Origin: Phaeobacter italicus
GTDB lineage: Bacteria; Pseudomonadota; Alphaproteobacteria; Rhodobacterales; Rhodobacteraceae
NCBI RefSeq assembly: GCF_001258055.1
Contig: NZ_CVRM01000007.1
Coordinates: 1 to 47,184 of the forward strand
Length of the DNA stretch: 47,184 bases
Direction of reading: 5' to 3'
The notes under the pieces are model-generated. The model saw only the letters and a program-made list of their open reading frames with translations, did not search any database and was not told the origin of the DNA. The translations under genes were made by a program, and so were the position numbers. Shown one piece after another: positions 1 to 47,184 of this stretch (its first letter is position 1; every line of letters begins with the position of its first letter).

Positions 1-664
1 CCCTCAACCATGAGGTCGAAGATCAGATCGACGTGCAGGTCACCGTCACGGACGCAGCGGGCACCTCGCACACGGAAGGATTCACCGTCGAGGTCACGGA
101 TACCAACGACGCCGTCACCGGCATGGATCTCTCTGGCACGCAGGTTTCGGAAAACGCGGGCGGCGCGGTTGTCGGCACCCTCTCGGCGCAGGACGAGGAC
201 GCAGAGGACACGCACAGCTATTCCGTCTCGGACGACCGGTTTGAGGTGGTCGACGGCCAGCTGCAGCTGAAGGATGGTGTCGCCCTCAACCATGAGGTCG
301 AAGATCAGATCGACGTGCAGGTCACCGTCACGGACGCGGCGGGCACCTCGCACACGGAAGGGTTCACCGTCGAGGTCACGGATACCAACGACGCCGTCAC
401 CGGCATGGATCTCTCTGGCACGCAGGTTTCGGAAAACGCGGGCGGCGCGGTTGTCGGCACCCTCTCGGCGCAGGACGAGGACGCAGAGGACACGCACAGC
501 TATTCCGTCTCGGACGACCGGTTTGAGGTGGTCGACGGCCAGCTGCAGCTGAAGGATGGTGTCGCCCTCAACCATGAGGTCGAAGATCAGATCGACGTGC
601 AGGTCACCGTCACGGACGCAGCGGGCACCTCGCACACGGAAGGATTCACCGTCGAGGTCACGGA
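1..664 (+). repeat. Tandem 282-bp coding repeats, nearly identical
   Basis: The unit is 282 bp (94 codons). The segment starting GTGCAGGTCACCGTCACGGA recurs at 33, 315 and 597, exactly 282 bp apart. About 2.4 units are visible before the sequence diverges near 666 (GATGAAAATGAAGG). The copies differ by only a couple of silent-looking changes, for example GACGCAGCGG in copies 1 and 3 and GACGCGGCGG in copy 2. Near-identity at DNA level indicates recent duplication or gene conversion. The array continues beyond the left edge. Confidence 0.95.
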
Positions 665-3191
665 TGAAAATGAAGGACCAAGTGGTCTGAGCCTGAGCTC
701 AGAGGTCGATAACCTGGTCCAAAACGGGAGTTTTGAGAACTTTGACCTTGATACGGGGCGGTGGCGCGCCTTTCGGGAAGATGATTCCGGCGGCTGGGAT
801 ACCGACACAAGCATCGAAGTGTGGGACCACATGGGGCGCACCACTGCCTCAGAAGGCGAGCAGCACATCGAGATGGATTCCGGTCGCGGGATCGACAGCA
901 TCAGTCAGACCATTCAGACCAACGAAGGTCAGGTCTACGATCTTGGCATGGATCTACGCGAGCGGCTTAGCAATGGCACGGACACCGTAGAAGTCTATTG
1001 GAACGACAACCTTGTGGGGGAGCTGAACCCCGACAGCAAGGAGTGGACCAACTTTGAGATGCAGGTGATCGGGACTGGCAATGACACGCTAGAGCTGCGG
1101 GAGGCCGCAGATCAGAATGACACCTATGGTGCGCTGGTCGACAATATTTCGGTCACTTCTGTTCAGAATGTTGTCGCCGAAAATGTCAGGGGGGCGATCA
1201 TCAACCGCCTGAATTTCGAAGATCCCGACGAAGACGACACCCATATGTTTGAGGTTTCCGACGACCGGTTTGAGGTCGTAGACGGGGTTTTGCGGCTGAA
1301 AGAAACAGCGTCACTGGACTATGAAGAAGCCAGCGAAGTTGATGTGTCTGTAACGGTGATTGATTCCGGCGGTCTTAGTGCGTCAGAGACATTTACCATC
1401 GGTGTTGCCGATACAGCCGATCTTTCGGTGTCGACGGGATTTCAGGCCAGATATTTCGATGTCGATCATCACCTTGAGGAGCTTGATGACGTCGACTGGG
1501 ACGCGGAGCCCACGCATCAAGAGCTTGTTTCTCAGATCGATTATGAAAACAGCGCGGATTCATTCTGGGAAGGCGGCGATACAGATACCTTTGGTGTAGA
1601 GATCAGCGGCGCAGTACAGGTCGACGAAGGCGGAACCTACAGGTTTGATCTGGGTGGCGATGACGGAGCTCAGTTGGTTGTGAACGGGCAGCCCGTCATC
1701 AAAAACGACGGGCTGCATTCCTACGAGACGAAATCGGGTGAGGTCGATTTGCCCCCGGGCACACACCACATCGAGATTAAATATTTCGAAAACTACGGCC
1801 ACGCCGGGCTCAAACTCGAATGGGAAGGCCCTGGCATGGACGGGCCCGAATTGGTCACGGCGCCCGATATGTCAGAGGCACAAACCATTTCTGGCATGCC
1901 AATTGCGATGAACGTTGCTCATCCGGAAACCGAACTGAGCGATGCCACAAACCTGACAGTCGAGGGCTTGCCCGTTGGCACAGTTGTGGAGTCAAACGGA
2001 CAAACCATCGTGGTAGAGGATGGTGGCAGCGCGGATCTGACTGGCTTTGACACTGAGTTGCTGACGATTACGCCGCCCTACGATTTTGTTGGGCAAGTCG
2101 ATGCAACGCTCAACATGACGGACAGCACGGCCCCCGTTGGGACAACTGCGATCCAGCAGCCCATCACTCTCAACGTGAATGAGGCCCATATCACAGAGCC
2201 AAGTGCGGAACTTGTGACAGGTTTTCGTGCGGATTACCTCGATGTGGACCACAGGATCGAGACGCTGGACGATGTTGAATGGGATGCCACCCCAACCTAT
2301 CAGGACCATAAGGGCGAAATTGACTATCAAAACAGCCACGACTCTTTTTGGGAAGACGGCTCAAACGACACATTTGCCACCCGGATTCAGGGCCAGGTAA
2401 CGGTGGAAGAGGGTGGCAGCTATACGTTCTTCACCTCTGCAGATGATGGGGTCGTGGTCTACGCGAATGGCGAAGAAGTCGTGAAAGATGATGGCAACCA
2501 TAGCTATCGCACGGACTCAGGTCAGATTGAGCTCGAACCAGGAACCCACGACATTGAAGTGCGGTATTTTGAAAACTACGGCCGCGCCGGGCTCAAACTT
2601 GAATGGGAAGGCCCGGATTCAGACGGGCGCGAGATACTGCAAGCCGATCAGGATGTCGCCGTCGACGTAAACGGCACTCTTGAGGTTGGTATTGATCTCA
2701 GCGCCGCCAGCAGTGGTGCTACAGTCGGGGTAGAGGGGTTGCCACCAGATACAATCGTCACAAGTGGCGACAAGGCAATCGTGACCGATGGGGGGTCGGT
2801 TGACCTGTCTGGGTGGAATATCAACGCTTTGGAAGTGTCTCCTCCACCTGGCTATGAAGGCGAGATTAACGGCGAGATCATTGTGAATGACACCGCGTTC
2901 AACGGCGCACCGGTGACATCCAGCAGCGACTTCTCTATCCCGGTTGGCGATACGACCTTGACTCCCGAGCCAGGTCTTCCGGACGCAGAAGTACCGGTTG
3001 CGATGTCAGATGGGGCCGCCGAAACAGCGTCAATGGACGCAGCATGGGACGAAGCACCAGATACAGATGACGGCGGTGACAGCGCCGAACCTGCAGCTGA
3101 ACCCGATGTCATGGCGGAACCGGTTGTCGTCCCTGAGGCTCAAGAAGTCACACAAATCAACACGGAGACCTATGAGCGCACGGACTGGTAA
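3..3191 (+). CDS. Large secreted adhesin, C-terminal part (cadherin-like repeats, two PA14-type modules); 5' end outside window
   Basis: The reading frame is open from the first bases, inside a repeat, so the true start lies upstream. Visible order: cadherin-like repeats of 94 residues (bases 1-664); a lectin/DUF642-like domain beginning NGSFE and ending in LVDNISV (about 715-1165); another cadherin-like repeat with the recurrent SDDRFEVVDG motif (about 1180-1420); then two copies of a PA14-type domain followed by a beta-rich linker of about 90 residues (about 1434-2170 and 2216-2930). The PA14 copies share the FENYG-AGLKLEWEGP ending. The tail from about 2960 is rich in Asp, Glu, Ala and Pro and ends in TYERTDW. 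PA14 domains often bind glycans and cadherin-like repeats form long stalks, so I infer a surface or type I-secreted adhesin or biofilm protein. No catalytic domain is visible. The secretion route cannot be judged without the N-terminus. Confidence 0.85.
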   Translation, partial: LNHEVEDQIDVQVTVTDAAGTSHTEGFTVEVTDTNDAVTGMDLSGTQVSENAGGAVVGTLSAQDEDAEDTHSYSVSDDRFEVVDGQLQLKDGVALNHEVEDQIDVQVTVTDAAGTSHTEGFTVEVTDTNDAVTGMDLSGTQVSENAGGAVVGTLSAQDEDAEDTHSYSVSDDRFEVVDGQLQLKDGVALNHEVEDQIDVQVTVTDAAGTSHTEGFTVEVTDENEGPSGLSLSSEVDNLVQNGSFENFDLDTGRWRAFREDDSGGWDTDTSIEVWDHMGRTTASEGEQHIEMDSGRGIDSISQTIQTNEGQVYDLGMDLRERLSNGTDTVEVYWNDNLVGELNPDSKEWTNFEMQVIGTGNDTLELREAADQNDTYGALVDNISVTSVQNVVAENVRGAIINRLNFEDPDEDDTHMFEVSDDRFEVVDGVLRLKETASLDYEEASEVDVSVTVIDSGGLSASETFTIGVADTADLSVSTGFQARYFDVDHHLEELDDVDWDAEPTHQELVSQIDYENSADSFWEGGDTDTFGVEISGAVQVDEGGTYRFDLGGDDGAQLVVNGQPVIKNDGLHSYETKSGEVDLPPGTHHIEIKYFENYGHAGLKLEWEGPGMDGPELVTAPDMSEAQTISGMPIAMNVAHPETELSDATNLTVEGLPVGTVVESNGQTIVVEDGGSADLTGFDTELLTITPPYDFVGQVDATLNMTDSTAPVGTTAIQQPITLNVNEAHITEPSAELVTGFRADYLDVDHRIETLDDVEWDATPTYQDHKGEIDYQNSHDSFWEDGSNDTFATRIQGQVTVEEGGSYTFFTSADDGVVVYANGEEVVKDDGNHSYRTDSGQIELEPGTHDIEVRYFENYGRAGLKLEWEGPDSDGREILQADQDVAVDVNGTLEVGIDLSAASSGATVGVEGLPPDTIVTSGDKAIVTDGGSVDLSGWNINALEVSPPPGYEGEINGEIIVNDTAFNGAPVTSSSDFSIPVGDTTLTPEPGLPDAEVPVAMSDGAAETASMDAAWDEAPDTDDGGDSAEPAAEPDVMAEPVVVPEAQEVTQINTETYERTDW

Positions 3192-3240
3192 CGCACTCCG
3201 CTGGTGTTCATGCGTGGTGCGCCACTTTCGCATCTGCCTC

Positions 3241-3305
3241 GTCGCGCCCCATTAGCAGGCGCGACGGGTGCAAACGGCGCAGGCAGGCTCTTCCCGCTCT
3301 GCCTG
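3241..3305. terminator. Two hairpins between convergent genes, possible bidirectional terminator
   Basis: GTCGCGCC (3241-3248) pairs perfectly with GGCGCGAC (3258-3265) across a 9-nt loop. CAGGCAG (3280-3286) pairs with CTGCCTG (3299-3305), which abuts the stop codon of the minus-strand MFS gene. Neither has a clear T tract, so function as intrinsic terminators is uncertain. Confidence 0.4.
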
Positions 3306-4619
3306 TTACGTCTCATCCACTGAAGGCACATCAGCCGGATCAGGTCTACCGACCTGCTCAACAATATCGGGCTGATCTGCCTCCAGTTCTTCCTGATCTG
3401 CGGCCAGTGCCACGGTTTCCGGTGTGGAAATCCGCGCCAAAGGTGCCGCCTGGAACGCGCCTTTGTCATCGGGCGCCACAGCCGGTGCAAAGCGGATCCG
3501 CACAATGGCAAACAGGATCAGCAACACATGGGCAAAACCCGTGGTCAGAAACAGGCTGGACGTTCCGAAACTTGTCATCGCAAAACCAGCCACTGACGGC
3601 CCCACGATCGACCCAACCCCATAGACCAGCAGCAGCCCCCCGCTCACTTGAATGAAACTGCCGGGTTCTGCGTGATCGTTCGCATGGGCCACAATCACCG
3701 GATACATGGTGAAAACCGTCGCACCAAACAACGCCGCAAGACCCATTGCCACCAACGGCCCACCACCGCCAACGGTAATGAAAAGGACATCGGCGACCAG
3801 CGCCAGAACCGCAATGCCAAGCAAGACAACACGCCGGTCATAGCGGTCCGATGCAATGCCAACCGGCAGCTGCATAATGGCCCCCGCGAGGATCGGAATG
3901 CTGGCAAACAGCGCAATATCGGTCAGCGGCAGGCCAATCCGCGCGGCATAAACAGCGGCAAGCGTACCAAAAGACGCATTGGAAATGCCCACCATGAGAA
4001 CTGCAAAAACCGCGATGGGGGAGTTTTTCCACAAGGCGGGTAGGTTCAGCGAGACCTGTGTCAGCGGGCGGGGTGTCGTTGTCGCGCTGATCGCTGTTGG
4101 CAAGAGGGCGAGACAATAAACCATTGCTGCCAAAACAAAAAAGAAGAAACCAGAGGCGTCCCCCAGGGTGAGAACCATCTGCCCGGCTGTCGTCGCCATC
4201 AAGTTGACCATAGTGTAGATGCCAAAGATGCGCCCGCGAGAAGCAGCATCGGCCCGTTCGTTCAGCCAGCTCTCGACAACCATCGCTGCGGCGGCAAAAC
4301 AGAACCCGGACAAGGCGCGCACCGGCACCCACACCCAAGGTGTCACCAATAGAAGGGACATCAGAACGGCAATGGCAGCGATGGCACACATGGCACCAAA
4401 GGCACGGATATGGCCCACCTTCGCCACCAGGGCCGGCGTGCGCAGACAGCCCGCCACATAGCCGATGGCCCAACCCGTCCCCAGCAAACCAAGAGCCGCT
4501 GCACTGAAACCCTCTGCTTCACCGCGGATCGGCAGAATAAGACTGTTGACGCCTCCCGCAAAAAGCAGAAACGCGGATCCCATCAACAAGGCCGTCAAGG
4601 GCAGCAGACTTTTGACCAT
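3306..4619 (-). CDS. MFS transporter, YcaD-like
   Basis: Predicted inner-membrane major facilitator protein of 437 residues with about 12 hydrophobic segments. The N-terminal half carries the stretch AMVVESWLNERADAASRG followed by GIYTMVNL, which resembles the loop region of the YcaD-type subfamily. The substrate cannot be told from sequence. The C-terminal 55 residues form an acidic, non-membrane tail (about 380-437). The ATG at 4619 is preceded by GAGG on the minus strand about 8 nt upstream. It is transcribed away from the adhesin's end, with the 217 bp before 4836 available for its promoter. It is unlikely to be cotranscribed with the kinase gene upstream given that gap, although both point the same way. 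Confidence 0.85.
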   Translation of the reverse strand: MVKSLLPLTALLMGSAFLLFAGGVNSLILPIRGEAEGFSAAALGLLGTGWAIGYVAGCLRTPALVAKVGHIRAFGAMCAIAAIAVLMSLLLVTPWVWVPVRALSGFCFAAAAMVVESWLNERADAASRGRIFGIYTMVNLMATTAGQMVLTLGDASGFFFFVLAAMVYCLALLPTAISATTTPRPLTQVSLNLPALWKNSPIAVFAVLMVGISNASFGTLAAVYAARIGLPLTDIALFASIPILAGAIMQLPVGIASDRYDRRVVLLGIAVLALVADVLFITVGGGGPLVAMGLAALFGATVFTMYPVIVAHANDHAEPGSFIQVSGGLLLVYGVGSIVGPSVAGFAMTSFGTSSLFLTTGFAHVLLILFAIVRIRFAPAVAPDDKGAFQAAPLARISTPETVALAADQEELEADQPDIVEQVGRPDPADVPSVDET

Positions 4620-4836
4620 AAATTCCTCATCTCACTTCGTGGTCGGACGGCGCCCGCACCTCTTGAAGCAACAATACCCAATTGAAAAATCCACGCTGTT
4701 GGAAATCAAGCATATTTAACCCAGCATGGTTCTGTTTTGCCCCCTTTAAATGGCAAACCTTTGACAAGCATCAAAAAAAGCGGCGCGCCAAGGGTATGCC
4801 AGCCATGCAAAAATATCGGGGCTCGCGTAGCCGGTG

Positions 4837-6192
4837 CTATTCCGCTGCGGAATGATAAGATGACTGTCCCAGATATGGATCCAACAAGCTGCGCAGATCG
4901 ACCCTTGCGCCGAGTTTGGTTGCAAGGAGCACGAGGCCACCCAATTTTCGCTGCACGAACAAAACGTCCATCGGAACTGCGGGTGGCGCCACCCGCTCCT
5001 CCATCAGGGCAAAGCCCTCAGCCTGAATTTCCTGGGCCAATGAGGTGTCGGCAAAGTCAAACGCCTCTCCGGTTGTCAGAGCATCGAAAACACGCGCCAT
5101 CATAGCCAGGATGCGTGTTTTCTGATCCGCGCTCAGATCTATTGGCAGAAACCCCAACTGTCCCGCCGCTGTCTCCAGCGACACCTCTGAGGTCAGCCCC
5201 AGCCCCGCCCGCAGAAACTCGCGGTAGGCCATTGGCGTCTCGTCCGCGAGGGAACGGGTCGCTCCGAAATCAAGCAGGACAATACATCCGGTATCTTTCT
5301 GCCAGAGGTAGTTCGCGAAATTCGGATCACTCTGCATCACCGAGAATTCAAACAACTCGCGCAGAAACAGGGCGAAAAGGTCTCGCATGATCCCGTCGCG
5401 AACCGACTGGGCAGCGCTGGCAGCTTTTTCAATCGGCTGGCCTTGCATGAACCGCATCACAAGAACCGAGTCCGTAGACAGATGCGGACACTGTTCTGGC
5501 ACAAGAAACCTGGGATCCGCCATCAGCTGCTCGCCGAACCATCCCAGTTGGTTGCCCTCGCGCTCATAGTCTACTTCTTCGTGCAACTGACGCCGCACTT
5601 CCTGCAGATACGGATCAAGATCAAAGCTGGCAGGGATCAATCGCGACGCCCGCAGCAGGCTCGCTATATTGGACAGGTCACTGTCAATGCTTTGGGCAAT
5701 GCCGGGGTATTGGACCTTGACCGCAACATCACGGCCATCAGGAAGGATCGCGCGATGAACCTGCCCGATCGAGGCCGCCGCGATTGGCCGGACATCAAAT
5801 CGTCGAAACCGCCTTTGCCAGCCTTCCCCCCAATTCTGATCGAGCACTTGTTTGAGTTGACGAGGCGGCATGAAGTCGGCCTCTGCCCGAAGACGCGAAA
5901 GGATAATAGCGAACTCCTGCGGAAGAATATCGCCAGCATCCATAGACAGCAGCTGGCCCAATTTCATCGCAGCGCCACGCATGGCGGCAAGCTCGGACGT
6001 GAGTTTACCAAGCGCTGCCGGTGTCAGGGCCAGCTCTCGCAGGGAGGGCCGCGCCCCGCGCAAGACCGCCTGCATGCCTCCCACGGCGACCTGGCCCGCC
6101 AGATGCGCCGCAACCCCGCCAACGCGAAACGCACGAGAAACGCGCCCTGTCGGAACCGATCTGGGCTGCATCTTGCCTGTTTTTGCTGACAT
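4837..6192 (-). CDS. ABC1/COQ8 (ADCK3)-type atypical kinase/ATPase
   Basis: 451 residues when started at the ATG at 6192. An in-frame extension to 6288 adds 32 residues with no family resemblance. Signature elements of the UbiB/COQ8 family are visible: KLGQLLS (77-80 for KxGQ), the Ala-rich loop AAASIGQVHRA (138 on), VAVKVQYPG with Lys159, EVDYEREG, the QSDPNFANYLW metal-binding loop, and LLDFGATR. The DPN version of the loop and the DFGATR sequence match mitochondrial COQ8/ADCK3 more than E. coli UbiB, which has a DPHPGN-type loop. Family members support ubiquinone biosynthesis through ATPase activity. I see no C-terminal membrane pair. It may be a second ABC1 paralogue beside a canonical ubiB elsewhere. 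No quinone genes are adjacent. Confidence 0.87.
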   Translation of the reverse strand: MSAKTGKMQPRSVPTGRVSRAFRVGGVAAHLAGQVAVGGMQAVLRGARPSLRELALTPAALGKLTSELAAMRGAAMKLGQLLSMDAGDILPQEFAIILSRLRAEADFMPPRQLKQVLDQNWGEGWQRRFRRFDVRPIAAASIGQVHRAILPDGRDVAVKVQYPGIAQSIDSDLSNIASLLRASRLIPASFDLDPYLQEVRRQLHEEVDYEREGNQLGWFGEQLMADPRFLVPEQCPHLSTDSVLVMRFMQGQPIEKAASAAQSVRDGIMRDLFALFLRELFEFSVMQSDPNFANYLWQKDTGCIVLLDFGATRSLADETPMAYREFLRAGLGLTSEVSLETAAGQLGFLPIDLSADQKTRILAMMARVFDALTTGEAFDFADTSLAQEIQAEGFALMEERVAPPAVPMDVLFVQRKLGGLVLLATKLGARVDLRSLLDPYLGQSSYHSAAE

Positions 6193-6436
6193 ACCTGCTG
6201 CTCCACCACTCAGCCTACACTGACATGCAGCTAAATCGGATAGCAGGGCCGTCAACTGGCAGAGCGCCCGAACCCAACGCACCCACAACAGCTGTTGCAG
6301 TATGTGCGCAGTCCGAACATGTAAGCACAGCTACAAATAACACAAACTTGCACCCGTCCACGGCGTTCATTTAACGCTAGATTCACCTTCTGACCTCAAT
6401 ACAGGAAGTCAGACTCTGTGACCGATAGGATTGATT

Positions 6437-8488
6437 TTGAACTTTAGTATTCTGCACCGGATCACTGCGTCTCTTTGGGCAGCCCTTGCTGTCATCTGCA
6501 GTATTCTCCCTGACTCCTCCCTGGCCCAGACGCGTCCGATCCGCGTCAGCTATAGTGAGTTCAATCCCTATTCCTACACCGACAACAACGGGACAGCGCG
6601 TGGCTACGCCATTGATCTCATCCGCCATATCGCAACAAAGGCGGGATATGATGTCAGCTTTGTCGCTGGTGGCCATCCGGCCGGGATGATGGCGGCGTTG
6701 AAAGATAGGCGCGCAGATCTGACGTCGCTTTTAGCGCTGACCCCCGCACGGCTTGAGGAGGCCATCGCAACCGACGAGATTGGCAGCTTTGACCTTACCG
6801 CGTTCGTCGCGACAGAGGGTCCGGTCGAGGATCTATCTGATCTGACGGGTGGGAACATCGGGGCGGTCACTGGCAGTTTTGCCCTCAAGGGGGCGGAAAA
6901 AGTACCCTTCGCCAATGTCGTGGAGTTTGACGAGAGCGACCACATGCTGATGCCGCTGCTCAATGGGGAAATCGATGCCATCGTGACATCGCGGGACAGC
7001 TATCTGAGACGCCTGCGCAGCGCCGGCCTTGACGGCGCGGTTGCGCCGCTTGAACCCGCACTCATTTCAAGCGCAGCCGCTCTCTACCTGCCTCCCGGCA
7101 ACACCGCGCTTCAGGCAGATCTCAACCGGGTGATCCGCTCTGGCCTCGACAAGGCGCATATTCAGGACCTTCGTGAGAAATGGTTTGGGCGGGACAGTTC
7201 GCTATTCGACGATCCTATCATGATCTGGGCCGCGCGATTGGCGATATTGCTCACTGCTGTTGCAGGGTTTCTGGGGTATCGTGCGTTGGTTTATCGCGGG
7301 CGAGAGAAACAGCTGTTGCGCGCCCGCAAAGGAGACCAGCTTTTGATCAGCGCATTGGACGAGGTTGCCGCCGCGGTGGTCATTTTCGACAAAGATCTGC
7401 GGGCGGTCCACTGGAACCAGGGGATGGAGTTGATCTTTCCGCAGATGGTGCCGGGTCTGCGCTCAGGTGCGACACTGCGCAAACTGCTCACCCGATCGTA
7501 CAGCGACGGGACCGTGCCACATGATATGGATGATGCCGCCATCGCCGACAGCGTGGAAACGATCATCGACGACATGCGAAATGGCCGAGATACCATTCGG
7601 ATCATTCGACTCGGCGACGGGCGCGTTTTCCAAGGTCGCGATGTTCCCTTGGGCAAGGACCACTATGCCACCATCCGTGTGGAAATTACCGAACACCAGA
7701 AGCAGCAGGACACGATCAAGGACCAAGCAGATCGCTTGGTGCTTGCGAATGAACAATTGCGGACGTTCACGTCGATTGCCGCTCATGACCTCAAGACACC
7801 TCTGTTCAATCAGATCGCTCTGCTTGAATTCATCGGTGAAGACCTGACGGCCGCGGGCATCGAACTGCCGCCAGAGGTACGGGAAAATTGGGTGCAGCTC
7901 GAAAATGTCGCCCAACAGATGTTGCGGCTTGTTCAAGATCTCTCCATCTATGCCACAACCGACAGTGAGAACCAGACGGTTGAGCTGATCGCTCCCAGCG
8001 AGCGTCTGAAAGACGTGCTGCATCTGGCGCAGCCTCGCTCCGGCTTTCAGATCACGATCGACGATGACATGCCTGATCTTCTGGTCAATGCGACCGCCTT
8101 TGACATGGTTATGCGCAACCTGCTGACAAACGCGATCAAACATCACGACAAGGACTTCGGGCGCATCTCTGTGCGTGCGCGGAAAACTGACAGCGGGCTT
8201 ACCCTTCTCGTGCAGGACGACGGACCCGGCATCGCCGCACCTTTCAGAGAAAAGATATTTGAGCCCTTCACACGCCTGTCGACGCAGACAGATGGGTCGG
8301 GTCTTGGACTTGCCTTTATCAAGAAAACAGTCACGAGCTGGGGCGGCACCGTGAGTGTCAAACCGGCAGAGCCGCGCGGCAGTGTATTTGAGGTGACATT
8401 TCCGCACCCAAAGGGCGGTGCACAGATCCTGCCGCTTCTTGATCCAAAGACCGCACAGGCCGGTCGGCAAGTTTCCAAAACCGGGTAA
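6437..8488 (+). CDS. Sensor histidine kinase with periplasmic solute-binding (SBP_bac_3) sensor domain
   Basis: About 683 residues. TTG at 6437 is preferred because AGGA at 6427-6430 lies 6 nt upstream; the in-frame TTG at 6431 is too close to it. Domains: signal peptide (1-31, ending SSLAQ); SBP_bac_3 module (about 35-250); one transmembrane helix (about 260-285); a PAS-like region (about 303-360); a HisKA dimerisation helix with the phosphoacceptor His450 in AAHDLKTPL; and an HATPase domain with NLLTNAIKHH, DDGPGIA and GSGLGLAF. The layout resembles BvgS-like kinases without the receiver and HPt modules. The ligand would be a small amino-acid-like solute by family analogy. No response regulator gene is adjacent, so its output partner is unknown. 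A strong terminator follows. Confidence 0.88.
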   Translation: MNFSILHRITASLWAALAVICSILPDSSLAQTRPIRVSYSEFNPYSYTDNNGTARGYAIDLIRHIATKAGYDVSFVAGGHPAGMMAALKDRRADLTSLLALTPARLEEAIATDEIGSFDLTAFVATEGPVEDLSDLTGGNIGAVTGSFALKGAEKVPFANVVEFDESDHMLMPLLNGEIDAIVTSRDSYLRRLRSAGLDGAVAPLEPALISSAAALYLPPGNTALQADLNRVIRSGLDKAHIQDLREKWFGRDSSLFDDPIMIWAARLAILLTAVAGFLGYRALVYRGREKQLLRARKGDQLLISALDEVAAAVVIFDKDLRAVHWNQGMELIFPQMVPGLRSGATLRKLLTRSYSDGTVPHDMDDAAIADSVETIIDDMRNGRDTIRIIRLGDGRVFQGRDVPLGKDHYATIRVEITEHQKQQDTIKDQADRLVLANEQLRTFTSIAAHDLKTPLFNQIALLEFIGEDLTAAGIELPPEVRENWVQLENVAQQMLRLVQDLSIYATTDSENQTVELIAPSERLKDVLHLAQPRSGFQITIDDDMPDLLVNATAFDMVMRNLLTNAIKHHDKDFGRISVRARKTDSGLTLLVQDDGPGIAAPFREKIFEPFTRLSTQTDGSGLGLAFIKKTVTSWGGTVSVKPAEPRGSVFEVTFPHPKGGAQILPLLDPKTAQAGRQVSKTG

Positions 8489-8511
8489 ACGCTATCCTGC
8501 CAAAATTGATG

Positions 8512-8540
8512 CCCCGCTTTCCCCCGGAAGCGGGGTTTTT
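8512..8540 (+). terminator. Rho-independent terminator after the sensor kinase
   Basis: CCCCGCTT (8512-8519) pairs with AAGCGGGG (8528-8535) over an 8-nt loop, followed at once by TTTTT (8536-8540). It lies 23 nt past the kinase stop codon. Confidence 0.9.
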
Positions 8541-8672
8541 CTTGTGCCAGTCTGACAGATCCAGAAAATTTTCACCCCCGACACCCACCGAAATATCACG
8601 AAAACACGGGTGATTACGGAATAAGATCAACTTTTGTGATGACACCCTCACGATAAGTCTTTTGCAAAACAA

Positions 8673-8684
8673 GACAGATCTGTC
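8673..8684. promoter_or_regulatory. Perfect 12-bp palindrome upstream of the exported hydrolase
   Basis: GACAGATCTGTC is fully symmetric and lies 88 bp before the hydrolase start codon, in the 283-bp gap after the sensor kinase gene. This is the size and position of an operator for a dimeric repressor or activator, but no regulator gene is adjacent. The rest of 8541-8771 is AT-richer than its surroundings and should contain the promoter; no other element is clear. Confidence 0.35.
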
Positions 8685-8771
8685 CACTTTGATATCATCG
8701 AAACAAGGCAAGTCACAGTTTCTACTAAATCTGAAAAAGTGGCTACCTTTCATGATGTTAAAGGACACAAA

Positions 8772-9725
8772 ATGAAACTGACATTCAAATCCACCGCGAC
8801 CTCTGCCGTCTTGGCAGCAGCGAGCACCCTGTTTCCCACCGCGACCCTGGCAGGAGGAAGCCCGTTCTCTGTCTCCCTCAACACAACAGAAATTGATGGG
8901 TTGACCATCGCCTACCGTGAAGCAGGTGATCCCGAAAACCCAACCCTCTTGCTGCTGCATGGCTTTCCAACCTCGTCGCATATGTTCCGCAACCTGATCC
9001 CGGAGCTCGCAGACAGCTATCATGTGATCGCGCCCGACTATCCCGGTTTCGGTGCGTCAGATATGCCTGACGCGGCAAACTACGACTACAGCTTCGCAAA
9101 TACCGCCGAGATCGTGACCAAGCTGATCGACAGCAAGGGCGTCGAAGACTACAGCGTCTATCTCATGGACTATGGTGCACCGGTCGGCTTCCGCATGTTT
9201 GCAGAGCATCCAGAGCGCGTGACCGGATTCATCATCCAGAACGGCAACGCCTATGATGAAGGCCTGCGGGAATTCTGGGATCCGATCAAGGCATATTGGA
9301 GCGAGCCGTCTGTCGCGAACGGCGATGCGTTGCGTGCCTTTCTGACCCTCGATGCAACGAAGTGGCAATTCACCCACGGGGTTGGGGACGTCTCCAAGGT
9401 AAGCCCCGACAACTTCTGGCATGTGCAGTATCTCCTCGATCGCCCTGGCAACCAAGAGGTCCAGTTGGAGATGTTCTTGGACTATGGCACCAACGTGCCG
9501 GAATACCCCAAATGGCAGGCTCTGTTTCGCGAGCATCAGCCCCCTGCTCTGATCGTCTGGGGCAAAAATGACTACATTTTCCCTGCCGAGGGTGCGCATC
9601 CCTACAAGGCGGATCTGAAAGACGTGGAGTTCCATCTGTTGGATACCGGCCATTTCGCGCTGGAAGAATACGGATCGGAAATTGCCAGTGAAATCCGCGA
9701 CTTTCTGCAGCGCACCACGAATTGA
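8772..9725 (+). CDS. Exported alpha/beta hydrolase, epoxide hydrolase/dehalogenase-like (Asp nucleophile)
   Basis: 317 residues from ATG 8772, chosen because AAAGGA lies 7 nt upstream and a signal peptide follows (about 1-27, ending TATLA). Catalytic layout of the alpha/beta hydrolase fold: HGFP oxyanion motif (63-66), nucleophile elbow LMDYGAP with Asp133 rather than Ser, acid Asp267 in GKNDYIF, and His294 in TGHFALEE. An Asp nucleophile is typical of epoxide hydrolases and haloalkane dehalogenases, which form an ester intermediate. Dehalogenases usually have Trp after the Asp; here it is Tyr, so the substrate is open. Export to the periplasm is unusual for this family. The PhzF-like gene starts 89 bp downstream with its own ribosome site, and the two may be cotranscribed. 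Confidence 0.85.
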
Positions 9726-9814
9726 TCACAGACAACCCAGGCGTCCGCATCAGGGCGGGCGCCCACCTACAAATTTGTCCTGCTCTTACAGCTTGCAGGA
9801 AGAGGAACAAAAAG

Positions 9815-10711
9815 ATGACCACCACTCATATCTCAACCGATCTTGGAAACCTTCGCCGCATTGCTGCCTTCTCCTCTGGTCACGAGGGGGGCAACCCAGC
9901 CGGAGTTTTAATCACGGATCACGCCCCCAACGATAGCGAGATGCAAGCCATCGCCGCAGAAGTCGGCTATTCCGAAACCGCATTTGCAAGCCCAGATGGC
10001 GACCACTGGCGCGTGCGTTATTTTTCCCCCGAAGGTGAAGTCGATTTCTGCGGCCATGCGACCATTGCGCTGGGGCGGGCCCTTAGCGATCTGAAGGGGC
10101 CGGCACGCTATGACCTGCGCATCAACGCCGGTGACATCAGCGTTGCAAGCCATACCGACGACAGCGGCAAAACTCTGATTGAGCTGCAATCCCCCCCAAC
10201 ACGAAGCGGCCCGGCTGAAGGGGCCGTGTTGGCCGAAGCGCTGGCGCTGTTTGACCTGTCCGAAGAGGATCTTGATCCTGCACTGCCTCCCGCCATTGCA
10301 AACGCAGGCAATGATCATCTTGTTCTCGCGCTGCGACAACGCGACCGGTTGGCCAGAATGGAATATGATCTCGCGGATGGTCGCCGCCTGATGGAACGTC
10401 ACGGTCTGACCACCATCAATTTGATCGTGGCTGGAGAGCACGGGCTGTTTCTGTCGCGCAATGCCTTCGCTATTGGCGGAGTGCTTGAAGATCCTGCAAC
10501 CGGGGCCGCAGCGGCCGCACTGGCGGGTTATCTGCGGGATATCGACTGGCCACTGGATTGGTCGCCAAAGGAAACCGCTGACGCTGCGCGGGCAGAGATC
10601 CGCATCGAGCAAGGCGACGATATGGGTGTTCCCTCGCGGTTGCGGGTCAGCATCAGCCCAGAGAAAGGCGCGCCCGTCGCAGTCTCAGGTCAGGCGCGCG
10701 ATATCGCTTGA
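9815..10711 (+). CDS. PhzF family isomerase-like protein
   Basis: 298 residues from ATG 9815, with AGAGGA about 9 nt upstream. An in-frame upstream start at 9722 overlaps the previous stop and adds an unrelated leader. The N-terminal half shows GNPAGV, the SETAF motif holding the conserved PhzF glutamate (Glu54), and SPEGEVDFCGHATIA. The C-terminal half shows EDPATGAAAAALAGYL. PhzF in phenazine synthesis isomerises DHHA, and many relatives are epimerases or isomerases of unknown substrate. No other phenazine genes are present, so this is a family member of unknown substrate. The gene is convergent with the LuxR-type regulator. A GC-rich inverted repeat (GCCTGC-CCG-GCAGGC, 10731-10745) sits between them and may help end transcription. 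Confidence 0.86.
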   Translation: MTTTHISTDLGNLRRIAAFSSGHEGGNPAGVLITDHAPNDSEMQAIAAEVGYSETAFASPDGDHWRVRYFSPEGEVDFCGHATIALGRALSDLKGPARYDLRINAGDISVASHTDDSGKTLIELQSPPTRSGPAEGAVLAEALALFDLSEEDLDPALPPAIANAGNDHLVLALRQRDRLARMEYDLADGRRLMERHGLTTINLIVAGEHGLFLSRNAFAIGGVLEDPATGAAAAALAGYLRDIDWPLDWSPKETADAARAEIRIEQGDDMGVPSRLRVSISPEKGAPVAVSGQARDIA

Positions 10712-10752
10712 TCTTGTGGATGGCCTGCTTGCCTGCCCGGCAGGCGGGCCAC

Positions 10753-11574
10753 TCACGTCTTGGCGCTGCTGTCTTCCGCACGCCAAGTCAGAAACGCATT
10801 GAACAGCTGCTGTTGGGTGCTCACCCCAAGTTTGGCATAGGCATTGCGGCGGTGGGTCTTTACGGTTGGCACCGCGATGCCAAGTGTCAGGCTGATCGAC
10901 AGGCTGGAATGTCCCTTCAGGATCAGCTGCATCACCTCCGCCTCGCGGGCAGAGAGCACATCCCGGCCAAACGCCTCAAGGCGGGCTGGCTCGGGCTTTG
11001 GCGCCCCGCCATGATCCTGCCCTTCCCAAAGCTGCTGAAATGCACATTCAAAAAGAGGCAAAAAGGGGCGCAGCCTGTTCAGGTGATCATCGCAAAACCC
11101 ACCATCAACAGCCGGGCGCGCCATGCTCAGCTCGCCCATCGCGCCATCAGGCAGCCGCACCAAAAGGGCCAGTTCCTGCAAGCCGGCAGGCCACCCCGGT
11201 GTCCGGTACCCGATTTCTTCTTCGTTCTCGACCAGAACAGTCGCATCCGCTGAAGCAGGGTTCCAATTGTCTGGCGCAAGATCCGCCATGCGATGCAGGC
11301 CAGGCGAAACCCCGGACAGAAACGCATTATAGACGGGGTTCAGGAGGTACGTGCTCTCCACGTAAAGCTGCACAGCCGCCTTCGCAGCACCTGCCGGGTA
11401 AGTATCGGCCAGATATACCGGCTGATGGTTTTCTCGATTGATCACGCAGAAGGCCGCCGAAATCGGGATCAGCGAGGACGCTGCCGCAATCAAACCAGAG
11501 GCATCCGCGCGGCCCGAACACACCGCGGAAAAAGCGGTGTTTGCCGCATTGATATCACTGGAATCGAACAACAT
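10753..11574 (-). CDS. LuxR-family transcriptional regulator
   Basis: 273 residues. The C-terminal segment (about 205-262) is a GerE/LuxR-type helix-turn-helix: LSAREAEVMQLILKG, then SISLTLGIAVPTVKTHRRN and AYAKLGVSTQQQL. The N-terminal 190 residues show no recognisable autoinducer-binding or receiver domain. No conserved phosphoacceptor context is evident, so the input is unknown. It is divergently oriented to the cyclodeaminase-aminotransferase pair with 116 bp between start codons. LuxR-type regulators in this arrangement commonly control the neighbouring operon, which I infer here. ATG 11574 is the only sensible start. Confidence 0.85.
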   Translation of the reverse strand: MLFDSSDINAANTAFSAVCSGRADASGLIAAASSLIPISAAFCVINRENHQPVYLADTYPAGAAKAAVQLYVESTYLLNPVYNAFLSGVSPGLHRMADLAPDNWNPASADATVLVENEEEIGYRTPGWPAGLQELALLVRLPDGAMGELSMARPAVDGGFCDDHLNRLRPFLPLFECAFQQLWEGQDHGGAPKPEPARLEAFGRDVLSAREAEVMQLILKGHSSLSISLTLGIAVPTVKTHRRNAYAKLGVSTQQQLFNAFLTWRAEDSSAKT

Positions 11575-11617
11575 GCTGCGGGCTTACCTTATTGGCGTCA
11601 GGCGCTGAGGGACACGA

Positions 11618-11637
11618 TATCATCCTTCGGGATGATA
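11618..11637. promoter_or_regulatory. Perfect inverted repeat with TTCG loop between divergent genes
   Basis: TATCATCC (11618-11625) and GGATGATA (11630-11637) flank TTCG. It lies 43 bp before the LuxR-type gene and 53 bp before the cyclodeaminase-like gene. It could be the regulator's operator. In a plus-strand transcript it would instead fold into an 8-bp stem closed by a C(UUCG)G tetraloop, a very stable RNA hairpin, in the leader of the cyclodeaminase mRNA. Confidence 0.5.
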
Positions 11638-11690
11638 GGCAGTTTGGGATTTACTGGCGTAGGGTCTGCGAAACTTCAAGGATCCATACC

Positions 11691-12638
11691 ATGTCCAATG
11701 CCCCTCTCGTTCTGGATGCCGCGACGGTCTCACAATATCTGCCGCATATCGACGTCCTGCAGGAAATGCGTCAGCTGTTTGTTGAACTCGGCCGCGCACA
11801 GGCAGTCCAACCTGCTCAAACACTCACCCTCTTTCCTGATGAGCGCGGTGATTTCATCACCTACCTCGGCGCCGCTGCCGGTGCGGGGGTCTTTGGTGCA
11901 AAACTCTCGCCCTATCTGGTGCAGGATGGGCCGCCGATCATCACCGCCTGGACGGTCCTGATGTCGATGGAAACCGGTCAACCCCTGATGCTATGCGATG
12001 CCGGTCAACTGACCACCGAACGAACCGCAGCGACAACGGCCCTGGCTGTGGATCATCTTGCGAAACAGGATGCCACTACGCTGGCAATTATCGGCACAGG
12101 CGCAGTTGCACAGGCCCATTGGCGGCAGGCACGCGCTCTGCGCCAGTGGGAGAAGGTGGTGGTTTACTCTCCGCGTCTAAGCCAGTCTGGCGACGTGCAG
12201 CAGATATGGAGAGACCTCTGCCCGCAGGTCACTTTTGCCAGCAGCGGAGAAGGCGCAGCCGAAGGTGCCGATGTGGTGATGCTGTGCACCTCCTCAGGCA
12301 CACCTGTTGTCGACGCCGCTGTCATCGGCACAGGAACACTCGTCACGTCGATCAGCACCAATGTCGCCAGAGCGCATGAAATCGACCCCGCGTTTCTGAG
12401 TGCGGCAGACGTGTACTGCGACTACCGTCAGACCACACCAACCACAGCCGGTGAAATGCAGATCGCCGCGCAAGAGCACGGTTGGTCAGCTGACCGCGTT
12501 CAGGGCGATTTGCCGGGCCTTGCCATCGCGCAGTGCCCCACCCCGAGCGGCACGCGACCCATTTTCTTCCGCTCCATCGGCTTGGGGCTTGAGGATATTG
12601 CCGTTGCCCATGCACTCTTTCGCGCGGCGAGCGCCTGA
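11691..12638 (+). CDS. Ornithine cyclodeaminase/mu-crystallin family protein
   Basis: 315 residues from ATG 11691, with AAGGA 8 nt upstream. The longer frame from 11592 runs through the inverted repeat and is not credible. Family features: KLSPY (Lys71), the LTTERTAATTALA segment with Arg111, and the Rossmann motif IIGTGAVAQAHW (133 on) for NAD(P). Members include ornithine cyclodeaminase, alanine dehydrogenase and ketimine reductases. Substrate cannot be assigned. It is the first gene of a pair with the PLP aminotransferase 20 bp downstream, suggesting that one makes or uses the amino or keto compound of the other. Regulation is probably by the divergent LuxR-type protein. Confidence 0.85.
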   Translation: MSNAPLVLDAATVSQYLPHIDVLQEMRQLFVELGRAQAVQPAQTLTLFPDERGDFITYLGAAAGAGVFGAKLSPYLVQDGPPIITAWTVLMSMETGQPLMLCDAGQLTTERTAATTALAVDHLAKQDATTLAIIGTGAVAQAHWRQARALRQWEKVVVYSPRLSQSGDVQQIWRDLCPQVTFASSGEGAAEGADVVMLCTSSGTPVVDAAVIGTGTLVTSISTNVARAHEIDPAFLSAADVYCDYRQTTPTTAGEMQIAAQEHGWSADRVQGDLPGLAIAQCPTPSGTRPIFFRSIGLGLEDIAVAHALFRAASA

Positions 12639-12658
12639 ACTCAACGAAAGGACACCCA

Positions 12659-13780
12659 ATGCATATCGAACCGTTTGGCGTCGAAATCTGGATGAACGAG
12701 TGGGAAACCAAATGCGAATGGAATCTCGCTGAAACCTGCGTTGAAAGCATCACGATTGCCGAACTTCTTGATCTGTGCGGGCACAGCACAGAAGATCTCT
12801 CTGATCTGCTCGGCATGAAAATGACCTATGGCGCAATCGAAGGTTCTGACCGGCTTCGCAGTGCAATCGCAGATCTTTACCCCTCACAGACCGCTGAAAA
12901 CGTGATCGTCACCCATGGCACCATCGGGGCGAACATGCTGGTGCACAAGGCACTGGTCAGCGCTGGCGACAGGGTCGTTGCGGTGGTTCCGACCTATCAG
13001 CAACACTACTCCATCCCTGCCAGCATCGGCGCGGATGTTCAGCAGCTAAAGCTCCGCGAAGAGGACGGTTTCCTGCCGGATCTTGATGCTCTGCGTGCCC
13101 TTGTCACAAAGGAAACCAAGCTGATTGCGATCAATAACCCCAACAATCCCACAGGTGCCCTGATGGACAGGGACATGCTGCATCAGATTGCCGAGATTGC
13201 ACGCAGCGTTGGGGCTTGGGTTCTGTGCGACGAGGTGTATCGCGGCACGGATCAAGACGGCGATGGCATGACAGATTCGATTGCCGACATCTATGAGAAA
13301 GGCATTTCAACCGCCGGCATGTCCAAGGCCTACTCGCTCGCAGGACTGCGTCTGGGGTGGGTCACAGCCCCAAAAGACGTGATTGAAGCCGTCGCCATCC
13401 ATCGTGACTATGACACCATTTCTGTTGGGATGATCGACGATCACTTTGCAGCGATGGCCTTGGAGAACCGCGACAAGATCCTCGCCCGCAGTCAGCTCAT
13501 CACCCGCACGAACCTCGCCATTTTGGACGACTGGATCGCAGCGGAACCCAAGATCAGTTGGGTCAAACCACGTTCTGGCACCACGGCCTTGCTGAAATAT
13601 GACCTGCCATGGACCTCACGGGACTTCTGCATCCGCTTGCTTCAGGAAACAGGCGTCATGTTCACTCCCGGCTCAGCGCTTGGCATGGAGGGTTATGTCC
13701 GGATCGGCTATGCCAACGGGTCCGATATCTTGCGTAGGGGCCTTGCGCTGGTGTCAGAGTTCTTGGCCCGCCACAAGTAA
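12659..13780 (+). CDS. PLP-dependent aminotransferase, class I/II fold
   Basis: 373 residues from ATG 12659, with AAAGGA 6 nt upstream. Fold-type I motifs are present: NNPNNPTG (about 159-166), DEVYRG with the cofactor-contacting Asp191, the Schiff-base lysine Lys223 in MSKAYSLAGLRLGW, and a C-terminal YVRIGY carrying the carboxylate-binding arginine. The amino donor and acceptor are not predictable. Directly after DEVYRG there is an Asp/Gly-rich insertion DQDGDGMTD (about 198-206) resembling a calcium-binding loop. It follows the cyclodeaminase-like gene closely and is followed by a strong terminator, so the two form an operon. Confidence 0.87.
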   Translation: MHIEPFGVEIWMNEWETKCEWNLAETCVESITIAELLDLCGHSTEDLSDLLGMKMTYGAIEGSDRLRSAIADLYPSQTAENVIVTHGTIGANMLVHKALVSAGDRVVAVVPTYQQHYSIPASIGADVQQLKLREEDGFLPDLDALRALVTKETKLIAINNPNNPTGALMDRDMLHQIAEIARSVGAWVLCDEVYRGTDQDGDGMTDSIADIYEKGISTAGMSKAYSLAGLRLGWVTAPKDVIEAVAIHRDYDTISVGMIDDHFAAMALENRDKILARSQLITRTNLAILDDWIAAEPKISWVKPRSGTTALLKYDLPWTSRDFCIRLLQETGVMFTPGSALGMEGYVRIGYANGSDILRRGLALVSEFLARHK

Positions 13781-13806
13781 GCAACCGATTTGACCCGACA
13801 TTTCGA

Positions 13807-13844
13807 CGGCCTGACTGCTGCGACAGTCGGGCCGTTTTGTTTTG
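13807..13844 (+). terminator. Rho-independent terminator after the aminotransferase
   Basis: CGGCCTGACT (13807-13816) pairs with AGTCGGGCCG (13825-13834) with one wobble pair, followed by TTTTGTTTTG. It lies 26 nt after the stop codon at 13780. Confidence 0.9.
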
Positions 13845-13912
13845 TGTTTTGGAACCAGCCATCGGGCTGAGGCGTTTGAACACCAAGACCTGATAACAGA
13901 AAGGCCGAAACA

Positions 13913-14365
13913 ATGACCCATACTGCTGATCTGGGAGACCAGGCACGCGGCCACGCCGCAGATCTTGTAGGCAAAGCCAAGGAAACCGCCCATCGCTCTG
14001 TGCGCGATGCCACCGACCAGGCCCGCCAGCATGTCGCAGGCGAAGTGCACGGTGCGGCAGAAGCCGCCCAAGCAGCCGCAAATTCATTTGACAGCAACGG
14101 GATGCAGGCACAGGCGGCACAGGTGATTGCCTCGCACCTAGAGGATGCAGCCGAGCGGGTCCGGACGCTGGATGTAGAAAAAACTGTCTCAGACGTCAGC
14201 CAGTTCGCTCGCCGCAACCCCCTGCTGTTCCTGAGCGCCGCCGCGCTCGCCGGATTTGCGGCGACCCGTTTCCTCAAAGCGAGCGAACCTGACGCCGCAG
14301 CGCCGGATGGGCAGCCGATCCCAACCCCGCATATTCATGAAGGGACAGATCATGACCCGGCCTGA
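13913..14365 (+). CDS. YqjD/ElaB-like small membrane-anchored protein
   Basis: 150 residues. The first 100 are rich in Ala, Gln, His and charged residues and look like an amphipathic helical domain (DQARGHAADLVGKAKETAH and similar). One hydrophobic stretch follows (about 103-121, PLLFLSAAALAGFAATRFL), preceded by RRNP as in YqjD/ElaB ribosome-associated inner-membrane proteins. This is architecture rather than clear homology. First gene of three overlapping genes of the same kind; the next gene starts 14 bp inside this one. In rhizobia and roseobacters such triplets are seen near stress functions. Role inferred: membrane or stationary-phase protein. Start ATG 13913 is preceded by AGAAAGG. Confidence 0.75.
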   Translation: MTHTADLGDQARGHAADLVGKAKETAHRSVRDATDQARQHVAGEVHGAAEAAQAAANSFDSNGMQAQAAQVIASHLEDAAERVRTLDVEKTVSDVSQFARRNPLLFLSAAALAGFAATRFLKASEPDAAAPDGQPIPTPHIHEGTDHDPA

Positions 14366-14753
14366 TATCCGAAACGCCCCAGATCTGCTGTTGAACGTGC
14401 TGCGCCAGTTTTCCGATCTGTTGCGCAGCGAGGCGGAACTGGCGAAATCCGAGCTGAAGGAGAAAGCGTCGAACGCCCGCGACGGTGCAATCGCGCTGGT
14501 TGCCGCGGTCATCGTGGCATTGGTCGCCCTGCATGTTCTCGCGGCGGCATTGGTTGCTTGGATCGCAACACTGGGCATAGGTCCCGGCCTTGCTGCCCTG
14601 ATTGTCGGAGGGGCACTGCTGGTCGTGTGTCTTGGCCTTCTGTTGTTTGCCAAGTCACGGCTCAGCAGCGAAGCCCTTACGCCGACACGAACCATCGAAA
14701 ATGCCAAACGCGATGCCGCACGCATCAAGGAGGCTGCACATGTCCGATACTAA
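14352..14753 (+). CDS. Holin-superfamily III / YqjE-like membrane protein (DUF1469-type)
   Basis: 133 residues from ATG 14352, with AGGGACA just upstream; the frame upstream of this merely shadows the previous gene. An N-terminal amphipathic helix (LLNVLRQFSDLLRSEAELAKSE) is followed by two hydrophobic helices (about 45-72 and 77-100), the usual plan of proteins annotated as phage holin family/DUF1469, including E. coli YqjE. There are no phage genes around, so a holin role is not suggested. It overlaps the gene before by 14 bp and the gene after by 14 bp, so all three are probably translationally coupled. Confidence 0.8.
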   Translation: MTRPDIRNAPDLLLNVLRQFSDLLRSEAELAKSELKEKASNARDGAIALVAAVIVALVALHVLAAALVAWIATLGIGPGLAALIVGGALLVVCLGLLLFAKSRLSSEALTPTRTIENAKRDAARIKEAAHVRY

Positions 14754-15477
14754 GAGACTTGAACAGGAACTTGAGATCAAACGCCAGAACCTGGCCCGAT
14801 CCGTATCCGGTCTCAGCGATGTGATTGCGCCGCGCAATGTGGCCCATCAAATCAGCGAGACCGCCCAAGGCTATGGCGGCGAAGTCGCAGGCCAGGTGGT
14901 TCAGGCGGCTCGGCGCAATCCTGCGGGTCTCATGCTTGCTGGCGCGGGGCTTGCCCTGATGGCAACCGGCACCGGCAGCCGACCCGTCGCGACATCGCGC
15001 AAGACAATCGCCACCCCCCCGACGGAGGCATTTGTGGGATTTGATGCACGGGTCGCAAAAGCAGACGCAGCTATGAAGAAGGAGATGACAGGGATGACCG
15101 ACGAAACCCTTCGCACGAACAAGATGCGCGACACATTGCAGGCAGGTCTGGACAAACTCCCGGCAAATGCCCGCAAACGCGTGCTGGATGCTCGCACCTC
15201 AGCGTTGAAAGCGCAGGAGAAAGTAGAGGCATACACCACGCGACAAGCCCGCGCAGGCAAGACGTTCTATTCCGAAAACCCCCTCGCAGTCGGCGCAATT
15301 GCCTTGGGTATGGGGGCGCTGATCGGGGCTCTCCTGCCCTCCACGAAACGGGAGGACGAACTGCTTGGCGCCCACCGCGATGCGCTAGCGGCCAAAGCAG
15401 AAGCAGCCCTGCAAGAAGAGATGGACAAGATCCATCGCCGGGCAGAGGCCAAAATTGACGAAGTTGCCTCGGCCTGA
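14740..15477 (+). CDS. DUF3618-type membrane protein
   Basis: 245 residues from ATG 14740, with AAGGAGG at 14728-14733. The N-terminus (TKRLEQELEIKRQNLARSV, then LSDVIAPRNV) is typical of DUF3618 proteins, which have this short helical motif before a hydrophobic segment. Hydrophobic stretches lie at about 58-76 and 185-202 (PLAVGAIALGMGALIGALL). The rest is Ala/Lys/Glu-rich helix. Function unknown. Last gene of the triplet. Its stop is only 4 bp from the stop of the convergent phosphatase gene. Confidence 0.78.
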   Translation: MSDTKRLEQELEIKRQNLARSVSGLSDVIAPRNVAHQISETAQGYGGEVAGQVVQAARRNPAGLMLAGAGLALMATGTGSRPVATSRKTIATPPTEAFVGFDARVAKADAAMKKEMTGMTDETLRTNKMRDTLQAGLDKLPANARKRVLDARTSALKAQEKVEAYTTRQARAGKTFYSENPLAVGAIALGMGALIGALLPSTKREDELLGAHRDALAAKAEAALQEEMDKIHRRAEAKIDEVASA

Positions 15478-15481
15478 TTTC

Positions 15482-16210
15482 TCAGGTGCTGTGAAAACGA
15501 ATGCCCTCACCGCTGATCTCTGCAGCGGTGAGGCGCCCTGTTGCGTAGGCACCGGTATCAATTTCCACTCGGCCCCCGATCATTCGGGGCTCGGGAACGA
15601 TCCAGTGCCCATGCACCACCCATAGACCATCAGTACGCTCGGTGCTGCGCGCTTCGGCCGCCCCCCACAACAGATCATCGCGAATCTGGTTGTCGAAACT
15701 GCGGGCAGGGTTGGCCCCTGCATGAGCCATGAAGACATTTCCACTGATCGCACCGCGCGGCAGCGCGCGCACCCAGTCTATCAGCTCCTCGCCCATTGCA
15801 TCGCGCAACTGTGCCGCCGCGCGGTGGTAATCTTCAGGCGCAGAATGGGCCGTGACCCCACCGACCCCAAAACTCGCCAATGTCTGCAGACCGCCATTTT
15901 GCAGCCAAAATGCACCATTTGACGCGGGATCATCGAGAAAATCCAACAACATGGCTTCGTGGTTGCCCATGAGGGATGTGATATCCGGCCGCCCCATAAG
16001 TCGACGCAGCACTGCCGCGCTTTCTTCGCCCCGATCCACATAGTCGCCGATGCAGACAATCGGCACGCCTGGATCGAATTTTTCCATAAGAGCTGCCAGC
16101 AAACGATCACATCCGTGGATGTCGCCGATGACGTAAAACCGCAACTCAGGTGCAAAATCTGCAAATTCTTGTGGCTTCGCCCATAAATTAGTAAATAATT
16201 CCTTAATCAT
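15482..16210 (-). CDS. Metallophosphatase, PPP-type serine/threonine phosphatase
   Basis: 242 residues from ATG 16210, with AAGGAG 8 nt upstream. A 56-residue in-frame extension to 16378 runs into the divergent yjbH gene and is rejected. The metal-binding motifs of the PPP family are intact: GDIHG (Asp30, His32), GDYVDRG (Asp56), GNHE (Asn83, His84) and a late HGHW. Size and motifs resemble PrpA/PrpB and lambda phosphatase. Bacterial members remove phosphate from Ser/Thr or act on diadenosine compounds; the substrate is not predictable. It is divergent from the exopolysaccharide operon with 127 bp between starts, so shared control is possible. Confidence 0.87.
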   Translation of the reverse strand: MIKELFTNLWAKPQEFADFAPELRFYVIGDIHGCDRLLAALMEKFDPGVPIVCIGDYVDRGEESAAVLRRLMGRPDITSLMGNHEAMLLDFLDDPASNGAFWLQNGGLQTLASFGVGGVTAHSAPEDYHRAAAQLRDAMGEELIDWVRALPRGAISGNVFMAHAGANPARSFDNQIRDDLLWGAAEARSTERTDGLWVVHGHWIVPEPRMIGGRVEIDTGAYATGRLTAAEISGEGIRFHST

Positions 16211-16337
16211 GAGCAGTGCTCCTTGGGGGTCTGACGCGCTGAACCGGCGAAGTGCCGGGCTAGTGTTAGGCAGGGTTGGGAGCCGTGTGAAGAACGCACT
16301 GCCAAAAAATGGCGGGCAACATTGAGGCTGGGCAGGG

Positions 16338-18461
16338 ATGCGGGCAAGCGCATGTCTTCTATTTGGTTGTCTGAGCATGCTCGGCGGCCCACTCGTGGCG
16401 ACCCGTGGTCCCGCGCAGACACTGACGACCTATGGGTCGCCCGGCCTGATCGACATGCCAACGGCAGAGGTCTTTCCTGACGGCACGCTGGCGCTGACCA
16501 CCGCGAACTTTGAAAACACCAGCCGCAACACGCTCGCGTTTCAGTTTTTGCCGTCCGTTTACGGAACATTTCGCTACAGCTTTTTGCGTGACTTCGACTC
16601 CGGTGTCGGCCTCAGCCGATACGATCGCAGTTTTGACATACACTTTCAGCTTCGTGAAGAAACCGCCCGCGGACCAGCCATCGCACTCGGCCTACGCGAT
16701 TTTGGCGGGACCGGCATCTATGCGAGCGAATATCTCGTCGCGACCAAACATCTGGCGCCGTCCGTTTCTGTGACGGGTGGTATCGGGTGGGGGCGTCTGG
16801 CCGGGCGCGGAGGCCAACGCAACCCCTTAAGCGTTCTTGATGGTCGCTTTGACACGCGCCCCGACTCCAACGCTGGTGGGATCGCGACAACGGGTCAACT
16901 GGATTTCGGCAACTGGTTCCGAGGCGATGCGGCCTTTTTTGGCGGGGTGAAGTGGGATGTGAATTCTCGCCTGACATTGACCGCCGAATATTCCTCTGAT
17001 GATTACGCACCAGAAGCGCAGCGTGGTCTGATCGACGTTCGGTCTCCGATCAACCTTGGTGCAACTTATCGCTTCGACAACGGCGTATCTCTGGGGGGAT
17101 CCTATCTGAACGGCTCCACCCTCGCCCTTCAGCTGAGCTATGCCTTCGATCCGCGCAAACCAAAGGCTCCGGGAGGACAAGGGGCAGCGGCTCCCGCTTT
17201 GCTCCCCAAGGAGCAGGTGGCACTGGCCTCCTGGAACCTGCCAGGAGATGGCACCAGCCCCGACAGCCAGGTCACGGCAGAACTGCGCCGCAACCTGAAA
17301 GGCCAGGGCCTGCGTCTGATCGGATTTTCGCAGAATAAGCACCGAACCGATGTGACAGTTGAAAACCTTCGGTATGGCGCAGGCGCTCAAGCGGTGGGGC
17401 GAACTGCCCGCGTTCTTGCCAATACGCTGCATCCTGAAATCGGGACCTTTGTCATCACGCTTGCCGAGGACGGGGTGCCGATCACCACAATCACCAGCCA
17501 GCGCGACGATCTTTATGCACTGGAAACGGATGTGGACGGCGCATGGCGCAGCCTGGCACGCAGCCAGATCACTGACGCCGCGCCGTCGATTTCAGGGCAG
17601 GATCAGGCTGCGGCTTTTCCCGCCTTCACCTACCGATTTGCGCCCTACACCCAGCTGTCGTTCTTTGATCCCGATGAACCGCTTAGATACGAACTTGGCG
17701 CGCAGCTTGAGGCAGATTTCCAACCTGCGCCCGGGTTCACTTTCTCCGGCCAGTTGCGCCAGCCTGTGATTGGCAATCTCGACAACGACACGCGCCCGTC
17801 CAATTCGGCACTGCCACGGGTTCGCTCCGATTGGGGGCGCTATGCTGCGGACTCCGATCTGCGGCTGAGCCACCTGACAGCAGATTATCAATGGCGCCCG
17901 CATGAGGATGTATTTGCCCGTGTGACCGGCGGCTATCTGGAGCAGATGTTCGGCGGGCTGTCAGCCGAGGTTTTGTGGTTCCCCGTCGGCAGCAGCCTCG
18001 CGCTAGGCGCAGAACTGAACTACGCCAAACAGCGTGATTTCGACGGCAAACTTGGTTTTCAGGACTACGACGTCATGACCGGTCACGCTTCGGTCTATTA
18101 CAAAACGCGCGGGGATTATCACGTCCAGGTCGATATGGGCCGGTATCTTGCTGGCGACTGGGGAACAACCCTGACTGTGGACCGAGAGTTCAACAATGGC
18201 TTCAAGGTCGGAGCCTTTGCAACGATGACAGATGTCTCCTCTGCCGAGTTTGGCGAAGGATCTTTTGACAAGGGGATCCGGATTGAAGTTCCCGTTTCCT
18301 GGTTCACTGGCAAGCCATCCCGCAAGAAGGTGACGCAGGTCATCCGCCCTGTCCTGCGCGATGGCGGCGCGCGATTGAACGTTCGCAACAGGCTCTATGA
18401 AACGGTGCGTGACAACCGCGGCCGTGAACTCGCGGCAGGATGGGGGCGCTACGCACGATGA
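16338..18461 (+). CDS. yjbH: YjbH-like outer-membrane exopolysaccharide protein
   Basis: 707 residues, close to E. coli YjbH (about 700). Signal peptide at the N-terminus (ACLLFGCLSMLGGPLVATRGPAQ read in two parts). The mature start TYGSPGLIDMPTAEVFPDG is the characteristic opening of the family. Alternating beta strands with many aromatic residues fit an outer-membrane beta-barrel. A middle region (about 250-400) contains a periplasmic-looking insert beginning after KPKAPG. YjbH belongs to the yjbEFGH operon for an exopolysaccharide in E. coli. First gene here of four in the same direction. Start at ATG 16338 is accepted for the signal peptide, though its ribosome site (AGGG directly before) is weak. 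Confidence 0.85.
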   Translation: MRASACLLFGCLSMLGGPLVATRGPAQTLTTYGSPGLIDMPTAEVFPDGTLALTTANFENTSRNTLAFQFLPSVYGTFRYSFLRDFDSGVGLSRYDRSFDIHFQLREETARGPAIALGLRDFGGTGIYASEYLVATKHLAPSVSVTGGIGWGRLAGRGGQRNPLSVLDGRFDTRPDSNAGGIATTGQLDFGNWFRGDAAFFGGVKWDVNSRLTLTAEYSSDDYAPEAQRGLIDVRSPINLGATYRFDNGVSLGGSYLNGSTLALQLSYAFDPRKPKAPGGQGAAAPALLPKEQVALASWNLPGDGTSPDSQVTAELRRNLKGQGLRLIGFSQNKHRTDVTVENLRYGAGAQAVGRTARVLANTLHPEIGTFVITLAEDGVPITTITSQRDDLYALETDVDGAWRSLARSQITDAAPSISGQDQAAAFPAFTYRFAPYTQLSFFDPDEPLRYELGAQLEADFQPAPGFTFSGQLRQPVIGNLDNDTRPSNSALPRVRSDWGRYAADSDLRLSHLTADYQWRPHEDVFARVTGGYLEQMFGGLSAEVLWFPVGSSLALGAELNYAKQRDFDGKLGFQDYDVMTGHASVYYKTRGDYHVQVDMGRYLAGDWGTTLTVDREFNNGFKVGAFATMTDVSSAEFGEGSFDKGIRIEVPVSWFTGKPSRKKVTQVIRPVLRDGGARLNVRNRLYETVRDNRGRELAAGWGRYAR

Positions 18462-19111
18462 TCTTGCCTCACCGCGCAATCCGAACCGGCTTTGTCGCCA
18501 GCGTCCTTGGCGTCTTGGCCGCCTGCACAAATGGCGAAGCAGAGGTTTTGCCGTTTCAGGCGCTGACCAGCCGGGAGGCGCCCAGCCACAAGGCCCATGT
18601 CACTGCGCTGGCGCAATCTGGACAGCCACAACTTCAGGTCAGCATCCCAAAGTCCAGCCGTGGTGGGCTCATGGTGAGAGAGACCCAGCGGAACGGGCTG
18701 ACAACCTGGCTGTCCGCTGATGGCGCGAGCCTCCAGACGCGCAATGGCCTCCTGCAAGCGACCCGTGGGCTCGGCGCGGGGCTGATGGCAGTCGATGATG
18801 CGCAATCCGCTCGCCTCATTCACGCACGAGAGACCGGGCAAGCGCTACGGTTTCACAGCTTTTTGTCCGGAAACAACACGATCCAAACCCGCAGCTATCA
18901 TTGCGAGATCACCGATCGTGGCGTGAGAGAGCTGACTATTGGGGATGAGACAGTCACAACTCGCCTGATGGCTGAAACCTGCGCCAACGGCGAACAACGT
19001 TTCTTGAATCTCTACTGGCTGGACGACGCAACGCATCAGTTGGTGCAAAGCCGCCAATGGTCTGGCCCATACCTCGGCAACTTAACCACACGTCTGCGGA
19101 GGGCCACATGA
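18458..19111 (+). CDS. yjbF: YjbF-like (GfcB family) lipoprotein
   Basis: 217 residues from ATG 18458, which overlaps the yjbH stop as ATGA; an in-frame ATG at 18440 is the alternative. Lipoprotein signal with lipobox LGVLAAC (Cys at about 23), so it is predicted to be lipid-anchored in the envelope. The body resembles YjbF/GfcB group 4 capsule lipoproteins: conserved GGLMVRETQRNGLTTWLSA and LTTRLRR toward the end. Role inferred from family: periplasmic assembly or secretion factor for an exopolysaccharide. The translational overlap and position support an operon with yjbH and the export lipoprotein downstream. Confidence 0.8.
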   Translation: MILPHRAIRTGFVASVLGVLAACTNGEAEVLPFQALTSREAPSHKAHVTALAQSGQPQLQVSIPKSSRGGLMVRETQRNGLTTWLSADGASLQTRNGLLQATRGLGAGLMAVDDAQSARLIHARETGQALRFHSFLSGNNTIQTRSYHCEITDRGVRELTIGDETVTTRLMAETCANGEQRFLNLYWLDDATHQLVQSRQWSGPYLGNLTTRLRRAT

Positions 19112-19161
19112 CAGCGACCACCCCGTCCATAACGACAAGATCCGCTACCGGAGGAATACCA

Positions 19162-20535
19162 ATGCGCCTGATGACCATGATCTGCTGCGCCGCGCTCGCT
19201 GTGGCGGGATGCTCGACAGTTTACCGCAGCTCAGACGTCATCCCCGGATCAACGGATGGCACCCAAGTGCGCGTTGTTCCCCTGACCGGTGAGACCGTCA
19301 TCCAGGCCAACCGCGCGCCATATGCGCCCCAATCGCTGCCCTCTGCCTTTAGCCAAAGCGCAGGCACAGGTGCAGGGCTTGCAGGGCGCGGGGTCGGCGT
19401 TCTGCCGGATGCGCCATCCACACAGGCCGGTGCCCGCAATCAACAGCTGGTTCTGAACAGCCCTCCCCCGATTTCCCCTGGCGCCTACCGCATTGGCGTT
19501 GGTGATGTCGTGATGCTGGCGACCCCCTCGACCGGCAACACACTCGAAGCCATTTCAGGGCTTCTTGCCGCTCAGAACAGTCGCAGCGGCTATACCGTTC
19601 AGGATGATGGCTCCATCAATATCCCTGACGTTGGCCGGGTCAGAATTGCTGGCCTCACGATCGAAGACGCCGAAGAGCTGCTGTTCCAGCGGCTGGTCGA
19701 AGCACAATTCGATCCGACCTTCAGCCTTGAGATTGCTGAGTTCAACTCGCAGCGCGTCGCCATTGGTGGGGCGGTCGGCAAACCTGCGGTTCTGCCAATC
19801 ACACTGACACCGCTTTACCTCAGCGAAGCGCTGGCCGCTGCCGGGAGCGTCGCTGCCGCAAATATCGATGTGACCTCGGTGCGGATTTACCGGGATGGTC
19901 AGTTGTATCAGATCCCGCTGGCTGATTTCTATTCCAGCCCCGATCTGCAGAATATCCGGCTGGTTGCCGGTGACTCGGTTTTTGTCGACAGCGATTTTGA
20001 TCTCAATCGCGCCGAACGCTTCTTTGAACAGCAAATCCGGTTGAAGCAAACCACACTTGCAGCACGCGCTCAGGCTCTGAGCGAGCTGAACACAGCTGTC
20101 AGCCTGCGTCGCAACGACAACGCGGAACGGCGCGCCAATTTCGAAGCCCGCGAAGCGCTTGGTGCGAGCGACCGCGACTATGTCTACCTGACCGGAGAGG
20201 TCGACAAGCAGACACGCTATCCTCTGCCCTACGAACGGCAGGCCTCTCTGGCTGACGCGCTTTATGATGCGGGTGGCGGCATTGCTCGCGAAACCGGGGA
20301 CGTGTCGCAGATCTACGTTTTGCGGGCGTCAAGCGATCCACGGGAGTTCGGCGCTGTCACAGCATGGCACCTCAATGCATCCAGTGCCGCCAATCTGACG
20401 CTGGCCACCCGGTTTGAACTGCGCCCGGATGACGTGATCTTTGTCGCCGAAAATCCCGTGACGAAATGGGGTCGAACGCTGCGCCAGATCACTCCGTCCC
20501 TCATCACGACGCCCGTCGCGGCTGCGGTCAACTAG
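19162..20535 (+). CDS. Polysaccharide export (OPX/Wza-type) lipoprotein
   Basis: 457 residues from ATG 19162, chosen because a strong GGAGGA site lies at 19150-19155 and a lipoprotein signal follows directly (MRLMTMICCAALAVAGC). An ATG at 19108 overlapping the yjbF stop is the alternative. Poly_export domain: YRIGVGDVVML (about 110), then DGSINIPDVGRVRIAGLT and a following SLBB-like segment VAIGGAVGKPA. A second SLBB-like segment, YVYLTGEVDKQTRYPL, lies near residue 340. OPX proteins form the outer-membrane channel for capsule or exopolysaccharide. It occupies the slot of yjbG in this operon but is much longer than YjbG (about 245 residues). Confidence 0.85.
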   Translation: MRLMTMICCAALAVAGCSTVYRSSDVIPGSTDGTQVRVVPLTGETVIQANRAPYAPQSLPSAFSQSAGTGAGLAGRGVGVLPDAPSTQAGARNQQLVLNSPPPISPGAYRIGVGDVVMLATPSTGNTLEAISGLLAAQNSRSGYTVQDDGSINIPDVGRVRIAGLTIEDAEELLFQRLVEAQFDPTFSLEIAEFNSQRVAIGGAVGKPAVLPITLTPLYLSEALAAAGSVAAANIDVTSVRIYRDGQLYQIPLADFYSSPDLQNIRLVAGDSVFVDSDFDLNRAERFFEQQIRLKQTTLAARAQALSELNTAVSLRRNDNAERRANFEAREALGASDRDYVYLTGEVDKQTRYPLPYERQASLADALYDAGGGIARETGDVSQIYVLRASSDPREFGAVTAWHLNASSAANLTLATRFELRPDDVIFVAENPVTKWGRTLRQITPSLITTPVAAAVN

Positions 20536-20552
20536 ACAAGAAGGCATCCGTC

Positions 20553-20822
20553 ATGCGTGATCTCTTGGCTGTCACATTCGGTTTGGGCATCGCGTTAGCC
20601 GGGCTGCCCTGCCCCACGTCTGCAATTGCGCAGGAGCAGAGACAGGAAGAGCTGGATTGCGAGGATGAACGTAACGCGGAAGAAGAGGCATGCCTGTTTG
20701 TTCAGGGGTCGTCCTCGGCCGAGTTCGCCCCCTTGATTGCCCCGGTTGTTGGACTTCTGGGCCTGGCGCTGATTGCTGGCGCCGGGTCTTCTGGCTCCAC
20801 CAGCACGGTGAGCACGGACTAA
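20553..20822 (+). CDS. YjbE-like small exported protein
   Basis: 89 residues from ATG 20553 (AAGAAGG upstream). Signal peptide (about 1-26, ending TSAIAQ). An acidic segment ELDCEDERNAEEEACLF with two cysteines that could form a disulfide is followed by a hydrophobic helix (about 60-78) and a Ser/Gly/Thr tail (GSSGSTSTVSTD). E. coli YjbE is also a small secreted protein with a Ser/Thr/Gly-rich tail and belongs to the same operon type, so I infer a YjbE counterpart from size, composition and neighbourhood. Sequence similarity is weak. Its stop overlaps that of the convergent UdgX gene. Confidence 0.65.
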   Translation: MRDLLAVTFGLGIALAGLPCPTSAIAQEQRQEELDCEDERNAEEEACLFVQGSSSAEFAPLIAPVVGLLGLALIAGAGSSGSTSTVSTD

Positions 20823-22243
20823 CCGGCGATCCAGTCGGCAGCGCGCCGCAAATCTGCGAGCATATCAGCCCGCGCCTGTTTGACTGCCGCGGCATCAGAC
20901 AAACGCAGAAGAAATGACGGATGCAAGGTGATCAGGACAGGCAGGCCATCGGCACGCCATTCTACCCGCCCACGTCTGTCGGTGATCGCTTTGCCTGATC
21001 CCAACAGGGCCTGCGCCGCGCTGGCGCCCATTGCAACGATGAGCCGTGGCTGAACTTGCGCGATCTCTGCGCGCAGCCAGGGATTGCAGGTGGCGATTTC
21101 ATCCTGGCTTGGCTTTTGGTGCAAACGTTTGCGCCCGCGCGGCAAGAACTTGAAGTGTTTGACGGCATTGGTCACAAACGCCTCTTCCCGCTTGAGCCCC
21201 GCTTCGGCCATCAACAGATCAAACAACTGCCCCGCCGGGCCAACAAAGGGGCGGCCCACCAGATCCTCGTGATCACCGGGCTGTTCCCCAACAAACATCA
21301 GCTCAGCGGATTGTGGCCCCTCTCCCGCCACCGCCTGTGTCGCAGGCTTGTGCAGCGGACACCGGGTACAGGCGCTGATGGCAGAAGGCAGATCTCCGCC
21401 GGGGGCCTGCCAGTGGGGGTTTGCCTCTGGTAGATTTGCCTGGATCCGCTCCGCCCGCAGTGGCGGCAGGGTCGGCGCGGCCGCCGCCATTTCGCGGGCG
21501 CGTGCAGGTGCATTTGCGATCAGATCAGGAATCGCCGCCGCCTCAGGCATGTTTTTCCAATATTTCTTTGGCATCTCTGATTGCATGGCCTGAACCTTTA
21601 GCCGCGCAGGGTTAAAGATGTTGCGGAAATACGTGACCCAGAGCTGTTCGCTTGCATCGTCGGGCAACTCCGGACGGGGCTGCCCCGGTTCAAACCTCAG
21701 CTTACCGCCCTCGAAAATCGCGGACACATCCGGGGTGAGGATCCGCCAATCCATATCGGCAAATCGCCTGACAAAGAAATCAGCAGTGGGTTCGACGGTA
21801 TGATGGCTTGGCTCGAACCACGCCGCAAAAGACCTGCGCGCTGCATCAGGCTCTCCAATCTCGCGGAAGCGCACGAAGGCTTTCATCTTGTGCTGGCAGC
21901 GGGACACGTTCTTTTCCATTCGCCGCAAGACGGACAGATCGGCATCACCGCGATCCTGCATGTGCGCACGGTCTGAACGCAGGCGCCACAGAAACGCATA
22001 AAGCCTTGCAAACCGGCTGGGATCACGGTGCCAAACCACCTTGTCAGCCATAGAGATAAAGCTGCGTGGCACTTTCACTTGTCCGCTTGGAGGTTTGGCC
22101 GCATCTGCCCCAAACAGATCTGGCGACGCACTGTCATCTCCCCACAGAATCTGATCGGGTGGGACGTTCTTTGCCAAAAACCCGCGCGCCGCCTCGCGCC
22201 AGGCTGTGGCGGCACCTATTTGAGGGATCTCTGCCCGATACAT
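20819..22243 (-). CDS. DUF4130 - UdgX-type uracil-DNA glycosylase fusion
   Basis: 474 residues from ATG 22243, which overlaps the radical SAM stop as TGATG. N-terminal part (about 1-235) is the radical SAM-associated DUF4130 family (MYRAEIPQIG opening, RMEKNVSRCQHKMKAFVRF, WRILTPD). The C-terminal part (about 285-474) is a family 4/UdgX-like uracil-DNA glycosylase: Cys pair CTRCPLH and a later CNPWL for an iron-sulfur cluster, GEQPGD (319-324), HFKF, the loop GRKRLH with His375, and HPSFLLR. In UdgX the His of the KRRIH loop attaches covalently to the abasic sugar. Here Leu replaces Ile and the third basic residue is absent (K-R-L-H), so covalent trapping should be tested, not assumed. Works with the radical SAM gene upstream. 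Confidence 0.88.
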   Translation of the reverse strand: MYRAEIPQIGAATAWREAARGFLAKNVPPDQILWGDDSASPDLFGADAAKPPSGQVKVPRSFISMADKVVWHRDPSRFARLYAFLWRLRSDRAHMQDRGDADLSVLRRMEKNVSRCQHKMKAFVRFREIGEPDAARRSFAAWFEPSHHTVEPTADFFVRRFADMDWRILTPDVSAIFEGGKLRFEPGQPRPELPDDASEQLWVTYFRNIFNPARLKVQAMQSEMPKKYWKNMPEAAAIPDLIANAPARAREMAAAAPTLPPLRAERIQANLPEANPHWQAPGGDLPSAISACTRCPLHKPATQAVAGEGPQSAELMFVGEQPGDHEDLVGRPFVGPAGQLFDLLMAEAGLKREEAFVTNAVKHFKFLPRGRKRLHQKPSQDEIATCNPWLRAEIAQVQPRLIVAMGASAAQALLGSGKAITDRRGRVEWRADGLPVLITLHPSFLLRLSDAAAVKQARADMLADLRRAADWIAG

Positions 22244-23478
22244 CAAAACAACGACAATTGCTGCGGCGGCGGCGCAAACCGCGCCCGCAGATCGACACTG
22301 TCGGTCAGCGCGCCGGGGCTCCAACCACCCGCCACCACAAAAGCACGCGCCTTTTTCATCGACGCCCCCATCCGCGCCAGATCCTCGTAGCGCAATGTCC
22401 GATGTCGACGGGTCGACAGAATGCGGGACACGGTTTTGACGCCGAACCCCGGAACCCGCAGCAGCATTTCTTTGCTGGCCCGGTTCACATCCAGTGGAAA
22501 CACCGCGCGATGCGCCAGCGCCCAGGCCAGCTTTGGGTCGATATCAAGATCCAGATTGCCATCCGGCGTCACAGATGTGATTTCATCCAGCTGAAAATCA
22601 TAGAACCGCAGCAACCAGTCGGCCTGATACAGGCGATGCTCCCGCTGCAAAGGCGGCGACACCAATGGCAGTTTGGCTGAACTGTCTGGAATGGGCGAAA
22701 ACGCAGAATAGTAAACACGCTTCAGCTTGTAGCTGGAATAAAGGCGCGTCGACTGTCCCAACACTTTGGCATCGTTGGAACCATCCGCCCCGATAATCAT
22801 TTGCGTGGACTGACCAGCCGGGGCAAACCGCGCTGGACGCTTGCCCGAGAATGACCTGTCTCCCGCAGCCTCCTTTCTCAGCCGCACATCACCCATCGCC
22901 TTGCGAATTTGGGATGGGTCTTTTTCCGGCGCATGCTCTCGCACGGCTGTATCGCTTGGCATTTCCACGTTGATGGACAGGCGATCGGCCAGCAGGCCCG
23001 CCTCCTCAATCAACTCCGGCGCTGCATCCGGGATCGTCTTGAGGTGGATATACCCACGAAAATTCTCTTCCTGCCGCAGCTTGCGGGCAATCTGCACCAT
23101 GTCGGCCATCGTCGCGTCAGGAGAGCGGATAATCCCTGACGACAGGAACAGACCTTCAATGTAGTTGCGGCGGTAGAACTCAATAGTGAGCTTGACCACC
23201 TCATCCACCGTAAACCGGGCTCGCTGCACGTTCGAAGAGACGCGGTTCACGCAATAGGTACAGTCATATATGCAGAAATTCGTCATCAGGATCTTGAGCA
23301 GGCTGATACACCGCCCATCCGGCGCGTAGGCATGACAGATGCCTGTACCTTCGTTTGATCCCAGCCCCTTTCCATCCCGTGAATCCCGTTTCGTTGATCC
23401 GGAGGAGGCGCAAGATGCATCGTATTTCGCTGCATCGCTGAGGATGGCGAGTTTTTCTTCCAAAGATTGCCGAGTCAT
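22243..23478 (-). CDS. Radical SAM DNA modification/repair protein (TIGR03916-type), ends in a clamp-binding motif
   Basis: 411 residues. The CxxxCxxC cluster motif is CIYDCTYC (Cys69, Cys73, Cys76). The family signature continues with YIHLKTIPDAAPELIEEAG and RLSINVEMP. A helix-hairpin-helix DNA-binding segment is present near the C-terminus (LRVPGFGVKTVSRIL). The last five residues are QLSLF, the consensus peptide by which bacterial repair proteins and polymerases bind the beta sliding clamp. This family always travels with a DUF4130 partner, which here is fused to UdgX and starts within the stop codon. The biochemical reaction is unknown in the family; a DNA-damage repair role is proposed. 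The ATG at 23478 lies 3 nt from a perfect LexA box, pointing to SOS control. Confidence 0.9.
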   Translation of the reverse strand: MTRQSLEEKLAILSDAAKYDASCASSGSTKRDSRDGKGLGSNEGTGICHAYAPDGRCISLLKILMTNFCIYDCTYCVNRVSSNVQRARFTVDEVVKLTIEFYRRNYIEGLFLSSGIIRSPDATMADMVQIARKLRQEENFRGYIHLKTIPDAAPELIEEAGLLADRLSINVEMPSDTAVREHAPEKDPSQIRKAMGDVRLRKEAAGDRSFSGKRPARFAPAGQSTQMIIGADGSNDAKVLGQSTRLYSSYKLKRVYYSAFSPIPDSSAKLPLVSPPLQREHRLYQADWLLRFYDFQLDEITSVTPDGNLDLDIDPKLAWALAHRAVFPLDVNRASKEMLLRVPGFGVKTVSRILSTRRHRTLRYEDLARMGASMKKARAFVVAGGWSPGALTDSVDLRARFAPPPQQLSLF

Positions 23479-23480
23479 AT

Positions 23481-23495
23481 GTTCTATATATGTTC
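23481..23495. promoter_or_regulatory. Perfect LexA (SOS) box, GTTC-N7-GTTC
   Basis: GTTCTATATATGTTC, read on the plus strand, equals the alphaproteobacterial LexA consensus direct repeat GTTC-N7-GTTC with an AT-only spacer. It ends 3 bp upstream of the radical SAM start codon (minus strand). LexA binding here would block transcription of the radical SAM-UdgX operon until DNA damage. Confidence 0.85.
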
Positions 23496-23546
23496 ACGCC
23501 AACGGGCGGGCAACTCAATTAGAACAAACCGGGATCAGAACCTGCT

Positions 23547-24890
23547 CTAACCTGCGATCTTCCCCCACAACCCTGTCCGCCTACAGGCCCAGAATGCGCC
23601 CGCGACGGCGCTGAAATTGGCCAGCACGGCAGCCGCAAGGATGCCGGAGTATCCCACCATCCAGACCCCGATCCAGGCGACTGGCACGTAAACTGCAAAG
23701 ATCCGGAACAGACTAAGCCCCATTGACCACACGGCCTTGGACCTCGCATTCATCGCTGCATTGGCAGTCACCAGAATGCCATAGCCCAGAAAGCTCCAGC
23801 TCACGATTTCAAGATAGCGTGCGGTGTAACCCGCCGCCTCGCTGTCTGATGCGATAAAGCCCGCAATCGGGTCAGCAAACAGGGTGAGCAGAGCGGCCAC
23901 CAGCACACCGTAGGCTGCGCAAAACATCCAACTCTGTCGCACCGCCTCACGCGCGCGATCTTCGCGCTCCGCTCCCCAGTTTTGGCCAACGACCGGTCCG
24001 ATCCCCGCCGAAAGCGCAAGCAGCGGCACGATCGAGACGGACTGAACCCGCTGCGCAGCGCCAAGACCCGCCACAACCGTATCCCCAAGCATCGCCGCCG
24101 CAGCGGTCACCAGTGCCATGCCTGCAGGGTTGATCGCATTGGAAAAGGCCGCGGGCAGTCCGACCCGGATGACCTCTCGTACCGATTTGGCCAGATCACA
24201 GAACAAGTCTTCGGGCCACCAGAGCACACCTTTCTTGACTGCGTAGATATAGGCCCCGACAAGGGTAACTGACCGGGCAATCGCAGTCGCCTGCGCGGCG
24301 CCTGCCGTCGACATTTCGGGGATGGGGCCCAAGCCATAGATCAGAACCGGGTCCAACATGATATTCAGCGCCGCAGCGATGGACATCACGATGGCAGAGG
24401 TTGCACCGTCCCCATGGGCACGAAAGACCGAGTTCAAAAGGGCAGTTCCAACCAGAAACGGAAAGGACAGCGCCCAGAACGGAACGTAGGATTTGGCCTC
24501 GGCCAGGACATCGTCACTCGCCCCCATCAGGCCAAAAATCCATCCCGCACCGAACGCAAACAACACCGCGATGACCATCGCCAGCGCAACACCCAGAAGG
24601 ATTGCATGCACTGACAGGCGGTTGGTCTCCGCCTCACTGTCATCGCGCCCGATGCTCTGGGAAATCGCGGCGTTCGCACCAGCGGACAGGCCGATCGACA
24701 AAGACGTCACTGCGGTGGTGATCGGGTAAATATAGCCGACCGCGGCCAATGGTGCCTCGCCCAGCTGGCCCAGGAAATATGCGTCGGCCAATCCAACGCT
24801 CAGCACTCCGAGGATACCCAGCGACATCGGGGCCGACACTGCTGCCAATGCACGCCATACCGGCCCTTGCCTGAGATCTTTGGATGCCAA
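23547..24890 (-). CDS. MATE family efflux transporter
   Basis: About 447 residues and 12 hydrophobic segments, with MATE sequence features (SAPMSLGILGVLSVGLADAY near the start, NWGAEREDRA in the second half, paired repeats of six helices). I choose TTG 24890, reading LASKDLRQGPVWRAL, because GGAGAAGG lies 7 nt upstream of it on the minus strand. The longer frames to 24941 or 24959 add an Arg/Lys-rich stretch (RLRRKRRRRR-like) without a ribosome site. Exports drugs or other organic cations using Na+ or H+; the substrate is unknown. The radical SAM gene lies 68 bp downstream with its own LexA box. Possible DinF-like link to SOS is only positional. Confidence 0.87.
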   Translation of the reverse strand: MASKDLRQGPVWRALAAVSAPMSLGILGVLSVGLADAYFLGQLGEAPLAAVGYIYPITTAVTSLSIGLSAGANAAISQSIGRDDSEAETNRLSVHAILLGVALAMVIAVLFAFGAGWIFGLMGASDDVLAEAKSYVPFWALSFPFLVGTALLNSVFRAHGDGATSAIVMSIAAALNIMLDPVLIYGLGPIPEMSTAGAAQATAIARSVTLVGAYIYAVKKGVLWWPEDLFCDLAKSVREVIRVGLPAAFSNAINPAGMALVTAAAAMLGDTVVAGLGAAQRVQSVSIVPLLALSAGIGPVVGQNWGAEREDRAREAVRQSWMFCAAYGVLVAALLTLFADPIAGFIASDSEAAGYTARYLEIVSWSFLGYGILVTANAAMNARSKAVWSMGLSLFRIFAVYVPVAWIGVWMVGYSGILAAAVLANFSAVAGAFWACRRTGLWGKIAG

Positions 24891-25056
24891 ACGCCTTCTC
24901 CTTTTCCTGCGCAGGCGCAGCCCTGCCGAGAGCGACGCCATAGAGAGCAGAACGCCCAAGGCACGGATTGGTTCCCCAACATTGCTGACTGGTGCTGCTT
25001 GCCTCTGTCGCTCGCATCTGTGGCTTGCCCACGTGGCAGGCGGCCTTACTTAAATC

Positions 25057-25071
25057 GAACAACGAAAGAAT
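25057..25071. promoter_or_regulatory. Near-consensus LexA box upstream of the exonuclease-ligase operon
   Basis: GAACAACGAAAGAAT is the reverse-complement form GAAC-N7-GAAC of the LexA direct repeat with one mismatch in the last base. It lies 9 bp before the GTG start of the exonuclease gene. Weak on its own, more suggestive beside the perfect box at 23481. Confidence 0.35.
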
Positions 25072-25080
25072 GAGACCCCC

Positions 25081-26100
25081 GTGCCCAGCCTGCCTGTCCG
25101 CTCTCCTCAGGAATTGCTCCATCCCCGGCCCGCCGGCCTTTACTGCCCGGCGGGAGATTTCTACATCGACCCGGTTCAACCAGTTGCGCGAGCCCTGATA
25201 ACGCATGGCCACGCCGATCATGCGCGGGCCGGTCATGGCACCGTCTGGGCCAGCCGACAGACCCTCGACATCATGGCGATCCGCTACGGGGAAGATTTTT
25301 GCCAAACCCGCATACCGGTCGAAGACCGCGTGGATATCGCAGAGGTTCGGGCGACATTTACGCCGGCCGGACATGTGCTGGGGTCAATGCAAATCACGGT
25401 GGACGACGGCAACACAGCCATCACTGTTTCAGGCGACTACGCACGGGTCGACAACCCGGCCTGCGCTGCATTTGCGCTTGCGCCCTGCGATGTCTTTGTC
25501 ACCGAAGCAACCTTTGGCCTGCCCGTCTTCAATCACCCCAGTCCCCAATCAGAGGTGGAAAAGCTCCTGCGTTCGGTAGCTGCTCAACCAGATCGCTGCC
25601 ATCTCGTGGGGGCCTATGCGTTGGGAAAGGCGCAGCGTGTCATTGCCCTGCTACGGCAAGCGGGCTGGGATCGACCGATCTACATACATGGCGCCTTGCA
25701 GCGGTTGTGTGATTACCACATCGAACAGGGCATCGACCTGGGAGAGCTGCGCCCTGCAACAGTCAAACAAGGCAAGGACGCCTTTAAAGGGCAGATCATC
25801 CTTGGCCCCCCATCGGCCTTTGCAGCGACTTGGGCGCAGCGGTTTCCAGACCCGGTGATCTGCTTTGCCAGCGGTTGGATGCAGGTTCGGGCACGGGCAA
25901 GGCAACGCGGTGTTGAGCTGCCGCTGATCCTGAGCGACCATGTCGATTGGCCCGACCTGACCCGCACCATTCAAGACCTCTCTCCCCAAGAGGTTTGGGT
26001 GACACACGGACGCGAAGATGCGCTGGTACGCTGGTGCGAGCTGAACCAGATCAAGGCACGGCCCTTGCGTTTGGTCGGCTACGAAGAGGAGGCCGATTGA
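25081..26100 (+). CDS. Ligase-associated DNA exonuclease, metallo-beta-lactamase fold (TIGR04122-type)
   Basis: 339 residues from GTG 25081; no strong ribosome site is visible and the start fits family length. The N-terminal motif GLYCPAGDFYIDPVQPVARA leads into the zinc-binding HGHADHARAGH (His42, His44, Asp46, His47). Further family features are a second conserved stretch SGDYARV and VTEATFGLP. These beta-CASP-like nucleases process DNA ends and are encoded with the ATP-dependent ligase that follows. Coding sequences overlap by one base at TGATG, so the two are translated together. The Lhr-type helicase and calcineurin-like phosphoesterase, often part of the same four-gene set, are not here. 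Confidence 0.88.
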   Translation: MPSLPVRSPQELLHPRPAGLYCPAGDFYIDPVQPVARALITHGHADHARAGHGTVWASRQTLDIMAIRYGEDFCQTRIPVEDRVDIAEVRATFTPAGHVLGSMQITVDDGNTAITVSGDYARVDNPACAAFALAPCDVFVTEATFGLPVFNHPSPQSEVEKLLRSVAAQPDRCHLVGAYALGKAQRVIALLRQAGWDRPIYIHGALQRLCDYHIEQGIDLGELRPATVKQGKDAFKGQIILGPPSAFAATWAQRFPDPVICFASGWMQVRARARQRGVELPLILSDHVDWPDLTRTIQDLSPQEVWVTHGREDALVRWCELNQIKARPLRLVGYEEEAD

Positions 26101-27656
26101 TGCAGGAGTTTGCAGAGCTGCTCGAAAAACTGGCCTTCACCCCGTCGCGCAATGGCAAGATCGCCCATCTGAAACAGGCCTTCAAAACACTGCCCGACCC
26201 GGATCGCGGTCTGGCTCTTGCCGCGCTGACCGGGGATTTGGCTCTGCGCAATGTCACCCCGTCCCTGCTGCGCGGGCTTGTCGCAGACGAAACTGACCCG
26301 GAACTGTTTCGCCTTTCCTATGATTTCGTGGGGGATCTGGCGGAAACCGTGGCGTTGATCTGGCCGCACAGCACAGAACCCGAAGATCATTCGCTTAGCG
26401 AGGCAGTAGAGGAGCTGGGCAAAACCGCCAAGGCAGAATTGCCCGCACTTATCATGAGGCGGCTTTCGTCCATGACGCCAACGCAGCGCTACGCTTACCT
26501 GAAGCTTGCCACAGGCGGGTTGCGCGTGGGCGTGTCAGCTCGGCTCGCCCGGACGGCCTTGGCTCAGTTCGGCTCGGTCCCGGTCGAGGAGATCGAGGAG
26601 TTGTGGCATGGCCTTTCTGCCCCGTACCTTCCGCTTTTCCAATGGCTTGAGGGCGGGGATAAACCCGTCAACCTGGCAGCGGCCCCGTTCCGTCCGGTGA
26701 TGCTGTCTACACCCACGGATCTGGACGATCTGTCAGATCATCCCCCAGTGCAATTCGTGGCGGAATGGAAATGGGATGGCATCCGGGTTCAGGCAACAAA
26801 TGAAGGCGGCACGCGGCGGCTGTATTCCCGAACGGGCGAAGATATTTCCAACGCCTTTCCAGATGTTGTTGATGCGCTGAATTTCGAAGGCACGCTTGAC
26901 GGCGAATTGCTCATCAAACGCGGTGACACGGTGGCCCCCTTTGGCGATCTGCAAAAACGCTTGGGTCGCAAGCGGGTAGGCAAAGCAATGTTGGACAGCC
27001 ACCCAGCTGCACTGCGCGCATATGATCTGCTGCTTTGGGACGGCCGTGACATGCGCAGCCAACCGTTTGACGCGAGGCGCGCGGCCCTTGGCGACTGCAT
27101 CGCAGCGCTGAATGATCCCCGCATCGACCTGTCTGCGCTGTTGTCTTTCTCCACCTGGGACGATCTGGCCCGCCTGCGGGAAAACCCGCCCGAAAGCGTC
27201 ATCGAGGGTGTCATGATCAAACGGCGAGACAGCGCCTATATGGCGGGACGCAAGCGGGGGAATTGGTTCAAATGGAAGCGTGACCCAATGCTGGTGGACG
27301 CGGTCCTCCTTTACGCGCAACGCGGACACGGCAAGCGATCGGGGTATTATTCCGATTTCACATTCGGTGTCTGGCAAGAGGGTCAGCTGGTCCCCGTGGG
27401 CAAGGCCTATTTCGGCTTTACCGACGCGGAACTGAAGGAGCTGGATCGATTTGTCCGCAACAACACCACTGACCGTTTCGGCCCCGTGCGCGCGGTGAAA
27501 CCTGAACTGGTTGTTGAAGTCGCCTTCGAAGGGCTGAACGCATCCAGCCGACATAAAAGCGGTGTCGCCATGCGATTTCCACGCATCAACCGGATCAGAA
27601 CAGACAAACCCGCAGCAGAGGCGGGAACTTTGGAAGAGTTGAAAGCATTTCTATAG
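26100..27656 (+). CDS. ATP-dependent DNA ligase (cisplatin-response ligase type)
   Basis: 518 residues from ATG 26100, overlapping the exonuclease stop by one base; the upstream in-frame extension from 25947 lies inside that gene. An N-terminal helical DNA-binding domain (about 1-190) is followed by the adenylation domain with motif I EWKWDGIR, catalytic Lys224. The nucleotidyl transferase motifs TLDGELL (motif III region) and EGVMIKRRDSAY (motif IV) follow, as does NWFKWKRDP (motif V). The OB-fold at the C-terminus contains VEVAFEGLN. It belongs to the family of bacterial ATP-dependent ligases that resist crosslink damage and is a repair ligase, not the replicative NAD-dependent one. Acts with the exonuclease in DNA-end processing. 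Confidence 0.92.
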   Translation: MQEFAELLEKLAFTPSRNGKIAHLKQAFKTLPDPDRGLALAALTGDLALRNVTPSLLRGLVADETDPELFRLSYDFVGDLAETVALIWPHSTEPEDHSLSEAVEELGKTAKAELPALIMRRLSSMTPTQRYAYLKLATGGLRVGVSARLARTALAQFGSVPVEEIEELWHGLSAPYLPLFQWLEGGDKPVNLAAAPFRPVMLSTPTDLDDLSDHPPVQFVAEWKWDGIRVQATNEGGTRRLYSRTGEDISNAFPDVVDALNFEGTLDGELLIKRGDTVAPFGDLQKRLGRKRVGKAMLDSHPAALRAYDLLLWDGRDMRSQPFDARRAALGDCIAALNDPRIDLSALLSFSTWDDLARLRENPPESVIEGVMIKRRDSAYMAGRKRGNWFKWKRDPMLVDAVLLYAQRGHGKRSGYYSDFTFGVWQEGQLVPVGKAYFGFTDAELKELDRFVRNNTTDRFGPVRAVKPELVVEVAFEGLNASSRHKSGVAMRFPRINRIRTDKPAAEAGTLEELKAFL

Positions 27657-27696
27657 GAACCGCGCTCTGCCGCGCCGGACTGGATTGGATACCGTC

Positions 27697-28404
27697 ATGA
27701 ACTCTCGCCATCTTGCCTATCTGACATTGGTGCTCGCGATCTGTTTTGCCGCAGCGCCGCTGGTCACGTCCCCGTTCACCGGGTTCACGGCCGATCAACT
27801 GCCGAACTACCAACCGGACCCCGTAATCCAGCCAGCAGGTTGGGCATTTTCAATATGGGGTGTGATCTATCTGTGGCTGGTTGTCGGCTCAGTTTACGGG
27901 GCAATCCGGGCAAGCGATCATCCCCATTGGGATGACATGCGCAAACCCTTGGCGGTGAGCCTTCTTCTTGGCGTTTTCTGGCTCTGGGCTGCCAACACCT
28001 CCCCGATCCTGGCAACAGTGATGATCCTGGTAATGGCCGGAACCGCCATCATGGCCACCCTCCGCGCCCGTGACGAAGATCGTCTGTGGCGTCGCGGTCC
28101 CGTCGGGCTTTATGCAGGTTGGCTAACCGCCGCCTCGGCAGTCTCTGTCAGCATTGTGCTTCCGGGCTACGGCGTTGTTGCGCCCCTGACAGCGGGAGTC
28201 GTCGCGCTGTTGGTCGCATTGGGCGTTGCGCTTTGGGTGCAGGCGCGCAGTCCTGACGCCCTCAGCTATGCCGTGGCCGTATGCTGGGCGCTCGCCGGGA
28301 TCTTCATCGACCAGTGGAACGGCGGTAACGTTCTTGTCCTTGGGCTGGCGGCGATCGGATTTATCATGATTGCACTACGGGCGCTGTTTGCGGCCCGTAG
28401 CTGA
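27697..28404 (+). CDS. TspO-related tryptophan-rich membrane protein
   Basis: 235 residues with about eight hydrophobic segments, longer than classical TspO (about 160 residues, five helices). The QPAGWAFSIWGVIYLWLVVG segment resembles the TspO/MBR motif PPGW with following Trp-rich helices, and Trp recurs through the chain. Proteins of this length are commonly called tryptophan-rich sensory protein. A possible ligand (porphyrin, sterol or other) is not inferable. ATG 27697 is taken as start; the ribosome site is weak and an in-frame TTG at 27685 exists. The MerR gene follows convergently 11 bp away. Confidence 0.65.
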   Translation: MNSRHLAYLTLVLAICFAAAPLVTSPFTGFTADQLPNYQPDPVIQPAGWAFSIWGVIYLWLVVGSVYGAIRASDHPHWDDMRKPLAVSLLLGVFWLWAANTSPILATVMILVMAGTAIMATLRARDEDRLWRRGPVGLYAGWLTAASAVSVSIVLPGYGVVAPLTAGVVALLVALGVALWVQARSPDALSYAVAVCWALAGIFIDQWNGGNVLVLGLAAIGFIMIALRALFAARS

Positions 28405-28415
28405 ACCACAACACA

Positions 28416-28844
28416 TCAGCCGCCGATCTCTTCGTGGTTTGTCAGGCATTCCGAATGATCGCGCAGAACTTCCAGAACGCGACAATCTGCGACCAGACCG
28501 CCCGCGCACTCCGAAATCATCCGTTCCAGCTCGGTCTGTAGCGCCTGGAGGCGGGCAATGCGCTCTGCAACTTGTTTCAACTGCCGCCGCGCGATGGAAT
28601 CTGCATCAGAACAGGACTGACCGGGGCGGTCTGCCAGATCCAGCAGCTCGCGGATCGCCTCTAAGCCGAACCCCAACTGGCGGGCGTGACGGATAAATGA
28701 CAGGCGGTCCAGGTCCGAAGCCGCATAGCGGCGCTGGCCCCCTGCTGTTCGGCCTGCCTCGGGCATGAGGCCGATCTGCTCGTAATACCGAATGGTCTGG
28801 ACCTTTGTCCCGGTTCGTTTTGCCAAAGCGCCGATGCTGAACAT
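28416..28844 (-). CDS. MerR family regulator, heavy-metal type
   Basis: 142 residues. The N-terminal winged helix begins FSIGALAKRTGTKVQTIRYYEQIGL, typical of the MerR family, followed by RRYAASDLDRLSFIRHARQLGF. A long dimerisation helix and a C-terminal set of cysteines (Cys in GQSCSD, then SECAGGLVADCRVLEVL and SECL) suggest a CadR/ZntR/PbrR-like divalent metal sensor. The target gene, usually an efflux ATPase, is not adjacent. A dyad upstream (28859-28873) may be its own operator. Its ATG at 28844 has no obvious alternative. Confidence 0.85.
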   Translation of the reverse strand: MFSIGALAKRTGTKVQTIRYYEQIGLMPEAGRTAGGQRRYAASDLDRLSFIRHARQLGFGLEAIRELLDLADRPGQSCSDADSIARRQLKQVAERIARLQALQTELERMISECAGGLVADCRVLEVLRDHSECLTNHEEIGG

Positions 28845-28858
28845 TGCCCCTCACAAAT

Positions 28859-28873
28859 CTACATATACTGTAG
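28859..28873. promoter_or_regulatory. Dyad before the MerR gene, candidate MerR operator
   Basis: On the plus strand CTACA (28859-28863), TATAC spacer, TGTAG (28869-28873); on the minus strand CTACA-GTATA-TGTAG. Arms extend to 8 nt with one mismatch (AAGCTACA / TGTAGATT on the minus strand). Placement 15 bp before the start codon fits a MerR-type promoter dyad, but I cannot assign the -35 and -10 boxes with certainty. Confidence 0.55.
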
Positions 28874-28975
28874 CTTTAACAGCCCCCTTCCCCCGACACC
28901 AGCCAAAGACCTTTGCCGCAATGGAAAAGGGCGACCCACGGGCCGCCCTCTGTTTCCTCGCATCTCAACCGGTGG

Positions 28976-29758
28976 CTAGGCCGCAGCGACCCCGGGACGT
29001 TTGCCAAGGATGATCATGCTCAGCAGGTCGTCGTCTGTCACATCGTCGATGTCGACGGTTCCAACCAGCTGGCCGTTTTTCATCACAGAGGCGCGGTCAC
29101 ACAGTTCCATAACCGCGTTGACATCGTGGTCGATCAGAAAGATCCCGATCCCCTGCGCCTTGAGCTGTTGGATCAACTCCGCCACCATTTGCGTCTCATG
29201 CGGGCCGAGCGCGGCTGTGGGCTCATCCATGATCAGGATCTTGGCGTTGAAATAAACCGCCCGCGCAATCGCCACCGACTGACGCTGACCACCCGACAAG
29301 GCAGAGACCGGCTCGGAGAACTTTTGAAAGTTCGGGTTGAGCCGATGCATGATCTTGCGGCACTCGGCCTCCATCGCGGAGTCGTCCACCAGCCCGAAGG
29401 GGGTGGTCAGCTCTCGTCCCAGAAACAGGTTCGAGGCTGCATCGAGGTTATCCGCCAAGGCAAGTGTTTGGTAGATCGTCTCGATGTTGTGGGCGCGCGC
29501 GTCGCGGGGGTTTGTGATTTCAACCTTGTTGCCGTTCACCCGGATCTCGCCGGTATCCATCTGATAGGCGCCCGACAGGATCTTGATAAGGGTGGATTTC
29601 CCGGCGCCGTTATGGCCCAGCAATCCGACGACCTCGCCGGGATAGAGATCGACACTGACGTGATCCACCGCCTTGATGCCTCCAAAGGAAATGGAGATGT
29701 CCTTCATTTCGACCAGCGGAGTGGCGCCAGAGGCGCGCAGTTCTTTTGCGTTGCTCAT
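28976..29758 (-). CDS. Sugar ABC transporter ATP-binding protein (single ATPase domain)
   Basis: 260 residues. Walker A GHNGAGKS, ABC signature LSGGQRQ, Walker B ILIMDEPTAALG and switch His in LIDHDV are all intact. Monosaccharide ATPases such as XylG or RbsA usually carry two such domains (about 500 residues). This one has only one, as in FrcA-type transporters, so it would act as a homodimer. Its start codon overlaps the permease stop (TAATG), so it is translated with it. Energises uptake of the sugar delivered by the XylF-like protein. Third of the operon xylF, xylH, ATPase read on the minus strand. Confidence 0.88.
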   Translation of the reverse strand: MSNAKELRASGATPLVEMKDISISFGGIKAVDHVSVDLYPGEVVGLLGHNGAGKSTLIKILSGAYQMDTGEIRVNGNKVEITNPRDARAHNIETIYQTLALADNLDAASNLFLGRELTTPFGLVDDSAMEAECRKIMHRLNPNFQKFSEPVSALSGGQRQSVAIARAVYFNAKILIMDEPTAALGPHETQMVAELIQQLKAQGIGIFLIDHDVNAVMELCDRASVMKNGQLVGTVDIDDVTDDDLLSMIILGKRPGVAAA

Positions 29759-31056
29759 TACCGTGCCCCCAGACGTTTGCGATAGACGATGTCGATCCAG
29801 ACCGCTGCAACCAACACGGTCCCAACCACGATGTTCTGGAACGGCGCGTCCACCCCGACCATGGCCATGCCCGACTGAAGGCTCTGCATGATGAGCGCGC
29901 CCAGAATGGCCCCATAGATTGTGCCAAAACCACCTGCCAATGCGGTGCCACCAATGACCGCAGCCGCAATGACGCGCAGTTCATCGAGTGTCCCGATATC
30001 ATTGGAGTGATTGGCCAGACGAGCAGAGGCCACAACAGCGGACAACGCACAGAGGAACCCCATGAGGGCAAAGATCTTGACTGTCAGCATGCGGGTGTTG
30101 ATGCCGGACAGTTCCGCTGCATCGGGATTGCCGCCAGTGGCAAAGATATAGCGGCCAAAACGGGTGCGACGCGCAACGATGGTCATGACCACTGCCGTGG
30201 CGATCAGGATCAGAACAGAAACGGGCAGACCATAGCCGACAACCAGACCCTCGGGCATGGTTTCCCCCTGGGCTTCCAGCATGCGCTTCAGGCGGCGAGC
30301 GGGGATCTGATAGGCGTTCAGGATCGCGACAAAGCCAAGGATGGACCCTGCGATAATCATCGCCATGACAGCCTCAGCCCAGGCGGGCTTCACCGGGAAC
30401 CCATGCCCCTGCTTTGCCCGGCGGCTGTTCCAGAGCGCCGCAAGTGCAAGAACCGTCGCGACAATTCCAACAGCCCAGCTCAATGTGGTGCCAAGCGTGC
30501 CGGAGGTGCCCCCGAACACCAGAAAATTCGCGTCCAGTGGGCCAATTGTCTGACCATCGGTCAGGTACCAGGCGACGTTGCGCCAGACCAGAAAACCACC
30601 GAGGGTCACGATAAAGGCAGGGATTGTCAGAAATCCGACCATCCACCCCTGAAAGGCACCAATCGCCGTCCCAACTGCGAGACCAACGATGATGGTCAGG
30701 ATCCAGGTCAGCGGGTGATTGAGCCCCATGCCAAGCATGTCGGGCAGGATCTCTGTCTGAACCACTGCCATCACTGCCGAACAGGTCGCCAGCAGGGCAC
30801 CAACGCTCAGGTCGATGTTGCGTGTCACGATCACAAACACCATTCCCGTTGCCATGATGGCAACCGACACGGTTTGAATGGTCAGGTTAAAGATGTTGCG
30901 CGGCGTCAGAAAACGCCCGTCCGTCAGGATGTTGAATCCAATACAGAGGATGACAAAGGCACCGATCATACCCAATAGCCGCATGTCCAGTTCCAGCTGC
31001 TGGAACAGGCCACGTTTGCTTTGTGCGGGGATCGGCTGAGACGTGGTTTCGGTCAT
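29758..31056 (-). CDS. xylH: Sugar ABC transporter permease, XylH-like
   Basis: 432 residues, longer than RbsC (about 320) and of the length of XylH-type permeases. About ten or more hydrophobic segments, with typical motifs of BPD_transp_2 sugar permeases (NIFNLTIQTVSVAIMATGMV, DLSVGALLA, ELSGINTR, VIGGTALAGGFGTIYGAILG). Start ATG 31056 lacks a strong ribosome site and depends on the upstream hairpin region. Partner of XylF and the single-domain ATPase; xylose or a similar sugar is suggested by XylF likeness, but the ligand is not proven. Stop and start of the next gene overlap by one base. Confidence 0.88.
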   Translation of the reverse strand: MTETTSQPIPAQSKRGLFQQLELDMRLLGMIGAFVILCIGFNILTDGRFLTPRNIFNLTIQTVSVAIMATGMVFVIVTRNIDLSVGALLATCSAVMAVVQTEILPDMLGMGLNHPLTWILTIIVGLAVGTAIGAFQGWMVGFLTIPAFIVTLGGFLVWRNVAWYLTDGQTIGPLDANFLVFGGTSGTLGTTLSWAVGIVATVLALAALWNSRRAKQGHGFPVKPAWAEAVMAMIIAGSILGFVAILNAYQIPARRLKRMLEAQGETMPEGLVVGYGLPVSVLILIATAVVMTIVARRTRFGRYIFATGGNPDAAELSGINTRMLTVKIFALMGFLCALSAVVASARLANHSNDIGTLDELRVIAAAVIGGTALAGGFGTIYGAILGALIMQSLQSGMAMVGVDAPFQNIVVGTVLVAAVWIDIVYRKRLGAR

Positions 31057-31140
31057 GTCCGAACTCCAGTGATCAGCAGTATCTTTCTAGCACGCAATGA
31101 CCATAACACAGACAGGCCGATCACGCACCGGGTGGAGGAT

Positions 31141-31167
31141 GTGGAGACCCCCAACCGGGGTCCCCAC
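31141..31167 (-). ncRNA. Strong hairpin between xylF and xylH, transcript-processing/attenuation element
   Basis: GTGGAGACCCC (31141-31151) and GGGGTCCCCAC (31157-31167) form an 11-bp stem with a 5-nt loop; in the minus-strand transcript the one mismatch becomes a G-U wobble. It starts 8 nt after the xylF stop and has no U tract. Such intercistronic stem-loops protect the upstream binding-protein mRNA and partly stop transcription, so xylF is expressed above xylH. Function is inferred. Confidence 0.6.
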
Positions 31168-31175
31168 TGGAAGTA

Positions 31176-32201
31176 TCAGTTACAGGGTGCCGGACCGTTG
31201 GTCACACCTTGGCAAAGCGCGTCCTTGGTGATCCAGCCTGCATCCACAACCACAGTCAGGTTGTCCGCGGTCACCGGGATCGGCTCCAGGAAACGGGCTG
31301 TCAGCTCGGTGCCAGAGGGAGACGTCCAGGCCGCGCCGCCGTCCACTGCGGACATGTCAGCACCTTCCGCCATTTGAACGGCAATTTCCGCAGCAGCCTT
31401 GCCGAGGTCACGGGCATCTTTCCAAACCGATACGGTCTGAGTGCCTTTTGCAACGCGGTTCAATGCGGCGTGGTCACCATCCTGGCCGGATACGGGGATG
31501 CCTTCCATGCCCTGTGCAGTCAGCGCTGCAACAACACCACCGGCAGTACCATCATTGGACGCGATGACCGCATCGACGGCATTGTCATTGGCGGTCAGGA
31601 TCTGCTCCATGTTGCGCTGAGCATTCGCAGGCAGCCAGCCATCGGTATAGGCTTCGCCAACGATCTTGATGTCACCACTGTCAACGGCGGCCTGGATCAC
31701 CTCCTGCTGACCGCCGCGCAGGAAGTCGGCGTTCGGATCAGTGGGCGAGCCCTTGATCATGACGTAGTTGCCACTGGGCTGGGCCTCAAGAACGGCGCGG
31801 GCCTGCATGCGACCAACTTCGATGTTGTCAAATGTCAGGTAGAACGCACGACCATCTTCGATCAGGCGGTCATAGGCGACAACCGGGATACCCTCGTCTG
31901 CAGCAGCCTCAACTGCCGGACCAATGGCCTGCGCGTCCTGCGCGAGGATGATCAGAGCGTCGACGCCCTGTGCGATCAGGCTTTCGACATCAGACAGCTG
32001 TTTGGCGGACGACGATTGCGCATCAGCCGAAACATAGGTCGCCCCCTTGGCGTCCAAAGCGGCCTTGATGGCGGCTTCGTCGGTCTTCCAGCGCTCTTCC
32101 TGAAAATTGGACCAGCTCACGCCTACGGTGATGCCGTCCGCAAATGCCATGCTGGCTGTTGCCGCAAAGGCGATGGCGGAAATTCCACTCAAAAGTTTCA
32201 T
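31176..32201 (-). CDS. xylF: Periplasmic sugar-binding protein, XylF-like
   Basis: 341 residues. Signal peptide (about 1-21, ending SMAFA). The mature chain aligns well with E. coli Xyl[62 protein letters not shown]-like ASNDGTAGG and SGQDGD. XylF binds D-xylose, so xylose or a related pentose is the likely ligand. Start ATG 32201 with GGAGGAAC 5-6 nt upstream. First gene of the transporter operon, with a divergent ROK regulator whose start is 181 bp away. Palindrome 32279-32313 lies between the two. Confidence 0.9.
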
Positions 32202-32278
32202 TCTTAGTTCCTCCCTCGGATCTGGTTGGACTGCCTAGAGCTCCGTTCCTCTCTGAGCCTGTCCGCCTGATATCCCTA

Positions 32279-32313
32279 ACATTATTTTTTTTGAAACTCA
32301 AATTAAATAATGT
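32279..32313. promoter_or_regulatory. 35-bp interrupted palindrome, candidate ROK operator for xylF and ROK gene
   Basis: Centred on 32296. ACATTATTT (32279-32287) mirrors AAATAATGT (32305-32313), and an inner TTTGA (32290-32294) mirrors TCAAA (32298-32302). Of 17 symmetric pairs, 14 match. Its core is nearly the same as a palindrome before galM (37545-37569), with the right half CT[C/G]AAATTAAAT in the same register. The AT-rich form resembles XylR/ROK operators. Confidence 0.75.
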
Positions 32314-32382
32314 ATCCTGATTGAAGGGAGCAGGTTACAGCGCATCGAAATTCGCGTAGGTAGCTGAAAAGGGAGGAAAACC

Positions 32383-33597
32383 GTGGCTAAGTCAGTCAAG
32401 CTGTCCCATTCGGACGAACTGCGTGAAAGCAGCCGCCAACAGGTGTTTGATGCCATTCGCGAGGCGGGGCAGATCGCTCGAATCGACATTGCGCAGGTAA
32501 CACGGATCAGCCCGGCAACGGTGACAGCCATTACCGCAGACCTGATCGCAGCAGGGCTGATCGAAGAGGTAAGCCCGGACATTTCACGCGGAGCCAAACG
32601 CGGACGCCCCCGTGTCGCACTGAAAATCCGCGGCGATGCCCACACGATTGCCGGTATGAAACTGTCCCATCACGCGATTACGACGCTGATCACCGACTTT
32701 GAAGGGGCCGAGCTGGTCTGCCACGAAATCCCCCTTCCCGGCGGCCAGCTTGACCCGGATGCCCTGTGCGAAAAGATTGTCACCGCACTCGATGAAAGCT
32801 GCGCCCAGGGCGGCCTTGAGCGTCAACAGATCTCAGGCCTTGCGATCGGAATGGCTGGGGTGATGGATGCGGATCGCAATTTCGTCTACTGGTCCTCCTC
32901 GCTCAACGTGCGCAACATTGATTTCGGAAGTTACCTCGCCCGTTATCTTTCGATCCCTGTATTCATCGACAATGATGCAAACCTGGTCGCCAAGGCAGAG
33001 TTGTTGTTTGGCGAGGGGGACAAGCGCAGCAACTTCGTGGTTGTCACGGTAGAGCATGGCGTTGGTATGGGGATTGTCATCGACAATCAGATCTACCGAG
33101 GCGCGCGTGGCTGCGGCGCAGAATTTGGCCATACCAAGGTCCAACTGGAAGGAGCCCTGTGTCAGTGCGGACAGCGCGGCTGTCTTGAGGCCTATGTCGG
33201 CGACTACGCCCTTTTGCGCGAAGCCAATGTGACCAGCGGGGTAGAGCGCCACAAGGATCTTGCCTCTCTTTATGCCGCGCGTGAGGCTGGCGACATCATG
33301 GCCCAATCGACGCTTGACCGGGCCGGGCGCATGTTTGCGATGGGGCTGGCCAATGTGGTGAACATCTTTGACCCGCAGATGATCCTGCTTGCCGGTGCTC
33401 AACTGGCCTTTGGCTACCTGTCTTCAGACAAGGTCGTTCACGAAATGCGGCGATCTGTGCTGCAGGTAGACGGCCCCCTGCCAGAGGTCCGCGTCCATGG
33501 TTGGGGCAACAAGATGTGGGCCAAGGGCGCAGCCGCTCACGCAATCGAAGAAATTTCTGCCCTGCGCATCCGAGAGGTGTCTGGTCATGCGGTTTAA
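32383..33597 (+). CDS. ROK family transcriptional regulator (XylR/NagC-like)
   Basis: 404 residues from GTG 32383, with GGGAGGAAAACC just before it. An N-terminal helix-turn-helix (about 18-65, IDIAQVTRISPATVTAITAD) is followed by a ROK kinase-like domain. The ROK zinc-binding motif CQCGQRGC is at about 260, and GARGCGAEFGH precedes it. A regulatory member rather than a sugar kinase because of the HTH. Divergent from xylF, so it probably represses the transporter and its own gene through the intervening palindrome. Its coding region overlaps the CRTAC1-type gene that follows by 11 bp, tying that gene to sugar control. Confidence 0.9.
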   Translation: MAKSVKLSHSDELRESSRQQVFDAIREAGQIARIDIAQVTRISPATVTAITADLIAAGLIEEVSPDISRGAKRGRPRVALKIRGDAHTIAGMKLSHHAITTLITDFEGAELVCHEIPLPGGQLDPDALCEKIVTALDESCAQGGLERQQISGLAIGMAGVMDADRNFVYWSSSLNVRNIDFGSYLARYLSIPVFIDNDANLVAKAELLFGEGDKRSNFVVVTVEHGVGMGIVIDNQIYRGARGCGAEFGHTKVQLEGALCQCGQRGCLEAYVGDYALLREANVTSGVERHKDLASLYAAREAGDIMAQSTLDRAGRMFAMGLANVVNIFDPQMILLAGAQLAFGYLSSDKVVHEMRRSVLQVDGPLPEVRVHGWGNKMWAKGAAAHAIEEISALRIREVSGHAV

Positions 33598-35125
33598 TGC
33601 GACAACCTGGCTTTCGACTTGGGCTATCTCCGCCTCTTCGGTATTTGCCCAGGCCGCGCCCCAATTCACAGCACGTCCAGCGCCCGAACACATCTATGAC
33701 GGCGGATGGGAGCATTTTGTCGGCGGGGGACTCGCATCGCTTGACTGCAACGGGGATGCCCTTCCTGATCTGGTCGCAGCAGGGGGCAGCAACTCTGCGC
33801 AACTGTTCGTCAACACAACGACCGGCCCTGGCGCCCCTCTTCAGTTTGAAAGCCAAACACCGGATACGCTGTCCCAGGTCGGACTGACCGGCGTATATCC
33901 GCTGGATATTGACGGCGATAGCCAACTGGATCTTGTCCTGTTGCGCGTCGGCCCGGATCAAATCCTGCGAGGTCTGGGGAATTGCCAGTTTGAACCGATG
34001 ACAAACATCGGTTTTGACAGCGTCGACCATTGGACAACGGCGTTTTCCGCAACTTGGGAACCCGGCCAGTTTTTGCCAACATTGGCCTTTGGGACATATG
34101 TCGACAGAAACGACCCTATGGGCCCGTTTGAAAGCTGCGATGCCACGCTGCTCTACCGCCCTGACGGAGACCGCTATCGACCAGCCGAACAACTGACCCC
34201 CGGTTTTTGCGCCCTGTCCATGTTGTTCACCAACTGGCAGCGATCGGCCTCTGGCCGGGCAGACCTGAGGGTGAGCAACGACAGGCACTATTACGTCCGT
34301 GGCGGGCAGGAACAGATGTGGGAGATGACGACGCCGCCGCGTCTCTACCAGCCAGAAGACGGTTGGGCTTCTTACCACCTGTGGGGCATGGGCATTGCCT
34401 CACGCGATATGAACGGAGACGGCTTTTCCGACGTTTACCTGACATCGATGGGCGATCAGAAGTTTCAGCTGTTTGACCCGGCGGTCGGTGGCCCCGCCTA
34501 TCGGGACGTCACCTACGACTACGGAACCACGGCCCATCGTCCTGCATCAGGCGGGGATGGCCGCCCGTCAACCGGGTGGCACGCGGATTTTGGCGATGTG
34601 AACAACGATGGGCGGGACGACATTTTTGTATCCAAGGGCAACGTCGAACAGATGCCGGATGCCGCAATGCGCGACCCCAATACCCTGTTGATGCAATCCG
34701 CAGACGGCCGGTTCACAGAGATCGCGGAAACCGCAGGAATTGCAACAATGCATCGCTCCCGCGGGGCCGTGCTGAGGGATCTGAATGGCGATGGACGATT
34801 GGATCTCGCGGTGGTGAACCGACGCGCTCCACTTGAGATCTTTGAAAACACAACAGCCGAGACAGGCAATTGGCTTGCGGTCGGACTGTCAGCCCAAGGC
34901 CCCAACACCCAAGCCATCGGCGCCTTTGTGGAGGTCGACGACGGCACCCGCCTGCACACCCGAGAAGTGACAGTTGGCGGTGGTCACGCAGGTGGCTCTG
35001 CAGGGGATCTCCATTTCGGCGTTGGTCTGGCGGATACGCTAAAGGTCAGGGTTATCTGGCCCAGTGGCAAAGCAACCAACTGGCAAAGCGTTGCGCCCAA
35101 TCAGCGGATTGCGATAACGCCCTGA
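33587..35125 (+). CDS. Secreted CRTAC1-type protein (FG-GAP/VCBS repeats, C-terminal ASPIC/UnbV domain)
   Basis: 512 residues from ATG 33587, with GAGAGG 9 nt upstream; it overlaps the ROK gene by 11 bp. Signal peptide (about 1-25, ending SSVFAQA). Repeated Asp/Asn-Gly-Asp motifs mark beta-propeller blades of FG-GAP/VCBS type that bind calcium: DCNGDALPDLV, DIDGDSQLDLV, DMNGDGFSDVY, DVNNDGRDDIF, DLNGDGRLDLA. A C-terminal ASPIC/UnbV domain begins near NWLAVGLSAQGPN and ends VRVIWPSGK. No enzymatic motif is seen. Faces the convergent cytochrome c peroxidase gene, whose stop lies 11 bp past this stop. Such proteins often lie beside di-heme peroxidases, so I infer a periplasmic partnership. Confidence 0.85.
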   Translation: MRFNATTWLSTWAISASSVFAQAAPQFTARPAPEHIYDGGWEHFVGGGLASLDCNGDALPDLVAAGGSNSAQLFVNTTTGPGAPLQFESQTPDTLSQVGLTGVYPLDIDGDSQLDLVLLRVGPDQILRGLGNCQFEPMTNIGFDSVDHWTTAFSATWEPGQFLPTLAFGTYVDRNDPMGPFESCDATLLYRPDGDRYRPAEQLTPGFCALSMLFTNWQRSASGRADLRVSNDRHYYVRGGQEQMWEMTTPPRLYQPEDGWASYHLWGMGIASRDMNGDGFSDVYLTSMGDQKFQLFDPAVGGPAYRDVTYDYGTTAHRPASGGDGRPSTGWHADFGDVNNDGRDDIFVSKGNVEQMPDAAMRDPNTLLMQSADGRFTEIAETAGIATMHRSRGAVLRDLNGDGRLDLAVVNRRAPLEIFENTTAETGNWLAVGLSAQGPNTQAIGAFVEVDDGTRLHTREVTVGGGHAGGSAGDLHFGVGLADTLKVRVIWPSGKATNWQSVAPNQRIAITP

Positions 35126-35136
35126 TCCTGTTCGGG

Positions 35137-36462
35137 TCAGGGTTCTACCGGCAGGCCAGAGGGCACCTGATCCGGCACTCCTAGACGCCCTTTCGCTGCC
35201 TCTTCATCGGTCAACGCATGAAGAAACGCGACAAGCGCCGCAACCTCATCATCCCGCAGCGAAATCGGGGTAAGGTCATTTGCATCTGCAATTGCGGCCA
35301 CCTCAGCCGGGTCATCCATCACGCGCCAATCAGACGCCCCTTCCAAAACCGGCAATATGGCCTGCGTCCGGTCGTAGGCACGCAACCCTGCAACCGGATC
35401 GAGATGATGGCGCACCACCCCCTCTAACGTGGCATATGCTCCGCTATGCCCATAAGGCGCCGTCAGCGACACATTGCGCAAACTCGGTGTGCGAAACCGA
35501 TAGGCGTCCTCTTCTACCCCAGTCACCCGGAGCCGACCCACATCCCTTGCATGGCTCTCAAACCGTGCCGCCTTGCCCGGCCCCAATTGCGGGATCGCAA
35601 TGGCATGAAATCCATTGTCCGTCTGCAACCAGCCTGAATGACAACTGCTGCACATCGCCTTACCGTAAAACAGGCCCTGCCCCATCGCCGCCTCTGCAGA
35701 TAGGGTTGCCTCACCGGCCATCGCACGGTCAAAGGGGCTGTCCATCGCCCGAAATTCAAACCGGATGAAGGCCGCGAGCACATTGCCGATATCGGTAAAG
35801 CGGATTGGCGCCCCCTCCCCCAGGACCGTATCGAAACGTTGGCGATACTCCGGGATTGCCGCCACCCGACCCGCGATCAGATCCCACGCGCCACCCTCGT
35901 GGCTCAGCTGGCCCAGACGCACAGCTCGCGAAATCTCGTTCTCTCCGTAGTGCCCGGCCATTTCATCCGCCGACAGTACCGGGAACATGGCCTGCGCAGA
36001 CAGGGCCGAGTCAAAGCCCGCAACCATATCGCCTTCCAGCGGGGTGCGGATGCCTGCGCCATAGTTCGGATCCGCTTCCAATCGCCCGTCATGGAACATC
36101 ACATCCATGCCAGCTGCCCCAAGGTTCCACAGCGCCGGCGCATTTCGCGGAATGCGCTGTTCGGGCATGTTGTCAGGGTCGGCCTGCCTTTCCGGGCCAA
36201 GGCCCTGCCCCCCATCTCCAAGGGACAATGAAACCCCATCACCCGTCCCAAAGCGCGGATGATGACAGCTTGCACAGCTGACAGTCCGGTTGCCGGAAAG
36301 AATGGGGTCATAAAACAACAGCTGACCCAATTCCGCGACGTCCGGATCAACCGGTGAAAAAAACGGCGCAGGCCCAAGGTCCGGCACATGTGATCCGGCA
36401 AGGGCGGCATTGCTCAGAACGACGGCAACAAATGCAAAGCACGGGATTTGCCCGATCATCAT
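35137..36462 (-). CDS. Di-heme cytochrome c peroxidase (MauG/MbnH-like family)
   Basis: 441 residues with a signal peptide (about 1-23, ending NAALAG). Two c-type heme sites: CASCH (Cys63, Cys66, His67) and CSSCH (Cys271, Cys274, His275). The late stretch RTPSLRNVSLTAPYGHSGAYATL is shared by bacterial di-heme peroxidases and the MauG/MbnH group. Periplasmic electron transfer or oxidative modification of a protein partner is the expected role; whether it removes peroxide or oxidises a partner cannot be told. Starts within the galM stop (ATGA overlap), so it is cotranscribed with galM. Convergent with the CRTAC1-type gene. Confidence 0.88.
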   Translation of the reverse strand: MMIGQIPCFAFVAVVLSNAALAGSHVPDLGPAPFFSPVDPDVAELGQLLFYDPILSGNRTVSCASCHHPRFGTGDGVSLSLGDGGQGLGPERQADPDNMPEQRIPRNAPALWNLGAAGMDVMFHDGRLEADPNYGAGIRTPLEGDMVAGFDSALSAQAMFPVLSADEMAGHYGENEISRAVRLGQLSHEGGAWDLIAGRVAAIPEYRQRFDTVLGEGAPIRFTDIGNVLAAFIRFEFRAMDSPFDRAMAGEATLSAEAAMGQGLFYGKAMCSSCHSGWLQTDNGFHAIAIPQLGPGKAARFESHARDVGRLRVTGVEEDAYRFRTPSLRNVSLTAPYGHSGAYATLEGVVRHHLDPVAGLRAYDRTQAILPVLEGASDWRVMDDPAEVAAIADANDLTPISLRDDEVAALVAFLHALTDEEAAKGRLGVPDQVPSGLPVEP

Positions 36463-37505
36463 GCTACCCCCGCCTTTCCGGTCTCAAAAACCAGTTCCAG
36501 TCGCTGTTGGTACGGGCTCTCTGGCGTTACCATGATCGAAGGGAAATGCGGATGATTGGGCGCATCAGGATAACCTTGCGGTTCAATGCAAAGGGCCGAA
36601 AACGGCCTGAGCTTCTGTCCGCCCCTCCCTGTTACGGCGCTTTCAAGGGAGCCCGCGGTATAGATTTGTGCGCCCGGCTGGTCAGATCGCAGGGTCAGCC
36701 CGATGTCCGACGGCGCTCTCAGCTGGGCGACATCTCTCAGACCCTGTTCTCTGTCCGCAAAAATCACATGTATGTCGCTCCCCCGCCGTTCAGGATCGAG
36801 CCTGGCAAAGCTGAGGCCGCGGCGAAAGTCGTAGCGGGTGCCTTCCACATCACAGATATGCCCCGTTGGCACACCATCGGCATCCAACTGCAGATATTGC
36901 CGCGCGTCCGATCGCAAGACGTGCTCCCAGATCCCAGCACCGTGGCCCAAGGTGTAATAATTGTGCTGAGCAAGATTGATGGGAGTCGGCCTGTCGACCG
37001 TCACGGTCATATCATAGGTCACGGTTCGCCCCTGTAGCGCAATGGTGACAACAAATTCGGCCTCGCCCGGATAGCCGTTTGCCCCATGGAGAGACACATG
37101 CCGCAGACGGGCAGACCGCGCCGTCACCTGATCCAGTTCCCAGAACACCCGGCCAAGCCCCTGAGCGCCGCCATGCAACTGGTTCTGTCCCTCATTTGGC
37201 TCCAGATGCACGACCTGCCCGCCCAGTTTCATCTGCGCGGCACCAACACGATTGGCCACCCGTCCAACAATGGCACCAAGATAGAAGGGATCGCCAAGGT
37301 AGGACTGCATGTCCTGATAGCCCAAAATCATCGGCACCCACTCCGCCCCCGACCACAGGTCGCAATGGGCCGTCACCGCGCCATAGTTCAGAACGCGGAC
37401 GCGCAGGTCATCTGTCTGCAAGTCCACCCAGTTCAACAGATCCGGCGCATTTTCAGGTAGATGCGCATGCAGAGGTACAGGCATCTGGGTTTCCTGGTCG
37501 GACAT
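36459..37505 (-). CDS. galM: Aldose 1-epimerase (galactose mutarotase)
   Basis: 348 residues from ATG 37505, with GGAG 10 nt upstream; ATG 37514 is too close to it. GalM elements: LGAIVGRVANRVGAAQ, the HNYYTLG segment carrying the catalytic His, and CIEPQGYPDAPNHP with the catalytic Glu. The enzyme interconverts alpha and beta anomers of aldoses, including xylose and glucose, feeding sugar metabolism. No signal peptide, so cytoplasmic. Overlaps the peroxidase gene downstream by four bases. A palindrome 40-64 bp upstream matches the xylF/ROK palindrome, so the ROK regulator probably controls it. Confidence 0.88.
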   Translation of the reverse strand: MSDQETQMPVPLHAHLPENAPDLLNWVDLQTDDLRVRVLNYGAVTAHCDLWSGAEWVPMILGYQDMQSYLGDPFYLGAIVGRVANRVGAAQMKLGGQVVHLEPNEGQNQLHGGAQGLGRVFWELDQVTARSARLRHVSLHGANGYPGEAEFVVTIALQGRTVTYDMTVTVDRPTPINLAQHNYYTLGHGAGIWEHVLRSDARQYLQLDADGVPTGHICDVEGTRYDFRRGLSFARLDPERRGSDIHVIFADREQGLRDVAQLRAPSDIGLTLRSDQPGAQIYTAGSLESAVTGRGGQKLRPFSALCIEPQGYPDAPNHPHFPSIMVTPESPYQQRLELVFETGKAGVA

Positions 37506-37544
37506 ACCGGGCATTTCTCCACATCGTCGCAGGCAAACTGCGCC

Positions 37545-37569
37545 ATTTATTTTACTACTGAAATTAAAT
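37545..37569. promoter_or_regulatory. 25-bp palindrome before galM matching the ROK candidate operator
   Basis: Centred on 37557. ATTTA (37545-37549) mirrors TAAAT (37565-37569), and TTT (37551-37553) mirrors AAA (37561-37563). From the centre outward the right half reads CTGAAATTAAAT, against CTCAAATTAAAT at 32297-32308. The left halves also agree in most positions. It lies 40 bp before the galM start, at a typical promoter or operator position. Confidence 0.7.
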
Positions 37570-37886
37570 CAGCCGATCCGCTTCCTGTCAATCGCCGAGC
37601 TCGCAGCCCTGGCCCTCGGATCAGGGCTGATTCCAAGCGGACAGCCAGTTCGCAGGCCTGAATTCCCGGCTGCAATCGGAAGTTGCCGTGCCAAAAATCA
37701 CAACGCGCGGAGGTGCGAATTTTGCCTCGATTTTCCACCCCAGCCGCAGCAACGCACTGATTTGGCCCAAATCTCGCCACGAATTTTAATCAAATCTTAG
37801 GAAGCGGAAGAGGTCACAGCCTAAACGGCGACAGGATCCGATCAGTCCCCGCACTGATGCCGCCGAATAGAATGATGGGGTGCAAA
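37570..37886. other. Noncoding gap between galM and the sugar transferase gene
   Basis: No gene is visible in these 317 bases. An 8-bp perfect inverted repeat CAGCCCTG (37604-37611) / CAGGGCTG (37622-37629) has a 10-nt loop and no T tract. The right part (37770-37810) is AT-rich (GAATTTTAATCAAATC) and may hold the promoter for the sugar transferase gene. The galM promoter with its palindrome lies left of this block. Confidence 0.5.
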
Positions 37887-38573
37887 ATGAGCAAATTCGC
37901 CGATCCAGTGCAGCTGGCGCCAGTCCAGACAGCCGCCATGCCGACCCGGCAGCGGGCTCGTAGTTTCTATGGAATCTTTGGAAAGCGACTGGTCGACGTC
38001 ATGCTGGCGCTTGCGCTTCTGCCCATGATTGCCCCAGTGATAATCGGTCTGTGGCTGCTAAGCCGGCGGGACGGTGGGCCCGGTTTTTTCGGGCACACCA
38101 GGATCGGGCGAAATGGCCGAGCCTTCACATGCTGGAAAATCCGCACGATGGTTCACGGTGCAGAAGAGATTTTGGCCGACCATCTGAAAACTGACGCAAA
38201 GGCTGCACAGGAATGGGCCAGAGACCGCAAATTGACGAACGATCCCCGCATCACACGGTTTGGCGACTTTCTGCGCCGCAGCAGCCTTGATGAATTGCCC
38301 CAGATCTGGAACGTCCTGCGCGGAGAAATGAGCTTTGTCGGGCCACGGCCAATCGTGCGTTGCGAGTTGAGCCGATATGGTGCCTCTGCTGCTGCATACC
38401 TGAACCAACGGCCCGGGATCACCGGCCTTTGGCAGGTGTCCGGCCGCAATGATGTCAGCTACCAGGAACGTGTATCCCTTGATGTGGACTATCTGCACAA
38501 ACGCACCTTTGGTCTTGATCTGAAACTGATCATGATGACCGGTCGTTGTGTCTTGGCCCGCACCGGACGCTGA
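37887..38573 (+). CDS. Undecaprenyl-phosphate sugar transferase, ExoY-like
   Basis: 228 residues from ATG 37887 (GGGG 6 nt upstream; ATGs at 37872 and 37875 are alternatives). A single membrane helix (about 38-62) precedes the bacterial sugar transferase domain: KRLVDVMLALAL, GRAFTCWKIRTMV, FLRRSSLDELPQIWNVLRGE, MSFVGPRP and GITGLWQVSGR. Enzymes of this class start exopolysaccharide repeat units by transferring a sugar phosphate to undecaprenyl phosphate. The flippase gene follows 111 bp on in the same direction. Other glycosyltransferases for the polymer are not in this window. Confidence 0.9.
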   Translation: MSKFADPVQLAPVQTAAMPTRQRARSFYGIFGKRLVDVMLALALLPMIAPVIIGLWLLSRRDGGPGFFGHTRIGRNGRAFTCWKIRTMVHGAEEILADHLKTDAKAAQEWARDRKLTNDPRITRFGDFLRRSSLDELPQIWNVLRGEMSFVGPRPIVRCELSRYGASAAAYLNQRPGITGLWQVSGRNDVSYQERVSLDVDYLHKRTFGLDLKLIMMTGRCVLARTGR

Positions 38574-38684
38574 TCTTGGCGCTAAAGCGGCGTTAAGGGT
38601 TGTGTGATAGGCTCCCTGACACAGGATAAGGGCAAAGCCCTGGGCAAACCGGTTGCCCGCTGCACAGAAACAGGATCCGCGACG

Positions 38685-40175
38685 ATGCAGAAAGGCGAAA
38701 CCACAGCTGAGCTACATACCCATGTATCGCAGGGCCGTGGACGGCTGGCCCTTGCAGGGGTGTTCTGGTCATTTGTGAACATCATGGTCAGCAATGGGCT
38801 GACGGTCGTGGTTTTCCTTGTGACCTCCATGCTGCTGCAACCTGCGGATTTCGGCGCGGTCGCGCTGGCGACCTCTATCGTCGTCTGGGTGATGACACTG
38901 GTGCCCCTGCCCCTTGGCGATGCGATCATCCAGCGAAAAGACCTGCGCCCGCAACATCTTGATAGCGCGTTCTGGTTGACCATGACGATTGCAGTGGGGT
39001 TCTTTTTCGCGCTGGTTGCCATTGCACCCTTCGCGGCTGAATGGACGAACCTTCAAATCCTCGAACTTATCCTGCCCGTCCTTGCCTTGCGTATCTTGTT
39101 CGTTTCCCTTGGAAACATCCCCGCAGCGCTGATCAATCGCAAGATGGCTTTCAAACAGGTCGCGTTGCGCACAACGCTGGGGAACGGTTTGGGCGCAATC
39201 AGCTGTCTTGTGCTGGTTCTGCAGGGCTATGCGATCTGGGCGCTGATCTGGGCGCAGGTTGTCACCGCTCTTGTTGGGTGCTGCGTTGCATATTGGTCGG
39301 CGGGTTGGCGACCGGGCTTCGCGATTTCACGCAGGGCCATCACGGATTTGCGCGGCTTTACGCTCTACACGATGGGCGGTCGGTTGATCGAGCCTACCAA
39401 GATCAATCAGATTCTTCTTGGCATTCTTGCAGGGCCTGCTGTCTTGGGGATTTTCTTTTTTGCCCGCAGGATCTGCGAGATCCTTCAGGAAGTGACAATC
39501 GGAACGCTCCTTCCGGTTACGCGGGTCCTGTTTGCCAGCATGCAAACAGAGGAAGAGCGACGCCGCGACGCCTTTTTGCTAAGCAGCTTTGCCGCCGCGA
39601 GCGCAGCACTGCCGCTATTTGTGGGTTTCATCATGGTTGCCCCAACCGCCATCCCCTATGTCTTTGGCGCCAAATGGATCGCTGCCATCTACCCGCTTCA
39701 GTGCTTTGCTTTGCTGAGCCTGATGATGAGCATTGGGGTCATGCAGGCGTCCTTGGTGCGGTTTTCCGGCCATGCCGGGTGGTGGTTCTGGTTTGAACTT
39801 TCCGTCAGCCTGTCCGGATTCATCGCCATTCTCTATTTTGCAAATGAGGGGCTGAACAGCATCATGACGGCTCTTGTCATTCTCTCTGCCTGCCTGTGGC
39901 CTGTCGCGACGGCAAAAACGCTGCGCGTGTTGAACATGCCTTTGCGTACCTATGTGTTTGAGGCGCTGCGGCCCGCACTGATTTCCGCGTCAATGATGGC
40001 GATTTCCCTCTTCGCTCTGCGAGAAATGGGGCCGCCGATGTATGGCTACACGCTGCTGCTCGCACAGTTTGCTGTCGCAGTCCCGACCTATGTCGGCATG
40101 ATGTTTCTTGTGGGCGGGGATCGGCTGGATCTGATCCGAGAGGTCGTCCGCCGCCGCATCGCCACCACAGCATGA
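38685..40175 (+). CDS. Polysaccharide flippase (Wzx/MOP superfamily)
   Basis: About 496 residues with 12-14 hydrophobic segments. The N-terminal GRGRLALAGVFWSFVNIMVSN and the pattern LQPADFGAVALA followed by LGDAIIQRKDL are typical of lipopolysaccharide/exopolysaccharide flippases. The KINQILLGILAGPAVLG stretch comes mid-protein. Start ATG 38685 has AGGA about 9 nt upstream; a GTG at 38604 is an alternative. It would move lipid-linked repeat units made after the ExoY-like transferase across the inner membrane. The pair may be part of a larger exopolysaccharide set elsewhere; the yjb operon in this window could serve the same product but this is not shown. Confidence 0.85.
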   Translation: MQKGETTAELHTHVSQGRGRLALAGVFWSFVNIMVSNGLTVVVFLVTSMLLQPADFGAVALATSIVVWVMTLVPLPLGDAIIQRKDLRPQHLDSAFWLTMTIAVGFFFALVAIAPFAAEWTNLQILELILPVLALRILFVSLGNIPAALINRKMAFKQVALRTTLGNGLGAISCLVLVLQGYAIWALIWAQVVTALVGCCVAYWSAGWRPGFAISRRAITDLRGFTLYTMGGRLIEPTKINQILLGILAGPAVLGIFFFARRICEILQEVTIGTLLPVTRVLFASMQTEEERRRDAFLLSSFAAASAALPLFVGFIMVAPTAIPYVFGAKWIAAIYPLQCFALLSLMMSIGVMQASLVRFSGHAGWWFWFELSVSLSGFIAILYFANEGLNSIMTALVILSACLWPVATAKTLRVLNMPLRTYVFEALRPALISASMMAISLFALREMGPPMYGYTLLLAQFAVAVPTYVGMMFLVGGDRLDLIREVVRRRIATTA

Positions 40176-40347
40176 CGCAAGGGCCACCGGGGCTGCAAAT
40201 CCCACTCATGCCCTGAACCACCAGGATATTGCGCTGACTGCGCTTTGCAAACGCCCTGTCTGTGCTCACCCTATGCAGTTGCCTCACCCAGCACAAAGCG
40301 GGCGCGAGACGGAAAGCGCACAACCATCGACCCGCAAAGGTTACCGC

Positions 40348-40377
40348 AAAAAGAAACGCCACCCTTTGGGGGTGGCG
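40348..40377 (-). terminator. Rho-independent terminator of the chemotaxis operon
   Basis: On the minus strand CGCCACCC pairs with GGGTGGCG (40370-40377 with 40357-40364 on the plus strand) over a 5-nt loop, followed by TTTCTTTTT. It lies 18 nt after the stop of the last che-linked gene, so it ends the operon. Confidence 0.9.
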
Positions 40378-40395
40378 CCAAAATCATTCACGGCA

Positions 40396-40740
40396 TCAAT
40401 CCTGAGATCGCTCAGCCGGGCTGCGAAGCCTGTCACGCAGCTTGTGCAAGGTCACCACCTCACTGCCGGCTTCAAGATTTATTCCCCCGGTTTCGGCTGT
40501 CAGCCGCCCGACCTCGCCATAGAACTTCCCCATTGCTGCGAGGGTCTGGATCACCAGATCAAAATCCTGAAGCGACTGACGTTCTTCACGTGTTGGCGCA
40601 CCGCCACGTTCAACCATCGTCAGCACGATGTCCTCGAGCTGCTGGACCTGGCCAACCAGGCGCAGCATTTCAGCATGCGACACATCGCAAAGGTCAGCAA
40701 TGCTGTGACCTTTGGGCGGTGGTGTCGTTTGCATGTTCAT
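40396..40740 (-). CDS. Small helical protein at the end of the che operon, possible CheZ-like CheY phosphatase
   Basis: 114 residues, no signal peptide, predicted mostly helical. I do not recognise a named family. Its start overlaps the cheY stop as ATGA, so it is translated with the response regulator gene. The stretch LQDFDLVIQTLAAMGKFYGEV contains Asp-x3-Gln (DLVIQ), the spacing of the catalytic Asp and Gln in CheZ (DLTGQ) set in a long helix. This may be chance, but position, size and helical nature fit a CheY-P phosphatase. Alternative: adaptor or receptor-binding protein. Last gene before the terminator. Confidence 0.6.
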   Translation of the reverse strand: MNMQTTPPPKGHSIADLCDVSHAEMLRLVGQVQQLEDIVLTMVERGGAPTREERQSLQDFDLVIQTLAAMGKFYGEVGRLTAETGGINLEAGSEVVTLHKLRDRLRSPAERSQD

Positions 40741-41123
40741 AGACGGCCCACCACTTGTTCAATGGCCTGTTTCATGGTCGCGACCGTGAACGGTTTGCGA
40801 ATGATGTTGTTCATCGCAAGACGGCGGCCAACTTCCACGATTTCAGGCGTGGGTTTGCCTGTCACCAGGATAAAACCAACCCGCTGGGTCACGCGATGCT
40901 CTCGCAGCGCTTTCAGCAGTCCAAGGCCATCCATACCCGGCATGTTGTAGTCCGACAAAACCAAGTGCACAGGGTTGGTTGTGAGCGTCTGAAAGGCAGA
41001 TTGCCCGTTGTTTTCAACCATGTAGTTTTTGATGCCTAGCTCATCCAGACACTGGGTCAGGATGCCGCGGCTGGTGGACATGTCATCCACAACCATCACG
41101 CGCAGGGAGTCTTTCAAGCTCAT
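40737..41123 (-). CDS. cheY: CheY-type response regulator (second copy)
   Basis: 128 residues, a lone receiver domain. Phosphorylation site Asp58 in LSDYNMPGMDG, acidic pair Asp13-Asp14, Thr88 in LVTGK and Lys110 in IRKPF are all present, so it should be phosphorylated by CheA. A good ribosome site (GAGGAACTAAAA) precedes ATG 41123. It lies 37 bp after cheR, and its stop overlaps the start of the 114-residue gene. One of two CheYs in this operon; one may act on the flagellar motor and the other as a phosphate sink, but which is which is not visible. Confidence 0.9.
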   Translation of the reverse strand: MSLKDSLRVMVVDDMSTSRGILTQCLDELGIKNYMVENNGQSAFQTLTTNPVHLVLSDYNMPGMDGLGLLKALREHRVTQRVGFILVTGKPTPEIVEVGRRLAMNNIIRKPFTVATMKQAIEQVVGRL

Positions 41124-41160
41124 TTTTAGTTCCTCGTTTTCTCTTTTGTTGCCGGACTAC

Positions 41161-42024
41161 TCAAGCATTCCCACCGGCATGAGAATTCACATAAGTGGTG
41201 ATCCCGGCCGTCTGCAGCGCCGCCGCAGCGGGGCCGGACATGCGCTCGGAATGACCGATAAACAGGTATCCACCAGGGTTCAGACTGCGCTGAAACGCGT
41301 GCCAGACCTTCTGCTGCGTCGGCGTGTCGAAATAGATCGCCACGTTTCGGCAGAAGATGGCATCGAACTTTCCCTTGAACGGAAAAGGTTCGATCAGGTT
41401 CAGCACGCCAAAGGTCAACAGCCCGCGCAGGTCTTCGCGAATGGTGCCGTCCTGGCCCTGAAGGGTGTAGTAGGCACTGTATTCGCGCGGGATCTGCGAC
41501 AGCTCCTCGGCCGAATAGCGCGCAGATGACGCTTTTCTCACCACAACCGGGTCGATGTCTGTCCCCAGGATTTTCACATCCAGTTTCTCGACATCTGGAC
41601 AGAGCTCCTTGAGCACCATGGCAATGGTGTAGGGTTCCTGCCCGTTGGAACAGCCCGCTGACCACAATCGAACCCGATCACCACGACGTGCACGTTCCAA
41701 CAGGGGCGGCAGCACATCATTGCGCAGCGTGTCGAAATGATGCGGTTCCCGAAAGAACTGCGTGACATTCGTGGTCAGCAGCGACAGCAGCTCGCTGCGT
41801 TCACTGTCTGCATTCGGGCCATTCAATTCCTGCAGGTAGGATTTGAAATCCGTGAAGTTCAGCTTGCGCAGGCGACGGGCGAGCCGCGAAGACACCAGTG
41901 GCTTCTTGCTGCTCGACATCGCCAGCCCAAAATGCTTGTGGGCAAACTCGGCGATGGATTCAAAGTCCTGATCGGACAGTGTGAACCCGTCGCCGCGTGT
42001 TTCAATTGGGCTGGCAATCGTCAC
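41161..42024 (-). CDS. cheR: CheR chemoreceptor methyltransferase
   Basis: 287 residues. The N-terminal helical CheR domain (about 15-75) is followed by the SAM-binding methyltransferase domain: RLWSAGCSNGQEPYTIAM, LGTDIDPVVVRKA, FDAIFCRNVAIYF and GGYLFIGHSERM. It methylates glutamates of chemoreceptors for adaptation. ATG 42024 overlaps the cheW stop by four bases. CheB, its demethylating partner, is not seen in the window. Confidence 0.94.
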   Translation of the reverse strand: MTIASPIETRGDGFTLSDQDFESIAEFAHKHFGLAMSSSKKPLVSSRLARRLRKLNFTDFKSYLQELNGPNADSERSELLSLLTTNVTQFFREPHHFDTLRNDVLPPLLERARRGDRVRLWSAGCSNGQEPYTIAMVLKELCPDVEKLDVKILGTDIDPVVVRKASSARYSAEELSQIPREYSAYYTLQGQDGTIREDLRGLLTFGVLNLIEPFPFKGKFDAIFCRNVAIYFDTPTQQKVWHAFQRSLNPGGYLFIGHSERMSGPAAAALQTAGITTYVNSHAGGNA

Positions 42025-42509
42025 GAGAGCACCTGCTCTGGCACAGAGATGACGGCATCCAGGTTGATGATCCGCACCATGGTATCATCATGAGAAATGA
42101 TGCCCTGGATGTAGTCCATCGTGTTCCGGCTATCGACCGGCGGGGTGTCCTGGATGTCATCTGGATTGATCGAGATAATCTCAGAGACCGACTCTGCCAG
42201 AAGACCAACGGGTTTTCCGTGGACAGAGACAACGATCACGACATTGCGCTCGCTGGCTTCGGTCTGCTGCAGACCAAAGCGCGCGGACAGATCGTAGATC
42301 GGGATCACCGCACCACGCAGGTTCATCACCCCCAAGACATCTGCCGGCGCATGCGGCAGGATGGTCACGGGCGACCAGCGGCGGATCTCGCGGATCTGCG
42401 TGATTTTCAGGCAGAACGCCTGGCCTGCGACGGTGAAGCTGACAAACTCGCTATGCTGGGCGTGCTTGATTTCAGCGTCGTCGTGTTTTGCTTCAGCTTG
42501 CGATTGCAT
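42021..42509 (-). CDS. cheW: CheW chemotaxis scaffold protein
   Basis: 162 residues. A CheW-like domain starts at about residue 20 (EFVSFTVAGQAFCLKITQIREI) with PHAPADVLGVMNLRGAVIPI and LSARFGL. Couples chemoreceptors to CheA. The gene overlaps the cheA end by 17 bp and the cheR start by 4 bp, so the three genes are translated as one unit. The first 18 residues are a charged leader. Confidence 0.95.
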   Translation of the reverse strand: MQSQAEAKHDDAEIKHAQHSEFVSFTVAGQAFCLKITQIREIRRWSPVTILPHAPADVLGVMNLRGAVIPIYDLSARFGLQQTEASERNVVIVVSVHGKPVGLLAESVSEIISINPDDIQDTPPVDSRNTMDYIQGIISHDDTMVRIINLDAVISVPEQVLS

Positions 42510-44634
42510 TGTTCAGTCTCCGCTCGGTATCGAAAGCGGCTGCCGAGGGCGAAGCCGCAAGAATGCTTTCAGGGTCCAGGATCATCGCGATCTTGCCATC
42601 CCCAAGGATTGTGGCTGCTGCCACCCCGGGAATATTGCCGCAAACGCCGTCGAGGCTCTTGATGACGACCTGGCGCTGGTCATGGATATCATCCACAGCC
42701 AGAGCGCTGCGCTGCCCGGTTTCGGTTTCCACCAGAAGGTAGACGCCGGGAGGCTGATCATGATCAGGCTTATCAAGGCCCAAGGCCGCGCCGACATCAC
42801 AGACCGGGACAAAATTGCCGCGGATCGACAGCAGCGTGCCGTCTGCACCAAGGTTGTTCACCATGTCATCGCTGCCGCGCATGGTTTCCACGATCGAGGT
42901 GATCGGAACCACCATCGTCTGATCGGCAACCGACACGACCATCCCGTCCATGACCGCGAGGGTCAGCGGCAGAATGATGGTAAAGGTCGACCCTTTCCCA
43001 GGGGTGGAACTAATGTTGATCCGGCCGCCGAGTGCGGTGACCGCATTTTTCACGACATCCATGCCAACCCCGCGGCCCGAGAGATTGGAGATCTCTTTGG
43101 CGGTGGAAAAGCCCGGCAAGAACAACAGGTTGTCGATCTCGCTGTCGGTCAGATCCGCGTTCTCCGGGATCAGGCCCTTGTCGATGGCAATCTGTTTGAC
43201 CCGCGGACGGTTCACACCAGCGCCATCATCCTTGATTTCGATGCAGACACTGCCGGACCGATGAGACGCCGTCAGGCGGATCTCACCTGATCGCGCCTTG
43301 CCGGCGGCCTCACGGTCTTCGGGCTTTTCAACACCATGATCGACCGCGTTGCGCAGGATATGCGTCAGCGGATCGGACAGACGTTCGATGACCGTCTTGT
43401 CGACTTCGGTGTTTTCGCCCTCGGTGACCAGTTTACAGGTCTTTCCGGTCGCGGCAGAGGCTTCGCGCACGATCCGGGCCATCCGCTGAAACAGCGGCTT
43501 TACCGGCTGGGCGCGAATGGACATGACACCTTCCTGAATGTCCCGTGCGAGGTTTTTGAAGCCTTCCAGCTCCGTTTCGACATCGCGCAGATCAGCCACA
43601 TCAAGATTGGCAATCTGCTGGGCCAGCATGGAGTGGTTGATGATCAGCTCGCCAACTGCGTTGATGAGGCGATCAACCCGTTCCAGGTCGACACGCAGGG
43701 TCGGGTTTGGTCCGGTTTTCGCGGTCTCAGCCTTGGGAGCTGCCGTTTTGGCAGCCGCCGGAGCAGGAGCCGGATCCGCAGCTTCCGCTACAGGCTCCGA
43801 GGCTGGGACCGGCGCCTCAAAAGGGGCCGCCACCTGATCTGCGCCTTCCTCGGGCATGACCCCGAATGCGGCATCCAGAGCCGCCAGCGCATTGGCCTCA
43901 TCTTCTGCGTCGCTGTCAGATTCAATCGACAATTCACACAGCCCTTCAACAAATTCAAAGACCGATTCCACAGCCGATTTGGATTCCGTGCTGGTCAGGG
44001 TCAGTTTCCAGGTCAGATAGCTCTCGTCGGTGTCGAGCGCATCGAAACCGGGCAGTTCGCTATCATCAAGCTGCACCTCGAGTGTGCCGAGATCTGCAAG
44101 GGTCTGGAACAGGAAATACGGTTCGTTTCCAGTGCCATACATATCCTTGAGCGGGTGGAAACGAATCTTGTAGATCCGTTCCTTTTCCATCTCGATCGGG
44201 GCCGCATCAAAGGCACCGCCAAGACCCATCGGCTGGAAGACGAGTTCCTCTTCTTCCTCTTCGATGTATTCCTCAAGCGCAGAGATCAGCACATCATGAT
44301 GCGCCTCATCGGTGCTGCCACCGTCACGGGCGACAGCCACCAGATCGCTGAGATGATCGCTCGAACGCAACAGGAGTTGGATCAGCTTGGTGTCCAGCTC
44401 CAACCGGTTGGCGCGCACCTCGTCAAAGACCGTTTCAAACTTGTGGGCAAAGGCAACCAGCTCGTCCAGGCCGAAAGCGCCAGCGCCACCCTTGATCGAA
44501 TGGACCGCCCGAAAGACGGCATTGACCACCTCAGGGTCGTGATCGCCACCTTCGATGGCGGTCAGACCCTCGTCCATTGCTTCGAGGAGCTCTTCACACT
44601 CCTCAAAGAAGGTATCCTGAATCGAGCCGGCCAT
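42493..44634 (-). CDS. cheA: CheA chemotaxis histidine kinase
   Basis: 713 residues. HPt domain with phosphoacceptor His45 in FRAVHSIKGGAGAFG; a P2-like response-regulator binding region (about 145-235); an Ala/Pro-rich linker (about 270-310); dimerisation domain (LRVDLERVDRLINAVGELI); HATPase domain (HILRNAVDHGVE, DDGAGVN, GRGVGMDVV); and a C-terminal CheW-like regulatory domain. It passes phosphate from the receptor complex to CheY. Starts one base past the first cheY stop, ATG 44634. All catalytic elements are intact. Confidence 0.96.
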   Translation of the reverse strand: MAGSIQDTFFEECEELLEAMDEGLTAIEGGDHDPEVVNAVFRAVHSIKGGAGAFGLDELVAFAHKFETVFDEVRANRLELDTKLIQLLLRSSDHLSDLVAVARDGGSTDEAHHDVLISALEEYIEEEEEELVFQPMGLGGAFDAAPIEMEKERIYKIRFHPLKDMYGTGNEPYFLFQTLADLGTLEVQLDDSELPGFDALDTDESYLTWKLTLTSTESKSAVESVFEFVEGLCELSIESDSDAEDEANALAALDAAFGVMPEEGADQVAAPFEAPVPASEPVAEAADPAPAPAAAKTAAPKAETAKTGPNPTLRVDLERVDRLINAVGELIINHSMLAQQIANLDVADLRDVETELEGFKNLARDIQEGVMSIRAQPVKPLFQRMARIVREASAATGKTCKLVTEGENTEVDKTVIERLSDPLTHILRNAVDHGVEKPEDREAAGKARSGEIRLTASHRSGSVCIEIKDDGAGVNRPRVKQIAIDKGLIPENADLTDSEIDNLLFLPGFSTAKEISNLSGRGVGMDVVKNAVTALGGRINISSTPGKGSTFTIILPLTLAVMDGMVVSVADQTMVVPITSIVETMRGSDDMVNNLGADGTLLSIRGNFVPVCDVGAALGLDKPDHDQPPGVYLLVETETGQRSALAVDDIHDQRQVVIKSLDGVCGNIPGVAAATILGDGKIAMILDPESILAASPSAAAFDTERRLNNAIAS

Positions 44635-44635
44635 A

Positions 44636-45010
44636 TCAGGCAGCCGCCCCGGTAACGCGCTTCAGCGCGAAGATCAAAGATGCATCGTCAAACGGCTTGG
44701 TAATCCAGCCGGTTGCGCCGGCATTACGGGCACGTGCCTTCAGCTCCGGCGCGCTTTCGGTCGTCAGAACCAGAATCGGCACCTTGGAGTTGATGTCCTC
44801 GCCGCGCAGCTCTTCGATGACGCCAAAACCATCGAGGTTGGGCATGTTGATGTCGGTGATCACAACGTCCGGCGCAACGTCCGGGTACATGTCTACACCT
44901 TCACGGCCGTCCACGGCACAGTGGTATTCAAAGCCCGCCTCTTCCAGAGCGGCGGCCAGGAGATTCCGGATGGTGCGGGAATCGTCGATTGCCAGAACTT
45001 TCGTTTTCAT
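44636..45010 (-). CDS. cheY: CheY-type response regulator (first copy)
   Basis: 124 residues, a lone receiver. Phosphorylation site Asp53 in VITDINMPNLDG, acidic pair Asp9-Asp10, TTE region (Thr83/84) and Lys105 in ITKPF. ATG 45010 overlaps the STAS stop by four bases and the gene ends one base before cheA, so it is translated right ahead of the kinase. The likely output is the flagellar motor. Sequence is clearly different from the second copy near 41 kb. Confidence 0.9.
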   Translation of the reverse strand: MKTKVLAIDDSRTIRNLLAAALEEAGFEYHCAVDGREGVDMYPDVAPDVVITDINMPNLDGFGVIEELRGEDINSKVPILVLTTESAPELKARARNAGATGWITKPFDDASLIFALKRVTGAAA

Positions 45011-45294
45011 GCTGTTTCCTCGTCTTCAAAGCGGTTGGGCTCGAGCCCCAAAAGAGTGAGCGATTTCCGGCACCCTTCGGTTATGTTCGCGACTGCAAAA
45101 CCGAGCCCTTCTGAGCGCCATTGCTGTTCAGCGCTCAAGAGCAGCTGCAGGCAGCGCGATGGCATCACGGCCACATTGCTACAGTCGATTTCCACTGCCT
45201 GAGTTCGCGCCCCCCGCAGGAAGGCAATCAACGGCTCCAGGTCGGAGAATGCGTTGGGCAGGTCCAAAATATGTTTTTGCGTTTCCGTCGTCAT
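45007..45294 (-). CDS. STAS-domain protein, first gene of the che operon
   Basis: 95 residues from ATG 45294. A longer frame to 45438 runs into noncoding sequence and lacks family likeness. A STAS-like fold is suggested by the alternating segments AVEIDCSNVAVMPSRCLQLLLSAEQQW and GLGFAVANITEGCRKSLTLLGL, but the usual Ser in a DxS motif is not obvious. Such small STAS proteins head che operons in several alphaproteobacteria. Role unknown; a ligand-binding or partner-switch function is a guess. Stop overlaps the cheY start. Confidence 0.75.
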   Translation of the reverse strand: MTTETQKHILDLPNAFSDLEPLIAFLRGARTQAVEIDCSNVAVMPSRCLQLLLSAEQQWRSEGLGFAVANITEGCRKSLTLLGLEPNRFEDEETA

Positions 45295-45724
45295 GGTCAG
45301 CGATTCGCACCCCCGTGGTCGGCGACAGGTTTCAAGTCGATGCGTTAGGAGTAGACTTTGGGCCTTAATATTTGATTGCCAGTGAGCACGGCTGCAGGGC
45401 ATTTCCCAAAAGGATTCCGCTGCAAATTCCCCGGGCAATTTCCAAAAATTTTAGCGGATAGAAATCGCCACAACCCAGACGAATTGCTGCACTCAACCCC
45501 GGGCTGCGCGTTAACAGCGAGCGATTATTTTTTGGGCATGTCACGCATGCCCCTTACGCGCGCGCGTGAATCTAGGCGGTCAGAAATGGCGGTTTCATCC
45601 AGGTTTTTCTGATTGATTTCGCATGCAAAACCAGCGCCGTGTAAGCCTGAAATTAACTCCTGTCCGTCATGAAAGATACACTTTGGCTGCCTGCGCAGCG
45701 CGTATCGATCGAAAGGAGTTCAAG
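45295..45724. promoter_or_regulatory. Divergent promoter region between the che operon and the chemoreceptor gene
   Basis: 430 bases without a gene. Palindrome GGGCATG (45534-45540) - TCACG - CATGCCC (45546-45552) is the clearest element, near the middle, and could be an operator for both directions. A run GCGCGCGCG lies at about 45557-45566. Ribosome site AAAGGAG precedes the receptor ATG at 45725. I see no clear sigma-28 or sigma-54 box. Confidence 0.5.
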
Positions 45725-47184
45725 ATGAAAGCTGTGCCCGCTTTTCGTCTCGCCTACAAGCTGCCGCTACTGGTTATCGGGCTTGTTCTGACCATCACCG
45801 CAATTCTGATCACGATCAGCTCCCTTGCGCTTCAACGGGCGGCCATGGACAGTGTGGAAACCCAGTTTCACGCGATGACCAACGACCGAAGCAGCGCGCT
45901 GATGGCGCTGATCGAGGGGATGAATTCCGACGCCAGAACCCTGGCGAGCAACCCTTCTACGGCAACCGCGCTGGAATGGTTCACTATGACATGGGGTGGC
46001 ATTGAGGGCGATCCTGCCAAGGTTCTGCGCACCGCCTATATCGATTCGAATCCCAATCCCGCCGGGCAGAAACATCTGCTCGACCGCGGCATCGGCGATT
46101 CGCCCTATCACATGCACCACCAGCGTTTTCATGCTGGTCTGACTGCGGTGATGACCAACAAGGGTTATTACGATGTCTTTCTGATCAGCCCAGAAGGCGA
46201 CGTCGTCTACTCTGTCACCAAAGAGGCTGATTATGCCTCCAACCTCGTCAACGGAGCATATGCCGATTCTGGCCTGGGAGAGGCATTCTCGGCTGCAATC
46301 AAAATGCAGTCCGGTGATGTCTACTTTGCAGATATGCGATCCTATGCCCCAAGCGCCGGAGCAGCGGCCGCATTTGTCGCCACGCCTGTTTATGATTCGG
46401 GCAAAACGCTCCGCGGTGTTCTCGCGCTGCAGGTTCCTGTCGAAATGATCACCAACATCGTGAACCCTGTCGACAGCATGAGCGAGACGCTGGATGTCTA
46501 CATCGTCGGGGACGACCTGCGGGTACGAACAGATTCGCGACTGGACGGAATGCACAAAGTCCTTGAGGAAATGCCCCGCACCGATCAGGTTCTTGCGGCG
46601 CTGGAAGGCAACTCAGGCTTCTTTGCGAGTACAATTGGCGCCTCCGGCAATCCTGTCGTGGCCTATTCCGAACCGGTCCAGATGGACCGGGTGACCTGGG
46701 CCATTGTTGCAGAGCAGGACCGCGCCGAATTGCTCGCTCCTGTGGTGAATACTCGAAATCAGCTGCTGTTCATCTCACTGGGCTGCGCGGTTGTCATGTC
46801 ACTTCTGGGCTGGCTGTTTGCCCGCTCCGTGACCAAACCCATCAACCGCATCTGTGGTCGAATCGCAGAGATTGCGAGCGGCAATCTGTCGGCAGAGATC
46901 CCTGAAGCAAAGAGATCCGACGAAATCGGCGATATCGGCAAACAGATGATCAGCCTGCAGGACGATCTGAAACAAGCCCGCACAGCCGAACTGGAGCGCG
47001 CCGAGCAGCAACGCCAGCAAGAGGTCGTGGTCGAACAGCTCAGTGCCGGCCTGATCCGCCTTGCGGCTGGTGATTTCTCTCAGAAAATCGAAGATGCCTT
47101 TCCTGAACATCACGAGAGACTGCGCGAGAATTTCAACTCGACCGCAGAGACGCTCAGCGCGACGGTGACGCAGGTGATCGACAC
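45725..47184 (+). CDS. Methyl-accepting chemotaxis protein, N-terminal part (runs off the window)
   Basis: 486 residues visible, no stop codon. First membrane helix (about 13-34, PLLVIGLVLTITAILITISS), a large periplasmic Cache-like sensor region (about 40-340, with YYDVFLISPEGDVVYSV and GVLALQVPVEMI), and a second membrane helix (about 345-366, LLFISLGCAVVMSLLGWLF). A HAMP domain follows (SVTKPINRICGRIAEIASGN), then a linker helix and a second HAMP-like segment (LAAGDFSQKIEDAFP). The methyl-accepting signalling domain must lie beyond the right edge. Ligand unknown. AAAGGAG precedes ATG 45725. Divergent from the che operon, so it is probably a main receptor of that system. Confidence 0.88.
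   Translation, partial: MKAVPAFRLAYKLPLLVIGLVLTITAILITISSLALQRAAMDSVETQFHAMTNDRSSALMALIEGMNSDARTLASNPSTATALEWFTMTWGGIEGDPAKVLRTAYIDSNPNPAGQKHLLDRGIGDSPYHMHHQRFHAGLTAVMTNKGYYDVFLISPEGDVVYSVTKEADYASNLVNGAYADSGLGEAFSAAIKMQSGDVYFADMRSYAPSAGAAAAFVATPVYDSGKTLRGVLALQVPVEMITNIVNPVDSMSETLDVYIVGDDLRVRTDSRLDGMHKVLEEMPRTDQVLAALEGNSGFFASTIGASGNPVVAYSEPVQMDRVTWAIVAEQDRAELLAPVVNTRNQLLFISLGCAVVMSLLGWLFARSVTKPINRICGRIAEIASGNLSAEIPEAKRSDEIGDIGKQMISLQDDLKQARTAELERAEQQRQQEVVVEQLSAGLIRLAAGDFSQKIEDAFPEHHERLRENFNSTAETLSATVTQVID

Follow-up and report, generated by a model that had tools for sequence, protein, structure and literature searches.

Genes of the locus

The window, which is the whole stretch of DNA that we analyzed, comprises 47,184 bases and is the entire contig C7 of a 4.05-Mb genome. 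The locus described here is arranged as xylG-xylH-xylF on the minus strand, a putative operator A, ROK-CRTAC1 on the plus strand, a MauG-like gene with galM on the minus strand, and a putative operator B. The xylG-like gene (28976–29758, minus strand) encodes a sugar ABC transporter ATPase of 260 aa with a single ABC domain (PF00005), and the gene order is conserved in relatives; the best 25 of its 191 NCBIfam matches are headed by sugar ABC ATPases, all 25 under their cut-offs. The xylH-like gene (29758–31056, minus strand) encodes a sugar ABC permease (PF02653) whose homologues, 51–93% identical, adjoin the ROK gene in relatives. The periplasmic sugar-binding protein encoded by xylF (31176–32201, minus strand) passes TIGR02634, the XylF equivalog of the xylose ABC system XylFGH, with 475 bits against a cut-off of 389.55.

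Divergent from xylF is the gene for a ROK-family transcriptional regulator (32383–33597, plus strand; 404 aa, GTG start) with a clear ROK domain (PF00480, 166.5 bits, cut-off 22.9). It is followed by the gene for a CRTAC1-like protein (33587–35125, plus strand) with FG-GAP repeats and an ASPIC/UnbV domain (PF13517 and PF07593, detected on the longer frame 33497–35125); the longest open reading frame begins at 33497, and the ATG at 33587 is our choice of start. Facing this pair are galM, encoding a galM-type aldose 1-epimerase (36459–37514, minus strand; PF01263, 193.8 bits), and a gene for a MauG-like member of the di-heme cytochrome c peroxidase family (35137–36462, minus strand; PF03150, CCP_MauG) with two CxxCH motifs. 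The galM and MauG-like reading frames share 4 nt and those of ROK and CRTAC1 overlap by 11 nt, provided that CRTAC1 starts at 33587, which is consistent with two operons.

Paired palindromes in the window and in relatives

An earlier sequence-only reading of this DNA had placed one palindrome between xylF and the ROK gene and another before galM, with a common register and core and with right halves reading CT[C/G]AAATTAAAT from the center. Direct reading bears out each of these points. The 25-bp core of operator A (32284–32308, ATTTTTTTTGAAACTCAAATTAAAT) lies between the divergent genes and reads ATTTTTTTTGA-AAC-TCAAATTAAAT, with 9 of 11 arm positions complementary; the palindrome extends to CATT...AATG at 32280–32312, where 13 of 15 positions are complementary by direct reading. 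Operator B (37545–37569, ATTTATTTTACTACTGAAATTAAAT), upstream of galM-MauG, reads ATTTATTTTAC-TAC-TGAAATTAAAT and is complementary at 8 of 11 positions, again read directly. Both have the same 9-7-9 register, and 20 of 25 bases are identical between the two 25-mers.

Genome-wide motif work was carried out as pattern searches with allowed mismatches. With up to 3 mismatches in 18 positions, the pattern ATTTAATTT-N7-AAATTAAAT has exactly two matches in the 4,049,567-base genome, namely operators A and B, and its reversed control has none. Within the window the same pattern gave these 2 matches compared with 0 in 100 dinucleotide shuffles. Since the pattern was drawn from the two operators themselves this count is partly circular, and a matrix built from other genomes therefore provides the non-circular test. 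We learned a palindromic motif de novo, from random starts, in the xylF-ROK intergenic regions of 40 other genomes with the window excluded. The learned motif, with consensus ATTTAATTTGA-N3-TCAAATTAAAT, reaches 32.9 bits compared with 11.5–12.6 bits in 8 shuffled sets; it is AT-rich and has chance occurrences in AT-rich genomes. Scored with this window-free matrix, operator A ranks first (39.7 bits) and operator B second (32.3 bits) of all window positions, while the next position overlapping neither operator scores 6.4 bits.

ROK homologues with E values of 1e-60 or better are found in 151 of 295 family genomes, our own included. We compared the neighborhoods in the best 40 ROK homologue genomes apart from our own, which are best hits and not a random draw. 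In the typical relative, xylGHF and ROK-CRTAC1 diverge from one site, and ROK-CRTAC1 faces an arm of the form MauG-(galM)-(xylA)-xylB that reads inward from a second site. The xylF gene adjoins ROK in all 40 neighborhoods, and a second arm is recognizable in 36, the four armless loci (L057, L064, L065, L075) being left out of second-site scoring. The outermost, first gene of the arm is xylB in 30 of these 36, and 28 of the 30 have a significant site. When each arm was scored leave-one-out, the best match upstream of it exceeded all 100 shuffles in 33 of 37 arms, the window included. The four exceptions are L039 (which failed narrowly), L048, L049 and L052; no gene beyond MauG was found in the arms of L049 and L052, so the region tested there may not be the promoter. 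As the earlier reading had anticipated for a motif scan of relatives, paired sites are thus kept upstream of xylF/ROK and of the facing operon.

Two further sets extend this result. Among 20 distant ROK loci outside the training set (39–52% identical), the strongest match in the region before ROK outscores 200 shuffles in 19; L133 has no site, and L137 (11.2 bits), L138 (17.1 bits) and L144 (25.4 bits against a shuffled maximum of 24.0) pass weakly. The second set consists of the best 80 of 565 named loci, from Ruegeria, Shimia, Tritonibacter, Pelagimonas, Sulfitobacter and others, 11 of them duplicates of training loci. Scored upstream of ROK by a fixed bit threshold without shuffles, all 69 non-duplicate loci reach at least 15 bits and 66 reach at least 20 bits. 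Upstream of the downstream xylB, at least 18 bits are reached in 62 of 68 scorable loci (53 of 59 non-duplicates; 12 of the 80 could not be scored), and the six non-duplicate arms below this value are five from Ruegeria (L187, L193, L194, L197, L199) and L178. These counts are not independent because many of the loci come from near relatives such as Ruegeria and Shimia. In 17 loci from Ruegeria, operator A is weak, at 19–22 bits. The 4.5 Mb of R. pomeroyi SZCCDBG043 contain only two matches, namely the two sites of its xyl locus. Across the 40 ROK-bearing genomes (about 172 Mb) there are 79 matches at up to 3 mismatches by our own sum over a per-genome table that counts overlapping matches apart, and 52 of them lie inside the 40 xyl neighborhoods (752 kb). 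Beyond the locus, G210, G311 and G315 have further sites within sequences that match one another; one, in L079, is flanked by a LacI-type gene and a gene for a sugar-binding protein, and in L088 a site precedes a glucokinase-like gene.

Sites were also found at xyl genes away from the ROK gene. In G128, xylB and xylA form a block together with the MauG-like and CRTAC1 genes at a distance of about 43 kb from ROK, and a site precedes xylB; in G137, xylB-xylA-MauG lies with a site on another contig while CRTAC1 remains beside ROK; and in G146, a site with 0 mismatches precedes xylA, which is located on another contig. All three are draft assemblies, and "another contig" in G137 and G146 may not always be a true relocation. 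The sites before displaced xylBA or xylA in these three genomes argue that the site accompanies the genes and not the place. Because the pair recurs before the corresponding operons in many related genera, the two palindromes are very probably docking sites of one sugar-responsive protein. The central proposal of the sequence-only reading, that one regulator controls the uptake, ROK-CRTAC1 and galM-peroxidase operons, is supported by the conserved site pairs and by the sites before displaced xyl genes, and the ROK protein is the probable regulator.

That reading had also suggested scanning related genomes for the site upstream of xylAB orthologues. Relatives have it there, in the xylB-headed arms and before the displaced genes just described, but the window's own genome does not, and its xylAB lies instead beside a LacI-type gene with a motif of its own. 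The pattern search found no operator-type site near xylAB of this genome, and we therefore rejected control of these genes by the operator A/B motif; xylAB under the same operator, the arrangement by which a XylR regulon would be recognized, is not what this genome has. The genome's one xylA is on contig C11, galM in the window directly follows operator B, and in the genus-mate G075 the 20 kb surrounding the locus yielded neither xylA nor xylB. A xylA elsewhere in the genome, beside a LacI-type gene, occurs in 8 genomes (our own, G075, G032, G257, G149, G187, G193 and G134), and the 8 LacI upstream regions share a motif of 22.1 bits compared with 10.1–11.5 bits in 6 shuffled sets. This motif, ATGATNNACGTNNATCAT, is present as two exact tandem copies upstream of lacI-xylA-xylB in our genome and elsewhere in it at five places with 2 mismatches and at none with 1. 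We considered whether it might act in the window and rejected this, as its best match there scores 12.3 bits and lies inside the galM coding region, compared with 23.2–31.1 bits in the training set. The LacI motif before xylAB, together with the lack of an operator-type site there, indicates that control of the xylose genes seems to be split between two regulators.

A clue to the history of the second arm comes from G193 (L037), which in the ROK homologue search was the closest relative from outside the genus. Between its site and galM are decayed pieces that resemble xylB (its start and a stretch around residue 83) and xylA (residues 52–119, with 75% identity to the xylA of L038, and the C-terminus), for which reason the galM promoter of the window is probably the old xylB promoter. 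The ancestral second arm was probably xylB-xylA-galM-MauG or similar. In the lineage of the window, xylB and xylA would have been lost from the arm, galM would have inherited the promoter, and xylAB would now stand beside the LacI-type gene; we infer this direction of loss, with galM taking over, from the remnants. The regulon thus appears to be splitting, with xylAB under another regulator's gene and galM keeping the old promoter.

The ROK protein and the proposed mode of control

In addition to its ROK domain, the protein is judged to have an N-terminal winged helix-turn-helix at residues 20–63, where MarR_2 (24.6 bits, cut-off 27) and HTH_24 (20.1 bits, cut-off 21.9) both score just under their cut-offs. 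From residue 8 onward it aligns with ROK repressors of the PDB, with long alignments to Lmo0178 and to Mlc and NagC-like regulators. H250, C260, C262 and C267 are invariant in 12 of 12 aligned sequences, the window included, and form a cluster that we take to be the putative zinc-binding His/Cys motif of Mlc/NagC. The Mlc and NagC equivalogs are its best two NCBIfam models, and it stays below both cut-offs (183.5 of 530 bits and 177 of 650 bits).

We consider it highly probable that both palindromes serve as operators for a single regulator, in all likelihood the ROK protein whose gene lies between them, acting as a repressor released by a sugar. Binding of ROK to these sites is inferred from synteny and family membership, and its sign is presumed to be repression. 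Without sugar, a ROK dimer would occupy both operators and block RNA polymerase; the arrival of an aldose (xylose, glucose or both, or a derivative) would cause ROK to dissociate, and uptake, epimerase, CRTAC1 and the MauG-like enzyme would then be switched on together. Through operator A, in the divergent xylF/ROK promoter region, ROK would also regulate its own gene, and operator B overlaps the likely galM-MauG promoter.

The arrangement of candidate promoters bears on the sign of this control. For ROK-CRTAC1 the candidate is TTGAAA-N16-TATCCT (32291–32318, plus strand) with its -35 box inside operator A; it is weak on its own, since the promoter scan of the stretch found 2 promoter-like sites compared with 2.0 expected by chance, and its flank is slightly conserved in relatives. 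Operator A, lying between the divergent genes, also has TTGA boxes on each of its strands. For galM-MauG, direct reading gives a candidate at 37563–37591 (minus strand), with TTGACA (37591–37586), a spacer of 17 nt and TTTAAT (37568–37563), the -10 box lying inside operator B; the consensus promoter scan did not flag it. A TTGAC 12–18 nt before operator B is also present in L036–L047, L051 and L062. Each operator thus contains a candidate promoter hexamer, a placement that would fit a repressor in competition with RNA polymerase. It is unlikely, in our estimate, that ROK is instead an activator or a dual regulator at one or both sites. Such a role would fit the variable position of the operator relative to the likely promoter among lineages: across the 37 second arms, a regex count places TTGAC just upstream of the operator in 17, of which L070 and L071 are loose cases, within it in 15 and in neither place in 5. 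However, the operator overlaps the -10 box in the window and the -35 box in relatives, which is the usual position for steric repression, and the xylose regulators of the ROK family characterized so far in Firmicutes are repressors.

Another reading, to which we give little credence, is that the sites do form one regulon but answer to a protein whose gene lies elsewhere, such as a LacI-type regulator or a further one of the ROK/Mlc/NagC type. Binding specificity cannot be read from synteny alone, and some relatives have a few similar sites near other sugar genes: in G210 and G146 such a site separates a LacI-type gene from one for a sugar-binding protein, and in G228 it precedes a glucokinase-like gene. 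Of the 144 family genomes that lack a close ROK homologue, 80 were searched, and 33 of these 80 have matches at up to 3 mismatches, several of them being AT-rich with similarly high control counts. The proportion among ROK-bearing genomes is nevertheless higher, 34 of 40 (Fisher p 5e-6), the other 6 lacking a match at this tolerance. The reversed control shows the opposite tendency, without significance (5 of 40 compared with 20 of 80). This co-occurrence of motif and ROK backs the link without proving it, and synteny is the stronger argument: the site stands upstream of the ROK gene in nearly all distant loci and, at the 15-bit threshold, in every non-duplicate named locus. In addition, the conserved motif upstream of the LacI-type gene at xylAB is a different one and has no comparable match in the window. 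That the palindromes are AT-rich promoter elements or hairpins that happen to look alike can be practically dismissed, as they are indeed AT-rich, located in promoter regions and overlapped by promoter-like hexamers, but have only two matches in 4 Mb, yield a motif far above the roughly 12 bits of shuffled sets, and are paired across many genera and found before xyl genes away from the locus.

Related systems and the MauG-like/CRTAC1 pair

The proposed ROK regulon resembles the XylR (ROK) regulons of Firmicutes which, in the portion of Gu et al. 2010 (PMC2873477) available to us, comprise a ROK regulator of xylose genes and binding sites that precede the uptake and catabolic genes; many species also have such a site before the regulator gene itself. 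The motifs differ, the 25-bp group-1 motif of Firmicutes XylR being given in that portion as ACTTattAAAnnnnnTTTaaAAAgt compared with ATTTAATTTGA-N3-TCAAATTAAAT in roseobacters, and unlike the Firmicutes regulons as described there, the second arm here has a MauG-like gene and faces a CRTAC1 gene. The ROK protein of the window aligns with the XylR chain in the PDB (4ija) with only 65 bits. With E. coli Mlc/NagC and their relatives it has in common the long repressor alignment and the invariant His/Cys cluster, but it differs in falling well below their equivalog cut-offs and in having two sites in its own genome at up to 3 mismatches and not a global regulon. The LacI-type gene that precedes xylAB in this genome likewise encodes a sugar-type regulator beside xylose catabolic genes, with the differing motif ATGATNNACGTNNATCAT.

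Experimental information is available for R. pomeroyi DSS-3 xylFGH (SPO0861-0863). Another R. pomeroyi strain (L211), compared by gene order and not by accession, has the same gene order and two strong sites; the excerpts of PMC10130141 that cover SPO0861-0863 mention neither operators nor a ROK gene. According to these excerpts, xylFGH is linked to both glucose and xylose. The growth screen gives the SPO0863 mutant values of 92.1 and 96.6, which we take as percent growth loss, and pooled TnSeq did not recover the transporter for xylose. Although TIGR02634 labels the binding protein xylose-specific, xylose alone should therefore not be assumed as the effector, which may be xylose and/or glucose, or a derivative.

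No published description of a roseobacter ROK regulon was found in the titles and abstract openings searched, and the excerpts of PMC5507952 and PMC4052901 do not mention one; RegPrecise, which lay outside this search, may list a similar predicted regulon. The kind of control is familiar, and the roseobacter two-operator regulon is a solid new example of it. It provides an exact, testable operator sequence for a sugar regulon common to many marine roseobacters, and ties a MauG-like di-heme enzyme and a CRTAC1 propeller to sugar uptake.

This MauG-like/CRTAC1 pair is an oddity inside a sugar regulon. Among the 80 named loci, 79 have a recognizable CRTAC1 gene and 76 a recognizable MauG-like gene; of the four without MauG, L149 and L179 end shortly after ROK and L157 and L184 do not. 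The two CxxCH motifs of the MauG-like protein are present in 36 of 36 sequences, the window included. The protein reaches 116.8 of the 443.85 bits set for the NCBIfam TTQ_mauG equivalog, and its nearest model is TIGR03981 (266 of 340 bits); its structure model, built without hemes, is moderate (mean pLDDT 75.6). The CRTAC1 model is good (mean pLDDT 87.4) and its best fold match is murine CRTAC1 (9etn, TM 0.75 by query length). MauG and MbnH oxidatively modify partner proteins. By analogy, the two proteins might form a periplasmic maturation pair that is co-induced with aldose uptake, in which the MauG-like enzyme would oxidatively modify the CRTAC1 beta-propeller and the latter would bind or oxidize aldoses before their capture by XylF. 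We regard this idea as doubtful; if it were true, the pair would be a core part of roseobacter sugar use. Weaker matches in the CRTAC1 fold search are to other propellers, including lectins and aldos-2-ulose dehydratase, which for this predicted model are suggestive only. Both genes of the pair accompany the displaced xylBA in G128, and in G128 only.

Remnants and location of xylAB

Remnants of xylB and xylA were detected between the predicted operator and galM in G193, the closest relative outside the genus (about 14335-14790 of locus L037, G193:C17:462000-481900). They represent a decayed operon and provide evidence for its stepwise loss. In the window's own genome xylAB is located behind a LacI-type gene, in the order lacI-xylA-xylB (locus L090, G000:C11:500000-519900). 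Two tandem palindromes ATGATNNACGTNNATCAT lie upstream of this LacI-type gene, and the motif is kept upstream of the xylAB-associated LacI-type gene in 8 genomes.

Operator-like sites beyond the xyl locus

Sites similar to the operator recur away from the xyl locus at L079 and L078 (G210:C2) and at the corresponding places in genomes G311 and G315. The L079 site has a LacI-type gene on one side and the gene for a sugar-binding protein on the other. A 25-bit match at site 3237 of L081 (G146:C99:17000-23500) occupies the same kind of interval, with a LacI-type gene to one side and, to the other, a sugar-binding-protein gene resembling its L079 counterpart. At site 2973 of L088 (G228:C2:88500-95000), a 29-bit match precedes a glucokinase-like gene by about 120 bp.

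Other genes on the contig

Within the sugar regulon, the CRTAC1-like gene and the MauG-like gene are convergent (33587-36462), and both were nearly always present at this locus in the relatives examined. Exopolysaccharide genes encoding a YjbH-type protein, a sugar transferase and a flippase (16338-18461 and 37857-40175) share the contig with the regulon. A further cluster (22243-27656), which is possibly a DNA repair module, comprises a radical SAM protein, an ATP-dependent DNA ligase and a weak metallo-beta-lactamase-fold match slightly below the Pfam cut-off.
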